Source: Bacteroidota bacterium
GTDB taxonomy: Bacteria > Bacteroidota > Bacteroidia > 2-12-FULL-35-15
Assembly (NCBI GenBank): GCA_947476185.1
Contig: CANJPX010000006.1
Span: 28,495-92,494 of the forward strand
Direction: 5' to 3'
Length of the DNA stretch: 64,000 nt
Shown here in pieces: positions 1 to 64,000 of this stretch. Position numbers and translations under genes: made by a program. The notes under the pieces are model-generated. The model was given only the letters and a program-made list of their open reading frames with translations, had not been told where the DNA came from and made no database searches. The first letter of the stretch is position 1, and each line of letters opens with the position of its first letter.

Positions 1-1
1 T

Positions 2-1258
2 CCTGTATTATCCACTACAACTAATTATTATGTAGAGAATTCAGTTGCAGGTGCCTCGCAATATGTCGGACCTTTAAACAATGCAATCGGTGCTGGTGGC
101 TACTTTACCGGGGCAACCTACCATTATTTGAAATTTACTTCGAGTAGTGCATTTAAATTAATTTCAGTTTGGGTGAATGCAAGTACTACTGCAAATAGAA
201 CTATTCAACTGAGAAATAGTGCAGGTACAGTATTGCAATCGACGATAATAAATATTCCTGCTGGATCATCACGTATTACGTTGAATTTTAATGTTCCTGT
301 TGGAACAGATCTGCAACTTGGAGTAGCTGGAGCAAATAATTTATATAGAAATTCTGTCGGTGGAGCATATCCTTATAACTTGAGTGGGGTTGTTTCAATC
401 ACAGGGAACAGTGCTGCTAATCTTGCATATTATTATTATTTTTATGATTGGGAGATTGCTCAATCTTGTATCAGCAACAGAGTAATCGTTTCAGCAATTA
501 TTAATCCAACGGATCCTGTGAGCAATGTTATTTCTTCACCGGATTTTGAAATATGTGCTGGTGATGTTGCATTGTTTAATGCTGCAATTACAAATGGAGG
601 AGGAACTCCTTTTTATCAATGGCAAGTAAATGGAATAAATGCCGGACCAAACAGTAGCACTTTTTCTTCCACCTCTTTAAATAATGGAGATGTAATTACA
701 TGTACTGTGAATTCATCAAATGTATGCGCAATAAATAATCCTGCAGCATCCAATGTAATTAATTTAATTGTTCATCCTTTGCCTACAACGCCAGTAATTA
801 CTTTGGCAGGAACAGGTTTAAATTCAGATGCTTTGACCGGAAATCAATGGTACAGCAGCTCGGGGCTGATCGTTGGTGCTAATGGAATAAGTTATACTCC
901 TACAGTTGATGATGGATATTTTGTAATTGTTACCGATCTGAATGGATGCAGTTCCGACACTTCTAACGTGATCAATTTTATTAGTACAGGAATCGTTTCA
1001 TTTGATGATAAGAGTATTATTCATATGTATCCTAATCCTTGCGGAGAAGAATTATTTATCGATGTGATTTCAAGCAGTAATAAGGAACTTACGGTTGAAA
1101 TAGTTAATCCTTTAGGTGTTTTGATTTTTGCTGAAAAATTCACAGGAAATAAATTAAAGATCAATAGCGGCACTTTTGCAAATGGTATTTATTTTCTAAC
1201 TGTTAAGAATGAAAATGAATTTCATACAGAAAAATTTATTGTAAAAAGAAAAAGTTAG
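2..1258 (+). CDS. secreted protein with type IX sorting domain (5' partial)
   Basis: The reading frame is open from base 2, so the gene starts before the window; the TTG at 128 in the ORF track is not the real start. The visible part is a Ser/Thr/Asn-rich beta-sandwich region of the kind found in large Bacteroidota adhesins and surface proteins, followed by an Ig-like segment with a Cys pair (around 'EICAGDVALFNA' and 'VCAINN'). The last ~80 residues match the Por/type IX secretion C-terminal sorting domain: 'MYPNPCGEELFID', then 'GIYFLTV' and a basic end 'EKFIVKRKS'. The product is therefore probably exported by the T9SS and anchored or released at the cell surface. No catalytic domain is visible in the part present. 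It converges on the next gene, with only 8 bases between stop codons. Confidence 0.85.
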   Translation, partial: PVLSTTTNYYVENSVAGASQYVGPLNNAIGAGGYFTGATYHYLKFTSSSAFKLISVWVNASTTANRTIQLRNSAGTVLQSTIINIPAGSSRITLNFNVPVGTDLQLGVAGANNLYRNSVGGAYPYNLSGVVSITGNSAANLAYYYYFYDWEIAQSCISNRVIVSAIINPTDPVSNVISSPDFEICAGDVALFNAAITNGGGTPFYQWQVNGINAGPNSSTFSSTSLNNGDVITCTVNSSNVCAINNPAASNVINLIVHPLPTTPVITLAGTGLNSDALTGNQWYSSSGLIVGANGISYTPTVDDGYFVIVTDLNGCSSDTSNVINFISTGIVSFDDKSIIHMYPNPCGEELFIDVISSSNKELTVEIVNPLGVLIFAEKFTGNKLKINSGTFANGIYFLTVKNENEFHTEKFIVKRKS

Positions 1259-1264
1259 AAGTCG

Positions 1265-1287
1265 CTTTATTTTAATTTTGAATAAAG
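1265..1287. terminator. possible bidirectional AT-rich hairpin
   Basis: A perfect 7-bp inverted repeat, CTTTATT and AATAAAG, separated by 9 bases, lies at the convergent junction of the first two genes and overlaps the 3' end of the minus-strand gene. It could fold in both transcripts. The stem is AT-only apart from its outer pair, so it is weak and could be chance. Confidence 0.25.
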
Positions 1288-2469
1288 TAAAGAGCTGACT
1301 AGCATCATCAGAAGGCTAAATGCGATTAGACTTGTGTTATAGGATGGTATTCCATTCTTGCTCATCCAAATGGCGATGCCTTGTGAAAAAATTAAAAACT
1401 CGCTTGCAAGAAAGCCGATAAGAAATAAATAAATAACTATTCTGAATCGTTTTGAGCTATTAAAATAATCGTTTTCAATGCAAATAAAAACGATTGACAA
1501 AGTTATTACACCTATCAGAAATAAATGTAAATAGCCAATCATGAAATTTCTTATTTCATAGGATAGATTCGCGAAGTATGGAATCGATCCGATACATTGA
1601 AACAGGATTTTTGAAATCAAACAAACGATAATGATCTTTAAAATATTTTTACTGATGGGTTTTGTTTTATAACTCTTAGCATTAATTAGTGTAGAAAATA
1701 ATTTATATAGAAAAAAAAGAAAGATCACTTGCATACAGCTTCCAATTCCTGCCGCTGCATATAATACTCCTGAAGGCTTTGTCCATAAAAAGGATAAAAA
1801 TAATATCAGGAATGTTGAATAAAAAAGTGTTGCAAATACCTTTTTTAAAATACATGTATCGAATATTATTCCTTTTAATTCCATTGATCTCAATACAAAA
1901 GCAAGTATCGAAAATGTGAACCACCCATTGTATTGAAAGTGCAGGTAATAATAGATCGTATTAAAATATTGATTTGATCCGGTTCCGTATAACTTTATCA
2001 TTACAGGTAAGACAAAAGGGCCTACTGATGAAACAATCAAAAATAGAAGGGAAGCATTGGCAAACTTTTTTGTAAGTGTATGGATAGTTGAGTTGCCCTT
2101 AATATCCAAGTATATTGTGCGGGCAAACCAATAATATATTATTATATGAAGTGTAGAAAAGATTATTGAGAATAAAGCATAACCCTGTATGGGAAAAGAT
2201 ATCAGCATGCCTAAATTTACTATCTGAATTGAAATGAATTGTATTCTGTATTTTTTTGATGATTCGAGACTTCCTGTGGAGAAGAGATCAATATAAATTG
2301 CAAAAAGTGCAGAATACACCCATCCGAGAAATGCGATATGAGAGTGCGTATGCAAAATAAACTTGAAATTCAGATGAATGTCTATAAGGGCGAAGGATCG
2401 TAATATAACTCCCAGAATAGCAAGAATAATTAGATAAATATATGCTGTTCTGATATATAATTTATTCAT
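1267..2469 (-). CDS. polytopic membrane protein, heme-copper-oxidase-subunit-I-like
   Basis: A 400-residue, very hydrophobic protein with about ten to eleven predicted membrane segments. A His-containing motif, 'HTHSHIAFLGWV', is near residue 40, with further His in hydrophobic segments ('YYYLHFQYNGWF', 'GYLHLFLIGV'). This pattern resembles the subunit I-like/NnrS-like membrane proteins distantly related to heme-copper oxidases, but the full set of oxidase ligands cannot be shown by eye. It is a single gene, convergent with the T9SS gene and 127 bases from the next minus-strand gene. Function is unknown; heme binding is only a guess. Confidence 0.5.
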   Translation of the reverse strand: MNKLYIRTAYIYLIILAILGVILRSFALIDIHLNFKFILHTHSHIAFLGWVYSALFAIYIDLFSTGSLESSKKYRIQFISIQIVNLGMLISFPIQGYALFSIIFSTLHIIIYYWFARTIYLDIKGNSTIHTLTKKFANASLLFLIVSSVGPFVLPVMIKLYGTGSNQYFNTIYYYLHFQYNGWFTFSILAFVLRSMELKGIIFDTCILKKVFATLFYSTFLILFLSFLWTKPSGVLYAAAGIGSCMQVIFLFFLYKLFSTLINAKSYKTKPISKNILKIIIVCLISKILFQCIGSIPYFANLSYEIRNFMIGYLHLFLIGVITLSIVFICIENDYFNSSKRFRIVIYLFLIGFLASEFLIFSQGIAIWMSKNGIPSYNTSLIAFSLLMMLVSSLLYSKLK

Positions 2470-2596
2470 TTGTTAATGACGAATTTTATTCAAGGTAAAT
2501 TTAATAAAATACATCAGAATTCCGGAGATAAATGGAAGGAGCAATTTTAAAGCAATTTGGAAATTGTAATTGAAAATTTTAAATGAAATGGTTTTC

Positions 2597-3199
2597 TTAA
2601 TTATTCCATTTCTCTATTAAGTCGACAAATTCAGCCTCGATTGATAATCCTTTGTCTTGGGAATACCAGAGGTGTAGATTTTTCACAAATTCATCGTGGG
2701 GAACTGCAGGGTTGTTCGCTTTATATTCTTTAACCATTTTTTGTATTACAATTGGTCTCGGTCCCCATTCTCCGATTATTTCTTTTGAATTGGAATCGAT
2801 ACAAATTAATTTTGGTATTGACTTAGTTCCATTTGTCAAATGCAGATTCATTATTTCTTCGTTTTCATCACGAAGAATAATCTTTAAATTGATAAGCGGA
2901 TTTAACTCTGCGATTTTAGCGATTATTGGACCGTTTTGTGCACCATCTCCGCACCACGACTCCATGAGTAAGATCCAATCCCATTTAGCTGTCACATTTG
3001 CCAAAATGTTTTTGGTGTTTTCGCTATAAGAAAATGTTTTGTAAATTCTTTTTATTCTTTGAGCATTGATCTTTGTCGCTTCAATTCTCTCTGCACTCTC
3101 CTCTCCGGAACTTCTTCCGGATTCGGCAAGCATTGCTACTTTTGATTGGAACTCATGGAAGGAGAAAGGACTATTTAATTTATAGCGTGTTGATTCCAT
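2597..3199 (-). CDS. thioredoxin-family protein with WCGD motif
   Basis: A soluble protein with a thioredoxin-like fold around residues 80-170: beta strand 'WDWILLMESWCGDGAQN', where the usual WCxxC is reduced to WCGD (one Cys), and a cis-Pro-type segment 'TKSIPKLICID'. This matches the widespread Bacteroidota thioredoxin-like family that keeps a single active-site Cys, so disulfide reductase activity is doubtful. The ORF track begins at an upstream TTG (3247). The ATG at 3199 is a better start because the homologous part begins with 'MESTRYKLNSPFSFHEF'. Its partner is unknown. Confidence 0.65.
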   Translation of the reverse strand: MESTRYKLNSPFSFHEFQSKVAMLAESGRSSGEESAERIEATKINAQRIKRIYKTFSYSENTKNILANVTAKWDWILLMESWCGDGAQNGPIIAKIAELNPLINLKIILRDENEEIMNLHLTNGTKSIPKLICIDSNSKEIIGEWGPRPIVIQKMVKEYKANNPAVPHDEFVKNLHLWYSQDKGLSIEAEFVDLIEKWNN

Positions 3200-3280
3200 T
3201 TGTTTTTTTTGTTCTTTTATTTCTTTAAAATAAAAGTGTTTTATCAATGAGTAGACGGACGTATAATAGCCCTGGTATCC

Positions 3281-3814
3281 TTAAGCAGTTAGTGTGCTTT
3301 TAATTTTAGCTAACCGTTCTTTAAGAGCAACTTTGTTTTTTTCTCCAAGCTCCAAATCAATATCTAAAAATCTGAAATAGATCTTTTCTAATTCATCTTC
3401 ACTGAATTGAGTTCTTGCAATCTCAAATACCTCTTCATTTTCTACAGCGATATGGTCAATCAATGCGTTAACATAAAACTCTAATTTATCTTGCGCATTT
3501 GATAAACTATTATCTTTTGTAAGTTGTTCAATTTCACGAATAAGTTCTCTGAAATCTTCATGATTCTCAAACATTTCCTGAACAACACCGGACTCAAGCA
3601 ATTCATTCGCTTTTACCATTTCAGGGAACAATACTTCTTCTTCTTTATGGTGATGATACTTATCTGCATATTCTCTGAAAAAAGAAATAAGTTGAAATAC
3701 TTGCTCTGAATAAACTTCAGGCTTATCAATTATTTTTCTTAACTCTAATGCTGTATTCGTTGCATCAGTTATTATATCATGTTCATCAAAAAGTAATTTA
3801 ATCGGGTCGTTCAT
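3281..3814 (-). CDS. hemerythrin-like protein
   Basis: A 177-residue, mostly helical protein with the hemerythrin/HHE ligand pattern: 'FDEHD' in helix 1, 'KYHHHKEEEVLFPEM' in helix 2, 'FENHEDF' in helix 3 and 'IDHIAVENEEVF' in helix 4. These would bind a di-iron centre that reacts with O2 or NO. It lies 7 bases from the stop of korB in the same orientation and is probably the last gene of the kor operon. That position suggests protection of an oxygen-sensitive ferredoxin oxidoreductase (inference). A second hemerythrin of nearly the same size lies at 28007-28534 beside nifJ. Confidence 0.85.
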   Translation of the reverse strand: MNDPIKLLFDEHDIITDATNTALELRKIIDKPEVYSEQVFQLISFFREYADKYHHHKEEEVLFPEMVKANELLESGVVQEMFENHEDFRELIREIEQLTKDNSLSNAQDKLEFYVNALIDHIAVENEEVFEIARTQFSEDELEKIYFRFLDIDLELGEKNKVALKERLAKIKSTLTA

Positions 3815-3821
3815 TTTCGTT

Positions 3822-4850
3822 TTAGTTTATTGTCCAGGTTTTCTCACCTGATAAAATTTTATTTAATGATATTTTGCCTTTTTTAGCAGTTACAGTATCA
3901 ATCTGGGCTACTAAATTTTCATCGTATACAGGACGTTCATTTGCGTAAATAATTCCAAAAGGACGCGGAAAATGAACGTCATTGAAAGTAGTATCGAAGA
4001 AACGTGAAAGAATATTAGCTTTCGTTTTATCCTTCTCATCGTGTATCCAAAGATCATTTGGTGAAATTTTGCTTTCGCTGATATTCACAATGATAGGAGT
4101 GATTCCTTCAAACTTGATCCCTTTTTCATCATTACTTCCAAAAACCAAAGGCTTATTATGTTCCAATAAAATAGCTTCTTCTTTTTTTGTTTCCTTATCG
4201 GAAAATGCAAAAAATGCAGTATCGTTAAATACCGGACAGTTCTGATACACTTCAACAAACGAAGTTCCTTTGTGAGCATGAGCACGTTTTAAAACGGCTT
4301 GCATGTGTTTAGGATCACGGTCAAGTGTGCGAGCTACAAAACTAGCTTTTGCTCCCAATGCTAATTCAGAAGGATTAAATGGTTCTTCGATGGAACCATA
4401 AGGGCTGGATTTTGTAACTTTTCCTCTTTCAGAAGTTGGGGAATATTGTCCTTTTGTTAAGCTATAGATCTGATTATTAAAAACTAAATAATTTACATCG
4501 AAATTTTTTCGCATCAAGTGGATGAAATGGTTCCCTCCGATTGAAAGCGCATCGCCATCACCGGAAACGATCCAAACACTTAGAGCTGGATTTGCAGCTT
4601 TTACGCCAGAGGCAATTGCTGCCGCTCTTCCATGGATGCTATGCATTCCATAAGTATCCATATAATAAGTGAACCGTGATGAACATCCGATACCTGAAAT
4701 AAACGCAAAATTTTCTTTCGGAATACCAAGATCAGGAAATACCGTTTGAACTTGCTTTAAAATAGAATAGTCTCCACATCCCGGGCACCATTTTACTTCC
4801 ATTTCGGAAGCGTAGTCTTTGGAGGTTAATTTAATTTCTGCTGTTTCCAT
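3822..4850 (-). CDS. korB: 2-oxoacid:ferredoxin oxidoreductase beta subunit
   Basis: The thiamine-diphosphate-binding beta subunit of a two-subunit 2-oxoglutarate-type ferredoxin oxidoreductase (342 residues, normal for the family). Visible motifs are the iron-sulfur/TPP entry 'WCPGCGDYSIL', 'GIGCSSRFTYYM', 'HGRAAAIASGVKAANP' and the Mg-TPP motif 'GDGDALSIGGNHFIHLMRK'. With the gamma-alpha fusion upstream it would oxidatively decarboxylate a 2-oxoacid, most likely 2-oxoglutarate, to the acyl-CoA and reduce ferredoxin in the cytoplasm. It sits 38 bases after korA. Confidence 0.92.
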   Translation of the reverse strand: METAEIKLTSKDYASEMEVKWCPGCGDYSILKQVQTVFPDLGIPKENFAFISGIGCSSRFTYYMDTYGMHSIHGRAAAIASGVKAANPALSVWIVSGDGDALSIGGNHFIHLMRKNFDVNYLVFNNQIYSLTKGQYSPTSERGKVTKSSPYGSIEEPFNPSELALGAKASFVARTLDRDPKHMQAVLKRAHAHKGTSFVEVYQNCPVFNDTAFFAFSDKETKKEEAILLEHNKPLVFGSNDEKGIKFEGITPIIVNISESKISPNDLWIHDEKDKTKANILSRFFDTTFNDVHFPRPFGIIYANERPVYDENLVAQIDTVTAKKGKISLNKILSGEKTWTIN

Positions 4851-4888
4851 TATATTTATTTTTATGGCTACTGATTGTTAATCGCAAC

Positions 4889-6760
4889 CTATAATAGTTC
4901 TTTAATTTTTGCTTTTAATTCGGGCGTTGTAAACGGCAGTCCCTGAACTTTTGAAAATCCAATCGCAGGTACTAAATATTTTGCTCTGATTAATTGCAAT
5001 AGTTGTCCGCAATTCATTTCAGGGATCAAAACTTTTTCATATCCTTTTAATAGGTCACCCAAATTTTTCGGAAATGGATTGATGTATTTCAAATGAATGT
5101 GTGCAACATCGTTCCCGTCTGCAATTAATTCACGAACGGCCGTTTTAATTGACCCTGCTGTTGAGCCCCAACCTAGAACGAGGACTTTTGCCTTTTCTTT
5201 ACCGCTATCCGGTTTTGCCAGTGGAATATGATCTGCAATTTTTTCAATTTTTGCAGCTCTTAATTTTGTCATTGTTTCATGATTCTTTGGATCATATGAA
5301 ACATTTCCTGTTTCATTTTGTTTTTCCAATCCTCCGATACGATGCTCTAAACCTTTTGTTCCTGGCTTGATCCAAGGACGAACCAAAAGCTCATTTCTTT
5401 TATAAGGTAAAAGAACATCATTATCTGAATTTACTTTATCAAGAAACTTTACTGATATTTTTGCAAGTTTATCTTCTGTTGGAAATAGCCATGGCTCTGA
5501 GCCATTTGCAATATAACCATCTGTCAATAAGATCACCGGAGTCATGTGTTCAACCGAAATTCTGCATGCTTCATAAGCCATTTCGAAACAGTCTGATGGA
5601 GAGGATGCAGCGATCACAGGAATAGGAGCTTCACCATGCCGTCCATGTAAAGCCATTAGCAGATCGGATTGTTCTGTTTTTGTTGGTAATCCTGTGCTGG
5701 GACCGCCTCGTTGAACATTTACTACAACTAATGGAATTTCCAACATTGTAGCCAAACCAAGAGCTTCAGTTTTTAAAGCCATTCCGGGACCGGATGTGGT
5801 TGTTACAGCAAGATTTCCTGCATATGACGCTCCGATAGCGGAACAGATCCCTGCGATCTCATCTTCTGCCTGTAAGGTTTTTACGCCGTTTGCCTTGTAT
5901 TTTGAAAGCTCGTGCAAAATATCAGTTGCAGGAGTGATAGGGTAGGAACCTAAAAATAATGGTAATCCGGATTTTTCTGCAGCAGCAATTAATCCAATGG
6001 CTGTAGCATGATTTCCTGTTATACTTCTATATTCTCCCGCCGGCAGTTTCGCCGCACTAACTTTAAATTGTGTATTGAAAATTTCAGTGTTTTCGCCGTA
6101 GATCCAACCTGCTCTTAATGTTTTTTCATTTGCAAGTGCGACTTCAGGTTTTTTGACGAATTTTTCTTCGATAAATTTCAGCGTATGATCCAATGGTTTA
6201 TCAAACATCCAGAATAGAACACCAAGAACAAACATGTTTTTAGAGCGTTCAATATCTTTTGTACCCAATCCGGAATCTGCAAGAGCTTCTTTTGTAAGTC
6301 TCGTTACATCAACTTGTAAAACAGTGTAATTGCTTAACGTGTCATCTTCCAGCGGATTAATTCCATCATGATATTGTGCTAAACCAAGATTTTTTTTGTC
6401 AAATCCTGCAGTATTTGCAATGATGAAGCCTCCCTTTTTTAAACGTGGAAGATCTACCTTCAAAGCTGCAGCATTCATGGCTACAAGAACATCATATTCG
6501 TCTCCGGAAGTAAATATTTCTTTGCTTCCAAAATGAACCTGGAATCCGGAAACCCCTGCAACAGTGCCTATCGGGGCACGTATTTCAGAAGGATAATCAG
6601 GGAAGGTACTGATATCATTTCCTAAAAAGGCCGCAGTATCAGAAAACTGCATTCCTGTTAATTGCATGCCATCACCTGAATCTCCGGAAAAACGTACAAC
6701 AACACTCTCCGACTCTAAAACTGTAGTTTTTTGAGGCGGAATACTTTTTAATGTATTCAT
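4889..6760 (-). CDS. korA: 2-oxoacid:acceptor oxidoreductase gamma-alpha fusion
   Basis: A 623-residue fusion with the gamma domain first ('[18 protein letters not shown]', about residues 20-210) followed by the alpha pyrimidine-binding domain ('[15 protein letters not shown]', '[19 protein letters not shown]', '[18 protein letters not shown]', about 245-620). This is the two-gene KorAB layout common in Bacteroidota and Actinobacteria. Its partner is korB just downstream and its probable electron acceptor is the ferredoxin encoded just upstream. The three genes (ferredoxin, korA, korB) are spaced by 16 and 38 bases and form an operon that is divergent from the nuo genes. Confidence 0.93.
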
Positions 6761-6776
6761 TTAGTTATGAATTTTT

Positions 6777-7124
6777 TTAAGGATGCAAAGAAGTTTTTTT
6801 AGCGAGTAGATCCTCATTTGATTCCACATTGTCAGGGTCTGGTACACAGCAGTCTACAGGACAAACGGAGGCACATTGCGGCTCATCATGAAATCCAACA
6901 CATTCGGTGCATTTATCCGGTACTATATAATAGAAATCATTAGATATTGCAGCGTGTTCAGTGTCTGCATCCGCAGTTATTCCGCTTTTTGAGGTAAAAC
7001 TACCTGTAATTTCAGTTTTGTCAGAGAATCTCCATTCTCCGCCATTTTCGTAAATCGCGCCATTAGGGCATTCTGGTTCGCAGGCTCCGCAATTTATACA
7101 TTCGTCGGTTATTTTAATTGCCAT
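6777..7124 (-). CDS. 2x[4Fe-4S] ferredoxin
   Basis: A 115-residue ferredoxin. The N-terminal cluster motif is '[18 protein letters not shown]'. The second is interrupted by a longer insert: '[20 protein letters not shown]' has the spacing of the Allochromatium-type 2[4Fe-4S] ferredoxins, with an acidic C-terminal tail. It is the first gene of the kor operon and so is probably the direct electron acceptor of KorAB. Its promoter region is shared divergently with nuoA. With no NuoEFG encoded, this or another ferredoxin is a candidate donor to complex I (inference). Confidence 0.9.
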
Positions 7125-7218
7125 AGTGATTTTTTTTTATAATTTTATGTCGTAAAGGAATAGTAATTTAATTTTATATTCAATGATAGAAGTCATATTT
7201 TATTTACATCTCCGTAGA

Positions 7219-7226
7219 TACTTTTG
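7219..7226 (+). promoter_or_regulatory. possible Bacteroidota -7 element upstream of nuoA
   Basis: TACTTTTG matches the TAnnTTTG -7 consensus of Bacteroidota housekeeping promoters. It would put the transcript start just before the ATG at 7245. No clear -33 TTTG is found at the expected distance, so support is weak. Confidence 0.22.
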
Positions 7227-7244
7227 GCTCTAATAATAAACTGT

Positions 7245-7595
7245 ATGGGTTCAGCCTCTTTAATACTTTTACTTATTTGCGGAGTTGCTTTTGCCGCGGG
7301 CGGTATCCTCCTATCAAAGGCACTAGCAAAAACTTCTACTAATCCCCAAAAAGGAGAAACATACGAGTGTGGTATTCCTACTTCGGGAACATCTTTTATT
7401 CAATTTAATGTTGGTTATTATTTATTTGCACTTGTATTTCTTGTGTTCGATGTGGAACTTGTTTTTATGTATCCATGGGCTGTTGTAGTTAAGGAAATTG
7501 GGATGCCTGCATTTGTTGAAATATTAGTGTTCATGTTTATTTTATTCATGGGCTTGTTGTATGCTTGGAAGAAGGGAGCGCTAAAATGGGTTTAA
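7245..7595 (+). CDS. nuoA: NADH-quinone oxidoreductase subunit A
   Basis: A small membrane subunit of complex I with three predicted membrane helices. The family signatures are '[20 protein letters not shown]' and '[14 protein letters not shown]' with the conserved acidic residues. The ORF track uses a TTG at 7224, but the ATG at 7245 gives a normal 116-residue length and directly precedes the first membrane helix, so it is preferred; the upstream TTG cannot be excluded. It is the first gene of the nuo operon and overlaps nuoB by 10 bases. Confidence 0.9.
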
Positions 7596-8113
7596 AGGAT
7601 AAGCTTGAATTTCCGGGTCAAGTTCACGAAACTCCTGATGGAGGATTTATGATCACTAAACTCGATGATGTAATAAATTGGGCACGTTCTAATTCTATGT
7701 GGCCTTTGGCATTTGGAACTAGTTGTTGTGCGATCGAAATGATGCATACAGTTAATGCTAAATACGATTGGTCTCGTTTTGGATTTGAGGTAATGCGTGC
7801 TACACCGCGTCAAGCAGATCTGATAATTGTTTCAGGAACCATTGTAATGAAAATGGCACCGGTACTTAAGCGATTATATGATCAAATGCCCGAACCAAGA
7901 TATGTTATTGCAATGGGCGCATGTACCATATCAGGTGGTCCATTCTTTTACAATACTTATTCCGTTGTGAAAGGAATTGATCATATTATTCCTGTTGATG
8001 TTTTTGTACCCGGCTGTCCTCCACGTCCGGAGGCTCTTTTACATTCAATGATCGCGTTACAGGAAAAAATTAAGAATGATGCCTATTTCAGAAAACAAGT
8101 AGATAAAAAATAA
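7586..8113 (+). CDS. nuoB: NADH-quinone oxidoreductase subunit B
   Basis: The peripheral-arm subunit that carries terminal cluster N2. Ligand motifs are present: '[11 protein letters not shown]' (paired Cys), '[11 protein letters not shown]' and '[15 protein letters not shown]'. The start is the ATG at 7586, preceded by an AGGGAG ribosome-binding sequence and overlapping the end of nuoA; the TTG at 7565 in the ORF track would add seven unconserved residues. At about 175 residues it has normal length. It passes electrons to quinone at the interface with NuoD and NuoH. Confidence 0.95.
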
Positions 8114-8146
8114 TTGAAAGTAGTGTGTGAAATACACAAATTAAAG

Positions 8147-8602
8147 ATGACCAACGAAGAACTAAAAAATAGCTTTGCACAAATATTTCCAGCAGTCACT
8201 TTTGATGAAACTGGAGAATTTTTGACAGCTTTCATTCCTTCTGAAGCATTACTTCCGGTGATGAAAGAACTTCGTTCAAAAAAAGAACTTTATTTTGATT
8301 ATCTTTTTTGCTTAACATGTGTGGATTGGAAAGACCATTTGATGATGGTATATTTTCTAAATTCGAAAACCCACAATCATACAATTGTTGTAAAAGCAAA
8401 AATTACTGATACCATAAATCCGAAAATTGAATCTGTGTATGATATTTGGAAAACTGCCGAATTGAATGAAGATGAAATATTCGATCTTTTTGGAGTGAAT
8501 TTTTTAAATCATCCAAACTTGCGAAGAATCTTTTTAGAAGATGATTGGGTTGGATATCCATTGCGAAAAAATTATGTTGACGAACACATGATAGAATTAT
8601 AG
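8147..8602 (+). CDS. nuoC: NADH-quinone oxidoreductase subunit C
   Basis: A 151-residue, 30-kDa-subunit-family protein with the signature 'LNEDEIFDLFGVNFLNHP' followed by 'LRRIFLEDDWVGYPLRK'. The ATG at 8147 ('MTNEELKNSF') is the preferred start; the ORF track starts at a TTG at 8114, directly after the nuoB stop, which remains possible. NuoC is separate from NuoD here, unlike the NuoCD fusion found in Bacteroides. The nuoD ATG follows the nuoC stop with no gap, suggesting translational coupling. Confidence 0.93.
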   Translation: MTNEELKNSFAQIFPAVTFDETGEFLTAFIPSEALLPVMKELRSKKELYFDYLFCLTCVDWKDHLMMVYFLNSKTHNHTIVVKAKITDTINPKIESVYDIWKTAELNEDEIFDLFGVNFLNHPNLRRIFLEDDWVGYPLRKNYVDEHMIEL

Positions 8603-9724
8603 ATGTTACTAGGAGAAGAAGATCATTTCAACGAAGAAGGCGAATTTGTCATAAACATAGGGCCTCAGCATCCGTCAACACATGGTGTGTTGCGTTTGAA
8701 GGTGTGGCTTGATGGTGAAACAATTAAAAAAGTGGAACCGCATCTTGGTTACATCCATCGTTCCATTGAAAAAATGAGCGAAAGTTTTTCCTATCGTCAA
8801 TTTGGATATATAACTAGCCGGATGGATTATTTGTCGGCACACATGAATAATCAAGCATGTGCTTTAGTAGTTGAAAAAGCTTTACAAGTGGAGGTTCCTG
8901 CACGAGCACAAGTTATCAGGATTATTTTATGTGAGTTATCACGCCTTAGTTCTCATCTTTTATGGTTTGCTTCTGCCGGTCTTGATCTTGGTGGAGTGAC
9001 ACCTTTCTTTTATGCATTCCGCGAACGTGAAGCGATCAACAGCATTATGGAAGAAACTTGCGGAGCAAGGCTTACGCAAAACTTCATGGTTCCGGGTGGA
9101 ATTATTACTGACCTTCAACCCGATTTTCAAAAACGTATTAAGGAAGTGCTAAAACAATTCAAAGATAATTACCACGAGTATAATGAAATATTGATCGGCA
9201 ATGTTATTTTCCAAAATCGTATGAAGGATGTTGGAGTTTTGACAAGAGAAGATGCAATTGCCTTGGGTTGTACCGGTCCGGTAGCAAGAGCTTCAGGATT
9301 AAGCTGTGACATCCGGAAACATTATCCTTATGATGGGTATGAAAAAATTCAATTTGATGAAGTGATTTTAACAGGTGGCGACAGTTGGGCAAGATGTGAG
9401 GTGCGTATGGCTGAAATGTTACAATCGGTGCATATTATAGAGCAACTAATCGACAATATTCCCGAAGGCGATATTGTAGCTAAAACAAAAAATGTAATAA
9501 AATTACCGAAAGGCGAATTTTATCAACGTGTTGAAACAGCCCGTGGTGAATTAGGTGTTTATATTGTAAGTGATGGTGGTTCAACCCCCTATCGTTGCAA
9601 ATATCGTTCACCAAATTTTTCTAACTTAATGGCTATACCACATATTTCAAAAGGACATAAAATAGGTGATCTGATAGCGATCATGGCTACCATCGATTTG
9701 ATCATTCCTGATATTGACAGATAA
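8603..9724 (+). CDS. nuoD: NADH-quinone oxidoreductase subunit D
   Basis: The 49-kDa subunit of complex I (373 residues), which forms the quinone-reduction pocket with NuoB. Motifs are the N-terminal 'INIGPQHPSTHGVLRL' with the quinone-contacting His, 'PHLGYIHRSIEKM', 'ELSRLSSHLLWFA' and the C-terminal 'MATIDLIIPDIDR'. Like other true complex I subunits it lacks the Ni-binding Cys pairs of the related hydrogenases. It starts directly after the nuoC stop. Confidence 0.96.
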   Translation: MLLGEEDHFNEEGEFVINIGPQHPSTHGVLRLKVWLDGETIKKVEPHLGYIHRSIEKMSESFSYRQFGYITSRMDYLSAHMNNQACALVVEKALQVEVPARAQVIRIILCELSRLSSHLLWFASAGLDLGGVTPFFYAFREREAINSIMEETCGARLTQNFMVPGGIITDLQPDFQKRIKEVLKQFKDNYHEYNEILIGNVIFQNRMKDVGVLTREDAIALGCTGPVARASGLSCDIRKHYPYDGYEKIQFDEVILTGGDSWARCEVRMAEMLQSVHIIEQLIDNIPEGDIVAKTKNVIKLPKGEFYQRVETARGELGVYIVSDGGSTPYRCKYRSPNFSNLMAIPHISKGHKIGDLIAIMATIDLIIPDIDR

Positions 9725-9820
9725 AATAGGAAATAGTAAAAAGTAAACAGGGAATAGAATTTATATAAATAAAAATTGAAGACACTATTATCATATAGCT
9801 TTTCGTCACTTGCAACACAC

Positions 9821-10870
9821 ATGCATAATTGGCTAAAGAATGTCATAACAAACGATCTGCTTTTGACAGTGACCGAACTGGTTATTATTGGAGTTTGTTT
9901 GTTGGTGTTCCTGATATTATTGGCTTTCTTCCTTGGATATATGGAACGTAAAGTTGCAGCATTCATGGAGCTTCGTTTAGGACCGAACCGTGTAGGACCA
10001 AAAGGGACTTTGCAAATTGTAGCCGATACAGTAAAGCTTTTGTTCAAAGAAGGTTTTACTCCGGATGCTGCAGATAAATTTTTATTTAATCTTGCTCCTG
10101 GAATTATTATTACTACCGCATTGTTGGCAGTAGCGCCAATAGCTTATGCTAAAGGGTTTCAGCTATGGGACATTAACATTGGTGTGCTTTATATTTCTTC
10201 AGTTTCATCTATGGCGGTCATCGGGATTTTGATGGCAGGTTGGTCAAGCAGCAATAAATATTCATTGATTGGAGCAATGCGTTGTGGTGCTCAAATTGTT
10301 AGTTATGAACTTTCAATTGGCTTGTCACTTATTTCAATCGTTGTACTAACCGGAAGTTTAAGTTTGAATGATATTGTTGAAAGTCAGGCTAACGGATGGT
10401 GGATATTTAAAGGACATATTCCTGTTCTGATATCATTTGTAATATTTGTCGTGGCTTCAACAGCTGAGATCAATCGTGCACCATTCGACTTGGTCGAAGC
10501 AGATCAGGAGCTTACCGGAGGTTTCAATACAGAATATGCAGGTATGAAATTCGCAATGTTCTTGATGGCGGAATACATTAATTTATTTGTTGTATCAGCA
10601 GTAGCAGCAACAATTTTCCTTGGAGGATGGATGCCATTCCATATTGGTGGCCTAACAGGGTTCAATCATATCATGGATTATATTCCATCATCTATTTGGT
10701 TTTTTAGTAAAACATTATTTATCATTTTTATTATTATGCAGTTCCGTTGGACTTTCCCACGTTTGCGTATCGATCAATTATTAAATTTAGAGTGGAAATA
10801 TTTGTTGCCGATAAGTATGGTGAATGTATTGCTTGTTACGTTGATGGCAATTATGGGTTGGCATTTCTAA
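9821..10870 (+). CDS. nuoH: NADH-quinone oxidoreductase subunit H
   Basis: The membrane subunit that joins the peripheral arm to the proton-pumping arm. Signatures are 'MERKVAAFMELRLGPNRVGP' near the N-terminus and the acidic loop 'AEINRAPFDLVEADQELTGG', with about eight membrane helices. The ORF track starts at a TTG (9776); the ATG at 9821 ('MHNWLKNVITNDLLL') gives about 349 residues and fits the family better, but either could be used. nuoE, nuoF and nuoG, which often lie between nuoD and nuoH, are absent. Confidence 0.94.
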   Translation: MHNWLKNVITNDLLLTVTELVIIGVCLLVFLILLAFFLGYMERKVAAFMELRLGPNRVGPKGTLQIVADTVKLLFKEGFTPDAADKFLFNLAPGIIITTALLAVAPIAYAKGFQLWDINIGVLYISSVSSMAVIGILMAGWSSSNKYSLIGAMRCGAQIVSYELSIGLSLISIVVLTGSLSLNDIVESQANGWWIFKGHIPVLISFVIFVVASTAEINRAPFDLVEADQELTGGFNTEYAGMKFAMFLMAEYINLFVVSAVAATIFLGGWMPFHIGGLTGFNHIMDYIPSSIWFFSKTLFIIFIIMQFRWTFPRLRIDQLLNLEWKYLLPISMVNVLLVTLMAIMGWHF

Positions 10871-10935
10871 TTCTTCAGTTGAAGAGGTGGCAGTGGAATT
10901 TGTAAGTAGTTTTTAAAATATTATTATAGAATAAG

Positions 10936-11412
10936 ATGTTTTTAAAAGAATATTTCGGGTCAATTTTCAGTTCAATAAAATCCTTATTAACGGGGATGAA
11001 GTTGACGGGATATTATTTCACCCATCATAATAAAATCATTACAGAAGAATATCCGGATAACCGTGCTGCATTAAAGATGCCTGAACGTTTTCGTGGTGAG
11101 GTGATCATGCCACATGACGAAAAAAATGAACATCAATGTACAGGTTGCCAATCATGTGAATTGTCTTGTCCAAATGGCTCAATAAAGATCATCACTAAAC
11201 AGGAGATTCAGCCGGATGGTAAAAAGAAAAAACGTATTGATACATGGGTTTATCATTTAGATATGTGTACGATGTGTGGAATGTGCGTAGAAGCTTGTCC
11301 TACTACAGCAATTCTTATGGGCAATGAATTTGAGCATAGTCAGTACGAGAAAAAATATTTGAAAAAGGTTTTGAATAAACCTGGTTCGAGATTGAAAGAC
11401 GGAGTAGAGTAG
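10936..11412 (+). CDS. nuoI: NADH-quinone oxidoreductase subunit I
   Basis: The 8Fe ferredoxin-like subunit (clusters N6a and N6b) with both motifs intact: 'CTGCQSCELSCPNGSI' and 'CTMCGMCVEACPTTAI'. At 158 residues it is normal in length. In complexes without NuoEFG this subunit, exposed at the open end of the peripheral arm, is a plausible entry point for electrons from ferredoxin (inference from complexes of this type in other lineages). Confidence 0.95.
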   Translation: MFLKEYFGSIFSSIKSLLTGMKLTGYYFTHHNKIITEEYPDNRAALKMPERFRGEVIMPHDEKNEHQCTGCQSCELSCPNGSIKIITKQEIQPDGKKKKRIDTWVYHLDMCTMCGMCVEACPTTAILMGNEFEHSQYEKKYLKKVLNKPGSRLKDGVE

Positions 11413-11440
11413 AAATAAAAATTGATAAATAAAAAATAAA

Positions 11441-11986
11441 TTGAGCGCATCATCTGTCATATTTTATATTATCGCTGCTGTAATAATAGGCGGTGGAATT
11501 CTTGCGGTTACATCCCGTAAAATATTCCGTGCGGCTGTTTACCTTTTATTCTCATTACTTGGAATTGCAGCATTGTATTTTTATTTGAATTATGAATTTA
11601 TTGCAGCAGTTCAAATTGTGGTTTACGTTGGGGGAATTGTTGTGCTGATCATTTTCTCTATTTTCTTAACACATGCTTCCGGTGACGAGATGAAAAGACC
11701 TGTGCTATGGAGAACCTTGTTCTCTGGACTTGCGACAATTTTTGCAGCAGCACTTACCTACTTATTTATTACTGATCATAATTTTGTTCCTGTTGGTTAC
11801 GCCTTGGATCACCCTGTTGCACCAAGTGTGAAAAATATTGGATTGCAAATGTTAAGTACAACAGAACATGGTTATATATTACCTTTTGAGGTTGTGAGTA
11901 TGCTTTTATTAGCAGCCCTTATCGGATGTATTGTAATTGCTATCAAAATTAAAGGCCCCACCAACCTCCCCAAAGGGGAGGCTTAA
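11441..11986 (+). CDS. nuoJ: NADH-quinone oxidoreductase subunit J
   Basis: A 181-residue membrane subunit with five predicted helices and the typical segment 'AVQIVVYVGGIVVLIIFSIF'. The start is a TTG at 11441: no ATG or GTG gives a complete first helix, since the next Met is far inside the protein. The last codons ('KGPTNLPKGEA') and the stop lie inside a palindromic repeat (see 11954-11986), so the C-terminal tail appears to have been created or replaced by the repeat. It is followed by an 86-base gap and nuoK. Confidence 0.92.
   Translation: MSASSVIFYIIAAVIIGGGILAVTSRKIFRAAVYLLFSLLGIAALYFYLNYEFIAAVQIVVYVGGIVVLIIFSIFLTHASGDEMKRPVLWRTLFSGLATIFAAALTYLFITDHNFVPVGYALDHPVAPSVKNIGLQMLSTTEHGYILPFEVVSMLLLAALIGCIVIAIKIKGPTNLPKGEA
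11954..11986 (+). repeat. REP-like palindromic unit 1
   Basis: A palindrome with a perfect 7-bp stem, CCTCCCC-AAA-GGGGAGG (11965-11981), is flanked by GGCCCCACCAA and CTTAA. It is much more G+C-rich than its surroundings. The reverse complement of unit 2 (12035-12069) has the same plan: GGCC, a short A/C-rich spacer, then the stem with an AAA loop and CTT. The two therefore form an inverted pair. It overlaps the 3' end of nuoJ and supplies that gene's last codons. Similar short hairpin repeats recur in Bacteroidota genomes. Confidence 0.65.
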
Positions 11987-12034
11987 AGGCTAATTATAAA
12001 AAAACGATTGAATTCGATTAAAATAAATTTTTAA

Positions 12035-12069
12035 AAGTCCTCTCCTTTGGAGAGGATGTAGGAGAGGCC
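12035..12069 (-). repeat. REP-like palindromic unit 2 (inverted copy)
   Basis: A second palindrome with a perfect 7-bp stem, CCTCTCC-TTT-GGAGAGG (12039-12055), followed by ATGTAGGAGAGGCC, ending three bases before the nuoK ATG. Its reverse complement parallels unit 1, so the pair resembles the BIME-type tail-to-tail arrangement of REP elements. In RNA the hairpin would sit directly over the nuoK ribosome-binding region and could affect its translation (inference). Confidence 0.65.
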
Positions 12070-12072
12070 AAA

Positions 12073-12387
12073 ATGAACGAGATAGGATTAACACATATTT
12101 TATTTATAAGCACCGCTTTATTTTTTATTGGAGTGTATGGTTTTCTTACCCGGAAGAACCTGATTACCATGCTTATGGCTATTGAATTAATATTGAACAG
12201 TGTTAACATCAATTTTATTGCATTCAATAAATATTTATATGCAGATAAACTTGACGGATTATTTTTTACCATATTCATTATTACCATCGCTGCTGCAGAA
12301 GCTGCTGTGGCAATTGCAATAATAATACATCTGTATCGCAGCTTGAAATCAATTGATGTTGACGATGCAGATATAATGAAATTTTAA
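12073..12387 (+). CDS. nuoK: NADH-quinone oxidoreductase subunit K
   Basis: A 104-residue subunit with three membrane helices. The two conserved membrane-embedded acidic residues are present in 'LLMAIELILNSVNINF'-type context (helix 2) and 'IAAAEAAVAIAI' (helix 3). It is a MrpC-related proton-channel subunit between NuoJ and NuoN in the membrane arm. It starts immediately after the second REP-like unit and ends two bases before nuoL. Confidence 0.94.
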   Translation: MNEIGLTHILFISTALFFIGVYGFLTRKNLITMLMAIELILNSVNINFIAFNKYLYADKLDGLFFTIFIITIAAAEAAVAIAIIIHLYRSLKSIDVDDADIMKF

Positions 12388-12389
12388 AT

Positions 12390-14330
12390 ATGTTGAATTC
12401 AAATTATATAGCGCTAATTCCACTTTTACCGATCATCACCTTTTTGATCATTGGTTTATTTGGACGTAGATATTTCCCGAAATTTTCAGGAATACTTGGT
12501 ACCCTTTCGCTATTGGTTGCATTTGTTTTGTCTGCATTTGTTGCATATCAGTATTTCTTTGAAGTTGGTAAAGTGTATGGTGTTTATCAGAAAATAATCG
12601 CGATGAAATATGTTTGGTTGCAGTTTTCGCCAAATGTAGCCATCGATATGGGAATTTTATTGGATCCTATTTCTGTGATGATGATCGTGATCGTTACTTT
12701 CATTTCACTTATGGTTCATATATATAGTATGGGTTATATGCATGGTGAACCTCGCTATGCAACATATTATGCTTTCCTTTCTTTATTTACATTCTCTATG
12801 TTGGGATTAGTACTTTCCACAAATATTTTTCAGATCTATATTTTCTGGGAATTGGTAGGTGTTTCATCTTTCCTTCTTATTGGTTTTTATTACGAAAAAC
12901 CATCTGCAGTAGCGGCATCCAAAAAAGCATTTATTGTCACACGTTTTGCTGATCTTGGATTTTTAATTGGTATCCTGGTGCTTTCATATTTTTCAGGAAC
13001 ATTGGATTTTCAAACATTGATCCAACGATTGACAACGGAAGGAAGTTATTTGAGCAATATTGTTTCATCTTCTTTCCTTGGTGCCTCTGCATTGACATGG
13101 GGTTTATTGCTTGTGTTTGCCGGTGGAGCAGGAAAATCAGCTATGTTCCCTTTCCATATCTGGCTGCCCGATGCGATGGAAGGTCCTACACCTGTTTCAG
13201 CATTGATACATGCTGCTACCATGGTTGTTGCCGGTGTATATTTGGTTGCCAGATTATTTCCGATCTTCTCGAATTCTTGTCCGGGAGCTTTAGATGTAGT
13301 TGCTTACATTGGAATTTTCTCTTCACTTCTCGCTGCAATTATTGCTTGTACACAAACAGATATTAAACGTGTTCTTGCTTATTCAACAATGTCGCAAATC
13401 GGATTTATGATGTTTGCCTTGGGTGTCTCCGGTTTTTATGGAGAAGAGGGAGTAGGATTTATGGGCTCAATGTTCCATTTATTCACGCATTCTATTTTTA
13501 AAGCTTTGTTATTCCTTGGTGCTGGCGCAGTAATACATTATGTGCATAGCAATGAAATGAAAGACATGGGTGGCTTGCGAAAATTAATGCCGATAACACA
13601 CATCACATTTTTATTGGCTTGTTTGGCGATCGCAGGAATTCCTCCATTTGCAGGTTTCTTCAGTAAAGAAGAAATATTATTGGCGTGCTGGAATTCAAAC
13701 AAAATTATTTTTGGTGCAGCCGTATTGACTGCAGGGTTAACAGCATTTTATATGTTCAGATTATATTTCAGTATTTTCTGGAATAAGGAATACAAAACTC
13801 ACGGTAGTCACGATGACCATCATGGTGAAGCTCCGGGTTCCATGCTTCTTCCTTTGATTATTCTGGCCGGACTTTCAGTAGTTGCAGGATTTGTTCCTTT
13901 CAGTCATTTAGTGACTGCCGATGGATTGAGATTTGAAACTGAATTTCATTTGGGTTTTGCAATTGGTCCTGTATTGCTTGCTACGGCAGCGATATTTTTA
14001 GCTTGGTATATGTACGCAAAAGAAAGTCTTTTGCCACAAAAAATGGCTGATAGTTTCAAAAGCTTTTATACTGCGGCTTATAGAAAATTTTATTTTGATG
14101 AAATTTATTTGTTCATCACAAAAAAAATAATTTTCAATTTAATTGGTAGACCTGCTGCATGGATCGATAAAAATATCTTTGATGGTTTTATGAATTTGAT
14201 TGCTTCTGTAACGGAGTTTGTTTCTGAATCTGTAAAATCATTTCAATCCGGTAAAGTTCAGGATTATGCTATTTACTTTTTTGCAGGAACACTAGGATTT
14301 GTTTTATTATTCATTTATTTGTGGATTTAA
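12390..14330 (+). CDS. nuoL: NADH-quinone oxidoreductase subunit L
   Basis: A 646-residue antiporter-like subunit, normal in length for NuoL with its long C-terminal lateral helix. The core motifs are 'FAGGAGKSAMFPFHIWLPDAMEGPTPVSALIHAATMVVAG' in two parts, containing the Lys and His of the proton channel, plus 'YEKPSAVAASKKAFIVTRFADLGF'. It is the distal pump of the membrane arm. A His-rich loop ('HGSHDDHHGE') lies before the last third, as in many NuoL proteins. Confidence 0.95.
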   Translation: MLNSNYIALIPLLPIITFLIIGLFGRRYFPKFSGILGTLSLLVAFVLSAFVAYQYFFEVGKVYGVYQKIIAMKYVWLQFSPNVAIDMGILLDPISVMMIVIVTFISLMVHIYSMGYMHGEPRYATYYAFLSLFTFSMLGLVLSTNIFQIYIFWELVGVSSFLLIGFYYEKPSAVAASKKAFIVTRFADLGFLIGILVLSYFSGTLDFQTLIQRLTTEGSYLSNIVSSSFLGASALTWGLLLVFAGGAGKSAMFPFHIWLPDAMEGPTPVSALIHAATMVVAGVYLVARLFPIFSNSCPGALDVVAYIGIFSSLLAAIIACTQTDIKRVLAYSTMSQIGFMMFALGVSGFYGEEGVGFMGSMFHLFTHSIFKALLFLGAGAVIHYVHSNEMKDMGGLRKLMPITHITFLLACLAIAGIPPFAGFFSKEEILLACWNSNKIIFGAAVLTAGLTAFYMFRLYFSIFWNKEYKTHGSHDDHHGEAPGSMLLPLIILAGLSVVAGFVPFSHLVTADGLRFETEFHLGFAIGPVLLATAAIFLAWYMYAKESLLPQKMADSFKSFYTAAYRKFYFDEIYLFITKKIIFNLIGRPAAWIDKNIFDGFMNLIASVTEFVSESVKSFQSGKVQDYAIYFFAGTLGFVLLFIYLWI

Positions 14331-14341
14331 AAACTTGACAC

Positions 14342-14743
14342 ATGGTAACAAATGAAATTCGCAATGCCTTGAAACAAGCTTTAACTGAGCTGCATATTGC
14401 GGAATATGAATTGAATCGTCCTCATGAAGATGTTGTAACTATGTCTGTTTGCTATAGCGCGCGGCAGTCATTAATTTCCATGTTACGTCTTTTCTTGATG
14501 AGTAATGACGTTGAATCGGTTAAGAGCAATAATTTGAAAGAGCTGTTAAATCAGTGTATAAAAATAAATAATCAATTCTCAAAAATTGATGTTAGTGATA
14601 TTCTTTGTAAGGAATTGAATCAGGAAGCTTGCGATGGAAAATATTGCCATACAGTTGACAAAGTGGATGAGTGTGTTATTGTTGCAAAAAAATTTAAAAC
14701 ACTTATTCTTGGTATCCTGAAGATTAACGAAAGTGAAATGTAA
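14342..14743 (+). CDS. HEPN-like helical protein inserted in nuo operon
   Basis: A 133-residue all-helical protein that is not a complex I subunit. The pattern 'VVTMSVCYSARQSLISMLRLFL' followed by 'NLKELLNQCIKIN' and a final helix with 'VDECVIVAKKFKTLILGIL' resembles HEPN-domain proteins. The Rx4-6H ribonuclease motif is not evident, so a binding or scaffold role is more likely than RNase activity. It lies 11 bases after nuoL and 7 bases before nuoM, clearly co-transcribed. It has five Cys, unusually many for its size. The HEPN assignment is by eye and moderately sure; its role in complex I is unknown. Confidence 0.6.
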   Translation: MVTNEIRNALKQALTELHIAEYELNRPHEDVVTMSVCYSARQSLISMLRLFLMSNDVESVKSNNLKELLNQCIKINNQFSKIDVSDILCKELNQEACDGKYCHTVDKVDECVIVAKKFKTLILGILKINESEM

Positions 14744-14750
14744 ATAGAAA

Positions 14751-16253
14751 ATGACGAATTTAACTCTGCTAATAATTGTACCACTTCTTACAGCAATTGC
14801 TGTATTGTCCTGTAGCAAAAGTGCACAGGTTAAGTGGGTATCTTTTATTGGATCAATAATACAACTTGTACTTGCTTCTGCAACTTTGGCGGCTTATATT
14901 TCAGAAAGAGCATTTGGGAATTCTGCTCAAATGCTTTTTCAGCAGCGTTACAGCTGGTTCAAAGCTTTAAATATTGAATATTTTATTGGCATCGATGGTA
15001 TTTCGATTGTAATGATAATGCTTACAGCTTGTGTAGTTGTTGCCGGAATTTTAATTTCATGGAGGGTTGAAACGCTGACAAAAGAATTTTTCTTCTTACT
15101 CTTATTATTAAGTGTTGGTGCATACGGCTTCTTTATTTCCTTGGATCTTTTCACCATGTTCTTCTTCCTGGAGATCGCAGTTATTCCTAAATTCTTATTA
15201 ATTGCAATTTGGGGTAGCGGTAAAAAAGAATACAGTGCAATGAAGCTTGCTTTAATGCTAATGGGAGGCTCTGTTTTTGTATTGATCGGTTTATTAGGTA
15301 CATATTTTAGTACAGATGTTGGAAATGGAGTACATACTTGGGATCTTATACAAATTTCACATTTACATATTCCGCTTCAAACACAAATGTATATTTTCCC
15401 GTTCCTGTTTGTTGGTTTTGGTGTGTTCACTGCATTATTTCCATTCCATACCTGGGTTCCTGATGGTCACTCTTCCGCGCCAACAGCTGCTTCCATGTTT
15501 CTTGCCGGAATTTCTATGAAGCTAGGAGGTTACGGAGCATTACGCGTGGCGATGTATTTAATGCCTGAAGCTGCAAAGGAATATTCATGGCTGATTGTAT
15601 TGTTGGCGACCATTGCTATTATTTATGGTGCTTTTGCTACGTTGATGCAAAAAGATCTGAAATATATGAATGCTTATTCATCTGTTAGTCACTGTGGATT
15701 TATTTTATTGGGTATCGGTATGCTAACTAAAACAGCGATCATAGGTGCCGTTATGCAAATGGTATCTCATGGAGTTATGACTGCACTTTTCTTCGGTGCT
15801 ATAGGAATGATTTATGAACGCACGCATACACGACAAATAAATGAATTGGGTGGATTATTAAAGACACTTCCTTTTATTGGAACAGTGTATATTATCACCG
15901 GTTTATGTTCTTTAGGTTTACCCGGATTAAGTGGTTTTGTTGCTGAAATGACAGTGTTTGTCGGTTCTTGGGAACGACCTGATGCATTTCACCGCATTGC
16001 AACAATTCTTGCTGCCGCATCAATCGTTGTAACAGCTGTGTATATATTGAGAGCCGCAGGAAAGGCTGTGATGGGACCAATTGTAAATGAACATTATCAC
16101 CATTTGAAAGATGCAACATGGAACGAAAAAATCGCTTCTGTTTTATTGATCGTTGCAATTCTTGCAATTGGGATTGCTCCGTTTTGGTTGTATAATTTAA
16201 TTGCACCCGATGCACAAATAATTATGGATAACATTGCAGGAGTGGTAAAGTAA
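14751..16253 (+). CDS. nuoM: NADH-quinone oxidoreductase subunit M
   Basis: A 500-residue antiporter-like membrane subunit. Typical motifs are 'FFLEIAVIPKFLLIAIWG' (conserved Glu in helix 5), 'FPFHTWVPDGHSSAPTAASM' and 'LKYMNAYSSVSHCGFILLGI'. It lies between NuoL and NuoN in the membrane arm and forms one of the proton channels. It follows the HEPN-like gene by 7 bases and precedes nuoN by 7 bases. Confidence 0.95.
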   Translation: MTNLTLLIIVPLLTAIAVLSCSKSAQVKWVSFIGSIIQLVLASATLAAYISERAFGNSAQMLFQQRYSWFKALNIEYFIGIDGISIVMIMLTACVVVAGILISWRVETLTKEFFFLLLLLSVGAYGFFISLDLFTMFFFLEIAVIPKFLLIAIWGSGKKEYSAMKLALMLMGGSVFVLIGLLGTYFSTDVGNGVHTWDLIQISHLHIPLQTQMYIFPFLFVGFGVFTALFPFHTWVPDGHSSAPTAASMFLAGISMKLGGYGALRVAMYLMPEAAKEYSWLIVLLATIAIIYGAFATLMQKDLKYMNAYSSVSHCGFILLGIGMLTKTAIIGAVMQMVSHGVMTALFFGAIGMIYERTHTRQINELGGLLKTLPFIGTVYIITGLCSLGLPGLSGFVAEMTVFVGSWERPDAFHRIATILAAASIVVTAVYILRAAGKAVMGPIVNEHYHHLKDATWNEKIASVLLIVAILAIGIAPFWLYNLIAPDAQIIMDNIAGVVK

Positions 16254-16260
16254 ATAAGAT

Positions 16261-17667
16261 ATGAGCACTGACTTTTTTATATTAATGAAATCTGAATTGA
16301 GCTTAACGCTCATCATCTTTATTTTACTCATCCTTAAAGTATGGGATGGCATTAAGGATAACACTACCTGGCTTCATATTGTTAACTTCTTGTTGCTTCT
16401 GAATTTTGCTTTAGGGTTCATTTTGAATAGTGATGGCATGCTGTTCAATGGCATGTTCCATACAAACAATATTATTTTCCTTGAAAAATCAATATTGAAT
16501 TTAGGTACACTTATCATTTCGCTTCAGGCGTTTGATTGGTTAAAAACTCATAAACATGTTCCTGAATTTTTTATTCTTTTGTTAACCACATTATTGGGAA
16601 TGTTCTTTATGATCTCCAGTGGAAATTTCTTGATGTTCTATCTTGGTTTAGAACTCGCTTCTATACCACTTGCCGCACTTGCTAACTTTGATCTTGAGAA
16701 AATAAAATCGTCTGAAGCAGCCGTGAAAATGATTTTATTGTCGGCATTTTCATCATGCATCATGTTGTTTGGTATTTCATTGCTATACGGAAGTACCGGA
16801 ACATTGAATTTTGCAGACTTATCTTCGCAGATCGCAAATGGAAATTTGCAAATATTATCTTTGATCTTTGTTTTTGTCGGCTTTGCATTTAAACTTTCAT
16901 CTGTTCCTTTTCATTTATGGACTGCGGATGTGTATGAAGGATCGCCTGTTTCCGTTACCTCTTATCTTTCCGTAATTTCTAAAGCGGCAATTGTTTTTGT
17001 TTTTATCTCCGTGTTAGGTCCTTTGTTTTTAAATTTCAAAGGCATGTGGTACAACATGTTATTCTTGAGTATTATTCTTACAATTACTGTCGGAAATCTT
17101 TTTGCTATTCGTCAGGATAATATTAAACGTTTTCTTGCATTTTCTTCAATTGCTCAAGCCGGTTATATTTTATTAGGATTATCTGCCGGTAATCAGATGG
17201 GATCTACAGCCACCATTTATTTTTTATTAGTTTATGTTTTCTCAAATCTTGGAGCATTTGGTGTGATTGGAATTGTTTCTGCTTATGCTCAAAAAGAAAA
17301 CATAAGTGATTACAAGGGCTTTTATAAAAACAATAAAATGCTCAGTTGGATACTTACAATATCATTGTTTTCATTGGCCGGTATCCCTCCAACAGCAGGC
17401 TTTTTCGGAAAAATGTTTTTGGTAACAGCAGGGGCAAGCCATGGGAATAATATTTTGGTGATCATCGCTTCCTTAAATATGGTAGTCTCGTTGTATTATT
17501 ATTTACGTGTTGTAAAGGCAATCTTTGTTGATCCGAATGATGCACCAATTGCAAAGCTGGACTCAAGTTTTTCATCAAAATTAGGTTTACTCATTTGTAT
17601 GGCGGGTGTGGTATTGACCGGTTTTGCAAGTTGTATTTACGATTATATTAATAGTCTTACCTTTTAA
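16261..17667 (+). CDS. nuoN: NADH-quinone oxidoreductase subunit N
   Basis: A 468-residue antiporter-like subunit with 'MFYLGLELASIPLAAL' (Glu of helix 5), 'SVPFHLWTADVYEGSPVSVT' and 'IKRFLAFSSIAQAGYILLGL'. It closes the set nuoABCDHIJKLMN. No nuoE, nuoF or nuoG is present before, inside or after the operon in this window. Confidence 0.95.
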   Translation: MSTDFFILMKSELSLTLIIFILLILKVWDGIKDNTTWLHIVNFLLLLNFALGFILNSDGMLFNGMFHTNNIIFLEKSILNLGTLIISLQAFDWLKTHKHVPEFFILLLTTLLGMFFMISSGNFLMFYLGLELASIPLAALANFDLEKIKSSEAAVKMILLSAFSSCIMLFGISLLYGSTGTLNFADLSSQIANGNLQILSLIFVFVGFAFKLSSVPFHLWTADVYEGSPVSVTSYLSVISKAAIVFVFISVLGPLFLNFKGMWYNMLFLSIILTITVGNLFAIRQDNIKRFLAFSSIAQAGYILLGLSAGNQMGSTATIYFLLVYVFSNLGAFGVIGIVSAYAQKENISDYKGFYKNNKMLSWILTISLFSLAGIPPTAGFFGKMFLVTAGASHGNNILVIIASLNMVVSLYYYLRVVKAIFVDPNDAPIAKLDSSFSSKLGLLICMAGVVLTGFASCIYDYINSLTF

Positions 17668-17696
17668 GATATTAAAAAATAAATAAAAAAGAACAA

Positions 17697-18080
17697 ATGT
17701 CATTAAATGCAAATTATTTATTTGAAGAACTTGGGGAAATAAAATGCTCCATTATCGAAAAAAATTGCAGTCCTGAACGTGTTGAATTTTTAAAAAAACT
17801 GTTGCAATTCAATGGCTTAACTGTTGTTGTTGTAAATAGTCCTCCTCCAAAAACTGCTGCTAAACCAGTAGCTGCAGATGCAGCCGAAGTTCTTGTTGAA
17901 ACAGCTCCTCCCGCTCCTACAACATTTACTGTTGGTGTTACCGATCTGACCTTTAATCCTGTTAATGGTGTATACAACCGCCAATTAAAAAATGAAGCAG
18001 GAAAATTTGTTACCCCGAGATATTGGAATCAGATAGACACAGAATCGCAGGATGAAGTGTGGTATTGGAAACAAAAATAA
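17697..18080 (+). CDS. small protein of unknown function after nuoN
   Basis: A 127-residue soluble protein in three parts: a helical N-terminus with two Cys ('EELGEIKCSIIEKNCSPER'), a flexible Ala/Pro/Val-rich linker ('KTAAKPVAADAAEVLVETAP') and a C-terminal segment rich in aromatic residues ('NRQLKNEAGKFVTPRYWN'). It starts 29 bases after nuoN on the same strand, so it is probably the last gene of the operon. I do not recognise the family. The linker architecture suggests two binding ends joined by a tether. Confidence 0.6.
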   Translation: MSLNANYLFEELGEIKCSIIEKNCSPERVEFLKKLLQFNGLTVVVVNSPPPKTAAKPVAADAAEVLVETAPPAPTTFTVGVTDLTFNPVNGVYNRQLKNEAGKFVTPRYWNQIDTESQDEVWYWKQK

Positions 18081-18177
18081 ATATTGTAGAATTGTTCTAT
18101 TTATAAAATAACAAAATCTAGAATTGTGAAATTATTCCTTTGGAGTTGTGGGGATTTTCGCTTGGTTGTTATTGATG

Positions 18178-19449
18178 TCATATTTTTCCTAAAACTTTAT
18201 ACGCCTCAATTTCCAAATTTTCTCTATGCATTGGGTGAGCAATATCGATCAATAATTTCGCTCGTTGTTTCAAATTTTTGGCATACAGATCAGCAATACC
18301 ATATTCGGTAACGACATACCTGGCATGAGCACGAGTTGTAACCACTGCTGCGCCATGTTTAAGGAAGTTTACAATTTTTGATTCGCCCTTATTCGTTTCT
18401 GATGGCAAGGCGATGATTGGTTTTCCGCCTTCCGATAGCATAGCGCCTCGCATAAAATCCATTTGTCCGCCAACGCCAGAATATTGCAACAAACCAATAG
18501 AATCCGCACAAATTTGTCCGAACATATCTACTTCTATTGCTGAATTAATGGCTGTAACTTTTGGATTTTGTCTGATAACAGCAGTATCATTTACATAGCC
18601 AATATCGAGCATGGCTATTTGTTGATTATCATCGATAAAATCATATAACTTTTTTGAACCCATCACTAAGCCGGAAACGATTCTTCCTCTGTGATTTTTT
18701 TTAAATTTTCCTGTGATAACTCCTTTTTGAGTTAATTTCATTAAACCATCCGAAAACATTTCGGTATGTATTCCAAGGTTTTTATGATTAGTAAGACAAC
18801 TTAACACACAGTTAGGAATGCCGCCAACACCCATTTGTAAAGTCGCTCCATCTTCAATTATAGAAGCCACATTTTTACCTATTTGCATTTCTATTTCGGT
18901 TGGTTCGCCATAAATAACCTCATAAATGGGATCATTTACTTCTACAGCATAATCTATTTTACTTATATGAACAACTCCGTCACCGTGCGTTCGAGGCATG
19001 TTGTGATTGATTTGGGCGATAACTATTTTAGCTGATTGCATCGCTGCAAGGCTGCATTCTACAGATACTCCCAGAGAACAATTCCCATGTTTATCAGGAG
19101 GTGATAGATGCATCAATGCAACATCTAGTGGGATTATACCGTTACGAAAGACTCTAGGAATCTCACTATAAAAAATGGGGATATAATCAGCTAAACCACT
19201 TTGCACTGCCTTTCGCACATTATTACTAACAAATAATGCATGATCTTTAAAGTTTTTTTGATACAAAGGGTTTGTAAACGCCGCTTTCCCCTCGATGTGC
19301 ATGTGATATAAATTTACATTTTCTAATTCTGTGTGACGCGCAACCATTGCATCTACTAATCTCTCGGGAGTTGCTACAGCTGAATGTAGGTATACATTAT
19401 CATTTGATTTAATAACTTTTACAGCTTCTTCTGCACTAACAATTTTCAT
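18178..19449 (-). CDS. acetyl-CoA hydrolase/CoA-transferase family (Cat1/4-hydroxybutyrate type)
   Basis: A 423-residue family I CoA-transferase. Visible motifs are 'GDGVVHISKIDYAVEVND', 'LQMGVGGIPNCVL' and the active-site Glu region 'AINSAIEVDMFGQICADS', then 'YSGVGGQMDFMRGAM'. The Glu forms the acyl-glutamyl-CoA intermediate in this family. Likely reactions are acetate:succinyl-CoA, acetate:butyryl-CoA or 4-hydroxybutyrate CoA transfer; the sequence alone does not say which. It is monocistronic, convergent with the nuo operon and divergent from the mtnA-like gene. Confidence 0.85.
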   Translation of the reverse strand: MKIVSAEEAVKVIKSNDNVYLHSAVATPERLVDAMVARHTELENVNLYHMHIEGKAAFTNPLYQKNFKDHALFVSNNVRKAVQSGLADYIPIFYSEIPRVFRNGIIPLDVALMHLSPPDKHGNCSLGVSVECSLAAMQSAKIVIAQINHNMPRTHGDGVVHISKIDYAVEVNDPIYEVIYGEPTEIEMQIGKNVASIIEDGATLQMGVGGIPNCVLSCLTNHKNLGIHTEMFSDGLMKLTQKGVITGKFKKNHRGRIVSGLVMGSKKLYDFIDDNQQIAMLDIGYVNDTAVIRQNPKVTAINSAIEVDMFGQICADSIGLLQYSGVGGQMDFMRGAMLSEGGKPIIALPSETNKGESKIVNFLKHGAAVVTTRAHARYVVTEYGIADLYAKNLKQRAKLLIDIAHPMHRENLEIEAYKVLGKI

Positions 19450-19629
19450 AAAATATAATTTTAATTGTTTGATTCTATTTTAATACAAAGTAACTGAAAA
19501 TATGCGTTATTAAATCGTAAAATTGCATTTTTGAAATACAATTATTGTTCATTTGCGTTATATTTTTTCAAGTTTATGAATTCGCATAATATTGCGATAT
19601 TTGCTAAATAATTTCATCAATATTTTAGC

Positions 19630-20736
19630 ATGAAGGTTGAAGGGGAAAATTACAGAACAATTTGGTTGAATCATGAAGATAATAACATAGTTAGTGTTAT
19701 TGATCAACGTTTTTTACCTCATAAATTTATTATTGAAAATTTATCTTCTGTAAATCAAGTTGCTACTGCATTAATCGATATGCATGTTAGAGGAGCCGGA
19801 CTAATAGGAGCTGTGGCTGCCTATGGAATGTATCTTGCTGCAATCGAATCAAAAGGATCTCCGGATTTCACAAAAAATCTAATTCGTTGTGCAATTGTTT
19901 TAAAATCTACGAGGCCCACTGCCGTTAATTTAGAATGGGCTGTTGATCGTCAATTGCTGGCAATTTCCAAAGGAACATCAGCTGACGAAAAAATTTCAAT
20001 TGCAAAAGCTACTGCCTTACTTATTGCCGATGAAGATGTTGACCATTGCAAAAGCATTGGTGAGCATGGCGTGAATATTATAGATACGATCAGTAAAGCA
20101 AAGAAGGGGGCGGTTGTAAATATTTTAACACATTGCAATGCAGGTTGGTTGGCATTTGTAGATCATGGATCTGCGACTTCGCCTATTTATGAAGCTCAGA
20201 AGCGAGGGATCAAGGTTCATGTATGGGTTGATGAAACGCGGCCACGCAACCAGGGTGCTAGTTTAACCGCTTGGGAGTTGTTACAACAAGGAATACCACA
20301 TACAGTTATTGCTGATAATACTGGCGGACATTTAATGCAGCATGGGTTTGTTGATATGGTAATTACCGGTGCCGACAGAGTGACCAGAGCAGGTGATGCA
20401 GCAAATAAAATTGGCACTTATTTAAAAGCTTTAGCAGCGTCAGATAATAAAATACCTTTTTATGTCGCATTGCCATCTTCAACTTTCGATTGGAATATCC
20501 GTGACGGAATGAAAGATATTCAAATAGAACAAAGAAATTCAGATGAGGTAAAATATATGCAAGGATTGTGTGATGGAGAATTGAAAACTATTTTAGTTAC
20601 CCCTTTTGATAGTCCGGCTATTAATTATGGTTTTGATGTTACCCCTGCACGCCTTATCACCGGATTAATTACGGAGCGAGGGATTTGTGAAGCGAAAGAA
20701 AAGTCTATTTTGGATCTATTTCCTGAAAAATTATAG
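19630..20736 (+). CDS. mtnA: MtnA-like aldose-1-phosphate isomerase
   Basis: A 368-residue member of the eIF2B-alpha/MtnA family, S-methyl-5-thioribose-1-phosphate isomerase type: 'MHVRGAGLIGAVAAYGMYLA', 'STRPTAVNLEWAVDRQL', the catalytic Cys in 'NILTHCNAGWLAFVDHGSA' and the Asp in 'ITGADRVTRAGDAANKIGTY'. It opens an aldose-1-phosphate to the ketose-1-phosphate. One base downstream is a class II aldolase gene, so the pair may form the 5'-deoxyadenosine/methylthioadenosine salvage route (DHAP shunt) in which the substrate is 5-deoxyribose- or methylthioribose-1-phosphate. No kinase or phosphorylase is next to it. Confidence 0.88.
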   Translation: MKVEGENYRTIWLNHEDNNIVSVIDQRFLPHKFIIENLSSVNQVATALIDMHVRGAGLIGAVAAYGMYLAAIESKGSPDFTKNLIRCAIVLKSTRPTAVNLEWAVDRQLLAISKGTSADEKISIAKATALLIADEDVDHCKSIGEHGVNIIDTISKAKKGAVVNILTHCNAGWLAFVDHGSATSPIYEAQKRGIKVHVWVDETRPRNQGASLTAWELLQQGIPHTVIADNTGGHLMQHGFVDMVITGADRVTRAGDAANKIGTYLKALAASDNKIPFYVALPSSTFDWNIRDGMKDIQIEQRNSDEVKYMQGLCDGELKTILVTPFDSPAINYGFDVTPARLITGLITERGICEAKEKSILDLFPEKL

Positions 20737-20737
20737 A

Positions 20738-21328
20738 ATGAAAGAAACAGGAGTTGTAAAATTTAATTGTTCTTGGATAAAAGACGCTCCTTTGAGTTCG
20801 GAATTATTAGCGGACTTGAATTTGTGGCGTGATAAAATGTATGGTCTTGGTTTTATAGGTGTGTATGATGATGGTATCGGATATGGAAACATGAGTGTTC
20901 GTGCCGAAGGAAAACAATTTATTATAACCGGATCCGGAACAGGTAAATATAAAAGTCTTTCAAATGAACACTATACTAAAGTTGTCGATTACGATTTAGA
21001 GAAAAACAGTTTAACTGCAGTCGGTCCGGTCATAGCCTCTTCTGAGTCATTGTCTCATGCTATTATTTATGAAAGAAATAAAAATGTAAATGCAGTAATT
21101 CATATTCACAATTTATTTTTGTGGAAGAAATTATTAGATAAGATTCCTACAACTAATAAAAGTATTGAATATGGTACTCCTGACATGGCAAAAGAGATCC
21201 TGCGATTATTTGATGAAACAAAAGTTGCCGAAATACAAATGTTGGTTATGGCGGGACATGAAGAAGGATTAATTTCTTTTGGAAAGGATTTACATGAAGC
21301 CGGCAATCAACTATTAAATGTACTTTGA
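20738..21328 (+). CDS. class II aldolase/adducin family protein
   Basis: A 196-residue protein starting at the ATG at 20738, one base after the mtnA stop (the ORF track extends upstream to a GTG at 20687 inside mtnA). It shows the class II aldolase pattern: 'GYGNMSVRAEGKQFIITGSG' at the phosphate site and 'AVIHIHNLFLW' with the HxH zinc ligands; a third His is likely in 'VMAGHEEGLISFG'. With MtnA it may split a (deoxy/methylthio)ribulose-1-phosphate into DHAP and a small aldehyde (inference). Its TGA overlaps the ATG of the next gene, so the three are translationally coupled. Confidence 0.75.
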   Translation: MKETGVVKFNCSWIKDAPLSSELLADLNLWRDKMYGLGFIGVYDDGIGYGNMSVRAEGKQFIITGSGTGKYKSLSNEHYTKVVDYDLEKNSLTAVGPVIASSESLSHAIIYERNKNVNAVIHIHNLFLWKKLLDKIPTTNKSIEYGTPDMAKEILRLFDETKVAEIQMLVMAGHEEGLISFGKDLHEAGNQLLNVL

Positions 21329-22269
21329 TGCTTTTTCCTGGCAATAGATCATATAATGATTATAGTTCATTTATTAAAAGAAATTTTGATCAACGTGTTC
21401 AGAAAATTTCTTTAAATACAGGATTTACTTGTCCGAACAGAGATGGAACAAAAGGTATAGGCGGGTGTACTTATTGTAATAATAATACATTTAGTCCTGA
21501 TTATTGTAAGCCAGCAAAATCTATTACACAGCAGATGGAGGAGGGCATTTCTTTTTTTTCAAAAAAATACAAAACACAAAAATATTTTGCTTATTTCCAA
21601 TCTTACACAAATACATATTCGGATATTGACCTGTTGAGAAGGATGTATTTGGAAGCCGTTGATTATCCAGGTGTCATAGGCTTGGTTATTGGCACCAGAC
21701 CGGATTGTATCAATGAAGAAATTGTGGATATACTTTCTGAAATATCCAAAAAGGTTTTTGTCTCACTCGAATTTGGTGTTGAAAGTACATTAAACAGGAC
21801 TTTGAGTTTAATAAACAGATGTCATACCTTTGAGGAAACCGCTGCTGCTTATGAATTAGCTTCAAATAAGGGACTGCATTTAGGAGCGCATATGATCCTG
21901 AATCTGCCTGGAGAAAGTAGAGAAGATATCCTAAATCATGCAAAAGAATTATCAAAGCTTCCTATCAATACTTTGAAGATTCACCAATTGCAGATTGTGA
22001 AACATACCGTAATGGCGATTCAGTTTAAAGAAACTCCAGAAATGTTTAACCTTTTGAATTTGGAGGAATATGTTGAATTGATTTCAAATTTTGTTGGTCT
22101 TTTACGTCCGGATATCATCATAGATAGATTTATAAGTGAGTCTCCAAAACATTTACTGATCGCTCCTGATTGGGGTGGGATAAAAAACTTTGAAATAGTT
22201 GATAAAATTGAAAAGAAACTTTTGGAAAAGAATTCGTGGCAAGGGAAATATTATTCTCCTGTTAATTGA
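21328..22269 (+). CDS. radical SAM protein, YhcC/TIGR01212-like
   Basis: A 313-residue radical SAM enzyme. The start ATG at 21328 overlaps the aldolase stop codon. The [4Fe-4S] motif is the variant of this family, 'CPNRDGTKGIGGCTYCNN', in which the first Cys is separated from the CxxC by a longer loop; 'EFGVESTLNRTL' and 'HMILNLPGESREDI' are also typical. The family has been implicated in tRNA or other modification in other bacteria, with no firmly known substrate I can name. Coupling to the mtnA-like and aldolase genes is suggestive because radical SAM enzymes make 5'-deoxyadenosine, which such a salvage route removes. Confidence 0.85.
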   Translation: MLFPGNRSYNDYSSFIKRNFDQRVQKISLNTGFTCPNRDGTKGIGGCTYCNNNTFSPDYCKPAKSITQQMEEGISFFSKKYKTQKYFAYFQSYTNTYSDIDLLRRMYLEAVDYPGVIGLVIGTRPDCINEEIVDILSEISKKVFVSLEFGVESTLNRTLSLINRCHTFEETAAAYELASNKGLHLGAHMILNLPGESREDILNHAKELSKLPINTLKIHQLQIVKHTVMAIQFKETPEMFNLLNLEEYVELISNFVGLLRPDIIIDRFISESPKHLLIAPDWGGIKNFEIVDKIEKKLLEKNSWQGKYYSPVN

Positions 22270-22305
22270 TAATTTTATTATTTGTAATCTGTGTAAAAAA
22301 TAATT

Positions 22306-23160
22306 ATGAAAAATAGTAGAGCAGAGATATTTAATTATGTTTTTATCGTATTCGGAAGCTTTTTTTTAGCTTTTGGTGTTGCCGGATTTTTATCTCCGAA
22401 TAATATTGCAACAGGAGGTACAGCTGGTTTAGCAATTGTTTTGCACCATGTCATTAAATTACCTATTGGTGTATTGATGGCTTTAATTAATATTCCATTG
22501 CTTCTTGTAAGTTTAAAGTTCTTAGGTAAAAATTTTGCAATTAAATCTATTGTTTGCATTTTTTTTATTGTCGTTTTTGTTGATTTTTTATCTGAAATAA
22601 TTCATTTGCCGAATTTTAGTAATGATCTTTTATTAGCTACGCTTTATGGTGGAGTAATAATCGGAATTGGATTGGGATTGATATTTAAAGGTGGTGCATC
22701 AGCTGGCGGAGGAACGATATTAGCAAAAATTGTTGCGTCAAAAACAGACATAAAGACCAGTACTGTTGTGCTTATTTTAGATGCCTTGGTGGTAGCTTCT
22801 GCAGGGTTTGTTTTTAGGAGTATTGAGCTTGCGTTATGGAGTTTGATAAGCATCTATGTTGCTTCCAAATTGATTGATACTATTTTAATTGGTGCTCATA
22901 ACCAAAAAATTGTTCACATTTCATCCTCGAAAAATCTGAATGAACTTAGCCATTTAATATCAGAATCTTTAGGTATTTCTGGCACCTTGGTGAATGGCAA
23001 TAGTCTTGGAGCAACCGAAAACAAGGATATTATTTTTATTATGATCGATAAAAATAGGGTGAATGCCTTAAAACAAATAGTGGCAGCTTATGATGAAAAT
23101 GTAAAAATGATCGTGATGGAGGCAACTGAAATATTGGGTAAGGAGAGTAATAGTATTTAA
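22306..23160 (+). CDS. YitT family membrane protein
   Basis: A 284-residue protein with five to six membrane helices at the N-terminus ('GFLSPNNIATGGTAGLAIVL', 'GVIIGIGLGLIFKGGASAGG') and a cytoplasmic C-terminal DUF2179-type domain (about 205-284, 'ESLGISGTLVNGNSLGATENK'). This is the standard YitT architecture. Function of the family is not known; transport of a small solute has been proposed. It follows the radical SAM gene by 36 bases and converges with the histidine kinase. Confidence 0.85.
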   Translation: MKNSRAEIFNYVFIVFGSFFLAFGVAGFLSPNNIATGGTAGLAIVLHHVIKLPIGVLMALINIPLLLVSLKFLGKNFAIKSIVCIFFIVVFVDFLSEIIHLPNFSNDLLLATLYGGVIIGIGLGLIFKGGASAGGGTILAKIVASKTDIKTSTVVLILDALVVASAGFVFRSIELALWSLISIYVASKLIDTILIGAHNQKIVHISSSKNLNELSHLISESLGISGTLVNGNSLGATENKDIIFIMIDKNRVNALKQIVAAYDENVKMIVMEATEILGKESNSI

Positions 23161-23201
23161 TCTGCTTTTAAAATAATATTAATACTATTCTTTTCTGAAT
23201 T

Positions 23202-24368
23202 TTATATCTTTTCAATTTCAATATTGTAATAAGTTCCTTTCGAAGTTTTTTCTTTTTCTATCTTACCGTTAAGCTGTTCCACTAAACTTAATATCAATTG
23301 AAATCCTAAGGTCGTGATATCATTTGCGACAAAGTTGTTTTTATATCCTATACCGTTATCGCCTATGCGCAAGGTCAGTTTCATATCACTTTTCTTCTTA
23401 ATACTGATACTGATCTCTCCCTTTTCATTTCCTTTAATGCCGTGCTTTAATGAATTTGTAACGATTTCATTAATTAGTAATCCCAGTGGAATAGCGGTAT
23501 TTATTGTAAAAAATTTCTCTTCGATAACGAGTTTTAATTTGATATTGTTTTCAGGTCCTTTTGTAGAAAATATCAAGGTGTCGATCAACTCAGGTATATA
23601 GGTCGAGAAGTTTATTTTAGACATATCATTTGTCTTATAAAGCATTTCATGGATCTTAGCCATTGATTCAATTCTGTATTTGCTTTGTTGTAATATTTGT
23701 TTTAAAGTCTCATTATTTACAGCTGACGATTGTAGATTTAAGAGACTGCAAATGATTTGCAAATTATTTTTTACTCTGTGATGAATTTCTTTCAGAAGGA
23801 TCTCCTTTTCAGTGATATTCTTCAGGATTACATTTTCAGCTTTCTTTTTTTCTGTAAGATCTCTCCAGATGCAATTGATTAGTGTTTTTCCACTGTGCTT
23901 TAAAGAACATAGCCATACTTCAACCGGAAATTCTTCGTTATTAGATCTTTTATGGATCCATTCAAAATGATTACTCCCATTTTTTATTGCAAGAGCCATC
24001 ATTTCTTCGGCTTTTTCAAAAGATAATCTCCCATCAGGTTGCTTTAGTGGAGACAATTCAGAAGGGTGAGTGTTTAACAGTTCTTTTTTATTTTTATAGC
24101 CAAGCATTTTGACAACAGCTTTGTTGCAGTCAACAAACGTTTCATTCTCTATCACAAGTATTGCATCCCCCGACATTTCGAAGAGTGAACGATATTTGGA
24201 TTCGCTATCTTTTTTAGTTAGATGAGAATTCTTTAAGTGTTTGTTTTCTTTTTTTAGCTTGGATAGCTGCTCTTTAAGGGTGCGAAATTTTACCTCCGCT
24301 TTTCTTTCGGAAATAGAAATCTTCTCTTTTCTTTTTTTAAGAGTGTTTTTCTTTACTTGTTTTTTCAT
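23202..24368 (-). CDS. PAS-domain sensor histidine kinase (HisKA_2 type)
   Basis: A soluble sensor kinase of about 388 residues, preferred start ATG at 24368 (the ORF track uses a GTG four codons upstream). Order: a basic coiled coil (1-60), a PAS domain (about 65-185; 'SLFEMSGDAILVIENETFVDCN'-type core and 'ECHFEWIH'-like contact region), and an HWE/HisKA_2 phospho-acceptor motif 'LLKEIHHRVKNNLQIICSLL' with ATPase domain 'INEIVTNSLKHGIKG' and 'LRIGDNGIGY'. No membrane segment and no partner response regulator are nearby. It lies 40 bases after nifJ on the same strand, so it might sense a signal linked to that operon. Confidence 0.85.
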   Translation of the reverse strand: MKKQVKKNTLKKRKEKISISERKAEVKFRTLKEQLSKLKKENKHLKNSHLTKKDSESKYRSLFEMSGDAILVIENETFVDCNKAVVKMLGYKNKKELLNTHPSELSPLKQPDGRLSFEKAEEMMALAIKNGSNHFEWIHKRSNNEEFPVEVWLCSLKHSGKTLINCIWRDLTEKKKAENVILKNITEKEILLKEIHHRVKNNLQIICSLLNLQSSAVNNETLKQILQQSKYRIESMAKIHEMLYKTNDMSKINFSTYIPELIDTLIFSTKGPENNIKLKLVIEEKFFTINTAIPLGLLINEIVTNSLKHGIKGNEKGEISISIKKKSDMKLTLRIGDNGIGYKNNFVANDITTLGFQLILSLVEQLNGKIEKEKTSKGTYYNIEIEKI

Positions 24369-24407
24369 TAATAATTGCACAAATCTTTTTATTCTTGAAC
24401 TCTCATT

Positions 24408-27400
24408 CTATAAAGATTTTAATGCATTTAGACGTTCCCAGTGGTCGCTAATACCTTGCTCTGCAAGTGCTAACAATTTTTCTGCGTTTTCAGGATCTTG
24501 TCTTGTTAAAATACTGAAACGGGTTTCGTTGTAAAGGAATTCTTTTAACGGTAAGGAAGGTTCTTTACAATCAATTGTAAATCTTTCTCCTCTAGCTTTT
24601 AAAGGGTTGTAACGGAACAATGGCCAGTATCCTGATTTTACAGCATTTACCTGATGTTCTGCACCATGTACCATGTCGTAACCATGCGCGATACAATGGC
24701 TATATGCTATGATAATTGATGTTCCTGGAAATGCTTCTGCTTCCTGAATTGTTTTAATTGTATGCGCATCATTTGCGCCCATTGCTATCTGAGCAACAAA
24801 AGCGGAGCCATGGGCAATTGCTTGTAATGCTAAGTCTTTTTTGCCATTTGCTTTTCCATTTACAGAAAACTTTGCACTCGCTCCAATTGGTGTTGACTTG
24901 GATTTTTGTCCGCCTGTATTTGAATACACTTCAGTATCAAGAACAATGATATTTACGTTTTCACCTGTTGACAGTACATGGTCTAAGCCGCCAAAACCAA
25001 TATCATAGGCCCAGCCGTCGCCGCCAATTATCCAATGTGATTTTTTTGCTAAATGATCTGCAAGGAAAGTTAATTGTTTCATTGCAAAATTTGTATTAGG
25101 AGCAATACGTTCACGAAGAATTTTTATTCTCTCTCTTTGTTGGCGTACTCCATCTTCACTGCTTTGGTCAGCATTTAATATTTCATCCACAAAACTTTCT
25201 CCAACTGTGTTCCGAATACTATTTAAAAGTGTTTTTGCTATATCGGACTTTTTGTCGTAAGCCATCTTTATTCCAAGACCAAATTCTGCATTGTCTTCAA
25301 ATAATGAATTAGCCCATGCCGGCCCACAGCCATCATTGTTGGTAGCCCAAGGAGTACTTGGTAAATTTCCTCCGTATATCGAAGAACATCCTGTTGCATT
25401 TGCAACTACCATTTTGTCACCATATAGTTGTGATAATAATTTTACATAAGGTGTTTCACCACAACCGGAACAAGCACCTGAAAACTCAAACAATGGTTGT
25501 AATAATTGTGTTCCTTTTACTGTATTTTTATTTACACGTGAACGATCGATCTCCGGAAGTGATAAAAAGAAATCCCAATTTTTGATTTCTTGTTCTTTTA
25601 TCGGAAGTTGATGAACCATATTGATCGCTTTATGTCCCGGTGCAGTTTTACTTTCAATAGGACAATACTCTACGCATAAATTACATCCTGTGCAATCTTC
25701 AACAGCTACTTGTAACGTGTAGGCCTCGTTTTCTTTCACAAATTCTTTTCCGATAGGAGGAATGTGCTTGAAATCTACTGGTGCGCTTGATAATTTATCT
25801 TTATCATAAACTTTACAACGTATGGCTGCATGCGGACAGATCAAGAAACATTTTCCACATTGAGAGCATAATTCTGCATCCCATTCCGGAACTTTATCCG
25901 CAATATTTCTTTTTTCCCATTGAGTTGTTGCCACGGGATAAGTTCCATCTATTGGGAAAGCACTTACTGGCAATTCATCTCCTTGAAATGACATTATTTT
26001 TGCTAATACATCTTTAACAAAAGTTGGTGCATTATCGGCTACCATTTTTTCACTTTCGATGTTACCTGTTTTATATTGCGAATAATCAATTTGGTGAAGA
26101 TTTTCAATTGCTTTGTCAACAGCCTCATAATTTTTCAAGACAACTTTTTCTCCTTTGTCTGAATATGTCTTTTTGATGGCATCTTTGATTCGTTGAATGG
26201 CATCTTCTTTGGTAAGAATTCCGGCAATAGCGAAGAAACAAGTTTGTAAAATTGTATTTACTCTGTTTCCCATTCCTGCTTCACGTGCTACTTTCGATGC
26301 ATCTACTACATAGAAATTTATTTTTTTTGTGATGATCTCTTCCTGAATATGCTTAGGTAGTTTTTGCCATACATCTTCTTTAGCGAATGGTGCGTTCAAT
26401 AAAAATGTAGCCCCTTCTTCAGCATCTTTTAATATGTCGTATTTGTTGATGAAGTTAAATTGGTGACATGCAATAAAATTTGCGGAGCTGACCAAATAAG
26501 TAGAAAGTATTGGGTTTTTACCGAATCGTAAATGTGATACTGTAAGTGAACCTGATTTTTTAGAATCGTAAACAAAATATCCTTGAACATAATTATCGGT
26601 TGTTTCACCAATTATTTTGATTGAATTTTTATTTGCACTCACTGTTCCATCTGCTCCTAAACCGTAAAATAATCCGCGGAATAAATGTTGTTTTTCTAAG
26701 GAGAATGTTTTGTCGTACCCCAAACTTAAATTGGTAATATCATCTTCAATACCAACGGTAAAATGTTTTTTAGAAATACTTTCATTCAATTCATTATAAA
26801 TTGCGTGCACCATGGATGGTGTGAATTCTTTTGATGCAAGTCCATAACGACCACCAATTATTTTCAATTTTTCTCCTGTCCATTCTTCAGCGATCGCTGA
26901 AACTACATCCAGATATAAAGGTTCTCCTATACTTCCTGGTTCTTTGCAACGATCGAGCACTGCAATTTTTTTCACTGATTTCGGAATAGCATTTACAAAG
27001 GCTTTTGCATCCAAGGGACGAAACAACCTTACGTACACATATCCTACTTTTTCTCCTTTGGTGTTTAAATGGTCCATCATTTCATGAACAGTGTTTGCAC
27101 CGGAACCCATAATAACAATGATGCGGTCAGGAGTTGCATGCCCGAAATATTCATAGAGTTTATATTCTCTTCCGGTAAGTTCTGCAAAATGTTTCATTGC
27201 GTCATTCACAGCAATTGGTACATTTAAATAATATTTATTTGAGGCTTCACGCCCTTGGAAAAATACATCCGGATTTTGTGCTGTTCCCCTGATAGAAGGG
27301 TTTTCTGTTGACATAGCACGACTGCGAAGGGTTAAAAGATCGCCTTCATCAATCATGTTTAAAATTACTTCATCAGGTATTACATTAACCTTCATCAGTT

Positions 27401-27941
27401 CATGAGAAGTTCTGAAACCATCAAAGATATTCATGAAAGGAACTTTTGATCGGAGCGAAGAAGTTTGCGCGATCATTGCCATATCCATTGCTTCTTGCGC
27501 ATTGCGACCGAAAAGCATTCCCCAGCCTGTTTGACGAACTGACATAACATCGGAGTGATCACCAAAAATTGAAAGGGCATGTGTTGCTAAAGTACGCGCT
27601 GCAATTTGAAAAACTGTCGGAGTTAATTCACCTGCAATTTTGTACATATTTGGGATCATTAACAATAACCCTTGTGAGCAAGTAAATGTGGATGCCAGAG
27701 CTCCTCCTTGTAATGCACCATGAACAGCACCTGCGGCACCTGCTTCACTTTGCATTTCCATTATTCTAGGCACTTCTCCAAATATATTTTTCTGCCCATC
27801 TGCTGACCATTCATCACAAAATTCGCCCATCGTTGATGAAGGAGTGATAGGGTAAATAGCGCAAACTTCACTCGTTTTATAAGCAATATAGGCGGCAGCC
27901 TCGTTGCCATCCATTATTTTTGTTTTCACTTTCATAATCAT
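24408..27941 (-). CDS. nifJ: pyruvate:ferredoxin (flavodoxin) oxidoreductase
   Basis: A 1177-residue single-chain PFOR, full length. Order: pyrimidine-binding domain with 'AIYPITPSSTMGEFCDEW', CoA and gamma domains, two [4Fe-4S] motifs 'CSQCGKCFLICPHAAIRC' and 'CTGCNLCVEYCP' (about 690-760), then the TPP-binding part with 'FSGACSGCGETPYVKL', 'GDGWAYDIGFGGLDHVL' and 'YSNTGGQKSKST'. It oxidises pyruvate with CoA to acetyl-CoA and CO2, reducing ferredoxin. Two ATGs (27941 and 27935) are possible starts. It follows the hemerythrin gene by 65 bases in the same direction. Confidence 0.96.
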   Translation of the reverse strand: MIMKVKTKIMDGNEAAAYIAYKTSEVCAIYPITPSSTMGEFCDEWSADGQKNIFGEVPRIMEMQSEAGAAGAVHGALQGGALASTFTCSQGLLLMIPNMYKIAGELTPTVFQIAARTLATHALSIFGDHSDVMSVRQTGWGMLFGRNAQEAMDMAMIAQTSSLRSKVPFMNIFDGFRTSHELMKVNVIPDEVILNMIDEGDLLTLRSRAMSTENPSIRGTAQNPDVFFQGREASNKYYLNVPIAVNDAMKHFAELTGREYKLYEYFGHATPDRIIVIMGSGANTVHEMMDHLNTKGEKVGYVYVRLFRPLDAKAFVNAIPKSVKKIAVLDRCKEPGSIGEPLYLDVVSAIAEEWTGEKLKIIGGRYGLASKEFTPSMVHAIYNELNESISKKHFTVGIEDDITNLSLGYDKTFSLEKQHLFRGLFYGLGADGTVSANKNSIKIIGETTDNYVQGYFVYDSKKSGSLTVSHLRFGKNPILSTYLVSSANFIACHQFNFINKYDILKDAEEGATFLLNAPFAKEDVWQKLPKHIQEEIITKKINFYVVDASKVAREAGMGNRVNTILQTCFFAIAGILTKEDAIQRIKDAIKKTYSDKGEKVVLKNYEAVDKAIENLHQIDYSQYKTGNIESEKMVADNAPTFVKDVLAKIMSFQGDELPVSAFPIDGTYPVATTQWEKRNIADKVPEWDAELCSQCGKCFLICPHAAIRCKVYDKDKLSSAPVDFKHIPPIGKEFVKENEAYTLQVAVEDCTGCNLCVEYCPIESKTAPGHKAINMVHQLPIKEQEIKNWDFFLSLPEIDRSRVNKNTVKGTQLLQPLFEFSGACSGCGETPYVKLLSQLYGDKMVVANATGCSSIYGGNLPSTPWATNNDGCGPAWANSLFEDNAEFGLGIKMAYDKKSDIAKTLLNSIRNTVGESFVDEILNADQSSEDGVRQQRERIKILRERIAPNTNFAMKQLTFLADHLAKKSHWIIGGDGWAYDIGFGGLDHVLSTGENVNIIVLDTEVYSNTGGQKSKSTPIGASAKFSVNGKANGKKDLALQAIAHGSAFVAQIAMGANDAHTIKTIQEAEAFPGTSIIIAYSHCIAHGYDMVHGAEHQVNAVKSGYWPLFRYNPLKARGERFTIDCKEPSLPLKEFLYNETRFSILTRQDPENAEKLLALAEQGISDHWERLNALKSL

Positions 27942-28006
27942 TTTATTTTAAACAAATTCTATTCTTTGTGCATTATATTTTTCTGTCAGCACTTTTCAGT
28001 TATTCA

Positions 28007-28534
28007 TTATTTTGAACTTATTTTCTTGATCAGCTTGGTGATATCATTTTGCAATTTTTTCTTTTTCCCATATTTTTCATCCAGTTTAATAAAAGATTTT
28101 GCAACAGATTTTAATTCTTTTTCATCTAATAGGTAAGAAAGGTTTTTAATTAGAATGATGTTTTCTTTCCAGATATGTTTAAATAGCAGATTGATGTATT
28201 TATCAACTGCTTTTTTTAGTTTATTGTTTTCGTTTTCAATAAAATATTGCTCTACCAATATTATAAGCTCATCTAGCTCATCGTGATTGCCTGATATCTC
28301 ATTCAATATTTTATTGTCGATGTTTTTGGCGTGTTTTAAAATTCTTTTGTAAAGAATTGTTTCTTCTTTTGGATGGTGGTAGATCTCCGTGAAATCTTTG
28401 AAAAACGAAATAAAATTAATTATTAGTTTTCTGTATAATTCAACATCCTTGACTTTTTGAACTTTTTTTGTTGCCTCGATAGCATCAAAAAGTGTTTTAT
28501 GTTCATCCAATAATATTTCTGCAGCTGTATTCAT
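28007..28534 (-). CDS. hemerythrin-like protein
   Basis: A 175-residue helical protein, similar in plan to the one at 3281-3814: 'LLDEHKTLFDAI', 'FTEIYHHPKEETILYKRI', 'SGNHDELDEL' and 'LLFKHIWKENIILI' supply the di-iron ligands. The C-terminus is Lys-rich. It starts 1 base after the FAD-subunit stop codon and precedes nifJ, so it is co-transcribed with two oxygen-sensitive enzymes. Oxygen binding or scavenging is the likely role (inference). Confidence 0.82.
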   Translation of the reverse strand: MNTAAEILLDEHKTLFDAIEATKKVQKVKDVELYRKLIINFISFFKDFTEIYHHPKEETILYKRILKHAKNIDNKILNEISGNHDELDELIILVEQYFIENENNKLKKAVDKYINLLFKHIWKENIILIKNLSYLLDEKELKSVAKSFIKLDEKYGKKKKLQNDITKLIKKISSK

Positions 28535-28535
28535 T

Positions 28536-29468
28536 TTATTTACCTAGTTCTTTAAAACTTCTGTTCAAATAAACACTTATCATTTCTTTTCTGTACTCTC
28601 TTGAATAAACATCGTTGTCTACGATGCGAGCCTTTTTTACAGCTTTCGTTATCAATGACTGAAGGTCATCCTTTATTGTTCCAACAATTAAAATGGGTTT
28701 AGGATCAACGCCACCCAATGCAATTCTAATTTCTCCTAATTTATCGATCGTTACCGATGTTGTCAGTGAACTGAATTCTAAACTTTCGCGTTGACGTAAT
28801 TTTTTGTAAACTCCTTTATATCCATTATTCGTTGGAATATGAATTGATTTGATAATGGAGGTCTTATTGAAATTACGCGGACTTACTCCGTCTCCTGTGT
28901 AAATACTTTCAAGCGGAATAATGGAGGTAGTATTGTTTTCAAATATTTCAATACTTGCATTCAAGCTTATTAATGCAACAGCTGTATCTGCAACAAATTT
29001 TGAAAAACAATTTTTCTTTCCGCCTGTAGCTATGCAAATATCGCCTTCACATTTTAAGCAATATCCAACTGCTTCTCTCCACCATTCTGTTTGATTATAA
29101 AAAGAACAACGATTTTCACAAAGTAAATTTCCTCCAAGGGTAGCCGTTTTTCTAATCATTGGAGAAGCAACTGAATGTGCCGCTTCCAGCAATATCGGAA
29201 AGTTGTCTGCAATTATTTTATGTTTTTGCAGATCATCTAAAGTAACCAATGAACCTATTTCAATATGATTTTCTGCAGTAACTACATTCTTTAATTCTTT
29301 AATTCCGGATATGTCGATCAAGTAGGTTGATTCATCATTTCCTTGAAATTTATTTACGATAACATCAGTTCCTCCGGCAATGTACCGGAAACTATCAGGA
29401 TGACCATTTGCTTCATAAATGGCCTGTTCCAAGCTTTCTGCTTTTAGATATAATTTTTCTGCTATCAT
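28536..29468 (-). CDS. FAD subunit with extra [4Fe-4S] loop, 4-hydroxybenzoyl-CoA reductase beta-like
   Basis: A 310-residue FAD-binding subunit of the xanthine oxidase family; 'YIAGGTDVIVNK' and 'TATLGGNLLCENR' are the FAD-contact segments. Unlike ordinary CoxM-type subunits it carries the insert 'CSFYNQTEWWREAVGYCLK'. Cys121, Cys137, Cys145 and Cys154 match the spacing of the [4Fe-4S] ligands of Thauera HcrB (122, 138, 146, 155 as I recall them). That cluster lets the Thauera enzyme reduce phenolic CoA esters using ferredoxin. The start is the ATG at 29468, one base after the stop of the Mo-subunit gene; the ORF track adds a TTG start that overlaps it. Confidence 0.85.
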   Translation of the reverse strand: MIAEKLYLKAESLEQAIYEANGHPDSFRYIAGGTDVIVNKFQGNDESTYLIDISGIKELKNVVTAENHIEIGSLVTLDDLQKHKIIADNFPILLEAAHSVASPMIRKTATLGGNLLCENRCSFYNQTEWWREAVGYCLKCEGDICIATGGKKNCFSKFVADTAVALISLNASIEIFENNTTSIIPLESIYTGDGVSPRNFNKTSIIKSIHIPTNNGYKGVYKKLRQRESLEFSSLTTSVTIDKLGEIRIALGGVDPKPILIVGTIKDDLQSLITKAVKKARIVDNDVYSREYRKEMISVYLNRSFKELGK

Positions 29469-29469
29469 T

Positions 29470-32289
29470 TTAGGCAAGACTTTTTTCTTTAGATAATTTA
29501 TTAGCTTTTATTTGATTCAATACATCTTCTGCACTGATCGGTAATTTTGTAATGCGAACACCTACTGCATTAAATACGGCATTTGCTATTGCAGGAAGTA
29601 CCGGATGAATAGCTCCTTCTCCTGCTTCCTTTGCACCGAAAGGTCCTTCCGGATCATTTGTTTCTATGATATTTGCATGGATAGGAGGAGTGTCTAATGT
29701 TGTCGGGATCTTATAATCAAGGAAATTATTGTTCACCAAAAGTCCATTGTAGTATTTCATTTGTTCACTCATTGCCTGTCCGATACCCATGTGCCATGAG
29801 CCTTCCAATTGTCCTTCAACAGCCAATGGATTTAATGCCTTTCCACAATCGTGTGCACCCCATACATTCAGTATTTTTACTTGTCCTGTTTCAGTATCCA
29901 CATCAACTTCTGCAACCACAGCACCGAATGTATAGGACGGACTTAAACCTGCTCCGGAACCTTTAAAATCTCCACCTAATTTTGGAGAAATGTATTTTCC
30001 GCTAACACTTACTGCACCTCGTTTTGCTGTTAATATATCAACTACCTCTAACCAGGATAGGTCAACTTTTTTATCGTTGCTGAATACACGGCTATCAGCA
30101 AAATTCAATTCTTCAGCTGAGATCTCTTTCACTTTTATGATCGCATCAATGATCTCTTTTTTTAAATTTTCGGCAGCATCTTTTGCTGCATTACCTGCCA
30201 TGAATGTTACGCGACTTGAGTAACTTCCAAAATCAACTGGGGTAATTAATGTATCGGCAGCAAGTACAAATAATTTATCCATGCCTAGTCCTAATACTTC
30301 CGAAACAATTATTGCAAGCATGGTATCACTTCCTTGTCCGATATCACTCGCTCCGGAGGTAATCAATACCCTTCCATCAAAATCAAGTTTTAAATGAACA
30401 ACCGATTGAGGCAATTCATTCCAGATGATTGGTAAAGCGCTTCCGCTGATAAAAAATCCGCATCCGACGCCAAGGCCATGACCGGTTTTTAATTTACCAT
30501 AGCGTTTTTTCCATTCCGATTGTTCCATTACTTTTTGTAATGATTCGCGACTTCCGTTTGAGGTGATGCGGTAATGTCCTACCGTTAAAGTGTTTGAATC
30601 AAGAAAATTTTTCATCCTCAATTCACATGGATCCATTTTAATTTTATTTGCCAGTTCATCGATCATCGACTCTACTGCAAAGCGAGTGTTAACAGCTCCA
30701 TGTCCGCGCATAGCACCACATTGTGGTTTATTGGTATAAACACGATAGGTGCGGAATCCAAAATTATCTAATTTATACGGAGCTTGCAATAACACTCCGT
30801 TGTAATAAGATGTAACAACACCAAAACTTCCGTAAGCTCCACCATCAATAGCAACATCTGCGTCTAACACTTTCATGAAACCATCCTTGGAAATACCCAT
30901 CTGAACAGTAAGTTTAGAAGGGTGTCGTCCATGATTGGTCAGGAAAACTTCCTCACGTGTCAATCGAACGCGTACAGGTCGACCTGTTTTTCTAGCGATA
31001 TGTGAAACAATAACTTCATGTGGAAAAGGATCGCTCTTCCCACCAAAACCACCACCAAGATAGGGTTTGATGACACGAACTCTGCTTAAAGGTACTTCCA
31101 TTACTTTCGCCAATGCACGATGTAAGTAGTGTGGAACTTGTGTTGCTGTGGTTATCGTTAATCCGTTTTCATCCCAAAATGCTGTGGCAGCATGTGGTTC
31201 TGTAAATCCGTGATTGATCCCTTCAAACTCAAACGACATTTTGCTTGTTACATCGGCATCAAGTAAACCTTGTTGCTGATCACCAAAACGAAGCTCTGCT
31301 TTTTTATGAATGTTGTTATTGAATTTTCCGTATTCATGGATCTTTTCATTTTCTCCAACATCATTCAATGAATCATCAATTTGTAAAAATTCCTTGATAC
31401 GCTTATATTGTACTTTTATCAGCTTACATGCTTCCGCGGCAATATCTTCGCTGTCAGCTGCAACTGCTGCAACTATTTCTCCTATGTAGCGGACCTTTTC
31501 AACTGCCATTGCTGTTTCATCCTGAGAAATGGGAAGTACTCCAAATTTGATCGGCAACTCTTTTCCGGTTGCGATGTAATGAACACCTTCCAGTTTTAAT
31601 GCTTCTGTAAGATCGATATTTTCGATTTTTGCATGCGGATAAATACTCCTTAAAAATTTGCAGTGCAATGCATTTTTTGAAACGATATCATCAGCATAAT
31701 CTGCCGATCCTTTTACTTTTTTCTCTGCTTCAATGTATGGTCTGCCAACGCCAACTGCACCGGATATCGTTTTGTAATTCGATTTCCCTTTTTCAGAAAC
31801 AGGTTTTAATCCATGTTTTTCCAATGCATATTCAGCAACTGCTTCAATGATTTTTTTGTAGCCTGTGCATCTGCATAAATTACCCGACAAGCCATCTTTT
31901 ATTTGATGGATTATTGATTCGACACCATCTTCTTTTTTTAAAGTTGGAACGAGACTCAATGATGTCATGACCATTCCTGGTGTACAAAAGCCACATTGAA
32001 TGGCTCCTTTTTCAACAAATTTCTCTTGAAGTTCGTGAAGTTCGCCATCTTTTGCGATTGCTTCGATGGTTGTAATTTCAGCATTGTCGAATCGTAATGC
32101 AGGCGTGATGCAACTCAAAACGGGTTCTTTATTTACCAATACAGTACAGGCTCCACAACTTCCCTGATCACATCCCACTTTTGTTCCTGTCAATCCAACT
32201 TTTTCCCGGATCACACTCGATAACATCTCATGATTATTAACCAATAGATCGTACTGTTTGCCGTTTATTTTTAATTTAATTTGTTTCAT
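29470..32289 (-). CDS. molybdenum hydroxylase, fused [2Fe-2S] and Mo-cofactor subunits
   Basis: A 939-residue gamma-alpha fusion. Residues 1-75 hold a plant-type [2Fe-2S] domain ('[15 protein letters not shown]'), 80-160 the all-helical second cluster ('CGFCTPGM', 'CRCTGYKK'), and about 180-915 the Mo-cofactor domains with 'GGGFGGKSDPFPHE', 'CGAMRGHGAVNTRFAVE' and the catalytic Glu in 'GAKEAGEGAIHP'. Together with the HcrB-like FAD subunit it forms a complete enzyme of the xanthine oxidase family. It lacks the CO dehydrogenase signature AYRCSFR. Substrate candidates are an aromatic CoA ester (reduction) or an N-heteroaromatic such as indoleacetate (hydroxylation); the sequence does not decide. 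Confidence 0.85.
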   Translation of the reverse strand: MKQIKLKINGKQYDLLVNNHEMLSSVIREKVGLTGTKVGCDQGSCGACTVLVNKEPVLSCITPALRFDNAEITTIEAIAKDGELHELQEKFVEKGAIQCGFCTPGMVMTSLSLVPTLKKEDGVESIIHQIKDGLSGNLCRCTGYKKIIEAVAEYALEKHGLKPVSEKGKSNYKTISGAVGVGRPYIEAEKKVKGSADYADDIVSKNALHCKFLRSIYPHAKIENIDLTEALKLEGVHYIATGKELPIKFGVLPISQDETAMAVEKVRYIGEIVAAVAADSEDIAAEACKLIKVQYKRIKEFLQIDDSLNDVGENEKIHEYGKFNNNIHKKAELRFGDQQQGLLDADVTSKMSFEFEGINHGFTEPHAATAFWDENGLTITTATQVPHYLHRALAKVMEVPLSRVRVIKPYLGGGFGGKSDPFPHEVIVSHIARKTGRPVRVRLTREEVFLTNHGRHPSKLTVQMGISKDGFMKVLDADVAIDGGAYGSFGVVTSYYNGVLLQAPYKLDNFGFRTYRVYTNKPQCGAMRGHGAVNTRFAVESMIDELANKIKMDPCELRMKNFLDSNTLTVGHYRITSNGSRESLQKVMEQSEWKKRYGKLKTGHGLGVGCGFFISGSALPIIWNELPQSVVHLKLDFDGRVLITSGASDIGQGSDTMLAIIVSEVLGLGMDKLFVLAADTLITPVDFGSYSSRVTFMAGNAAKDAAENLKKEIIDAIIKVKEISAEELNFADSRVFSNDKKVDLSWLEVVDILTAKRGAVSVSGKYISPKLGGDFKGSGAGLSPSYTFGAVVAEVDVDTETGQVKILNVWGAHDCGKALNPLAVEGQLEGSWHMGIGQAMSEQMKYYNGLLVNNNFLDYKIPTTLDTPPIHANIIETNDPEGPFGAKEAGEGAIHPVLPAIANAVFNAVGVRITKLPISAEDVLNQIKANKLSKEKSLA

Positions 32290-32381
32290 TGAAATTGATG
32301 TAATGGTTTTTCAGTGATTAAAAAATCAGTTATTATGTTGATCAAAAGTGGTGAGTTTATTGGAAAAAAAATATGATTTAT

Positions 32382-32393
32382 GTCACTTGTGAT
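32382..32393. promoter_or_regulatory. possible operator upstream of Mo hydroxylase operon
   Basis: A short imperfect palindrome, GTCAC-TT-GTGAT, lies in the only sizeable gap (147 bases) of the minus-strand Mo operon, about 95 bases before the Mo-subunit start. It resembles CRP/FNR-family half sites but is short and has one mismatch. The gap could hold an internal promoter. Weak evidence. Confidence 0.2.
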
Positions 32394-32436
32394 GTGCATA
32401 CTTTTTTGTTGAAAACTTGCTAAAAATGTGGATTTG

Positions 32437-33177
32437 CTATATTCCTGCGCCAATGCTTTTCCCACCATCGACATAAATGGTTTGGCCGGTAATAAAATTG
32501 GTTGCATCAGAAGCCAAAAAGGCTACTGCATTAGCTATATCGGAAGGTTTTCCCATCGTCCGCGTAGGTTGGGCCTCAATCAGTTTTTGTAACACATCCG
32601 CTTCTAGTTTTTGGGTCAACGGGGTGTCTATTAATCCTGGTGCCACAGCATTAACACAAACATTGTACTTTCCTAGTTCAAGTGCCAGAACACGTGTTAA
32701 ACTGACTACTCCGGCTTTTGAGGCAGAGTAATTACTTTGTCCGCGATTACCCAGCCAGGCTCTTGAGGCGATGTTTACAATACGTCCGAAATTTTGCTGT
32801 TTCATCATTTTTGCAGCCTCTTTGCAAAGGAGCCAGGTGCCTTTTAAATTTATGTTGAGAACCATGTCAAAATCTTCCACCGGCATATTCCAGATCATGT
32901 TGTCTCGGATGATCCCAGCATTATTTACAAGGACATTTAATTGCTTGTGGTCCGTTTGGATCTTAATAAACAAGTCATGCATTTCTTTTTCATTGCAGAT
33001 ATCCGCTTTTACAAAAAGTACTTTTGAGGAGCCGTATTCGTCTGTTAATAATTTACCGCTCACATCGTCTACATCTACTGCAATTACAAAATAATTATCG
33101 GAAACAAATCTTTCTACGATAGCTTTTCCTATGCCTTTTGCTGCACCTGTTATCAGGGCAATTTTTTTCTCGCTCAT
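32437..33177 (-). CDS. short-chain dehydrogenase/reductase (FabG-like)
   Basis: A 246-residue SDR with the NAD(P) motif 'TGAAKGIG', 'NNAGI' and the Ser-Tyr-Lys triad ('NIASRAWLGNRGQSNYSASKAG'). Asp after the second beta strand ('VIAVDVDD') favours NAD+ over NADP+. It ends in 'ITGQTIYVDGGKS', typical of FabG-like 3-hydroxyacyl dehydrogenases. Its ATG overlaps the xdhC stop by four bases, so it belongs to the Mo-enzyme operon. A 3-hydroxyacyl-CoA or alicyclic hydroxyacyl-CoA substrate is plausible given the neighbours, but this is inference. Confidence 0.82.
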   Translation of the reverse strand: MSEKKIALITGAAKGIGKAIVERFVSDNYFVIAVDVDDVSGKLLTDEYGSSKVLFVKADICNEKEMHDLFIKIQTDHKQLNVLVNNAGIIRDNMIWNMPVEDFDMVLNINLKGTWLLCKEAAKMMKQQNFGRIVNIASRAWLGNRGQSNYSASKAGVVSLTRVLALELGKYNVCVNAVAPGLIDTPLTQKLEADVLQKLIEAQPTRTMGKPSDIANAVAFLASDATNFITGQTIYVDGGKSIGAGI

Positions 33178-33941
33178 TTTAATTTTGTGTATTTAGTTTC
33201 GATTAGTTTTGCCAGTATACTGATTGCAATTTCTTCAGGACTTTCCGATTTGATATCAATGCCCATGGGCATATCAACCGAGTTTAATTCTTCGGCAGTA
33301 GCTATTCCTGCTTCTGAGAACATTTTTTTTGTGAGTTCCACTTTCCTTGAACTTCCTATCATTCCGAGGTATGCACGCGGCTTTTTAATGCAATAGGCCA
33401 GAATATTTCTGTCAATTGCATGGTCGTAACTCATGATTGCAACGAACGTTTGTTCGTCAAATGGTAATAAGGTTAGTGCTTGACTAAAATCTAATGGCAT
33501 TTTATTTATTTCCGGTTGCGAAATTTGATCCAGATATTCTTTTCTATCGTCAATTACAACCGTTTCAAAATCCATATCGATCGCATATTTTGCAAGTGCT
33601 TGTCCAGTATGTCCGGCACCAAAAATATACAGTTTGTTTTTTTTCATGATAGGTTCTATATATATATCTATTGTCCCTCCACAGCACATATTGTGTTGAT
33701 TTAATAAATCGTGTCGAAATGTTTTCGGTTTCTTTTCTTTGAGAACAATTAAGGCATTTTCAATTACTTTCTTCTCGAGGGCGCCACCACCGATCGATCC
33801 AAATATTTTACCTTCTTTTGTAACCAACATTTTTGCCCCGACTTTTCGAGGGGTGGAACCTTTTGTTCCGATTATTACGCACAATGCCAAAGGGCCTTTT
33901 TCCGATTGTTGAATTGTATTTATGTCGGCTAAATTGAACAC
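33174..33941 (-). CDS. xdhC: XdhC-type Mo-cofactor sulfuration/insertion chaperone
   Basis: A 255-residue XdhC/CoxI family protein. The N-terminal XdhC domain is seen in 'ALCVIIGTKGSTPRKVGAKM' and 'GSIGGGALEKKV', with a Cys pair in 'HNMCCGGTIDIYIEP'. The C-terminal Rossmann domain has 'YIFGAGHTGQALAKYA'. XdhC binds molybdenum cofactor and promotes its sulfuration before insertion into xanthine dehydrogenase-type enzymes. The start codon is GTG at 33941, sharing one base with the stop of the upstream mocA-like gene. It should serve one or both Mo hydroxylases in this window. Confidence 0.9.
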   Translation of the reverse strand: MFNLADINTIQQSEKGPLALCVIIGTKGSTPRKVGAKMLVTKEGKIFGSIGGGALEKKVIENALIVLKEKKPKTFRHDLLNQHNMCCGGTIDIYIEPIMKKNKLYIFGAGHTGQALAKYAIDMDFETVVIDDRKEYLDQISQPEINKMPLDFSQALTLLPFDEQTFVAIMSYDHAIDRNILAYCIKKPRAYLGMIGSSRKVELTKKMFSEAGIATAEELNSVDMPMGIDIKSESPEEIAISILAKLIETKYTKLK

Positions 33942-34546
33942 TATTTTGTTTTTGTATTTAATAAAATTTTGGATTCAATATAATTATTCCAGTCATCAGG
34001 TGTATTGAGATTCAATAAGACATTCGTTTCTCCAGCATCGACCTCAAGCCTTTTAAATAATTTTAATTCATCTTTTAAGATCCAATTATCTGATGTCAGG
34101 TTTTTAAGATGATTTACAATATTTTTTCCCAATAAAATTGGATGTCCACCATGTTCATCTTTCACAGGAACAACAAAACTATTGTCCTCTATTATGCTTG
34201 ACATTTTATGCAATAATTCCACATTAATTTCTGGGTTGTCGATATTTTGAATGAAACAATTGGAATTGTTAGCAATTTTTGATAAGCCTAATTGAATGGA
34301 GTATGTTCTTCCTTTTTCCGGGAAATCGTTTTTTAGGATTATGGTTTTGCTCTTTATCGCTTTCATTTTATCCTTCCACTTGTTTTGAAATAAAGTGTGG
34401 TTAAAAACAATTATTGGATGGTTGATTTCTGCAAATATGTATGTGTTACAAAGTGTTTCAACCAATGAGATTCCCTTGATGCTTAAAAATGCTTTCGGGG
34501 AATTCATCCGCGATGAATTCCCTCCACTTAGGATCAATACTTCCAT
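33941..34546 (-). CDS. MocA/MobA-like molybdenum-cofactor nucleotidyltransferase
   Basis: A 201-residue nucleotidyltransferase with the N-terminal motif 'LILSGGNSSRMNSPKAFL' and 'NIDNPEINVELL' at the metal site, then 'HGGHPILLG'. The family makes the dinucleotide (usually CMP, MocA) form of the molybdenum cofactor used by xanthine oxidase-family enzymes, which fits its place upstream of xdhC. It is the first gene of the minus-strand operon and starts 223 bases from the divergent plus-strand operon. Confidence 0.8.
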   Translation of the reverse strand: MEVLILSGGNSSRMNSPKAFLSIKGISLVETLCNTYIFAEINHPIIVFNHTLFQNKWKDKMKAIKSKTIILKNDFPEKGRTYSIQLGLSKIANNSNCFIQNIDNPEINVELLHKMSSIIEDNSFVVPVKDEHGGHPILLGKNIVNHLKNLTSDNWILKDELKLFKRLEVDAGETNVLLNLNTPDDWNNYIESKILLNTKTK

Positions 34547-34587
34547 TTAATAGTTTGCATTCAAGATGATTATATCTATTGCGAATT

Positions 34588-34633
34588 TCTATCCTATCGA
34601 TTACGAAAACTATGACAATTATCATAGGATAGA
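34588..34633. promoter_or_regulatory. inverted repeat in divergent control region
   Basis: A perfect 10-bp inverted repeat, TCTATCCTAT and ATAGGATAGA, separated by 26 bases, lies in the 223-base region between the minus-strand Mo-enzyme operon and the plus-strand 29-kb operon. The arms are about 3.5 helical turns apart (36 bp centre to centre), a spacing compatible with binding by a dimeric or tetrameric regulator; an RNA hairpin is the alternative. No regulator gene is encoded nearby. Confidence 0.45.
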
Positions 34634-34737
34634 CTATTTTGGATTGTTTTATTCGTATACGATTTGGCAATCACCTGCTACATAGAGTTATATAATAAAG
34701 TATGATTGGAGTCATGATTTTTTTTATGCTTTCAAAT

Positions 34738-34745
34738 TATATTTG
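34738..34745 (+). promoter_or_regulatory. possible -7 promoter element of the catabolic operon
   Basis: TATATTTG matches the Bacteroidota -7 consensus TAnnTTTG and is 24 bases before the ATG of the first gene. No convincing -33 TTTG was found at 19-21 bases upstream, which could mean an activated promoter or a chance match. Confidence 0.3.
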
Positions 34746-34769
34746 CTTAAACTAAAAATGAATTGAATT

Positions 34770-36788
34770 ATGGCCTATAATTTTAAAGATAGAGAGATCA
34801 CAAAGATCTCTGTAATTGGTGCTGGACAGATTGGTCCAGACATTGCATTGCATTTTGCAAAATCACTTTCACCATTCGGTGTAGTTATAAATGTTATTGA
34901 TATTTCTCCTGAGGCATTGGAGAAAGCGAAAGCGAAAGCACATAAAAAAATTCAGAAAGGGTTAGAGTCGGGTGCGTTTAAGCCTGAACTGGCTGAAAAG
35001 ATAAAGAACGCCTTGGTATTTTCTGCTGATTACGAAAATGTACGCGGCTCACAAATTGTTGTGGAAGCAGCAACTGAAGATGAAAATATCAAAGACAAAA
35101 TTTTTAGACAGGTAGAATCACTTACTGATGATAAATGTATTTATCTTTCTAACTCTTCGCATATGCAGCCGGAAGTCATATTCCGGAATATTAAAAATAA
35201 ATCCCGCAGTTTAGTGGCACATTATTTTTTTCCTGCAGAAATAAATTTAGTTGTTGAATTGGTTCCCGGTAAAGAAACAGATGCTGATCTGGTAAATCTA
35301 TTACTTGGATTTTATGAGGCGATCGGAAAGGTTCCTATCAAAGTAAAAAGTTCTTACGGCTATGCCATAGATCCTGTTTTTGAAGGTATTTGTCAAACTG
35401 CCATCATGTGTTTGGAAAAGGGTTGGGGAACTGAAAAGGAAATTGATACTGCTGCAGTGAAATCTTTAGGCTTGGGCATTGGGCCTTTTACTGCCTTAAA
35501 TCTTACAGGAGGAAATCCTATTACTGCACATGGATTGGATGAATTGGGGAAATTAGTAATGCCTTGGTTCAAAACCCCGAATATTCTTCACGAAAAAAAT
35601 AAGAGTAAAGAACTTTGGAACACTGCTCAACGTGGTGAAAAAGTTGAACTGTCTCCTGAGAAAGAAGAAAAATTAGTAAAAGAATTTCAAGGTGCATTCT
35701 TTGCATTAACATCTTTTATTTTAGATCTGGATATCGTTGATATTAATGATTTTAATATGGCGTGTGAGATGTCACTTGTTATCCGGGCACCATTCTCATT
35801 TATGAATAAAGTGGGCATCGATAAGTCTTACGGATTGGTTAAAGATTTTTGTGCAACACATCCGACTTTTACATTCCCGAAAATCTTGGATAAAGCAAAA
35901 GCAGCTGGAGTTTGGAAATTACAGGACATTATTGCTACTAAACTCGATGGTGTTTGTGTGCTGACAATCCGCAGACCGAAAGTTTTAAATGCACTGAATC
36001 TCGAAGTGCTTGGTCAGATAAAAAATGAATTGGAGAATGTGAAGAATGATGATTCTGTTAAAGCTGTTGTTATTACCGGATTTGGAACTAAAGCATTTGT
36101 GTCCGGTGCCGATTTGAATATGCTTGCATCTTTAAAAACTCCCGAAGAAGGATATAATAATTCTCATACTTTTCAATCTGTGTTGAATTATGTTGAAAGC
36201 TTTGCTAAACCAGTAGTGTGTGCTATGAACGGTTTTGCATTTGGTGGTGGAAATGAATTAGCAATGTCTTGTACGGCACGTATTTGTAAGAAAGGCTTGC
36301 CTGTTTTGGTTTGTCAACCTGAAGTGAACTTAGGATTTATTCCGGGTGCAGGTGGAACCCAACGTCTACCGCGTATTGTAGGAGTTGAAAAAGCTGCTGA
36401 AATATTGCGTACGGCTAGAAATGTTTCGGCAAAAGAAGCAGCTGAGATTGGATTAGTATACAAAGAGGTGGAAGGGGATCTGGTTGATGAAGCAGTAAAA
36501 TTTGCAAAACAAATTGCATCCGGTGATGTTAAAGTGAAAACAATTCCGCAGGATGCTATCTCGACAAATGGAAACCCAATACAACTGGAGATAGGACATT
36601 TGAGCAAAAAAATTGATGAGATAATTGTAAAAGCGATCTATGAAGGTTCTCACTTGAGTTTGAAGGATGGTCTTGAATTAGAATCACGGATGTTCGGAGA
36701 ATGTCTTTTAACAGAGGATATGAAAATTGGTTTGGAAAATTTCAAATCGAACGGACCAAAAGCTAAAGCGAATTTTATTCATAAATAG
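34770..36788 (+). CDS. 3-hydroxyacyl-CoA dehydrogenase/enoyl-CoA hydratase fusion
   Basis: A 672-residue bifunctional beta-oxidation enzyme. The dehydrogenase part comes first (about 1-390; NAD motif '[17 protein letters not shown]'; His and Glu of the catalytic dyad 12 residues apart in '[18 protein letters not shown]') and the crotonase part second (about 395-665; '[11 protein letters not shown]', '[11 protein letters not shown]', '[19 protein letters not shown]', both catalytic Glu present). The order is opposite to FadB. In the proposed pathway it hydrates 2-aminocinnamoyl-CoA and oxidises the 3-hydroxy product. It is the first gene of the long operon. Confidence 0.88.
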
Positions 36789-36789
36789 A

Positions 36790-38922
36790 ATGAAGTATAA
36801 TGTAGGTATTGATATTGGTGGAACCTTTACAGATCTTATCTGTGTTTCATCTGACGGTAGGACCATTGTTCATAAAACACTTTCTACTCCGCATGATTCT
36901 TCTGTTGGATTCATAAATGGTATCCGCGAAGTTGCAGAAATGACAGGAGAAACTTTTGAGAAATTTGTTTCTTCAATTGATACAATTGTTCATGGAACAA
37001 CGGTTGCAACAAATGCACTGTTGACCTTGAAAGGAGCAAAAACTGCACTTGTAACGACTAAAGGTTTTCGTGATGCATTGGAAATGAGAAGAGGTATCCG
37101 TGAGGAACAGTTTAATAATCATTATAAAAATGTTGTTCCCTTAGCGCCACGTTATTTGCGATTTACGGTAGACGAACGAATTGATTCTGAAGGAAAGATT
37201 TTGAAGAAATTTTCTGAGAAAGAACTTCTTCCGATCATTAAAAAGATCAAGGATGAAAAAGTAGAATCTGTTGCAGTTTGCTTCATGAATTCTTACAAGA
37301 ATTCATCACATGAAAAACAAGCATTAAAATTTCTTCGTAAAAATCTGAAAGGAATTTTTGTTACGGCTTCCTTTGAAGTACTTCCTTCAATTCGCTTTTA
37401 TGAAAGAATTAGTACAACAACCGTTAGTGCTTTTGTCGGACCTATTGTAGCGAAGTATTTGGATAATCTTACTCAGAAATTAGAAAGCATAAATTACAAA
37501 GGCACACTATTGATCATGCAATCAAATGGTGGTGTGGTTGTTCCTGATCAGGTAAAGAAAAATCCGGCTGTAACGGTTTTATCAGGGCCTGCTGCTGCTC
37601 CGACTGCTGGTGCATTTTATTCCAAATTACTTGGATTTAAAAATTGTATCACCGCTGATATGGGTGGAACAAGTTTTGATGCTGCCATCGTTATCGATAA
37701 TCAATGTGTAACCAGTACCGAAGGAAATATCAATCGTTATCGTATTGCTCTTCCTTCTCTTGATATTATTACAATTGGTGCAGGTGGCGGAAGTATCGGT
37801 TGGATAAATGAAGGAGGATTGTTGCAGATGGGTCCGCAAAGTGCCGGTGCAATGCCTGGTCCGGTATGTTACGAACGTGGTGGATCTGTTCCTACTTGTA
37901 CGGATGCCGATATTATTCTTGGTTATCTTAATCCTGATTTTTTTGCCGGAGGGAAATTAAAACTAAATAAAGCAAAAGCAGAGAAAGCAATAAAAACGGA
38001 TCTGGCCGCAAAACTTGGATTGTCTGTATTGGAAACTGCTGCCGGAATGTTTCGTATCATCAATAGCAATATGGCTCAAGGTGTTCGCGAAATTTCTGTT
38101 GAACGAGGTTATGATCCGAGAGAATTTTTATTTATTGTGGCAGGTGGTGCCGGCTCAATTCACTCTTCCGAAATATGCAAGGAATTGGAAATTCCGATGT
38201 TCCTTGTACCAAATGTCTCTTCTATTTTTTGTGCTGCAGGAATGTTATTGGGTGATCTGAAACATGACTATATCCGCTCTTATTTTACCTCATTTACGAA
38301 TCTTGATAGAAAAAAATTTATTTCTCTGTATAATGAAATGAAGGAGGATGGAATTCATGCATTGGTTGATGAAGAAGGAGTTTCACGTGAAAAGATTTCT
38401 TTTTCTCCGATTCTTGATATGCGTTATCTAGGTCAATACCACGAAGTGCAAATGGAAGCATCCTGGGATGATGTAATGAATTTTGATCTTAAAAAAATAT
38501 TTGAATTATTCCATAAAGAACACAATCGTCAGTTTGGATATTCCTTGAAAGAGGAAGGGACAGAAATGGAACTCATCAATGTTCGTTTGCGTGTTGTTGG
38601 AAAAACGGAGCGCCCAAGGTTTCTTTCAGAAAATAATAATTCTGTTACAGCTGAATCGGCTATTAAGGAGTATAGAGAAGTTTATATTCCTGAACTGAAT
38701 AAGATGAAAAAAGTTCCGATCTATGATGGCGACAAACCTATTTTCGGATCAAAGATAAATGGACCTTGTGTAATTGAAAAGATTACCACTTCTGTATTTA
38801 TCAGCGAAAACTACGACTGTGAGGTGGATAGTTTTGGTTCATTTATAGTATATGAAAAGAAAAAATTTCCAAACGGATTTCAATTGAAACAAAAACTTAC
38901 TGAAGTAAATGAAAGTAGATAA
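36790..38922 (+). CDS. hyuA: hydantoinase/oxoprolinase family subunit A
   Basis: A 710-residue ATP-dependent amidohydrolase subunit, start ATG at 36790 just after the previous stop (the ORF track extends 21 codons upstream). Motifs are 'NVGIDIGGTFTDLICV' (ATP-binding, actin-like), 'IVHGTTVATNALLTLKGAK', 'LSGPAAAPTAGAFYSK', 'ADMGGTSFDAAI' and 'GAGGGSIGW'. With HyuB it hydrolyses cyclic amides (5-oxoproline, N-methylhydantoin) using ATP. In anaerobic indoleacetate degradation the homologous pair opens the lactam of oxindole-3-acetate to 2-aminophenylsuccinate; that role is proposed here from context. Confidence 0.88.
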   Translation: MKYNVGIDIGGTFTDLICVSSDGRTIVHKTLSTPHDSSVGFINGIREVAEMTGETFEKFVSSIDTIVHGTTVATNALLTLKGAKTALVTTKGFRDALEMRRGIREEQFNNHYKNVVPLAPRYLRFTVDERIDSEGKILKKFSEKELLPIIKKIKDEKVESVAVCFMNSYKNSSHEKQALKFLRKNLKGIFVTASFEVLPSIRFYERISTTTVSAFVGPIVAKYLDNLTQKLESINYKGTLLIMQSNGGVVVPDQVKKNPAVTVLSGPAAAPTAGAFYSKLLGFKNCITADMGGTSFDAAIVIDNQCVTSTEGNINRYRIALPSLDIITIGAGGGSIGWINEGGLLQMGPQSAGAMPGPVCYERGGSVPTCTDADIILGYLNPDFFAGGKLKLNKAKAEKAIKTDLAAKLGLSVLETAAGMFRIINSNMAQGVREISVERGYDPREFLFIVAGGAGSIHSSEICKELEIPMFLVPNVSSIFCAAGMLLGDLKHDYIRSYFTSFTNLDRKKFISLYNEMKEDGIHALVDEEGVSREKISFSPILDMRYLGQYHEVQMEASWDDVMNFDLKKIFELFHKEHNRQFGYSLKEEGTEMELINVRLRVVGKTERPRFLSENNNSVTAESAIKEYREVYIPELNKMKKVPIYDGDKPIFGSKINGPCVIEKITTSVFISENYDCEVDSFGSFIVYEKKKFPNGFQLKQKLTEVNESR

Positions 38923-40582
38923 AATATTAGTTTCCATTTTTCAACGTGCCTTCAAATCCATCACGGATGAGATGAGCATCTCATTGACAAAAACTACACG
39001 CTCTCCGATCTTATGTGAAGCAAAAGATTTTGTGACAGGTCTTTACGATGCAAAAGGCCAAATGCTTGAGCAAACAGAGAACCTTCCTATTCTTTCTTTT
39101 TCTTTAGGACCTGTTTGTAAAGTGATATTGGAGCAATATGGAAAAGAGATCCACGAAGGCGATGTGATCATTCACAACGACGTTTTCACCATGGGAAATC
39201 AGAACAATGATGTGGCGATCTTTAAACCTATTTTTCACGAAAATGAATTAGTTGGATGGTCTGCTGCAAAAGGTCATCAAGCTGATATTGGCGGAGCCGT
39301 TCAAGGTGGATACAATCCGAATGCAACTGAAGTTTGGCAGGAAGCAATACGGATTCCTGCTGTGAAATTATATGAAAAAGGAAACTTTCGTAAAGATGTT
39401 TGGAATTTGATCTTTGCGAATATCCGTCTTCAAATGGTTCAGGAAGATATAAAAGCACAAATTGGTGCATGTACACTTGGTGAACGGAGATTACAGGCAT
39501 TTGTCGCAAAATATGGATTGGAAGTTTTTGAAGCGCACAAAATAGCATTGTTCGATTCTACAGAAAAAATGATGCGCGCGGAAATTAAAAATATTCCAAA
39601 CGGTGTATATAAAGGCGGTAGTACTGTGTATTATGATGGTAAACACAAAGGAAGTAAATTCCCTATTCGTACCGAGATCACTGTAAGGAATGAAGATATC
39701 ACTTTTGATTTTTCAAAATCATCGCCACAAACAAAAGGATTTGTTAACGGGATATATACTTCAACGTGCTCTGCAATCACCCTTACTTTCTTGCAGATGA
39801 TTAATCCGAATATTCCACACAATGAAGGAATGATAAAACCTTTAAAATATATCGTACCTGAAGGAACAATTCTGAATGCTTCTTATCCTGCAGCGACAAC
39901 ATTTGGAAATCATCTTTGTCCGCAAATAGCTGATGCTATTTTTAAGGCACTCGGTCCTGCAGTTCCTGAAAGGATTACAGCCGGTTGGAATCACTTATTG
40001 TGTTCCCTCTTCACGGGTAATCATCCGCGTACAGGTAAAAAATATGTGGACATCTGTTTCCTTGGATTAAAGGGTGGCAGTGGTGCAATGAAAAATGATG
40101 ATGGTTATGATCACATTGGAATGATTGATGCTTCCGGTGGTGTGCTGGATCAGGATTATGAAATGTATGAACAGCAAACGCCCCATTTAATTGTGCAACA
40201 CGAATATTTATGTGACTCCGGTGGAGCAGGTCAGTGGCGCGGTGGATTAGGTACCTCAACTCAAATCATGCTTCGTGGTGACGATACCACAATGGTTGTT
40301 TTTGGTGATGGAGATGTGGAAACCAATTATGGTTTATTTGGTGGTAAGGGCAGCGTCCTTAATAAGATCGAGTTAAAATATAAAAATGGAAAAAAAGTTA
40401 TTCCTATGAGTAAAGATATGATTCATGGAATTCCTAATAACACCTTGTACCATCAAATAGCCAGTGGTGGCGGCGGATATGGAAATCCGAAAAAGCGCGA
40501 TAGGGAAAAGTTGAAACAAGATGTGAAGAATGAAGTCGTTTCAAAAAAAGTTGCTGAAAAAATTTATGGTCTAAAAAAATAA
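38909..40582 (+). CDS. hyuB: hydantoinase/oxoprolinase family subunit B
   Basis: A 557-residue HyuB family protein overlapping hyuA by 14 bases. Motifs are 'TKTTRSPILCEAKDFVTGLYD', split here as an N-terminal conserved block, 'GDVIIHNDVFTMGNQNNDVA', 'GWSAAKGHQADIGG', 'KGFVNGIYTSTCSAI' and the C-terminal glycine-rich 'IASGGGGYGNPKKRD'. It is the partner of HyuA. There is no acetone-carboxylase gamma subunit (AcxC) next to the pair, which argues for amidohydrolase rather than ketone carboxylase activity. Confidence 0.88.
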   Translation: MKVDKILVSIFQRAFKSITDEMSISLTKTTRSPILCEAKDFVTGLYDAKGQMLEQTENLPILSFSLGPVCKVILEQYGKEIHEGDVIIHNDVFTMGNQNNDVAIFKPIFHENELVGWSAAKGHQADIGGAVQGGYNPNATEVWQEAIRIPAVKLYEKGNFRKDVWNLIFANIRLQMVQEDIKAQIGACTLGERRLQAFVAKYGLEVFEAHKIALFDSTEKMMRAEIKNIPNGVYKGGSTVYYDGKHKGSKFPIRTEITVRNEDITFDFSKSSPQTKGFVNGIYTSTCSAITLTFLQMINPNIPHNEGMIKPLKYIVPEGTILNASYPAATTFGNHLCPQIADAIFKALGPAVPERITAGWNHLLCSLFTGNHPRTGKKYVDICFLGLKGGSGAMKNDDGYDHIGMIDASGGVLDQDYEMYEQQTPHLIVQHEYLCDSGGAGQWRGGLGTSTQIMLRGDDTTMVVFGDGDVETNYGLFGGKGSVLNKIELKYKNGKKVIPMSKDMIHGIPNNTLYHQIASGGGGYGNPKKRDREKLKQDVKNEVVSKKVAEKIYGLKK

Positions 40583-40585
40583 ATT

Positions 40586-40987
40586 ATGAATCACGAAATA
40601 ATTTTGCCTGATGGCTGGCCGATTCCTAAAGGTTATTCAAATGGAATTCTTGCTGCAAAAGGAAGAACACTTTTTCTGGCAGGGCAAGTTGGTTGGACAC
40701 CTGAGGAAAAATTTGCGAGTGATAAATTGGTACCTCAGTTTGAGCAGGCACTGAAAAATATTGTTGCAATTGTAAGCAAAGCTGGTGGTAAACCTGAACA
40801 CATCTGCAAGATGACCTGTTTCTGCAAAGACCGAGAGCAATATTTAGCCAACAGAAGAGAGTTAGGAAAGATCTGGAAGGAAATAATTGGCAATCATTAT
40901 CCATGTATGAGTATGATCTTTATAGTTGATCTTTTAGATCATCCCGCAGTTATTGAAATTGAAGCCACAGCTGTTATACCTGAATAA
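40586..40987 (+). CDS. RidA family protein
   Basis: A 133-residue RidA/YjgF/Rid family protein: 'KGYSNGILAAKGRTLFLAGQVGW' and the C-terminal 'DHPAVIEIEATAVIP'. The Arg and Glu expected in active imine deaminases are partly present: 'EIEATAVIP' is conserved, but the usual CKVTVFL-like Arg region reads 'CKMTCFCKDREQYL', so it may belong to a Rid subgroup with another activity. It begins 3 bases after hyuB and overlaps the acyl-CoA dehydrogenase start (TAATG). Removal of a reactive enamine or imine from an aromatic-amine intermediate is a plausible role (inference). Confidence 0.85.
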   Translation: MNHEIILPDGWPIPKGYSNGILAAKGRTLFLAGQVGWTPEEKFASDKLVPQFEQALKNIVAIVSKAGGKPEHICKMTCFCKDREQYLANRRELGKIWKEIIGNHYPCMSMIFIVDLLDHPAVIEIEATAVIPE

Positions 40988-42117
40988 TGGATTTTGAACT
41001 AAGTGATATACAAAAACAAATACAACTGACTTTTCGCGATTTTGTGGATAGGCGCGTGAAGCCTGTTGCGGGCAAGTTAGATGAAGAGAAGAAATTCCCA
41101 ACAGAACTTTTTAAGGAAGTGGGTGATATGGGTTTTTTTGGAATGCGTTATCCCGAAAATGCTGGTGGTAGTGGATTAGATATTGTTTCATACTCCCTTG
41201 CTGTGATCGAAATGGCTCGAGGTTCTCTTTCTCTTGCAGCTGCTTGCACAATGCAATCGTTGATGGGAACTTATTTTTTATATCGTTTTGGCGATAAAGA
41301 AATTAAAGAGAATTATTTTGATGAAGCATTGAAAGGAAATAAGATCGGTGGAATATGCATGACGGAGCCCAATGCAGGAAGTGATCTGATGGCAATAAAA
41401 ACAATTGCGAAAGTTACTGAAGATGGTTTTATTTTAAACGGACAAAAGACCTGGGTTACATCAGCCCCCGTGGCTGACTTTTTTACTGTGCTTGCAAGAA
41501 CAGATAATCACGAACAACTTTCCATATTTTTTGTTCCTTCCAATTTAAAAGGAGTACTAATAGGAAAGAGTATTGAAAAGATGGGGGTTCGCGCCTCTGT
41601 TACCAGTGAAGTTTCTTTCAGTGATGTGAAGCTTCCAAAAAAATATTTACTTGGAGAAATTGGTGGCGGGACAAAATGTCTGAAAGAAATTCTTGCTGAA
41701 ATAAGAATTATGACTGCTGCTCTTGCAATAGGCGTTGCTACAGCGGCCTATGAAGATGCATTAAAATATGCCAATGAACGTTCTCAATTCGGAAAACCAA
41801 TCGGGAAATTCCAGGCGGTGCAAATGAAGTTTGCAGACATGGCTGTTCAGTTAGAAACAGCGAAACTTTATGTTTTTTTTGCTGCAACTTTAAGTGATCA
41901 GAATAAACCGCGACAAAAAGAAGCTATGATCGCAAAATTATATGCCTCTGAAATTGCAAATACTATTTGTGATGAAGCTTCCCGTGTGTTGGCATCATAC
42001 GGTTATGCAGTTGAATATAACATTGAGAGATATTTGCGTGATGCCCGATTTACACTTATTGGCGGTGGTACTTCAGAAATATTGAAAATAAATATTGCAA
42101 AAGAATTAGGATTATGA
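40987..42117 (+). CDS. acyl-CoA dehydrogenase lacking catalytic Glu; candidate benzylmalonyl-CoA dehydrogenase
   Basis: A 376-residue flavoprotein of the acyl-CoA dehydrogenase family, with 'GGICMTEPNAGSDLMAIKT' and 'WVTSAPVADFFTVLAR' at the FAD site and 'ERSQFGKPIGKFQAVQ' near the end. The usual catalytic base, Glu of 'YEGTSE', is Gly360 ('LIGGGTSEI'). The alternative Glu of isovaleryl/long-chain enzymes, just before the conserved Arg, is Ile ('LAEIRI'). Loss of both fits an enzyme where decarboxylation of a malonyl-CoA forms the enolate and no proton abstraction is needed, as expected for IaaF-type benzylmalonyl-CoA dehydrogenase. It is translationally coupled to its neighbours on both sides. 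Confidence 0.85.
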   Translation: MDFELSDIQKQIQLTFRDFVDRRVKPVAGKLDEEKKFPTELFKEVGDMGFFGMRYPENAGGSGLDIVSYSLAVIEMARGSLSLAAACTMQSLMGTYFLYRFGDKEIKENYFDEALKGNKIGGICMTEPNAGSDLMAIKTIAKVTEDGFILNGQKTWVTSAPVADFFTVLARTDNHEQLSIFFVPSNLKGVLIGKSIEKMGVRASVTSEVSFSDVKLPKKYLLGEIGGGTKCLKEILAEIRIMTAALAIGVATAAYEDALKYANERSQFGKPIGKFQAVQMKFADMAVQLETAKLYVFFAATLSDQNKPRQKEAMIAKLYASEIANTICDEASRVLASYGYAVEYNIERYLRDARFTLIGGGTSEILKINIAKELGL

Positions 42118-43238
42118 GCGTTGAAATAAAAGAGAACCAACTGATCATGGATGGTTCAGAACTTATCATAGAATCATTGGCCCGATCGGGTGCAGACGTT
42201 TTTATAGGCTATCCGATAACACCGGCAAATTTACTTTATTCCAATTCGCTTGAACGTTTTCCATCATTCTTTGCTGCCCCTGATGAGATTTCAGCGCTTC
42301 AATGGATGTGTGGTTTTTCCACCACTGGAAAGTTTCCGGTGACTGCTACATCATTTCCCGGTTTTGCTTTGATGCTGGAATCTGTAAATATGGCGTATAT
42401 GATGGAATTGCCAATGTTGATCATTCTTGTACAACGACTTGGACCCGCAACTGGAAGTGCTACATGTGGTGCACAAGGTGATCTTGCATTACTGACCGGA
42501 GCAATATCAGGTGGATTTTCTTTACCGGTTATAAGTGTCAGCAGTATGAAAGATTGTTGGGAATTATCCCACAACGCTATGAAAATGGCGATTGATCTCA
42601 GGACACCTGTTGTTTTGTTAACTTCAAAAGAAGAGATCATGACGCTTGCTAGTTTTGCGATCTCACAACTTTCAGAAATTAATTTGCTTGAACGAAAACA
42701 GTATTCAGGAGCAGAAACTTTTGTTCCTTATAAAACAAATGAAACGTTAGTTCCTGATTTTTTACCGGTAGGTGACAAGAAAAATCAGGTTCGTTATACT
42801 GCATCAACACATGATCAGAAAGGAATAATTCAAAACACTTCAAAAGAGGCGATCGATAATACCAAGCGATTGGAGTTGAAACATCAAAAAAATCTAAAAC
42901 ATCATTTATATTACGAATATGATGGTGAAAAAGGAGCAAATACACTTTTGATCTCCTATGGGATAACGGCTTCTGCAAGCAGAGAAGCTGTTAAAAATTT
43001 AAGGGAGCAAGGAGAAAAAGTTTCTCTTTTGATACCAAAAACTTTATTGCCTGTTGCACCCGAATATTTCGATATAATTGAGAAATACAATAAAATAGTG
43101 ATCGCAGAAGAAAATTTATCCGGGCAGTATAGGAAAATTCTTTTTGGAGAATTTGGAAATAAAAAAGTATCGGGTGTAAATGGAATTGCGGAAATGATCA
43201 CACCCGACAGGATAACGGAAGTGGTTTTGTCTAAATAA
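42114..43238 (+). CDS. 2-oxoacid:ferredoxin oxidoreductase alpha subunit
   Basis: A 374-residue pyrimidine-binding subunit with 'GADVFIGYPITPANLLY' (usual ITPxxE changed to ITPAN), 'PDEISALQWMCGFSTTGK', 'TSFPGFALMLESVNMAYMME' and 'VQRLGPATGSATCGAQGDL'. It works with the beta-gamma fusion encoded 15 bases downstream. It overlaps the acyl-CoA dehydrogenase gene by four bases (ATGA). The substrate is unknown. It is divergent from the KorAB pair and from the VOR-like set at 48.2-50.9 kb, so it should act on a different 2-oxoacid, perhaps an aryl one. Confidence 0.85.
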   Translation: MSVEIKENQLIMDGSELIIESLARSGADVFIGYPITPANLLYSNSLERFPSFFAAPDEISALQWMCGFSTTGKFPVTATSFPGFALMLESVNMAYMMELPMLIILVQRLGPATGSATCGAQGDLALLTGAISGGFSLPVISVSSMKDCWELSHNAMKMAIDLRTPVVLLTSKEEIMTLASFAISQLSEINLLERKQYSGAETFVPYKTNETLVPDFLPVGDKKNQVRYTASTHDQKGIIQNTSKEAIDNTKRLELKHQKNLKHHLYYEYDGEKGANTLLISYGITASASREAVKNLREQGEKVSLLIPKTLLPVAPEYFDIIEKYNKIVIAEENLSGQYRKILFGEFGNKKVSGVNGIAEMITPDRITEVVLSK

Positions 43239-43253
43239 TTTTTTGCAAGAAAA

Positions 43254-44582
43254 ATGGAACTAGAAAAGAAAAAATTTTTAACGGATGCTGATCTGCCTTT
43301 CTGCAAAGGATGTGGACACAACCATATTGCCGCTAATACTGAGAAAGCGCTTCAACTTTTGGGATACGATCCAATGAATGTTGTTCTTGTAACAGATATT
43401 GGCTGTCACGGAATTATTGACAAATCATTTTTAACACATACTGTTCACGGACTTCATGGTCGATCTGTGGCATTGGCGACAGGCGTTTCTGCGGCTTTGA
43501 ATAATCCTGAAAAAAAGGTGATCGTTTTTATTGGTGATGGTGGAGCAACAATTGGAATGCAACATTTAATTGATGCAGCTCATAATGGATTTAATATGAC
43601 TGTGGTGATCCATAATAATATGCTTTATGGAATGACCGGCGGACAACCGAGTGAATTTACACCGGCAGGATTTAAAACACCGACATTACCTGATGGAGGA
43701 AAAAAGACCGGCTATGATATTTGCAAATTAATAGCTGCTGTTGAAGGGGCATCTTATGTTTGCCGTCTGGAAGGGATTTCTGATTTCTCGGAACAGTTGG
43801 CTGAAGCCTTTTCGAAAAAAGGTTTTTCATTGGTTGAAGTGATGGAAATTTGTCCGAGCTATGGAGTAAAATCCAATCCGGGAATGAAGCTTTCTAAAGT
43901 GATAGAAAACGCAGGACTTATCATAAATAAATTTGTAGATAGAGAAGTTGATAATTATAAAACAGAAGTTAAAACCGAGTTCAGATCACTTTTCAGCGAG
44001 AGCGATGCTATTCAAACAAAATTCCCTTCGAAGTTAGAAAAGCCTGTCCGGTTGATGCTTTGCGGTTCTGCCGGTGAAGGAGTTCAAGCTGCAGCTGAAT
44101 TTATTTTGAAGGCAGGAATAACCTCCGGTTTGAATGGAACAAAAAAAGGAAGTTATCCTGTTACAGTTGGTGTCGGATTTTCGGCAGCTGAAATTATTCT
44201 TTCTTCAGAAGAAATTCTATATACTGGATCACCCAATCCTGATGTGATCTGCGTTACTTCCTCAGATGGTTTGGAGTATGCACGAAAAACACTTGCAAAT
44301 ATGAAAGGAGGGAAATTGTTTATTGATAGTTCTCTCAAAGCTCCTGACACAAAAGCAGAAGTTATTTATTTTCCATTTCGTGAAAGAGGCGGTGCAAAAA
44401 ATTCATCGATATATAGCATCTTTTATTTTTTGACGAAAACTCAATTGTTTCCTATGGATTCACTGCTAAGTGTTTTTAATGAAAATAAAATTGCCAAAAA
44501 GTTTGATCAGGATAAAATGTTTCAGGCTTTAAATGAGCCTTTTGTTGATGGATTGACAGATAACAAAAAAGTAATTGTATAA
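43254..44582 (+). CDS. 2-oxoacid:ferredoxin oxidoreductase beta-gamma fusion
   Basis: A 442-residue fusion. The N-terminal half is the TPP-binding beta subunit ('PFCKGCGHNHIAANTEKAL', 'TDIGCHGIIDKSFLTHTVHG', 'IGDGGATIGMQHLIDAAHN', 'NMLYGMTGGQPSEF'); the C-terminal ~170 residues are the gamma domain ('LMLCGSAGEGVQAAAEFIL'). Beta-gamma fusion is an uncommon order; KorA in this same window is instead gamma-alpha. There is no dedicated ferredoxin subunit beside it. It is followed directly by the DUF35 fusion gene with no gap (stop codon then ATG). Confidence 0.85.
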   Translation: MELEKKKFLTDADLPFCKGCGHNHIAANTEKALQLLGYDPMNVVLVTDIGCHGIIDKSFLTHTVHGLHGRSVALATGVSAALNNPEKKVIVFIGDGGATIGMQHLIDAAHNGFNMTVVIHNNMLYGMTGGQPSEFTPAGFKTPTLPDGGKKTGYDICKLIAAVEGASYVCRLEGISDFSEQLAEAFSKKGFSLVEVMEICPSYGVKSNPGMKLSKVIENAGLIINKFVDREVDNYKTEVKTEFRSLFSESDAIQTKFPSKLEKPVRLMLCGSAGEGVQAAAEFILKAGITSGLNGTKKGSYPVTVGVGFSAAEIILSSEEILYTGSPNPDVICVTSSDGLEYARKTLANMKGGKLFIDSSLKAPDTKAEVIYFPFRERGGAKNSSIYSIFYFLTKTQLFPMDSLLSVFNENKIAKKFDQDKMFQALNEPFVDGLTDNKKVIV

Positions 44583-45950
44583 ATGAGTTATATTAAATCA
44601 TACGGAATTGCATTGCCTCATTTCAGAGTTGAGGACAGCACACTTCATCCTTCGGGTAAAAAGGGGGGTATGAAAGCTGTTTGTTTTGCCGATGAAGATA
44701 TCATTACATTGGCTTTTGAGGCATCATGTAATATAAATAAAGAAGGTGTCGATGGAATATTTTTTGCAACATCATCCTCTGTTTTTAATAATCGTTATCA
44801 CGCTTCTTTTCTTGCAGATCTGTTAAATCTTTCTCAAGGAATTTTAGCACTTGATTTTACGAACTCCGCCCGAAGCGGAACAGATGCTCTTCTTTTAGCA
44901 AATGATTTGATCGGTTCAGGTAAATACAAAAATATTTTAGTCGTGTCAGCAGATGTGAATTTTCCGAAAATAGGTAAAGAAAGATCAACACCTTTTGGTC
45001 ATGCAGCTTGCGCCATACTATTAAGTAAAGAAAAAGGAATTGCAGAGATCACAAGTTCCGGATCGTATAGTTCTTCTTTGGCAGAAGAATTCTCTTATAA
45101 ATCAAATACAATACAAAATGATCCACGGTACAGTCGTGATGCAGGATTCAAAAATAATATTACAACTACTATAAAGAGGATTGTTTCGAAGCCGGATTCT
45201 TTTGATGCTATTATTCTTAATTCACTTTATGCACGAATGGCAGGTGGGATTTTTGCAAAAGCAGGGTATACGGAAACCCAATTTGCAAAAGATTCTCTTA
45301 CTTCTAAAATTGGTAATACGGGTTCCACGCATGCACTTCTGCTGCTTATTAATGAATTAGAGAATGGAAAGAAAAGTATTTTACTGGCAGATTATACTAA
45401 CGGAACAAATTTGTTTGAAATAAAAACATTTACGTTTCCTGAAAATAAATGTTTACAAGAACAACTGAGTAAATATGATCTGATCAATTGTTATCAGGAT
45501 TATTTGCTTTTAAGAAAAGCAGGGAATTTTGGATCTTTCACATACACTACGAAAGAAATGTTTTCATCTGAAATGATGCATGAAAGAGAGAAAGATACAT
45601 TGCAATATTTAAAAGGATTGAAATGTGATATGTGTGGAACAATCTATTACCTGAAAGCTGCAAGATGTAAAAAATGCAAGTGTGAAACTTTTTCAACGGT
45701 CCAACTTTCAAAAACAGGTAACGTTTATGCCTTTACTTCTGAACATTATTTCCCTTCCTCTTTTCCTCCAATTACCTTGGTAATCGTTGATCTTGATGGA
45801 GGAGGAAGAATGACTGTTCAGCAAACTGATACGTTACTACCTGAAAAAAATAAAATGGAAATAGGTGTAAATGTGAAATTGGTTTTGAGGAAAATGATTG
45901 AAAATGATGCAAAACCAAATTATTTCTGGAAAGCAAAACAAAATGGGTAA
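44583..45950 (+). CDS. HMG-CoA-synthase-like protein fused to DUF35 zinc-ribbon/OB domain
   Basis: A 455-residue fusion. Residues 1-310 have the thiolase fold of HMG-CoA synthase/KAS III type, but the nucleophilic Cys of 'TNACYGGT' is replaced: 'FTNSARSGTDALLLAND' has Ala96. Residues 340-455 are a DUF35 module: a rubredoxin-like zinc ribbon (CxxC, ten residues, CxxC in 'LKCDMCGTIYYLKAARCKKC') and an OB fold ('TVQLSKTGNVYAFTSEHYFP'). DUF35 proteins partner thiolases in BbsAB (toluene), Ltp2-ChsH2 (steroids) and archaeal HMG-CoA synthesis. The next gene is a thiolase overlapping by 8 bases, so this is probably its non-catalytic or aldolase-like partner. Confidence 0.82.
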   Translation: MSYIKSYGIALPHFRVEDSTLHPSGKKGGMKAVCFADEDIITLAFEASCNINKEGVDGIFFATSSSVFNNRYHASFLADLLNLSQGILALDFTNSARSGTDALLLANDLIGSGKYKNILVVSADVNFPKIGKERSTPFGHAACAILLSKEKGIAEITSSGSYSSSLAEEFSYKSNTIQNDPRYSRDAGFKNNITTTIKRIVSKPDSFDAIILNSLYARMAGGIFAKAGYTETQFAKDSLTSKIGNTGSTHALLLLINELENGKKSILLADYTNGTNLFEIKTFTFPENKCLQEQLSKYDLINCYQDYLLLRKAGNFGSFTYTTKEMFSSEMMHEREKDTLQYLKGLKCDMCGTIYYLKAARCKKCKCETFSTVQLSKTGNVYAFTSEHYFPSSFPPITLVIVDLDGGGRMTVQQTDTLLPEKNKMEIGVNVKLVLRKMIENDAKPNYFWKAKQNG

Positions 45951-47127
45951 GCAAACAGATATAGCAATCATAGGAATCGGTGTTACAAAATTCGGTGAAT
46001 TGTTTCATCAGAGTTATGATGACCTGGTTCGTGATGCAGCATTACAAGCTGTTGCTGATGCGAAAATTTCCTTGGATGATATTGGGGCGGCGTGGTTATC
46101 AACTGCTTTTCCGGAAATAGGAGTTTTCAAAGGAAGAAGCGGAATGGATCTTAGCGAGCCGCTTTCATTATATAATATACCTGTAACGCGGGTTTCAAAT
46201 TTTTGTGCTTCCGGTGCTGATGCTATTCGTAATGCCATTAATGCTTTACGTGCAGGAGAGTGTGATGTGGCAATGGCACTTGGTGTTGAAAAACTTCGTG
46301 ATCGTCAGCCTCAGGATAGCATTGTAAAAATGATGGTGGAATATGGTCACCCCTTTTTGCAAAAAGGATTTACTGCTGCAGGCACTTTTGCTGTTTATGC
46401 GAATAGGATGATGAAAGAATTTGGTCTGACTCGGGAAGATATTTCAAATGTTTCTGTGAAGAATCATTTTCACGGCTCCTTAAATGATAAAGCTTTTTAT
46501 CGTAAACCTTGTACTCTTGAAGAAGTGATGCGGTCTCAAATGGTTGCAGATCCTCTGACTGTTTTGGATAGCTGCCCGACAACGGATGGAGCTGCCTGTG
46601 TAATTATGGTTCGTGCTGAAGATGTTGATAAGAAAAAGCATAATCCTGTTTTTGTTAAAGGCCTTGGTTTGTCTGTTTCTACCGGATGGGATCTGCCTTT
46701 TTTCGATCCGAATCATGATTTCCTTTCTTTCGAAGCAACCCGTAATGCGGCAAAAATGGCTTACAAACAAGCTGGAATTACTGATCCGATCGAAGAACTT
46801 GATCTGGTTGAAGTGCATGATTGTTTTTCAATAGTGGAATTACTTACGTATGAAGATCTTGGTTTATGTAAACAAGGGGAGTCAAAAGATTTGATTCGCG
46901 GTAAGGAAACACAACTTGGTGGAAAAATTCCGGTAAATGTTAGTGGAGGACTTTTATCATGCGGTCATCCTGTTGGAGCAACAGGAATAAGAATGGTAGT
47001 TGAAGTTTCAAATCATTTGCGTGGTAATGCCGGTGAACGACAAGTTAAAAATGCAAAGAGAGGATTAACACATAACATTGGTGGTCCCGGTGCTATTGCA
47101 TCAGTTATAGTTTTAGAAAAATATTAA
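45943..47127 (+). CDS. thiolase (SCPx/BbsB-like), candidate 2-aminobenzoylacetyl-CoA thiolase
   Basis: A 394-residue thiolase, start ATG at 45943 ('MGKQTDIAIIGIGVTKFGEL'), overlapping the DUF35 fusion gene by 8 bases. The active-site Cys88 is present in 'SNFCASGADAIRNAINAL', with 'EVHDCFSIVELL' and the second Cys/His region 'GGLLSCGHPVGATGIR' and 'HNIGGPGAIASVIVL'. It resembles the thiolases that need a DUF35 partner (benzylsuccinyl-CoA thiolase BbsB). In the proposed pathway it cleaves 3-oxo-3-(2-aminophenyl)propanoyl-CoA to 2-aminobenzoyl-CoA and acetyl-CoA. Confidence 0.87.
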   Translation: MGKQTDIAIIGIGVTKFGELFHQSYDDLVRDAALQAVADAKISLDDIGAAWLSTAFPEIGVFKGRSGMDLSEPLSLYNIPVTRVSNFCASGADAIRNAINALRAGECDVAMALGVEKLRDRQPQDSIVKMMVEYGHPFLQKGFTAAGTFAVYANRMMKEFGLTREDISNVSVKNHFHGSLNDKAFYRKPCTLEEVMRSQMVADPLTVLDSCPTTDGAACVIMVRAEDVDKKKHNPVFVKGLGLSVSTGWDLPFFDPNHDFLSFEATRNAAKMAYKQAGITDPIEELDLVEVHDCFSIVELLTYEDLGLCKQGESKDLIRGKETQLGGKIPVNVSGGLLSCGHPVGATGIRMVVEVSNHLRGNAGERQVKNAKRGLTHNIGGPGAIASVIVLEKY

Positions 47128-47140
47128 ACATTGAAATATA

Positions 47141-48100
47141 ATGAGAATTTTTAAACTTACTTTTTTAATATTAATGTTTGCCTCTGTTAAAGTTGCGGCA
47201 CAAGTCATTCCTGAAAATACTTTAGGCACTACGGTTTCATCTGAAAAATCGAAAATTGATAATGTAGAGACCAACCAAATTTTCAAGCGTAAAGGAAATC
47301 TTTATTTTTCTTGGGGATACAATCGTGCATTTTTCGGTAAAAGTGATATACATTTTACCGGTGATGGTTATGATTTTACGATCACTGATATTACAGCCAG
47401 AGATGAACCGGGTGGGCACGATTTCGTTACCTATGTAAAACCAAATACATTTACTATTCCTCAGTTCAATTGGCGCTTTGGTTATTTTATTAATGATAAA
47501 ACCTATATCACTTTAGGTCATGATCACATGAAATATACAATGGATAAGCAAGCGACACTTTTGAGTGGAACAATTTCTACAGGAGTTAATGATGGAATTT
47601 ATGATAACACAGAAGTACTTGTAGGCGATGCTGCTGAAGCGGGTGTGTATCAATCTAAATTTGTGGACTCATTGCCAAGTGGTTTTGTTTCTGAATTCGA
47701 ACACTGTGACGGATTAAATGATGTTAGTTTTGAATTGGGCCGATTGGAACAATTGTGGATCTCGAATAATAACAAGCATGCTTTTTCGGTTCATGGAACT
47801 ATCGGAGCCGGAATGTTGATACCGGATAGTGATACAGATGTTCTCGGACAAGAACCTAAGCATGATATGACAGCAGGAAAAAAAGCATATCATCTTGCAG
47901 GATATAGTGTTTCAGCAAGTCTTGGATTACAGTTTGATTTCTGCAAACATTTTTTTCTGTTAGGAAAATTAAAAGCCGGATACATTAATATGCCGGATAT
48001 AAATACAACTGTTGGTGGTGGAAAAGCGAGTCAGCATTTCAATTTTGTTGAGCCCATGGTTCTAATTGGATATTCTCATTCTATTGGCAGAAATAAATAA
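47141..48100 (+). CDS. outer-membrane beta-barrel protein of unknown function
   Basis: A 319-residue protein with an N-terminal signal peptide ('MRIFKLTFLILMFASVKVAAQ') and alternating hydrophobic strands ending in an aromatic-rich segment ('FNFVEPMVLIGYSHSIGRNK'), as expected for an outer-membrane barrel. It is embedded in the catabolic operon, 13 bases after the thiolase gene, so it may admit an aromatic acid. Family not recognised. His and Asp are frequent in the loops ('ITLGHDHMKY', 'DITARDEPGGHDF'). Confidence 0.6.
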   Translation: MRIFKLTFLILMFASVKVAAQVIPENTLGTTVSSEKSKIDNVETNQIFKRKGNLYFSWGYNRAFFGKSDIHFTGDGYDFTITDITARDEPGGHDFVTYVKPNTFTIPQFNWRFGYFINDKTYITLGHDHMKYTMDKQATLLSGTISTGVNDGIYDNTEVLVGDAAEAGVYQSKFVDSLPSGFVSEFEHCDGLNDVSFELGRLEQLWISNNNKHAFSVHGTIGAGMLIPDSDTDVLGQEPKHDMTAGKKAYHLAGYSVSASLGLQFDFCKHFFLLGKLKAGYINMPDINTTVGGGKASQHFNFVEPMVLIGYSHSIGRNK

Positions 48101-48155
48101 TTACGAAAGTTCAAAGAATAAACATTAAGTGTAATAATTTTTAAATAATAATATT

Positions 48156-48380
48156 ATGGCAACGGTAAAAGGTGAAATTATAGTAAACACCGAAAGGTGT
48201 AAAGGTTGTGAATTGTGTGTTCCTGTTTGTAAGGAAAAAACAATTGCAATGTCAGTAAATTTAAATAGTAAAGGATATCACTTTGCCTCAAGTATCAATG
48301 CCGATTGTAACGGCTGTACGAATTGTGCATTGGTTTGTCCTGATGGTGCAATTACAGTTTATAGAGTGAAAGTAAATTAA
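48156..48380 (+). CDS. 2x[4Fe-4S] ferredoxin, delta subunit of VOR-type oxidoreductase
   Basis: A 74-residue ferredoxin with two cluster motifs: 'CKGCELCVPVCKEKTI', where the last Cys is followed by Lys instead of Pro, and 'CNGCTNCALVCPDGAI'. It heads a four-gene delta-alpha-beta-gamma cluster, the arrangement of ketoisovalerate/2-oxoglutarate ferredoxin oxidoreductases. It would carry electrons out of the complex. Confidence 0.88.
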   Translation: MATVKGEIIVNTERCKGCELCVPVCKEKTIAMSVNLNSKGYHFASSINADCNGCTNCALVCPDGAITVYRVKVN

Positions 48381-48398
48381 TTATAAAAAATATTAAAC

Positions 48399-49505
48399 AT
48401 GAAGGATATCAGATTAATGAAAGGTAACGAAGCTATTGCTGAAGGCGTTATTCGTGCCGGATGTGATGGTTATTTCGGATATCCAATAACTCCGCAATCG
48501 GAAGTATTGGAATATTTAATGGCTAATAAAACAAAGGAACGAACAGGTATGATCGTTTTGCAGGCTGAAAGTGAAATAGCCTCTATTCACATGGTTTATG
48601 GTGGTGCCGCTGCCGGAAAAAGAGTAATGACATCTTCTTCCAGTCCCGGAATCAGCTTGATGCAAGAAGGTATTTCTTTCATGGCGGGAACAGAACTTCC
48701 TTGCTTATTGTTGAACGTTGTCCGTGGTGGTCCGGGATTAGGAACAATCCAGCCTTCACAGTCCGATTATTTCCAAACAGTAAAAGGTGGTGGTCATGGC
48801 GATTATAAAATGATCGTTCTTGCTCCTGCTTCTGTTCAGGAAATGTATGACTTTGCAAAACTGGGATTCGAACTCGCTTTCAAACATCGCATCCAGGTTA
48901 TGGTTTTATCTGATGGAGCAATTGGTCAAATGATGGAAAAGGTTGAACTGGATGAGCAAGTACCTCGTTGGACTGATGCCGAAATTAAAATAAAATCTCC
49001 TTGGGCTACAACGGGAAAAACTCCTGACAGAGAACGTAATATTATTACTTCTTTGGATTTGAATCCGGTGAAACAAGAAATTATCAATATCAATCTGCAG
49101 AAAAAATTTAAGCATATTCAGGATACAGAAGTTCGTTTTGAACGGATACAATGTGATGATGCTGAATATTTATTTGTTGCATATGGATCAAGCGCACGTA
49201 TCTGCCAGAAGGCTGTTTTGCTTGGAAGAGAGCGTGGTATTAAAGTCGGATTATTACGTCCAATTACACTTTTCCCTTTCCCTACTATTGAATTGGCGAA
49301 ATTGGCAAAGCAAGTAAAAGGGATGTTGTCTGTTGAAATGAGTGCCGGACAAATGGTAGAAGACGTTCGGCTAGCGGTAAATGGTGTAGTGCCTGTTGAA
49401 CATTATGGCCGCCTTGGTGGAATTATGCCGGCACCGGACGAAGTATTAAATATTCTAGAAAAAAACTTTATAAAAGAAAAAAGCTATGAGCCACATACCA
49501 ACTAA
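48399..49505 (+). CDS. VOR/KOR-type 2-oxoacid:ferredoxin oxidoreductase alpha subunit
   Basis: A 368-residue pyrimidine-binding alpha subunit: 'GYFGYPITPQSEVLEYLM', 'LQAESEIASIHMVYGGAAAG' and 'TSSSSPGISLMQEGISFMAG'. The four-gene set with the upstream ferredoxin and the beta and gamma genes downstream is the branched-chain or 2-oxoglutarate type. It overlaps the beta gene by 20 bases. The substrate cannot be read from the sequence; the position in an aromatic-catabolism operon leaves open an arylpyruvate. Confidence 0.88.
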   Translation: MKDIRLMKGNEAIAEGVIRAGCDGYFGYPITPQSEVLEYLMANKTKERTGMIVLQAESEIASIHMVYGGAAAGKRVMTSSSSPGISLMQEGISFMAGTELPCLLLNVVRGGPGLGTIQPSQSDYFQTVKGGGHGDYKMIVLAPASVQEMYDFAKLGFELAFKHRIQVMVLSDGAIGQMMEKVELDEQVPRWTDAEIKIKSPWATTGKTPDRERNIITSLDLNPVKQEIININLQKKFKHIQDTEVRFERIQCDDAEYLFVAYGSSARICQKAVLLGRERGIKVGLLRPITLFPFPTIELAKLAKQVKGMLSVEMSAGQMVEDVRLAVNGVVPVEHYGRLGGIMPAPDEVLNILEKNFIKEKSYEPHTN

Positions 49506-50262
49506 AGATGAAATTTGTGAACCTGAAAATATGGTTTACTCCAGAACGTGTTTGTTAACTGACAACGCGCTTTCGTATTGTCCAGGTTGTGGACATGGAA
49601 CTGCACATCGATTAATAATGGAAGTTATTGAAGAAATGAATTTGCAAGCAGATACTATCGGGGTTGCTCCTGTTGGATGTTCGGTACTTGCCTATGATTT
49701 TATGAATATCGATATGCAGCAGGCAGCACACGGAAGAGCGCCGGCTGTAGCAACAGGAATAAAAAGACTTTATCCTGATAAATTCGTATTCACCTATCAG
49801 GGTGATGGCGATCTTGCAGCTATCGGAACCGGAGAAACAATTCATGTTTGTAACAGAGGAGAAAACATTACGGTGTTTTTTGTGAACAATGGAATTTATG
49901 GAATGACCGGCGGACAAATGGCTCCGACAACGCTTCCGAATATGAAGACTGCCACGTCACCTTTTGGGCGTGATACAGAAACAATGGGACATCCATTGAA
50001 AATTACAGAATTGATCGCAAATCTTCCGGGAACATATTTTGTTTCCCGTCAATCTGTTCATACACCTGCGAATGTGCGTAAAGCAAAAAAAGCAATTGAA
50101 AAAGCAATTTCATACCAAAAATTAAACAAAGGATTATGCTTTGTAGAAATTGTTTCAAATTGTAATTCAGGTTGGAAAATGACACCGTTGGAATCAAATA
50201 AATGGATGGAAGATAATATGTTCCCTTATTATCCTCTTGGTGATATTAAAGTACCGAAGTAA
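49486..50262 (+). CDS. VOR/KOR-type 2-oxoacid:ferredoxin oxidoreductase beta subunit
   Basis: A 258-residue TPP-binding beta subunit: 'YCPGCGHGTAHRLIMEV', 'VAPVGCSVLAYDF', 'AAHGRAPAVATGIKRLYPD', 'YQGDGDLAAIGTGETIH' and 'NNGIYGMTGGQMAPTTL'. The Mg-TPP motif GDGD is complete. It overlaps the alpha gene by 20 bases and is followed after 55 bases by the gamma gene. Confidence 0.9.
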   Translation: MSHIPTKDEICEPENMVYSRTCLLTDNALSYCPGCGHGTAHRLIMEVIEEMNLQADTIGVAPVGCSVLAYDFMNIDMQQAAHGRAPAVATGIKRLYPDKFVFTYQGDGDLAAIGTGETIHVCNRGENITVFFVNNGIYGMTGGQMAPTTLPNMKTATSPFGRDTETMGHPLKITELIANLPGTYFVSRQSVHTPANVRKAKKAIEKAISYQKLNKGLCFVEIVSNCNSGWKMTPLESNKWMEDNMFPYYPLGDIKVPK

Positions 50263-50317
50263 TAAAAAATAATGTTGTGTACATTTTCAAATTGTTTAAT
50301 ATTCAAATTATAAAGAT

Positions 50318-50872
50318 ATGACTGAAGAAATTATTATTGCCGGATTTGGTGGTCAAGGTGTTTTGTCTATGGGGAAAATTCTTGCTTACTCAGGAATGAT
50401 GCAAAATAAAGAGGTGAGCTGGTTCCCTTCTTATGGACCTGAAATGCGTGGTGGAACAGCCAATGTTACTGTGATCATAAGTGATGAACGTATTAGTTCT
50501 CCTATTTTAAACAAGTTTGATACGGCCATCATTTTGAATCAGCAATCAATGGATAAGTTTGAGAACTCCGTTAAGAAAGGTGGCGTTTTGATCTATGATC
50601 CAAATGGAATTGTTCGTCATCCTGAAAGAAAGGATATCAATATTTATACTATCGATGCAGCTGATGAGGCTGCTAGATTAGGTTTAGCAAAAGTTTTTAA
50701 TATGCTTGTATTAGGAGCATTCTTAAAACTTAAACCATTGATCGAACCTGAATATATGCGTAAAGGACTTGAAAAATCTTTACCGCTGCGTCATCACAAT
50801 TCAATTCCTGAAAATGAAAAAGCAATTGAAAGAGGAAAAGAAATTGTGAAGGAGATTCATTTAGCAAATTAA
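50318..50872 (+). CDS. VOR/KOR-type 2-oxoacid:ferredoxin oxidoreductase gamma subunit
   Basis: A 184-residue gamma subunit with the family motif 'IIAGFGGQGVLSMGKILAYS' and 'PSYGPEMRGGTANVTVIIS'. It completes the delta-alpha-beta-gamma complex encoded by the preceding three genes. The B12-binding mutase subunit starts 31 bases later on the same strand. Confidence 0.9.
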   Translation: MTEEIIIAGFGGQGVLSMGKILAYSGMMQNKEVSWFPSYGPEMRGGTANVTVIISDERISSPILNKFDTAIILNQQSMDKFENSVKKGGVLIYDPNGIVRHPERKDINIYTIDAADEAARLGLAKVFNMLVLGAFLKLKPLIEPEYMRKGLEKSLPLRHHNSIPENEKAIERGKEIVKEIHLAN

Positions 50873-50903
50873 TTATTTTAAACAGAATCAAAAATTTATT
50901 GCA

Positions 50904-51287
50904 ATGAAAGTTCTTTTAGCAAAGCCCGGTCTTGATGGCCACGATGTTGGAGTTAAAGTATTAGCTCATGGATTAATAGAAGCTGGATTTAAAGTAGTTT
51001 ATACCGGACTCAGAAAAACAATTGAAGAGATCGTAGATATGGCGACTGAAAATAAAGTTGATATTATCGGGATGTCAATTCTTTCAGGAACACATTTGGT
51101 TCTTGCAAAAAAAATGAAGGAAGTAATGGACGAAAGAAAATTAAATATTCCTTGGTTTGTTGGAGGAAATATTCCTGCAAAAGATATTGATGAGTTAAAA
51201 AAAATCGGGGCAGCACAAGCTTTTCCTACCGGAAGCAAAGTGATGGATGTGGTGGCCTATTTTAATGCAATAAAAATAACAGCATAA
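50904..51287 (+). CDS. B12-binding small subunit of acyl-CoA mutase
   Basis: A 127-residue cobalamin-binding domain with the base-off/His-on signature D-x-H-x-x-G ('KPGLDGHDVGVKVLAHGL', Asp11, His13, Gly16), 'GMSILSGTHLVL' and 'FVGGNIPAKDI'. It is the separate small subunit of an adenosylcobalamin-dependent mutase whose large subunit is encoded 26 bases downstream. The split resembles archaeal methylmalonyl-CoA mutase, isobutyryl-CoA mutase and the IaaGH mutase of indoleacetate degradation. Confidence 0.92.
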   Translation: MKVLLAKPGLDGHDVGVKVLAHGLIEAGFKVVYTGLRKTIEEIVDMATENKVDIIGMSILSGTHLVLAKKMKEVMDERKLNIPWFVGGNIPAKDIDELKKIGAAQAFPTGSKVMDVVAYFNAIKITA

Positions 51288-51313
51288 TTAAATTATTAAA
51301 ATTTTCAACAATC

Positions 51314-52948
51314 ATGGCTGATGCAAAAATAAAATCTATGAAAGGTAAAACTGCGAAGGAGTTAAATGTAAAGCCGGTTTTTCTTGAATCCGGATTAGAA
51401 GTGAATCCTGTTTATACTGCAGAAGATTTGAATGCAACAAGTAGTACTCATGAGATGCCGGGCGAATATCCTTTCACCCGTGGTATTCATCCTACAATGT
51501 ATCGCAATAAACCATTTACTATTCGTCAATATGCCGGATTTGCATCTCCTGAAGAAACCAATGAACGATTTCAATTTTTAATAAAAAACGGACAATCAGG
51601 ATTAAATGTTGCTTTTGATCTTCCAACACAATGCGGACTCGATTCCGATGATCCACGGGCTTTTGGTGAAGTTGGAAGAGTTGGGATGTCGATTGACACA
51701 TTACATGATTTTGAAATTGCATTTAAAAATATTGACCTTGATAAGATAACAGTTTCAATGACAATTAATGGAACTGCAATTATTCTGATTGCCATGTATA
51801 TCGCTATGGCAGAAAAAGCAGGATATGATATTTCTACACTTCGAGGGACTGCTCAAAATGATATATTGAAAGAATTTATCGGTAGAGGAACCTGGATCTT
51901 TCCCGTTGATAAATCCGTTAAATTGGTGGTTGATACAATCGAATATTGCGCTAAGCATGTTCCTAAATATAGTCCTGTTAGTGTCTGCGGATATCATATC
52001 AGAGAAAGTGGAGCTAACCCGATCCAGGAAATGGCATATGCTTTCTGTATCGCAAAGGCTTATACTGATGGAGCATTGAGCAGAGGAATTACAATCGATG
52101 ATTTTGCATCACGACTGTCATTCAATTTTGATATTTATGGAAATCTTTTTGAACAGGTTGCAAAATTCCGTGGAGGAAGAAGATTGTGGGCGAAAATAAT
52201 CCGTGAAGAGTATGGTGCAAAAAAAGACAGTTCTTGTTGGTTGAGAATGATCGCTGGTGGAGGTGGAGGAGGATTAACAAAAGAACAACCTGAAAATAAT
52301 ATTGTACGAAGTGCCTACTATGCATTGATAAGTGCGCTTTCCGGGACGCAAACAATGGCTCTTTGTAGTTATGATGAAGCGTATACAATTCCTACAGAAC
52401 ATTCTGCCGAAATTTCTTTGCGTACCATGCAGATCATGATCCATGAAATGGGCATATGTGATACAGTTGATCCTTTAGGCGGTTCTTATTATGTAGAAGC
52501 ATTGACTGATAAATTTGAGGAAGAAATTAAAAAAGAAATGAAAACGGTTGAGAAGTGGGATGGAATAATTAATGCAGTTGCAACCGGAAAGATTCAGGAG
52601 TCTGTTTCTAAACAAGCATATGTGAGAGAAATGGGAATGCAGACCGGTAAAGTTCCTAAAGTAGGTGTAAATATTTATACCAGAGAAGAAGAAGCAAAAG
52701 ATGTTGAATTTCATCCCTACAATTTAAAAGCAGCAAATGCTCAAATAGGGGAATTGAAAACAACAAAAGCAGCAAGAGATTCTGAAAAGGTAAAAGCGTG
52801 TTTGGCATTGGTAAAACAAGATGCAATAGAGGATAAAAATTTAATGCCCTCGATAATTGCTGCAGTAAAAGAATATTGTACAGTGGGTGAAATTGTTTCT
52901 GCAATGAAAGAAGTGTATGGAGAATTTAAAGAACCAATATTTTTTTAA
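51314..52948 (+). CDS. B12-dependent acyl-CoA mutase large subunit; candidate arylsuccinyl-CoA mutase
   Basis: A 544-residue methylmalonyl-CoA-mutase-family large subunit. By alignment to Propionibacterium MCM, Tyr89 (here Y73), Gln197, the carboxylate-binding Arg207 (R191, 'KEFIGRGTW') and His244 (H228, 'CGYHIRESG') are kept. Tyr75 is His59 and Arg82 is Lys66. The 'THSQTSG' segment is 'MIAGGGGGG': His328 becomes Ile313 and Gln330 becomes Gly315, inside six consecutive Gly. The enzyme should thus act on a dicarboxylic acyl-CoA with a bulkier group than methylmalonyl, fitting 2-aminophenylsuccinyl-CoA to 2-aminobenzylmalonyl-CoA. It lacks the signature residues of 2-hydroxyisobutyryl- and isobutyryl-CoA mutases. 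Confidence 0.85.
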   Translation: MADAKIKSMKGKTAKELNVKPVFLESGLEVNPVYTAEDLNATSSTHEMPGEYPFTRGIHPTMYRNKPFTIRQYAGFASPEETNERFQFLIKNGQSGLNVAFDLPTQCGLDSDDPRAFGEVGRVGMSIDTLHDFEIAFKNIDLDKITVSMTINGTAIILIAMYIAMAEKAGYDISTLRGTAQNDILKEFIGRGTWIFPVDKSVKLVVDTIEYCAKHVPKYSPVSVCGYHIRESGANPIQEMAYAFCIAKAYTDGALSRGITIDDFASRLSFNFDIYGNLFEQVAKFRGGRRLWAKIIREEYGAKKDSSCWLRMIAGGGGGGLTKEQPENNIVRSAYYALISALSGTQTMALCSYDEAYTIPTEHSAEISLRTMQIMIHEMGICDTVDPLGGSYYVEALTDKFEEEIKKEMKTVEKWDGIINAVATGKIQESVSKQAYVREMGMQTGKVPKVGVNIYTREEEAKDVEFHPYNLKAANAQIGELKTTKAARDSEKVKACLALVKQDAIEDKNLMPSIIAAVKEYCTVGEIVSAMKEVYGEFKEPIFF

Positions 52949-52954
52949 ATAGCA

Positions 52955-54160
52955 ATGCGAACAAAAAAAGATATTATTGTATTATCACTTGAGCAAGCTC
53001 TGGCACTGCCATTTGCAACACAACGAATGGTGCATCAGGGGTGGCGTGTGATCCGGCTTGAGACTCCTGCAGAAGACGGTGGAGGAAATCCCGGTGATCC
53101 GAATAGATACATTGGTGCTGATCTTGGTTATCATGATCTGCATTCCTATTACATCGCTCCTAATATCGGAAAGGAAGCGATCACCATTAATTTAAAAAAG
53201 AAAGAAGGTCAGGAGCTTCTCTTGAAACTAATAAAAGAATTAGAAGTTGATGTATTCATGTGCAATACTTTGCCAAAACGTTACAAACAACTTGGAATTG
53301 ATTTTGAAACATTAAAACAAGCTAATCCAAATATCATTTGGTGCGGTATTTCTGCCATGGGGCCTGATTATCCGGATCGTGCAGGTTATGACCCGGCATT
53401 GCAAGCATTGATGGGTTATACTTATTTAACCGGAGAGTCGGATGGAAAACCTGTTCCCTCTGGAATTCCGATAATTGACTTGAAGGCTGGCGATGAAGCA
53501 TTTACGCAGGTTATTCTTGCGATGTTAGATCAGAAAGCGGGTGGAAAAGAAATACATATTTCTATGGCACAATGTGCTGCCAGTTGGTTAATAACAGCAT
53601 TGCCTCAATTGGAATTTGTGAAAAATGAAAATGAACTTTTCACAAGAAGTGGAAATGAGCATCGCAGTTTTATTCCATGTAACGTTTATCCAACAAAAGA
53701 TGGAATGGTATATCTTGCAATTGGAAATGATTCTCAATGGGCAAAATTTTCTTCACATGTCGGATTCGAAAAATTAGCATGTGAGAGCAGAAGAACAAAT
53801 GCGGGAAGGATGATTGAAAAAGAGAATATCTATAAAGAGATCGGTGAATGCACAAAAGAATATTCTACGAAGGAATTTGTGGACCTGTGTTTAAAAATAA
53901 ATCTCGCTGTTTCTCCTGTAAATACTACCAAAGACGTTGCTTCACTTGATTTTGTATCTAAGGAATTAATTAAAACAGTTTTGCCAAGCGGTAAAACTGT
54001 TGCACTTTTTCCGTCCTCAGTTGAAACGGATTTTTTGAAAGAAAACAATAATGTGCTTTCATTTGCTCCTCGTTTAGGGGAACAAAATAAGATAGTTTTT
54101 TCTGAGGCAGGTTTTTCTGAGACAGACATTAATGAGATGGCAAAAAATAATGTGATATAA
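52955..54160 (+). CDS. family III CoA-transferase (CaiB/BaiF), candidate phenylsuccinyl-CoA transferase
   Basis: A 401-residue family III CoA-transferase. The catalytic Asp is Asp146 in 'AGYDPALQALMGYTYLTG'; 'VIRLETPAEDGGGNPGD' and 'ITINLKKKEGQELLLKLIK' are typical CoA-binding parts. It follows the mutase by 6 bases. In anaerobic indoleacetate degradation the transferase IaaL moves CoA between benzylmalonyl- and phenylsuccinyl-type acids, exactly the substrate pair of the adjacent mutase, so this role is proposed here. The IorA-fusion gene starts one base after its stop. Confidence 0.87.
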   Translation: MRTKKDIIVLSLEQALALPFATQRMVHQGWRVIRLETPAEDGGGNPGDPNRYIGADLGYHDLHSYYIAPNIGKEAITINLKKKEGQELLLKLIKELEVDVFMCNTLPKRYKQLGIDFETLKQANPNIIWCGISAMGPDYPDRAGYDPALQALMGYTYLTGESDGKPVPSGIPIIDLKAGDEAFTQVILAMLDQKAGGKEIHISMAQCAASWLITALPQLEFVKNENELFTRSGNEHRSFIPCNVYPTKDGMVYLAIGNDSQWAKFSSHVGFEKLACESRRTNAGRMIEKENIYKEIGECTKEYSTKEFVDLCLKINLAVSPVNTTKDVASLDFVSKELIKTVLPSGKTVALFPSSVETDFLKENNNVLSFAPRLGEQNKIVFSEAGFSETDINEMAKNNVI

Positions 54161-54161
54161 T

Positions 54162-57100
54162 ATGATAGAGCGCACGATAAATATTTTAACAGCTCATTCT
54201 TCAGAACACAAGACTTGTGTAATGGGGAATGAAGGAATAGCTCGTGCCGCAATTGAAGCAGGTGTTGATGGCGTTTTTTCTTATCCCGGTACTCCTTCAA
54301 CAGAGATCTCTGAAATTTTTAATCACGTAAATAATTTTCAAAGCGAAACTTCTAACAAAGAGAAATATCCTGAACAAACATACCATCCAATTTATTTTGA
54401 ATACAGTATAAATGAAAAAATTGCTTTAGAAAAGGCCATTGCTTTTTCTATAGGAAACAAAAGTGCTTTGTGTGTGATGAAGAATGTTGGAATGAATGTA
54501 GCCAGCGATCCTTTGATGTCGGTTACGTATCAAACCATCGTTGCTCCTTTGGTTATTGTTGTTTGCGATGACCCGGGTTGTCATTCAAGTTCAAATGAAC
54601 AGGATTCCAGATATTGGGGGCCAATGGCATCTGTTCCGATTTTTAATCCCGCAACTCCTGATGATGCATTTAAAATGATCAAGCAGGCTTTTGAACTTTC
54701 AGATAAAATAAAATTACCTGTTATTGTTCGCACTACTACTCGCGTTTCACATACACGTGGGATCGTAACTTATGGAAATGTGTTTTATAGATCACGCGAT
54801 GCTCACTTTGACCGGTTACCGGAACATATTAATATTCCGGCAAGAACAGCAACTGCACATACACGATTGCTGGATAAATTAAGATCAGAAAATGTTCTTG
54901 CATTATTGAAACATAATAGCAAAACAATTCTTGATGGTGAAGGTGCTAAGTTGGGAATAATAAGTAGTGGTGTTGCAACATCCTATGTAACAGAAATTCT
55001 TTTTCAGAATGATCTTTCACATAAAGTAAATCTTCTTGATTTAGGTTTAATACATCCATTTCCTGAAAAGGAGGTTGTGGATTTTCTGAAAAAAGGTTTT
55101 GAGAAAATTCTGATTCTGGAAGAATTAGATGCTTTTGTTGAATCGGCAGTTCGCAATGTAGCGCAGCGGAATGGACTCAATGTATCTATTTTAGGAAAGG
55201 GTTTTTCAGAAATTGCTTTGACAGGTGAATTTTCTATTGATATTATCACAAAAGTGCTAGAAGATTTTTCGGGCAGTTCTTTTGAAAAGAATAAAAATGA
55301 GCCTTTGCAAAATGCCGATAAATTTCTGGATAAACTACCTCCTCGTCCTCCAACTCTTTGTGCCGGTTGTCCGCATCGTGCTACTTTTTATCTTTTGAAA
55401 CTTGCTATTCCTCGTGAACAAAGTGAATTGATCATGTGTGGAGATATCGGTTGTTTTGGGTTGGGTGCACTTCCTCCTTTGAAAATGATTGATACGATCA
55501 ATCATATGGGTATGAGTATTTCGATGGCTCAGGGATTATATGAATCATTTCATTCATCTGAAAAAAGTAAAAAGGTTGTTGCTCTTTTGGGAGACGGAAC
55601 TTTCTTTCATAGTGGCTTGGCCTCTCTTGTGAATGCAGTTTATACACGTGCAAATATTTTGGTTATCATATTTGATAACAGAACTACCGGAATGACCGGT
55701 CATCAGCCACACCCTGGAGCTTCTCGCACATCAAAATATCATGAAATTGACCTTCCTCCATTGCTTAAAGGTTTAGGAATAGAAGTTGTTGAAACGATCA
55801 ACCCTTTTAATGTAAACGAAAGTTTTGAAAAGGTCAATAAAGCGATGGAACATGAAGGTGTGTCAGTTCTCGTTTCGAGAGCCCCTTGTATTTTTCTTCC
55901 GGATTTCAAAGATAAGATCGATAAGAGAATGAAAATTGTCGTGGATCCGAATCGTTGTAATACTTGCGAAAATCACGAAGATATTTCTCTTTCTTGCTCA
56001 CGGTGTTATGCTCCAAAAAGTAATTTATCCAGAGCTAAGGCAAAATTGGTTGCTGAATTTTCTATTGCCGGTTCGGAACAACTTTGTCCTGCAAATATTT
56101 GTAACCATGGCTTTTTTAATTCCGTGCTTGAAAGTGAATTTAAATCAGCAATAGAAATTGTTCGTGATAAAATATTGTTTGCCCGTACCTGTGGCGATAT
56201 TTGTCACCGACCATGCGAATTTTTCTCTAAAGAGGAAAATGTTATTCCGATAAAACTGATCAAAAAAACTGTATCCTCTTTTGATGAATTGTTTCTCGAT
56301 TTTTCTGCTCCTATAAAAAGAGCGAAAGAGGCTCCGAAAAAAAATAAAACGGTCGCTATTATTGGTGCTGGTCCGGCAGGTCTAAGTGCTGCTTATGATC
56401 TGATTCAAGCCGGATATAATGTTAGTATTTTTGAAAAAGAAAGTAAGGCCGGAGGGATGGTCACTTTTGCAATTCCGTATTTCAGAATGGATAAATCGGG
56501 TTTTGATACCGAAGCAATGCAGTTGGAAAAGATGGGTGTTAAATTTCATTTCAACAGATCTCTAGGAAAAGATTTCACCTTAGAAAAATTGGAGAAAGAA
56601 TTTGACTCCGTTATTCTTGCAATTGGAATGAATAGTTCCAAAACACTCGACATCATTGAAAAAAGTATTCCTTCATCAAAAAAGAGTGACGCATTGTCTT
56701 TTCTAAAAATGTTCAATCATCAGGAAAATAATATTAAAGAAAATTCAACAATTTTAATTATCGGTGGTGGAAATAGTGCTATTGATGCGGCTAGATCTGC
56801 GAAAAAAATGCATCCTGAGAATAGGGTCATTGTGTCTTGCATTGAAACGGAAAGTACAATGCCTGCTTTTGTTGAGGAAGTTAAACACGCTGCTGATGAA
56901 GGTGTGAAATTTATTTTTGATAGTTATGTGGAGAAGGTTTCGGTTGGAAAGAATGAACAAATAAATATTGTTCTGAATTCCTTCAGCGATAAAAAAGAAT
57001 TGTCTAATTTCCATTGTGATCATGTGATTACGGCCATCGGACAAACTGCTGAAGAAGCTGTTATCGGAGCACTTCAAAAGGATGAAAGTACAAGAGTGAA

Positions 57101-57524
57101 AAGTGAAAATAGTTATACAGGCTACGGAAATGTTTTTGCTGCCGGTGATATCAGCTCCGGAAATAACATTAGTGTGATCGGAGCAATCGCCTCCGGGAAA
57201 AAGGCTGCAATAGGGGTCCGTAAACTTTTGGAGAATTATAAATTTGAGTATGAAGGCGAAGAAGCATTGGAGCGTTTAAATACTCAAACACTTCCAACTA
57301 GAAATTCTCTTGCTCAAAATACGGATGTTGAAATTGAGAAGTTTGACCTGTATCAATCCTGCAAAAAATGTAATCATTGTATCGATAATTTTGGTTGTCC
57401 TGCAATGGTAAAAGTAAATGGGAAAGTCCAAATAGATATGAGTCGTTGTAACTTATGCGGTTTGTGTATTGATGTTTGTCCGAACAATGCGATCAGTTGG
57501 GAAGCAGAAACCGTGATAAATTAG
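54162..57524 (+). CDS. iorA: indolepyruvate:ferredoxin oxidoreductase alpha fused to GltD-like NAD(P)H module
   Basis: A 1120-residue fusion. About 1-600 is IorA: 'ARAAIEAGVDGVFSYPGTPS', 'CVMKNVGMNVASDPLMS', 'PTLCAGCPHRATFYLLKL' and TPP motif 'LLGDGTFFHSGLASLVNA' (near 476). Residues ~610-1040 form a GltD/NADPH-oxidoreductase module: a Cys-rich lead ('TCGDICHRPCEFFSKE'), FAD motif 'VAIIGAGPAGLSAAYDL' (near 730), NAD(P) motif 'ILIIGGGNSAIDAARSA' (near 865) and 'VFAAGDISSG' (near 992). The C-terminal 2[4Fe-4S] domain typical of IorA ('CKKCNHCIDNFGCPAM', 'CNLCGLCIDVCPNNAI') comes last. The module is thus inserted between the TPP domain and the ferredoxin end, linking 2-oxoacid oxidation to NAD(P)(H). 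Confidence 0.88.
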   Translation: MIERTINILTAHSSEHKTCVMGNEGIARAAIEAGVDGVFSYPGTPSTEISEIFNHVNNFQSETSNKEKYPEQTYHPIYFEYSINEKIALEKAIAFSIGNKSALCVMKNVGMNVASDPLMSVTYQTIVAPLVIVVCDDPGCHSSSNEQDSRYWGPMASVPIFNPATPDDAFKMIKQAFELSDKIKLPVIVRTTTRVSHTRGIVTYGNVFYRSRDAHFDRLPEHINIPARTATAHTRLLDKLRSENVLALLKHNSKTILDGEGAKLGIISSGVATSYVTEILFQNDLSHKVNLLDLGLIHPFPEKEVVDFLKKGFEKILILEELDAFVESAVRNVAQRNGLNVSILGKGFSEIALTGEFSIDIITKVLEDFSGSSFEKNKNEPLQNADKFLDKLPPRPPTLCAGCPHRATFYLLKLAIPREQSELIMCGDIGCFGLGALPPLKMIDTINHMGMSISMAQGLYESFHSSEKSKKVVALLGDGTFFHSGLASLVNAVYTRANILVIIFDNRTTGMTGHQPHPGASRTSKYHEIDLPPLLKGLGIEVVETINPFNVNESFEKVNKAMEHEGVSVLVSRAPCIFLPDFKDKIDKRMKIVVDPNRCNTCENHEDISLSCSRCYAPKSNLSRAKAKLVAEFSIAGSEQLCPANICNHGFFNSVLESEFKSAIEIVRDKILFARTCGDICHRPCEFFSKEENVIPIKLIKKTVSSFDELFLDFSAPIKRAKEAPKKNKTVAIIGAGPAGLSAAYDLIQAGYNVSIFEKESKAGGMVTFAIPYFRMDKSGFDTEAMQLEKMGVKFHFNRSLGKDFTLEKLEKEFDSVILAIGMNSSKTLDIIEKSIPSSKKSDALSFLKMFNHQENNIKENSTILIIGGGNSAIDAARSAKKMHPENRVIVSCIETESTMPAFVEEVKHAADEGVKFIFDSYVEKVSVGKNEQINIVLNSFSDKKELSNFHCDHVITAIGQTAEEAVIGALQKDESTRVKSENSYTGYGNVFAAGDISSGNNISVIGAIASGKKAAIGVRKLLENYKFEYEGEEALERLNTQTLPTRNSLAQNTDVEIEKFDLYQSCKKCNHCIDNFGCPAMVKVNGKVQIDMSRCNLCGLCIDVCPNNAISWEAETVIN

Positions 57525-57525
57525 A

Positions 57526-57942
57526 ATGTTGAAAAGTTGGCCCTATAATATTACCCCTAACAAAGTAATTTCTACCGAAATTGGTGATATATTTATCGAT
57601 GAAAATGGTGTCTTGGTCATGCGGTATACAAGCGATCTTGATTTTGGGCTGGAAATGGCTAAGTCTGCTATCAAAATCTGTGAGGATATAGTTGGTGATC
57701 ATAAGGTTCCGGTTATGGTAATTACCGGAGAATTTGGTAGTATGTCGACCGAGACTCGTGAATATCTTTCAGGTAAAGAAGTTGCAAAACACAGAAAGGC
57801 TGTTGCTCTGGTTGTCAATAATTTATCTCATAGATTAATAGCACAGTTTATCATTAAAATGAGGAATAAATATTATCCAACACAAGTTTTCAAAAATGAA
57901 GAAGAAGCCTTAATTTGGCTAAATAAAATAAATGAATCATAA
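57526..57942 (+). CDS. small STAS-like protein between iorA and iorB
   Basis: A 138-residue alpha/beta protein ('VLVMRYTSDLDFGLEMAKSA', 'KVPVMVITGEFGSMSTETRE', 'AVALVVNNLSHRLIAQFII'). The pattern of strands and helices resembles the STAS/SpoIIAA-like or SEC14-like small proteins of Bacteroidota, but the match is by eye and weak. It sits between iorA and iorB, starts one base after iorA and overlaps iorB by 11 bases, so it is likely made with the complex. Role unknown. Confidence 0.5.
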   Translation: MLKSWPYNITPNKVISTEIGDIFIDENGVLVMRYTSDLDFGLEMAKSAIKICEDIVGDHKVPVMVITGEFGSMSTETREYLSGKEVAKHRKAVALVVNNLSHRLIAQFIIKMRNKYYPTQVFKNEEEALIWLNKINES

Positions 57943-58531
57943 GTGTAAAAAAATACTGATTGCAGGTGTTGGCGGACAAGGAATTGTCTATCTCAGCAAT
58001 ATCATTGTGGAGGCTGCAATGCTATCCGGTATTCCTGTCAGTGTTAGTGAAATTCATGGACTTTCGCAACGTGGGGGAGTTGTTACTTCCGGAATTGGAT
58101 TAGGGGAAAATTGCTCCGGATTTTATGGAAAAGCAGGGATTGATATTCTTATTGGTCTCGAGCCTTTAGAAACACAAAGATGTTTAAGCTATCTGCATAA
58201 GAATAGTAGTGTGATTTTCGGAAATTACCGAGTTCAACCTTATGCAGTTAATGCTCAGATGGCAGAGTATCCAGAGGTTAATGATTTTGTAGCTTATATA
58301 AGTGAGCAATGCAAGGAAGTTGTCTATATAGAGAAGTTTCCCGAAAATATTGATTCTGTTCTGTATAATGTTTTTCTTCTTGGAAGAGCCACCAGGATGC
58401 AGGATTTTCCGCTTTCTGCAAATAAAATTGAAGAAGCTATAAATGCCACTGTTTTGGGATATTTTAAAGAGAAAACATTAAAAGCGTTTACCTTGGGATT
58501 GGAATTTGAATTGAACAAATTATCTGTATAA
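57932..58531 (+). CDS. iorB: indolepyruvate:ferredoxin oxidoreductase beta subunit
   Basis: A 199-residue gamma-type domain protein with '[20 protein letters not shown]' and '[16 protein letters not shown]', the IorB hallmark. It is the partner of the IorA fusion. IOR converts arylpyruvates (indolepyruvate, phenylpyruvate, hydroxyphenylpyruvate) to arylacetyl-CoA, which would link tryptophan deamination to indoleacetate degradation. It is followed after 14 bases by Mo-hydroxylase genes. Confidence 0.9.
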
Positions 58532-58545
58532 TATCTTTTATAAAA

Positions 58546-59070
58546 ATGAAAAAAGATAAATTAAAAAAAGAAATACTTCATAATGTTTCCTTTTTATTAA
58601 ATGAGAAAAAAGTAAACTGTGAAATCAAAGCATCAACTATTTTGCTTGATCTGATCCGTGATGTGTTTGAATTGAAAGGGACAAAGCCTGGTTGTCATGA
58701 AGGTGAATGTGGAGCATGCACTGTTCTTGTTGATGGGGCACCTGTTAATTCATGCCTTTTTCTTGCGATTAATGCAAATGGAAAGAGCATTACTACCATT
58801 GAAGGTTTAATAAATAATGATGGTTCTTTGCATCCGATTCAAGAAGCACTTGTAGAAAAAGGTGCAGTACAGTGCGGTTTTTGTACTTCGGGAATGGCAA
58901 TGTCCATGAAAGCAATGTTGAATCAGTACGAAAATACACAACACGTTCCCGGTGAAGTAGTTCAGGACTTGCCAACAAGGGATGAAATAAAAAAATATTT
59001 AGAAGGTAACCTTTGCCGATGTACTGGTTATACAAAGATCATTGATGCTGCTGAAGAATTATTTAAATAA
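58546..59070 (+). CDS. molybdenum hydroxylase [2Fe-2S] subunit
   Basis: A 174-residue iron-sulfur subunit of the xanthine oxidase family with both clusters: '[16 protein letters not shown]' and '[15 protein letters not shown]' with '[14 protein letters not shown]'. It is encoded separately from the Mo subunit, unlike the fused form at 29470-32289. With the 59086 and 62945 products it makes a complete three-subunit enzyme. It is a candidate for indoleacetate dehydrogenase, the first step of the proposed pathway. Confidence 0.92.
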
Positions 59071-59085
59071 GAATAACATTTTACA

Positions 59086-61407
59086 ATGGCTAAGAAATTA
59101 AAGGTTATTGGAACACCGGTTCCTAAGCAGGATGCAAATATCCGTGTAACCGGGAAAGCTGTTTACGGGCATGATATCAAATTGCCTAATATGCTGTATG
59201 GAGCTATATTACGCACAGAACACCCTTCTGCAATTATTCAATCTATTGATCTTTCGGAAGCAAAAAAACTTCCGGGGGTTGTTTGTATAATCACTGCTGA
59301 TGATGTGGATGTAAATAATATTGGTTACAAACGTGATCATCCTATTTTGAAAAAAGGGGAAGCGAATTGTACACGTGATGAAATAGCTGCTGTTGCTGCC
59401 GAAACTAAAGAGATTGCAAAACAAGCTTTGAAATTGATCAAAGTAAAATATAAGGTTAGAAAAGGAATTTATGATGCGAATGAAGCTTTAAAGGATAGTG
59501 CTCCGCAGATAAATAAGTTCATTAGTGGAAAGTTTGAAAATAAAAATATTGCAGAAACTTTTCATTATGAACATGGCGATCTGGAAGCAGCAAAAAAGAA
59601 CAGTGCACACATTGTTTCCAGGCGATTCACTTTGCCGCGCATGACACATGCATGTATGGCGACAAGCAATGTTACCGCAAGTTTTAATAAGGTTGATAAA
59701 AAATTATTAATGTATAGCTCAACCCAGGTGCCTTTCTTGTACCAACGGGATATGGCGCATGCACTAAAAATGAGTCCTTCTGATATTAGGGTTATTCAAC
59801 CAATTATCGGTGGAGGCTTTGGAAGTAAGTTGGATATCCATCCGTTTGAGCCTATTTGTGCTTTGCTTTCAATGAAGACCGGCAGACCTGTTCAGATACT
59901 TTTTTCACGTGAAGAAGAGTTTATCGCTTCTCCTATCCGTCAACCTATGGTAATTGATCTTACCGCAGGTGTAGATAAGAAAGGGAATTTTACTTTCAGG
60001 GAAATAAATATCGTAAAGGATAATGGCGCTTATACATCCTGGGGTGCAACTACACCATTTGTTATCATGCAGTCATTTTCCTCGCTTTATAAATTGAAAG
60101 CATGTAAGTTCAATGCTACAGCAGTATATACAAATAATGTTTTTGCCGGATCCTTCAGAGGTTATGGAAATCCTCAGGCAACTTTTGCCTTAGAACGAGT
60201 AATTGATCTGCTGGCGGATAAAATCGGGATGGATAAAGCTGAAATACGTTTGTTGAATGCAAACGAAAAAGGCGAGGTAACAGGGCAGGGTTTACACTTT
60301 GATACTTGCGGCCATAAAGAATGTTTGGAAACTGTTATCAAGAAAAGTAATTACAATAAAAAGGTAAATGCTAAGCAGGATGCAAGATTCAAGAAAGGCA
60401 TTGGTCTGGCTTCCATGTTACATGTTGGAGGTGGAGCGAAAATATATCGTTCGGATGGATGCGGAACAACCTTGAAAATTGATCCATACGGGTATTGCAC
60501 CATCATTAGCGGGTCAAATGAAATTGGTCAGGGATCAGAAACTGTTTTAGCAATGATGGCGGCTGAAGAATTGGGAATTGACCTGAAGAAAATAAAAGTA
60601 ATTAATACAGATACTGATGTAAAACCTTGGGATGTGGGTGTTCATGCCTCCAGAACAAGTTTTGTGGCCGGTAACTCTTTGTTGGGTGCGATCAAAATAT
60701 TAAAAGAAAAACTCAGCAAAAAGGCTTCTGAATTAATGAATGTCGATTATTCTGATTTCGATTATGAGAACGGGCAAATTAGTTCGGTAAAATCAAAAGA
60801 TAGCATTGCACTGGATAAAGTGGTTCGCGAGATGCATTTTTCTGAGCCGAATGAACTTGCAATTGCTTCTTTTTTTTATGAGCCATCAAGTAAATTTCAG
60901 GATAAAAACTTTAAAGGAAATGTTTCCGGTTCTTATGCATTTGCTTCGCAGGCGATAGAAGTGGAAGTTGATGCATACACAGGGAATGTGAAAGTACTTG
61001 ATATTTATGTTGCACAGGATGTAGGAAAAGTTTTAAATCCACTGTTGCTTGGAGGTCAGATTGAAGGTGGATTATTACAAGGTGTTGGTTATGCATTGAC
61101 AGAAGAATTATTGATGCATGAAGGGAAGATCCTGAATCCTAATTTTCATAATTATAAAATGCTGACAGCCTCCGATATACCTGAGATTCATTTTTTTCCA
61201 ATTGAGACAAATGATAAGGAAGGTCCATATGGTGCAAAAGGTGTTGGTGAAGCTCCTTTGATTCCAACTGCAGCAGCTATTGCAAATGCTGTATGTAATG
61301 CACTTGGTGTTGAGTTTATTGAATTGCCGCTTACTCCTGAAAGAATTTTAAAAGCAATCTCATTGGGGAATGGGAACAAGCAAAAAACTACACTATTAAC
61401 TCCCTAA
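59086..61407 (+). CDS. molybdenum hydroxylase Mo-cofactor subunit
   Basis: A 773-residue Mo subunit. Visible are 'GTPVPKQDANIRVTGKAVYG' at the N-terminus, 'IGGGFGSKLDIHPFEP', 'GSFRGYGNPQATFALE' (the FRGxGxPQ motif of xanthine dehydrogenase-like enzymes, not the AYRCSFR of CO dehydrogenase), 'SGSNEIGQGSETVLAMM' and the catalytic Glu in 'GAKGVGEAPLIPTAAAI'. It would hydroxylate a carbon next to nitrogen in an N-heteroaromatic; C2 of indoleacetate is the proposed target. Gene order is S, L, PLP enzyme, M. Confidence 0.9.
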   Translation: MAKKLKVIGTPVPKQDANIRVTGKAVYGHDIKLPNMLYGAILRTEHPSAIIQSIDLSEAKKLPGVVCIITADDVDVNNIGYKRDHPILKKGEANCTRDEIAAVAAETKEIAKQALKLIKVKYKVRKGIYDANEALKDSAPQINKFISGKFENKNIAETFHYEHGDLEAAKKNSAHIVSRRFTLPRMTHACMATSNVTASFNKVDKKLLMYSSTQVPFLYQRDMAHALKMSPSDIRVIQPIIGGGFGSKLDIHPFEPICALLSMKTGRPVQILFSREEEFIASPIRQPMVIDLTAGVDKKGNFTFREINIVKDNGAYTSWGATTPFVIMQSFSSLYKLKACKFNATAVYTNNVFAGSFRGYGNPQATFALERVIDLLADKIGMDKAEIRLLNANEKGEVTGQGLHFDTCGHKECLETVIKKSNYNKKVNAKQDARFKKGIGLASMLHVGGGAKIYRSDGCGTTLKIDPYGYCTIISGSNEIGQGSETVLAMMAAEELGIDLKKIKVINTDTDVKPWDVGVHASRTSFVAGNSLLGAIKILKEKLSKKASELMNVDYSDFDYENGQISSVKSKDSIALDKVVREMHFSEPNELAIASFFYEPSSKFQDKNFKGNVSGSYAFASQAIEVEVDAYTGNVKVLDIYVAQDVGKVLNPLLLGGQIEGGLLQGVGYALTEELLMHEGKILNPNFHNYKMLTASDIPEIHFFPIETNDKEGPYGAKGVGEAPLIPTAAAIANAVCNALGVEFIELPLTPERILKAISLGNGNKQKTTLLTP

Positions 61408-61445
61408 TTTTTAATTGACAAATTTACGTTGAGGTAGAAAAGAGT

Positions 61446-62921
61446 ATGAAGAATTATTTTTTAAAATACAGAAATAACATAATTGGAATAGATCAAAAAA
61501 TTTCTACACCTTATCACAATTCTATCAGGTTAATCTATGCTGATTGGACTGGTAGTGGCCGTAGTTTCCTGCCTATAGAGAAAAGAATACAAGAAGAAAT
61601 CCTTCCTTTTGTTGCAAATACGCATACTGAAGTAAATGCAACTGGCATGGGGATGACCTATGCTTACCATAAAGCAAGGGAAATTATAAAAAGACATGTC
61701 AATGCAAATACAGATGATATACTCATCTTATCCGGTTCCGGTACAACAGGTGCTGTAAACAAATTTCAAAGGCTGCTTGGATTGAAGATCCATGAAAAGC
61801 TGAAGGATAAAATAACATTGACCGAGGAGGACCGACCGATAATTTTTGTGACACATATGGAACATCATTCTAACCAAACAAGTTGGTTGGAAACTATTGG
61901 TGAAGTAAAAATAATTGAACCTTCATCCGATGGATTAGTTGATTTGGATAATTTCAAAAAGTTACTGAAAGAATATAAATCAAGAAAAATTAAAATTGCA
62001 GCTGTTACAGCCTGTTCAAATGTTACAGGGATATTTTCACCCTACCAAGAAATTGCAAAGATCATTCATGCGGAAAATGGATTTTGTTTTGTTGATTTCG
62101 CCTGCGCTGCCCCTTATGTGAAAATTGATATGCACCCTTCAGATAAGGAAACATATTTGGATGCTATTTATTTCTCTCCACATAAATTTTTAGGCGGGCC
62201 GGGATCATCTGGTGTTCTTGTTTTCAATAAAAAATTGTATTCCAATTCTGTTCCTGATGAACCGGGTGGAGGTACTGTTGATTGGACAAACCCTTGGGGT
62301 GAGCATAAATATCATAGTAATATTGAAGAAAGAGAAGACGGGGGAACTCCTCCATTTATCCAAACGATAAGAGTTGCATTATGCCTCAAGTTGAAAGATG
62401 AGATGGGAGTTGAAAATATTTTGAAGAGAGAAAAAGAGTTATTGGAAATTTTATGGAGCAGGCTTTCAAAAATAAAACAACTACATATTCTTGCTCCTGA
62501 ACATAAAGAACGATTGGGGATAATATCTTTTTATATCGAAGGTCTCCATCATAATGTTGGTGTAAAATTGCTGAATGATAGATTTGGAATTCAAACCCGT
62601 GGTGGTTGTTCTTGTGCCGGAACATACGGACATTGTTTGCTAAATGTAAGTCAGGAACTATCGAAAGAAATAACGAATCTTATTAATGTAAACGATTTGT
62701 CAAAAAAGCCGGGCTGGATCAGAATTTCTTTGCACCCAACCATGACCGATGAAGAGGTTTTATTCATAGCTGATTGCGTAGAATCGCTTGCATGTAATCA
62801 TATGGAGTGGAGCAAAGATTATGTCATTGATAAAGTAAAGGATACCATTGCATTTAATGGTAAAAAAGGAATTGTATCCATTACTGATCTTATTGACTCT
62901 TCTTTGGAAAGAAAATTTTAG
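61446..62921 (+). CDS. class V aminotransferase-fold PLP enzyme, cysteine-desulfurase-like
   Basis: A 491-residue fold-type I PLP enzyme. The PLP lysine is in 'YFSPHKFLGGPGSSG', the phosphate-binding loop in 'LSGSGTTGAVNKFQRLLG', and there are Cys in 'TRGGCSCAGTYGHCLLN', where cysteine desulfurases keep their catalytic Cys. It is encoded inside the Mo-hydroxylase gene set, between the Mo and FAD subunits. A role as sulfur donor for the sulfido ligand of the molybdenum cofactor is attractive (inference). Alternatives are a lyase acting on an amino-acid intermediate. Confidence 0.75.
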   Translation: MKNYFLKYRNNIIGIDQKISTPYHNSIRLIYADWTGSGRSFLPIEKRIQEEILPFVANTHTEVNATGMGMTYAYHKAREIIKRHVNANTDDILILSGSGTTGAVNKFQRLLGLKIHEKLKDKITLTEEDRPIIFVTHMEHHSNQTSWLETIGEVKIIEPSSDGLVDLDNFKKLLKEYKSRKIKIAAVTACSNVTGIFSPYQEIAKIIHAENGFCFVDFACAAPYVKIDMHPSDKETYLDAIYFSPHKFLGGPGSSGVLVFNKKLYSNSVPDEPGGGTVDWTNPWGEHKYHSNIEEREDGGTPPFIQTIRVALCLKLKDEMGVENILKREKELLEILWSRLSKIKQLHILAPEHKERLGIISFYIEGLHHNVGVKLLNDRFGIQTRGGCSCAGTYGHCLLNVSQELSKEITNLINVNDLSKKPGWIRISLHPTMTDEEVLFIADCVESLACNHMEWSKDYVIDKVKDTIAFNGKKGIVSITDLIDSSLERKF

Positions 62922-62944
62922 TTCACCATAAAAATATCTTAGTA

Positions 62945-63808
62945 ATGGAATTTAATATTGTAAGTCCAAAATCCAGATCCGAACTATTGGAGGCTATTCG
63001 CAAAGAAAAAAACTTTCGTTTTGGCGCTGGCTACACGGATCTTTTGATGGAGCTCAAAAAAAAGCCTCACGATAATTTAACCGTGATTAATCTTTCACAG
63101 ATCAAAGATGTTCAGTTATCCGGGATAAAAAAATCTGCAAAAGGTTTACGTTTGGGAGCTATGTTCACTGCTCATAAAATGGTCATGAACGAAGAGATCC
63201 GGAATAGTTATACAGCTCTTCATGAATCAGCTTTTAATCTGGCCTCTACACAGATCCGGCAGGTTGCAACAGTTGGAGGGAATTTGTGTACAGCTTCACC
63301 TTCCGGAGATATCGCATGTGCGCTGGTTGCTTTGGATGCAACGTGTGAACTTCTTTCAACTTCAGGAAAAAGTCGGAATATTCACATCACTGATTTTTTT
63401 ACAGGAGTGAGAAAAACGGCACTCAAAAAAAATGAAGTTTTGTATGGTATCTCTGTGCCATCAAAAAATAAAGACACAAAAAATATTTTTTCGAATTTTA
63501 TTAAAGTTGGGACAAGGCGCTCAATGGAATGCTCTGTTGTTTCTTTGGCATATCATATACAAGTAAATAAGAGCGGTGAGATCGTAAAGGCAGGTGTTGC
63601 GATAGGCGCTTCTGCTCCAACGGTGAGGTTTGCCGAGTCAGCGTGTAAATTTTTGATCGGGAAAAAGTATAAGTCTATTTCTGAAAAAGAGAAAGAAGAA
63701 TTTGCAAAAAAAGTACTTTCTTACGCCTCTCCGATCACAGATATTCGAGCAACAGCATGGTATAGAAAAGAAGTTTTGTTTAATATCAGTAAGAGCATTT
63801 TTTACTAA
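62945..63808 (+). CDS. molybdenum hydroxylase FAD subunit (CoxM type)
   Basis: A 287-residue FAD-binding subunit: 'FRFGAGYTDLLMELKKKP' and 'QVATVGGNLCTASPSGDIA', the two FAD-contact motifs of the CoxM/XdhB family. It has no [4Fe-4S] insert, in contrast to the subunit at 28536-29468. It completes the second Mo hydroxylase. Its stop overlaps the next start (TAATG). Confidence 0.92.
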   Translation: MEFNIVSPKSRSELLEAIRKEKNFRFGAGYTDLLMELKKKPHDNLTVINLSQIKDVQLSGIKKSAKGLRLGAMFTAHKMVMNEEIRNSYTALHESAFNLASTQIRQVATVGGNLCTASPSGDIACALVALDATCELLSTSGKSRNIHITDFFTGVRKTALKKNEVLYGISVPSKNKDTKNIFSNFIKVGTRRSMECSVVSLAYHIQVNKSGEIVKAGVAIGASAPTVRFAESACKFLIGKKYKSISEKEKEEFAKKVLSYASPITDIRATAWYRKEVLFNISKSIFY

Positions 63809-64000
63809 TGGAAATGAAAGTTGTAAAATTATCGGCTAACGAAAATTGCTATGGTTGTTCGCCCTTAGCGCTTGAGGCGATACTTAACAAATATAAAGAT
63901 GTTCATTTATATCCGGAAGTAAATCCCATTGCACTCAAAGAAAAACTGGCAGAGAAATTTAGTGTCAGGACAAATAATATTATTGTTGGAGCAGGATCTG
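63808..64000 (+). CDS. histidinol-phosphate-aminotransferase-like enzyme (3' partial)
   Basis: An ORF that runs off the window end and is missing from the ORF track. It starts at the ATG at 63808, overlapping the FAD-subunit stop. The 64 visible residues include 'KLSANENCYGCSPLALEAI', 'YPEVNPIALKEKLAEKF' and 'IIVGAGS', the N-terminus of class I/II PLP aminotransferases of the HisC type. In this operon an aromatic aminotransferase (tryptophan to indolepyruvate) would supply IorAB; HisC-like enzymes often accept aromatic amino acids. The substrate is inferred. Confidence 0.8.
   Translation, partial: MEMKVVKLSANENCYGCSPLALEAILNKYKDVHLYPEVNPIALKEKLAEKFSVRTNNIIVGAGS

Follow-up and report, generated by a model that had tools for sequence, protein, structure and literature searches.

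A predicted decarboxylating (2-aminobenzyl)malonyl-CoA dehydrogenase that lacks an acid at two known acyl-CoA dehydrogenase base positions, encoded in an iaa-type gene cluster of a Bacteroidota bacterium

The window analysed here (the whole stretch of 64,000 nucleotides from a Bacteroidota bacterium) contains a run of genes on one strand, from 34770 to 63808, around an acyl-CoA dehydrogenase gene that we designate iaaF. Its open reading frame (40987–42117, +) starts with ATG, encodes 376 residues and has no internal stops. The features of the run are as follows; percentages are identities to genes of the region that we take to be the iaa region of Aromatoleum aromaticum.

34770–36788, +: 3-hydroxyacyl-CoA dehydrogenase/enoyl-CoA hydratase fusion, predicted to act in beta-oxidation of 2-aminocinnamoyl-CoA; conserved in Bacteroidota loci
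36790–38922, +: hyuA, hydantoinase/oxoprolinase A, the subunit predicted to open the lactam ring in the iaa pathway (49%)
38909–40582, +: hyuB, hydantoinase/oxoprolinase B (65%)
40586–40987, +: gene of the RidA family, lying between hyuB and iaaF and ending in a stop that shares one base with the iaaF start
40987–42117, +: iaaF, predicted decarboxylating (2-aminobenzyl)malonyl-CoA dehydrogenase with GGG for YEG (from sequence, domains, orthology, tree and model)
41698–41706, +: codons of Glu238-Ile239-Arg240; Ile239 is at the base position of isovaleryl-CoA dehydrogenase, Glu238 is not invariant in the clade
42055–42081, +: codons of LIGGGTSEI, residues 357–365; GGG is 359–361 and the missing base corresponds to Gly360
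42114–44582, +: alpha and beta(+gamma) genes of a 2-oxoacid:acceptor oxidoreductase; the start overlaps the iaaF stop (ATGA)
44583–47127, +: HMG-CoA-synthase-like/OB-fold protein with a thiolase; the pair weakly resembles BbsAB and is predicted to thiolyse 2-aminobenzoylacetyl-CoA
50904–52948, +: IaaGH-like B12-dependent mutase, small (48%) and large (66%) subunits
52955–54160, +: type III CoA-transferase, IaaL-like (47%)
54162–57524, +: indolepyruvate oxidoreductase alpha fused to GltD-like FAD/NAD(P) and 4Fe-4S domains
57932–58531, +: indolepyruvate oxidoreductase beta
58546–63808, +: molybdenum hydroxylase (xanthine-dehydrogenase type), subunits at 58546–59070, 59086–61407 and 62945–63808 (46%, 51% and 33% to the A. 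aromaticum iaa-region subunits)
61446–62921, +: class-V aminotransferase-like gene between molybdenum hydroxylase subunits

The best NCBIfam match of hyuA is caprolactamase alpha, below cut-off. The RidA gene, which perhaps serves to clear a reactive imine or enamine, recurs in 45 of 68 Bacteroidota-type loci and in none of the 12 others (L082–L093). Of 80 other loci, only 5 have 2-oxoacid:acceptor oxidoreductase genes next to iaaF. Elsewhere in the window, on the opposite strand (28536–32289, −), lies a 4-hydroxybenzoyl-CoA-reductase-like molybdenum enzyme, its 2Fe-2S and molybdopterin subunits fused in a 939-residue open reading frame that is followed by the FAD subunit; the NCBIfam models it fits best are those for 4-hydroxybenzoyl-CoA reductase, with scores below cut-off.

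All three acyl-CoA dehydrogenase domains of the window IaaF (N-terminal, middle and C-terminal) score well over their Pfam cut-offs, the FAD-site motifs TEPNAGSD and KTWVTS are intact, and the predicted structure adopts the full acyl-CoA dehydrogenase fold (mean pLDDT 93.4, TM ~0.95 to short-chain acyl-CoA dehydrogenase, SCAD). Intact FAD motifs and a confident fold model together point to a complete flavoprotein rather than a decayed gene. Aligned with rat SCAD (1jqi), residues 357–365 read LIGGGTSEI against EIYEGTSEI, with Tyr replaced by Gly359 and Glu by Gly360, which places the protein outside the canonical SCAD/MCAD/glutaryl type (catalytic Glu in YEG). In human isovaleryl-CoA dehydrogenase (1ivh, GLDLERLVL) the catalytic Glu aligns with Ile239, next to the conserved Arg240, and the protein thus also differs from the isovaleryl-/long-chain type (Glu directly before the helix Arg). 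An acid is missing from both of the known base positions checked, 360 and 239. The original prediction had read LIGGGTSEI as replacing IYEGTSEI, with Glu changed to Gly360, and had placed an Ile at the alternative Glu position before the conserved Arg. Both readings are borne out, the former by the SCAD alignment and the relatives described next, the latter by the 1ivh and tree alignments.

One scan of named genomes returned 80 relatives (57–90% identity), and GGG is invariant in all 79 that cover the site, among them the nine from the same phylum in alignment A1. Such invariance argues against a chance event or sequencing error, as does the far greater distance of same-genome acyl-CoA dehydrogenases: four others found in the window genome share 33–38% identity with the window IaaF. 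Two paralogues that have also lost the YEG Glu, L104 (GAG) and L107 (VGG), carry a Glu at the alternative position, unlike the IaaF clade. Two further signatures set the clade apart: residues 333/336/337 are R..AS, against Q..GG in almost every other acyl-CoA dehydrogenase of the alignment, and MQSLM at residues 89–93 is invariant. Both are candidate determinants, judged from the alignment, of specificity or of an unusual electron acceptor.

Our reference for A. aromaticum IaaF is a gene in a Rhodocyclales-family genome (the family of locus L089) that we infer to be EbN1. In a comparison made with this gene of the inferred EbN1 region, rather than with the published accession WP_011236983, the window IaaF shows 57% identity over 375 residues, full length and with no truncation. 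Besides the acyl-CoA dehydrogenase itself, the 20-kb region around the reference gene encodes a GntR regulator, thiolase, AMP-forming CoA ligase, HyuA, HyuB, both mutase subunits (small and large), a molybdenum hydroxylase in three subunits, a CoA-transferase of type III and a periplasmic binding protein, a content that agrees with the published components IaaB, IaaF, IaaGH, IaaL and IaaM. We computed a maximum-likelihood tree from 36 IaaF rows (A. aromaticum among them), 12 paralogues and rat SCAD, 49 proteins in all. A single branch (support 99/99; 98% of bootstrap trees) separates the IaaF rows from the rest. Paralogues sampled from the same genomes share ≤38% identity. To our knowledge, the A. 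aromaticum enzyme is the sole characterised member of this clade.

Beyond overall identity, the two proteins share GGG, MQSLM and the tetrapeptide AEIR at the alternative base site, and both loci combine hydantoinase, mutase, molybdenum hydroxylase and CoA-transferase genes. The hydantoinase, mutase (IaaGH) and CoA-transferase (IaaL) expected of an iaa operon all lie in the window, and hydantoinase or mutase genes occur within the fetched flank of 76 of the 80 relatives (two of the four exceptions are contigs <5 kb). The window gene differs from its A. aromaticum counterpart in its Bacteroidota host and in being flanked by RidA and oxoacid oxidoreductase genes; its cluster has no IaaB ligase and carries an indolepyruvate oxidoreductase instead. 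The alignment put forward with the original prediction as a check, against IaaF and isovaleryl-CoA dehydrogenase, gives a full-length match to the former and Ile239 at the base position of the latter.

The original prediction had not mentioned Glu238, two residues before Arg240. The protein might be an ordinary acyl-CoA dehydrogenase whose base has been relocated to Glu238 or another acid, as in isovaleryl- and long-chain acyl-CoA dehydrogenases; the precedent in isovaleryl-CoA dehydrogenase is documented, and Glu238, close to the alternative base position, is kept in 33 of 36 aligned clade members. The known site, however, aligns with 239 (Ile in 35/36), one helix position off 238, and residue 238 is Gln or Lys in L084, L085 and L086, all three with hydantoinase and mutase neighbours; we reject Glu238 as a required base on the latter ground. 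We likewise reject an acid in the 80–100 segment, the area in which cyclohexanecarboxyl-CoA dehydrogenase presumably uses an Asp, since none is present there (SLSLAAACTMQSLMGTYFLYR). The inferred A. aromaticum IaaF moreover shares AEIR, and IaaF is reported to decarboxylate benzylmalonyl-CoA (PMC8360864), leaving a relocated base very unlikely.

Loss of the Glu is insufficient as a sole guide to function, because the isovaleryl-CoA, sulfinopropionyl-CoA, carnitine-type and pimeloyl-type subfamilies are also without it (PMC8360864); the IaaF assignment is supported instead by orthology and gene context. Isovaleryl-CoA dehydrogenase has a comparable C-terminal motif (GAG) but takes its base from the Glu directly before the conserved Arg, where the window protein has Ile. 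Glutaryl-CoA dehydrogenase shares the fold, FAD and oxidative decarboxylation; it differs in keeping the YEG Glu and in oxidizing first, with loss of the gamma-carboxylate after (PMC8360864), and its NCBIfam model NF045552 scores 288 on the window IaaF against a cut-off of 470. The 3-sulfinopropionyl-CoA desulfinases also have the fold without the Glu (AGG), and their NCBIfam model gives a sub-threshold match, which could suggest a base-less fold performing a non-redox elimination, akin to the removal of sulfite from a sulfino group. That model (NF042439) scores 248 bits, far under its cut-off of 600, and the protein groups with IaaF amid iaa neighbours; we consider a desulfinase-like reaction extremely improbable.

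Schuhle et al. (2021, PMC8360864) presented the GGG motif as the feature that marks every IaaF orthologue. The published class forms an isolated branch of the acyl-CoA dehydrogenase tree, is homotetrameric, converts benzylmalonyl-CoA to cinnamoyl-CoA, and does not use ETF or artificial dyes. For IaaF, CO2 loss has been proposed to replace alpha-proton abstraction, the reaction being measured and the mechanism proposed (PMC8360864). On the strength of the orthologue, GGG, the single clade and the iaa neighbours, the window gene is very probably iaaF, encoding the (2-aminobenzyl)malonyl-CoA dehydrogenase that serves an anaerobic pathway of the indoleacetate (iaa) type, with CO2 loss in place of alpha-proton abstraction; the same evidence supports the IaaF-like decarboxylating benzylmalonyl-CoA dehydrogenase of the original prediction. 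The family and its proposed mechanism have been known since 2021, and the window protein is a correctly predicted further member.

From orthology to the published enzyme, we infer the substrate, reaction, mechanism and pathway direction as follows. The B12 mutase encoded nearby would supply an arylmethyl-malonyl-CoA, whose alpha-carboxylate would occupy the space taken by the Tyr and Glu side chains in ordinary acyl-CoA dehydrogenases. Loss of CO2 from the alpha-carbon would then provide the electrons that normally come from alpha-proton abstraction, a hydride would pass from the beta-carbon to FAD, and 2-aminocinnamoyl-CoA would be released. The hydratase/dehydrogenase fusion and the cluster thiolase could convert this product to 2-aminobenzoyl-CoA and acetyl-CoA. 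That CO2 loss might generate the enolate with no base had been part of the original prediction, and coincides with the mechanism proposed for IaaF (PMC8360864).

The same mechanism could operate on a different substrate, if the protein were a true IaaF-type decarboxylase of another 2-substituted (aryl- or alkyl-) malonyl-CoA in a pathway that reuses iaa modules. A. aromaticum IaaF slowly turns over some medium-chain alkylmalonyl-CoAs, and its physiological aminobenzyl substrate was unavailable for testing (PMC8360864); the window also holds further aromatic modules, such as the 4-hydroxybenzoyl-CoA-reductase-like enzyme, and the RidA and oxoacid oxidoreductase genes are missing from the A. aromaticum iaa region examined. 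Against this, the lactam-opening hydantoinase, molybdenum hydroxylase, IaaL-like transferase and indolepyruvate oxidoreductase jointly fit indole, and we regard another substrate as improbable.

Gene content suggests how the pathway is entered. Indolepyruvate oxidoreductase alpha makes up residues 17–612 of the 1120-residue fusion encoded at 54162–57524, which resembles an indolepyruvate oxidoreductase linked to NAD(P) and has a 76%-identical copy in the iaa cluster of a congener. Strong indolepyruvate oxidoreductase matches occur at 31 loci among the 80 relatives. The IaaB ligase is present only in betaproteobacterial-type loci, themselves without indolepyruvate oxidoreductase, and the best IaaB match in the window genome is not a close one (36%, over part of the length). 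The window cluster thus fits an indole-ring catabolism that would be entered from indolepyruvate. We are evenly divided on a broader proposal, that a separate form of the iaa pathway exists in Bacteroidota and related phyla, in which an indolepyruvate oxidoreductase with a fused NAD(P)H-dehydrogenase-like domain takes indolepyruvate from tryptophan directly to indoleacetyl-CoA, with no free indoleacetate or IaaB and with an IaaF acceptor yet to be identified. We found no published account of a Bacteroidota iaa cluster with the fused oxidoreductase and no IaaB, nor any mention of IaaF in Bacteroidota, in the literature searched (coverage that leaves out most subscription journals). In the congener's cluster, between the CoA-transferase and IorA (L133:8164–12561), is a 1465-residue protein that matches BcrAD/BadFG ATPase twice and also DUF2229; no close copy of this protein was found in the window genome.

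Anaerobic use of the aromatic-CoA product is plausible given a second cluster in the window genome (contig C39, L144; 1139–15811), which encodes subunits C, B, A and D of a class I benzoyl-CoA reductase together with a 6-oxocyclohexene-carbonyl-CoA hydratase and a 6-hydroxycyclohexene-carbonyl-CoA dehydrogenase. Reductase subunits B and C exceed their curated cut-offs, D falls slightly short and A misses by more; the cut-offs of the models for the following ring-processing enzymes (dearomat_had and dearomat_oah) are both exceeded.

Searching with the genome's own ETF found no ETF gene near iaaF in the window or in the fetched flanks and loci, and ETF was rejected as neighbour and acceptor for this reason. 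The single ETF pair of the window genome lies on another contig, and ETF:quinone oxidoreductase gave no match there.

These results show that a base-less acyl-CoA dehydrogenase can be recognized, and its reaction predicted, from sequence and context. They also widen the range of IaaF past the lineages in the 2021 paper, to MAGs labelled Bacteroidota, Ignavibacteriota, Fidelibacterota (Marinimicrobia), Calditrichota, Planctomycetota, Acidobacteriota and Myxococcota. These provide new hosts in which to seek the IaaF electron acceptor, and natural variation, including the Glu238 variants, with which to test CO2 loss in place of proton abstraction. Counting the window genome, a close IaaF copy is present in 8 of 36 genomes of its own family and in 2 of 396 sampled phylum members; a plasmid search gave matches all <60% identity (best 43%). 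The copy in L030, a MAG labelled Candidatus Competibacteraceae (Gammaproteobacteria), is nested within the Bacteroidota clade, reflecting either transfer or mis-binning.
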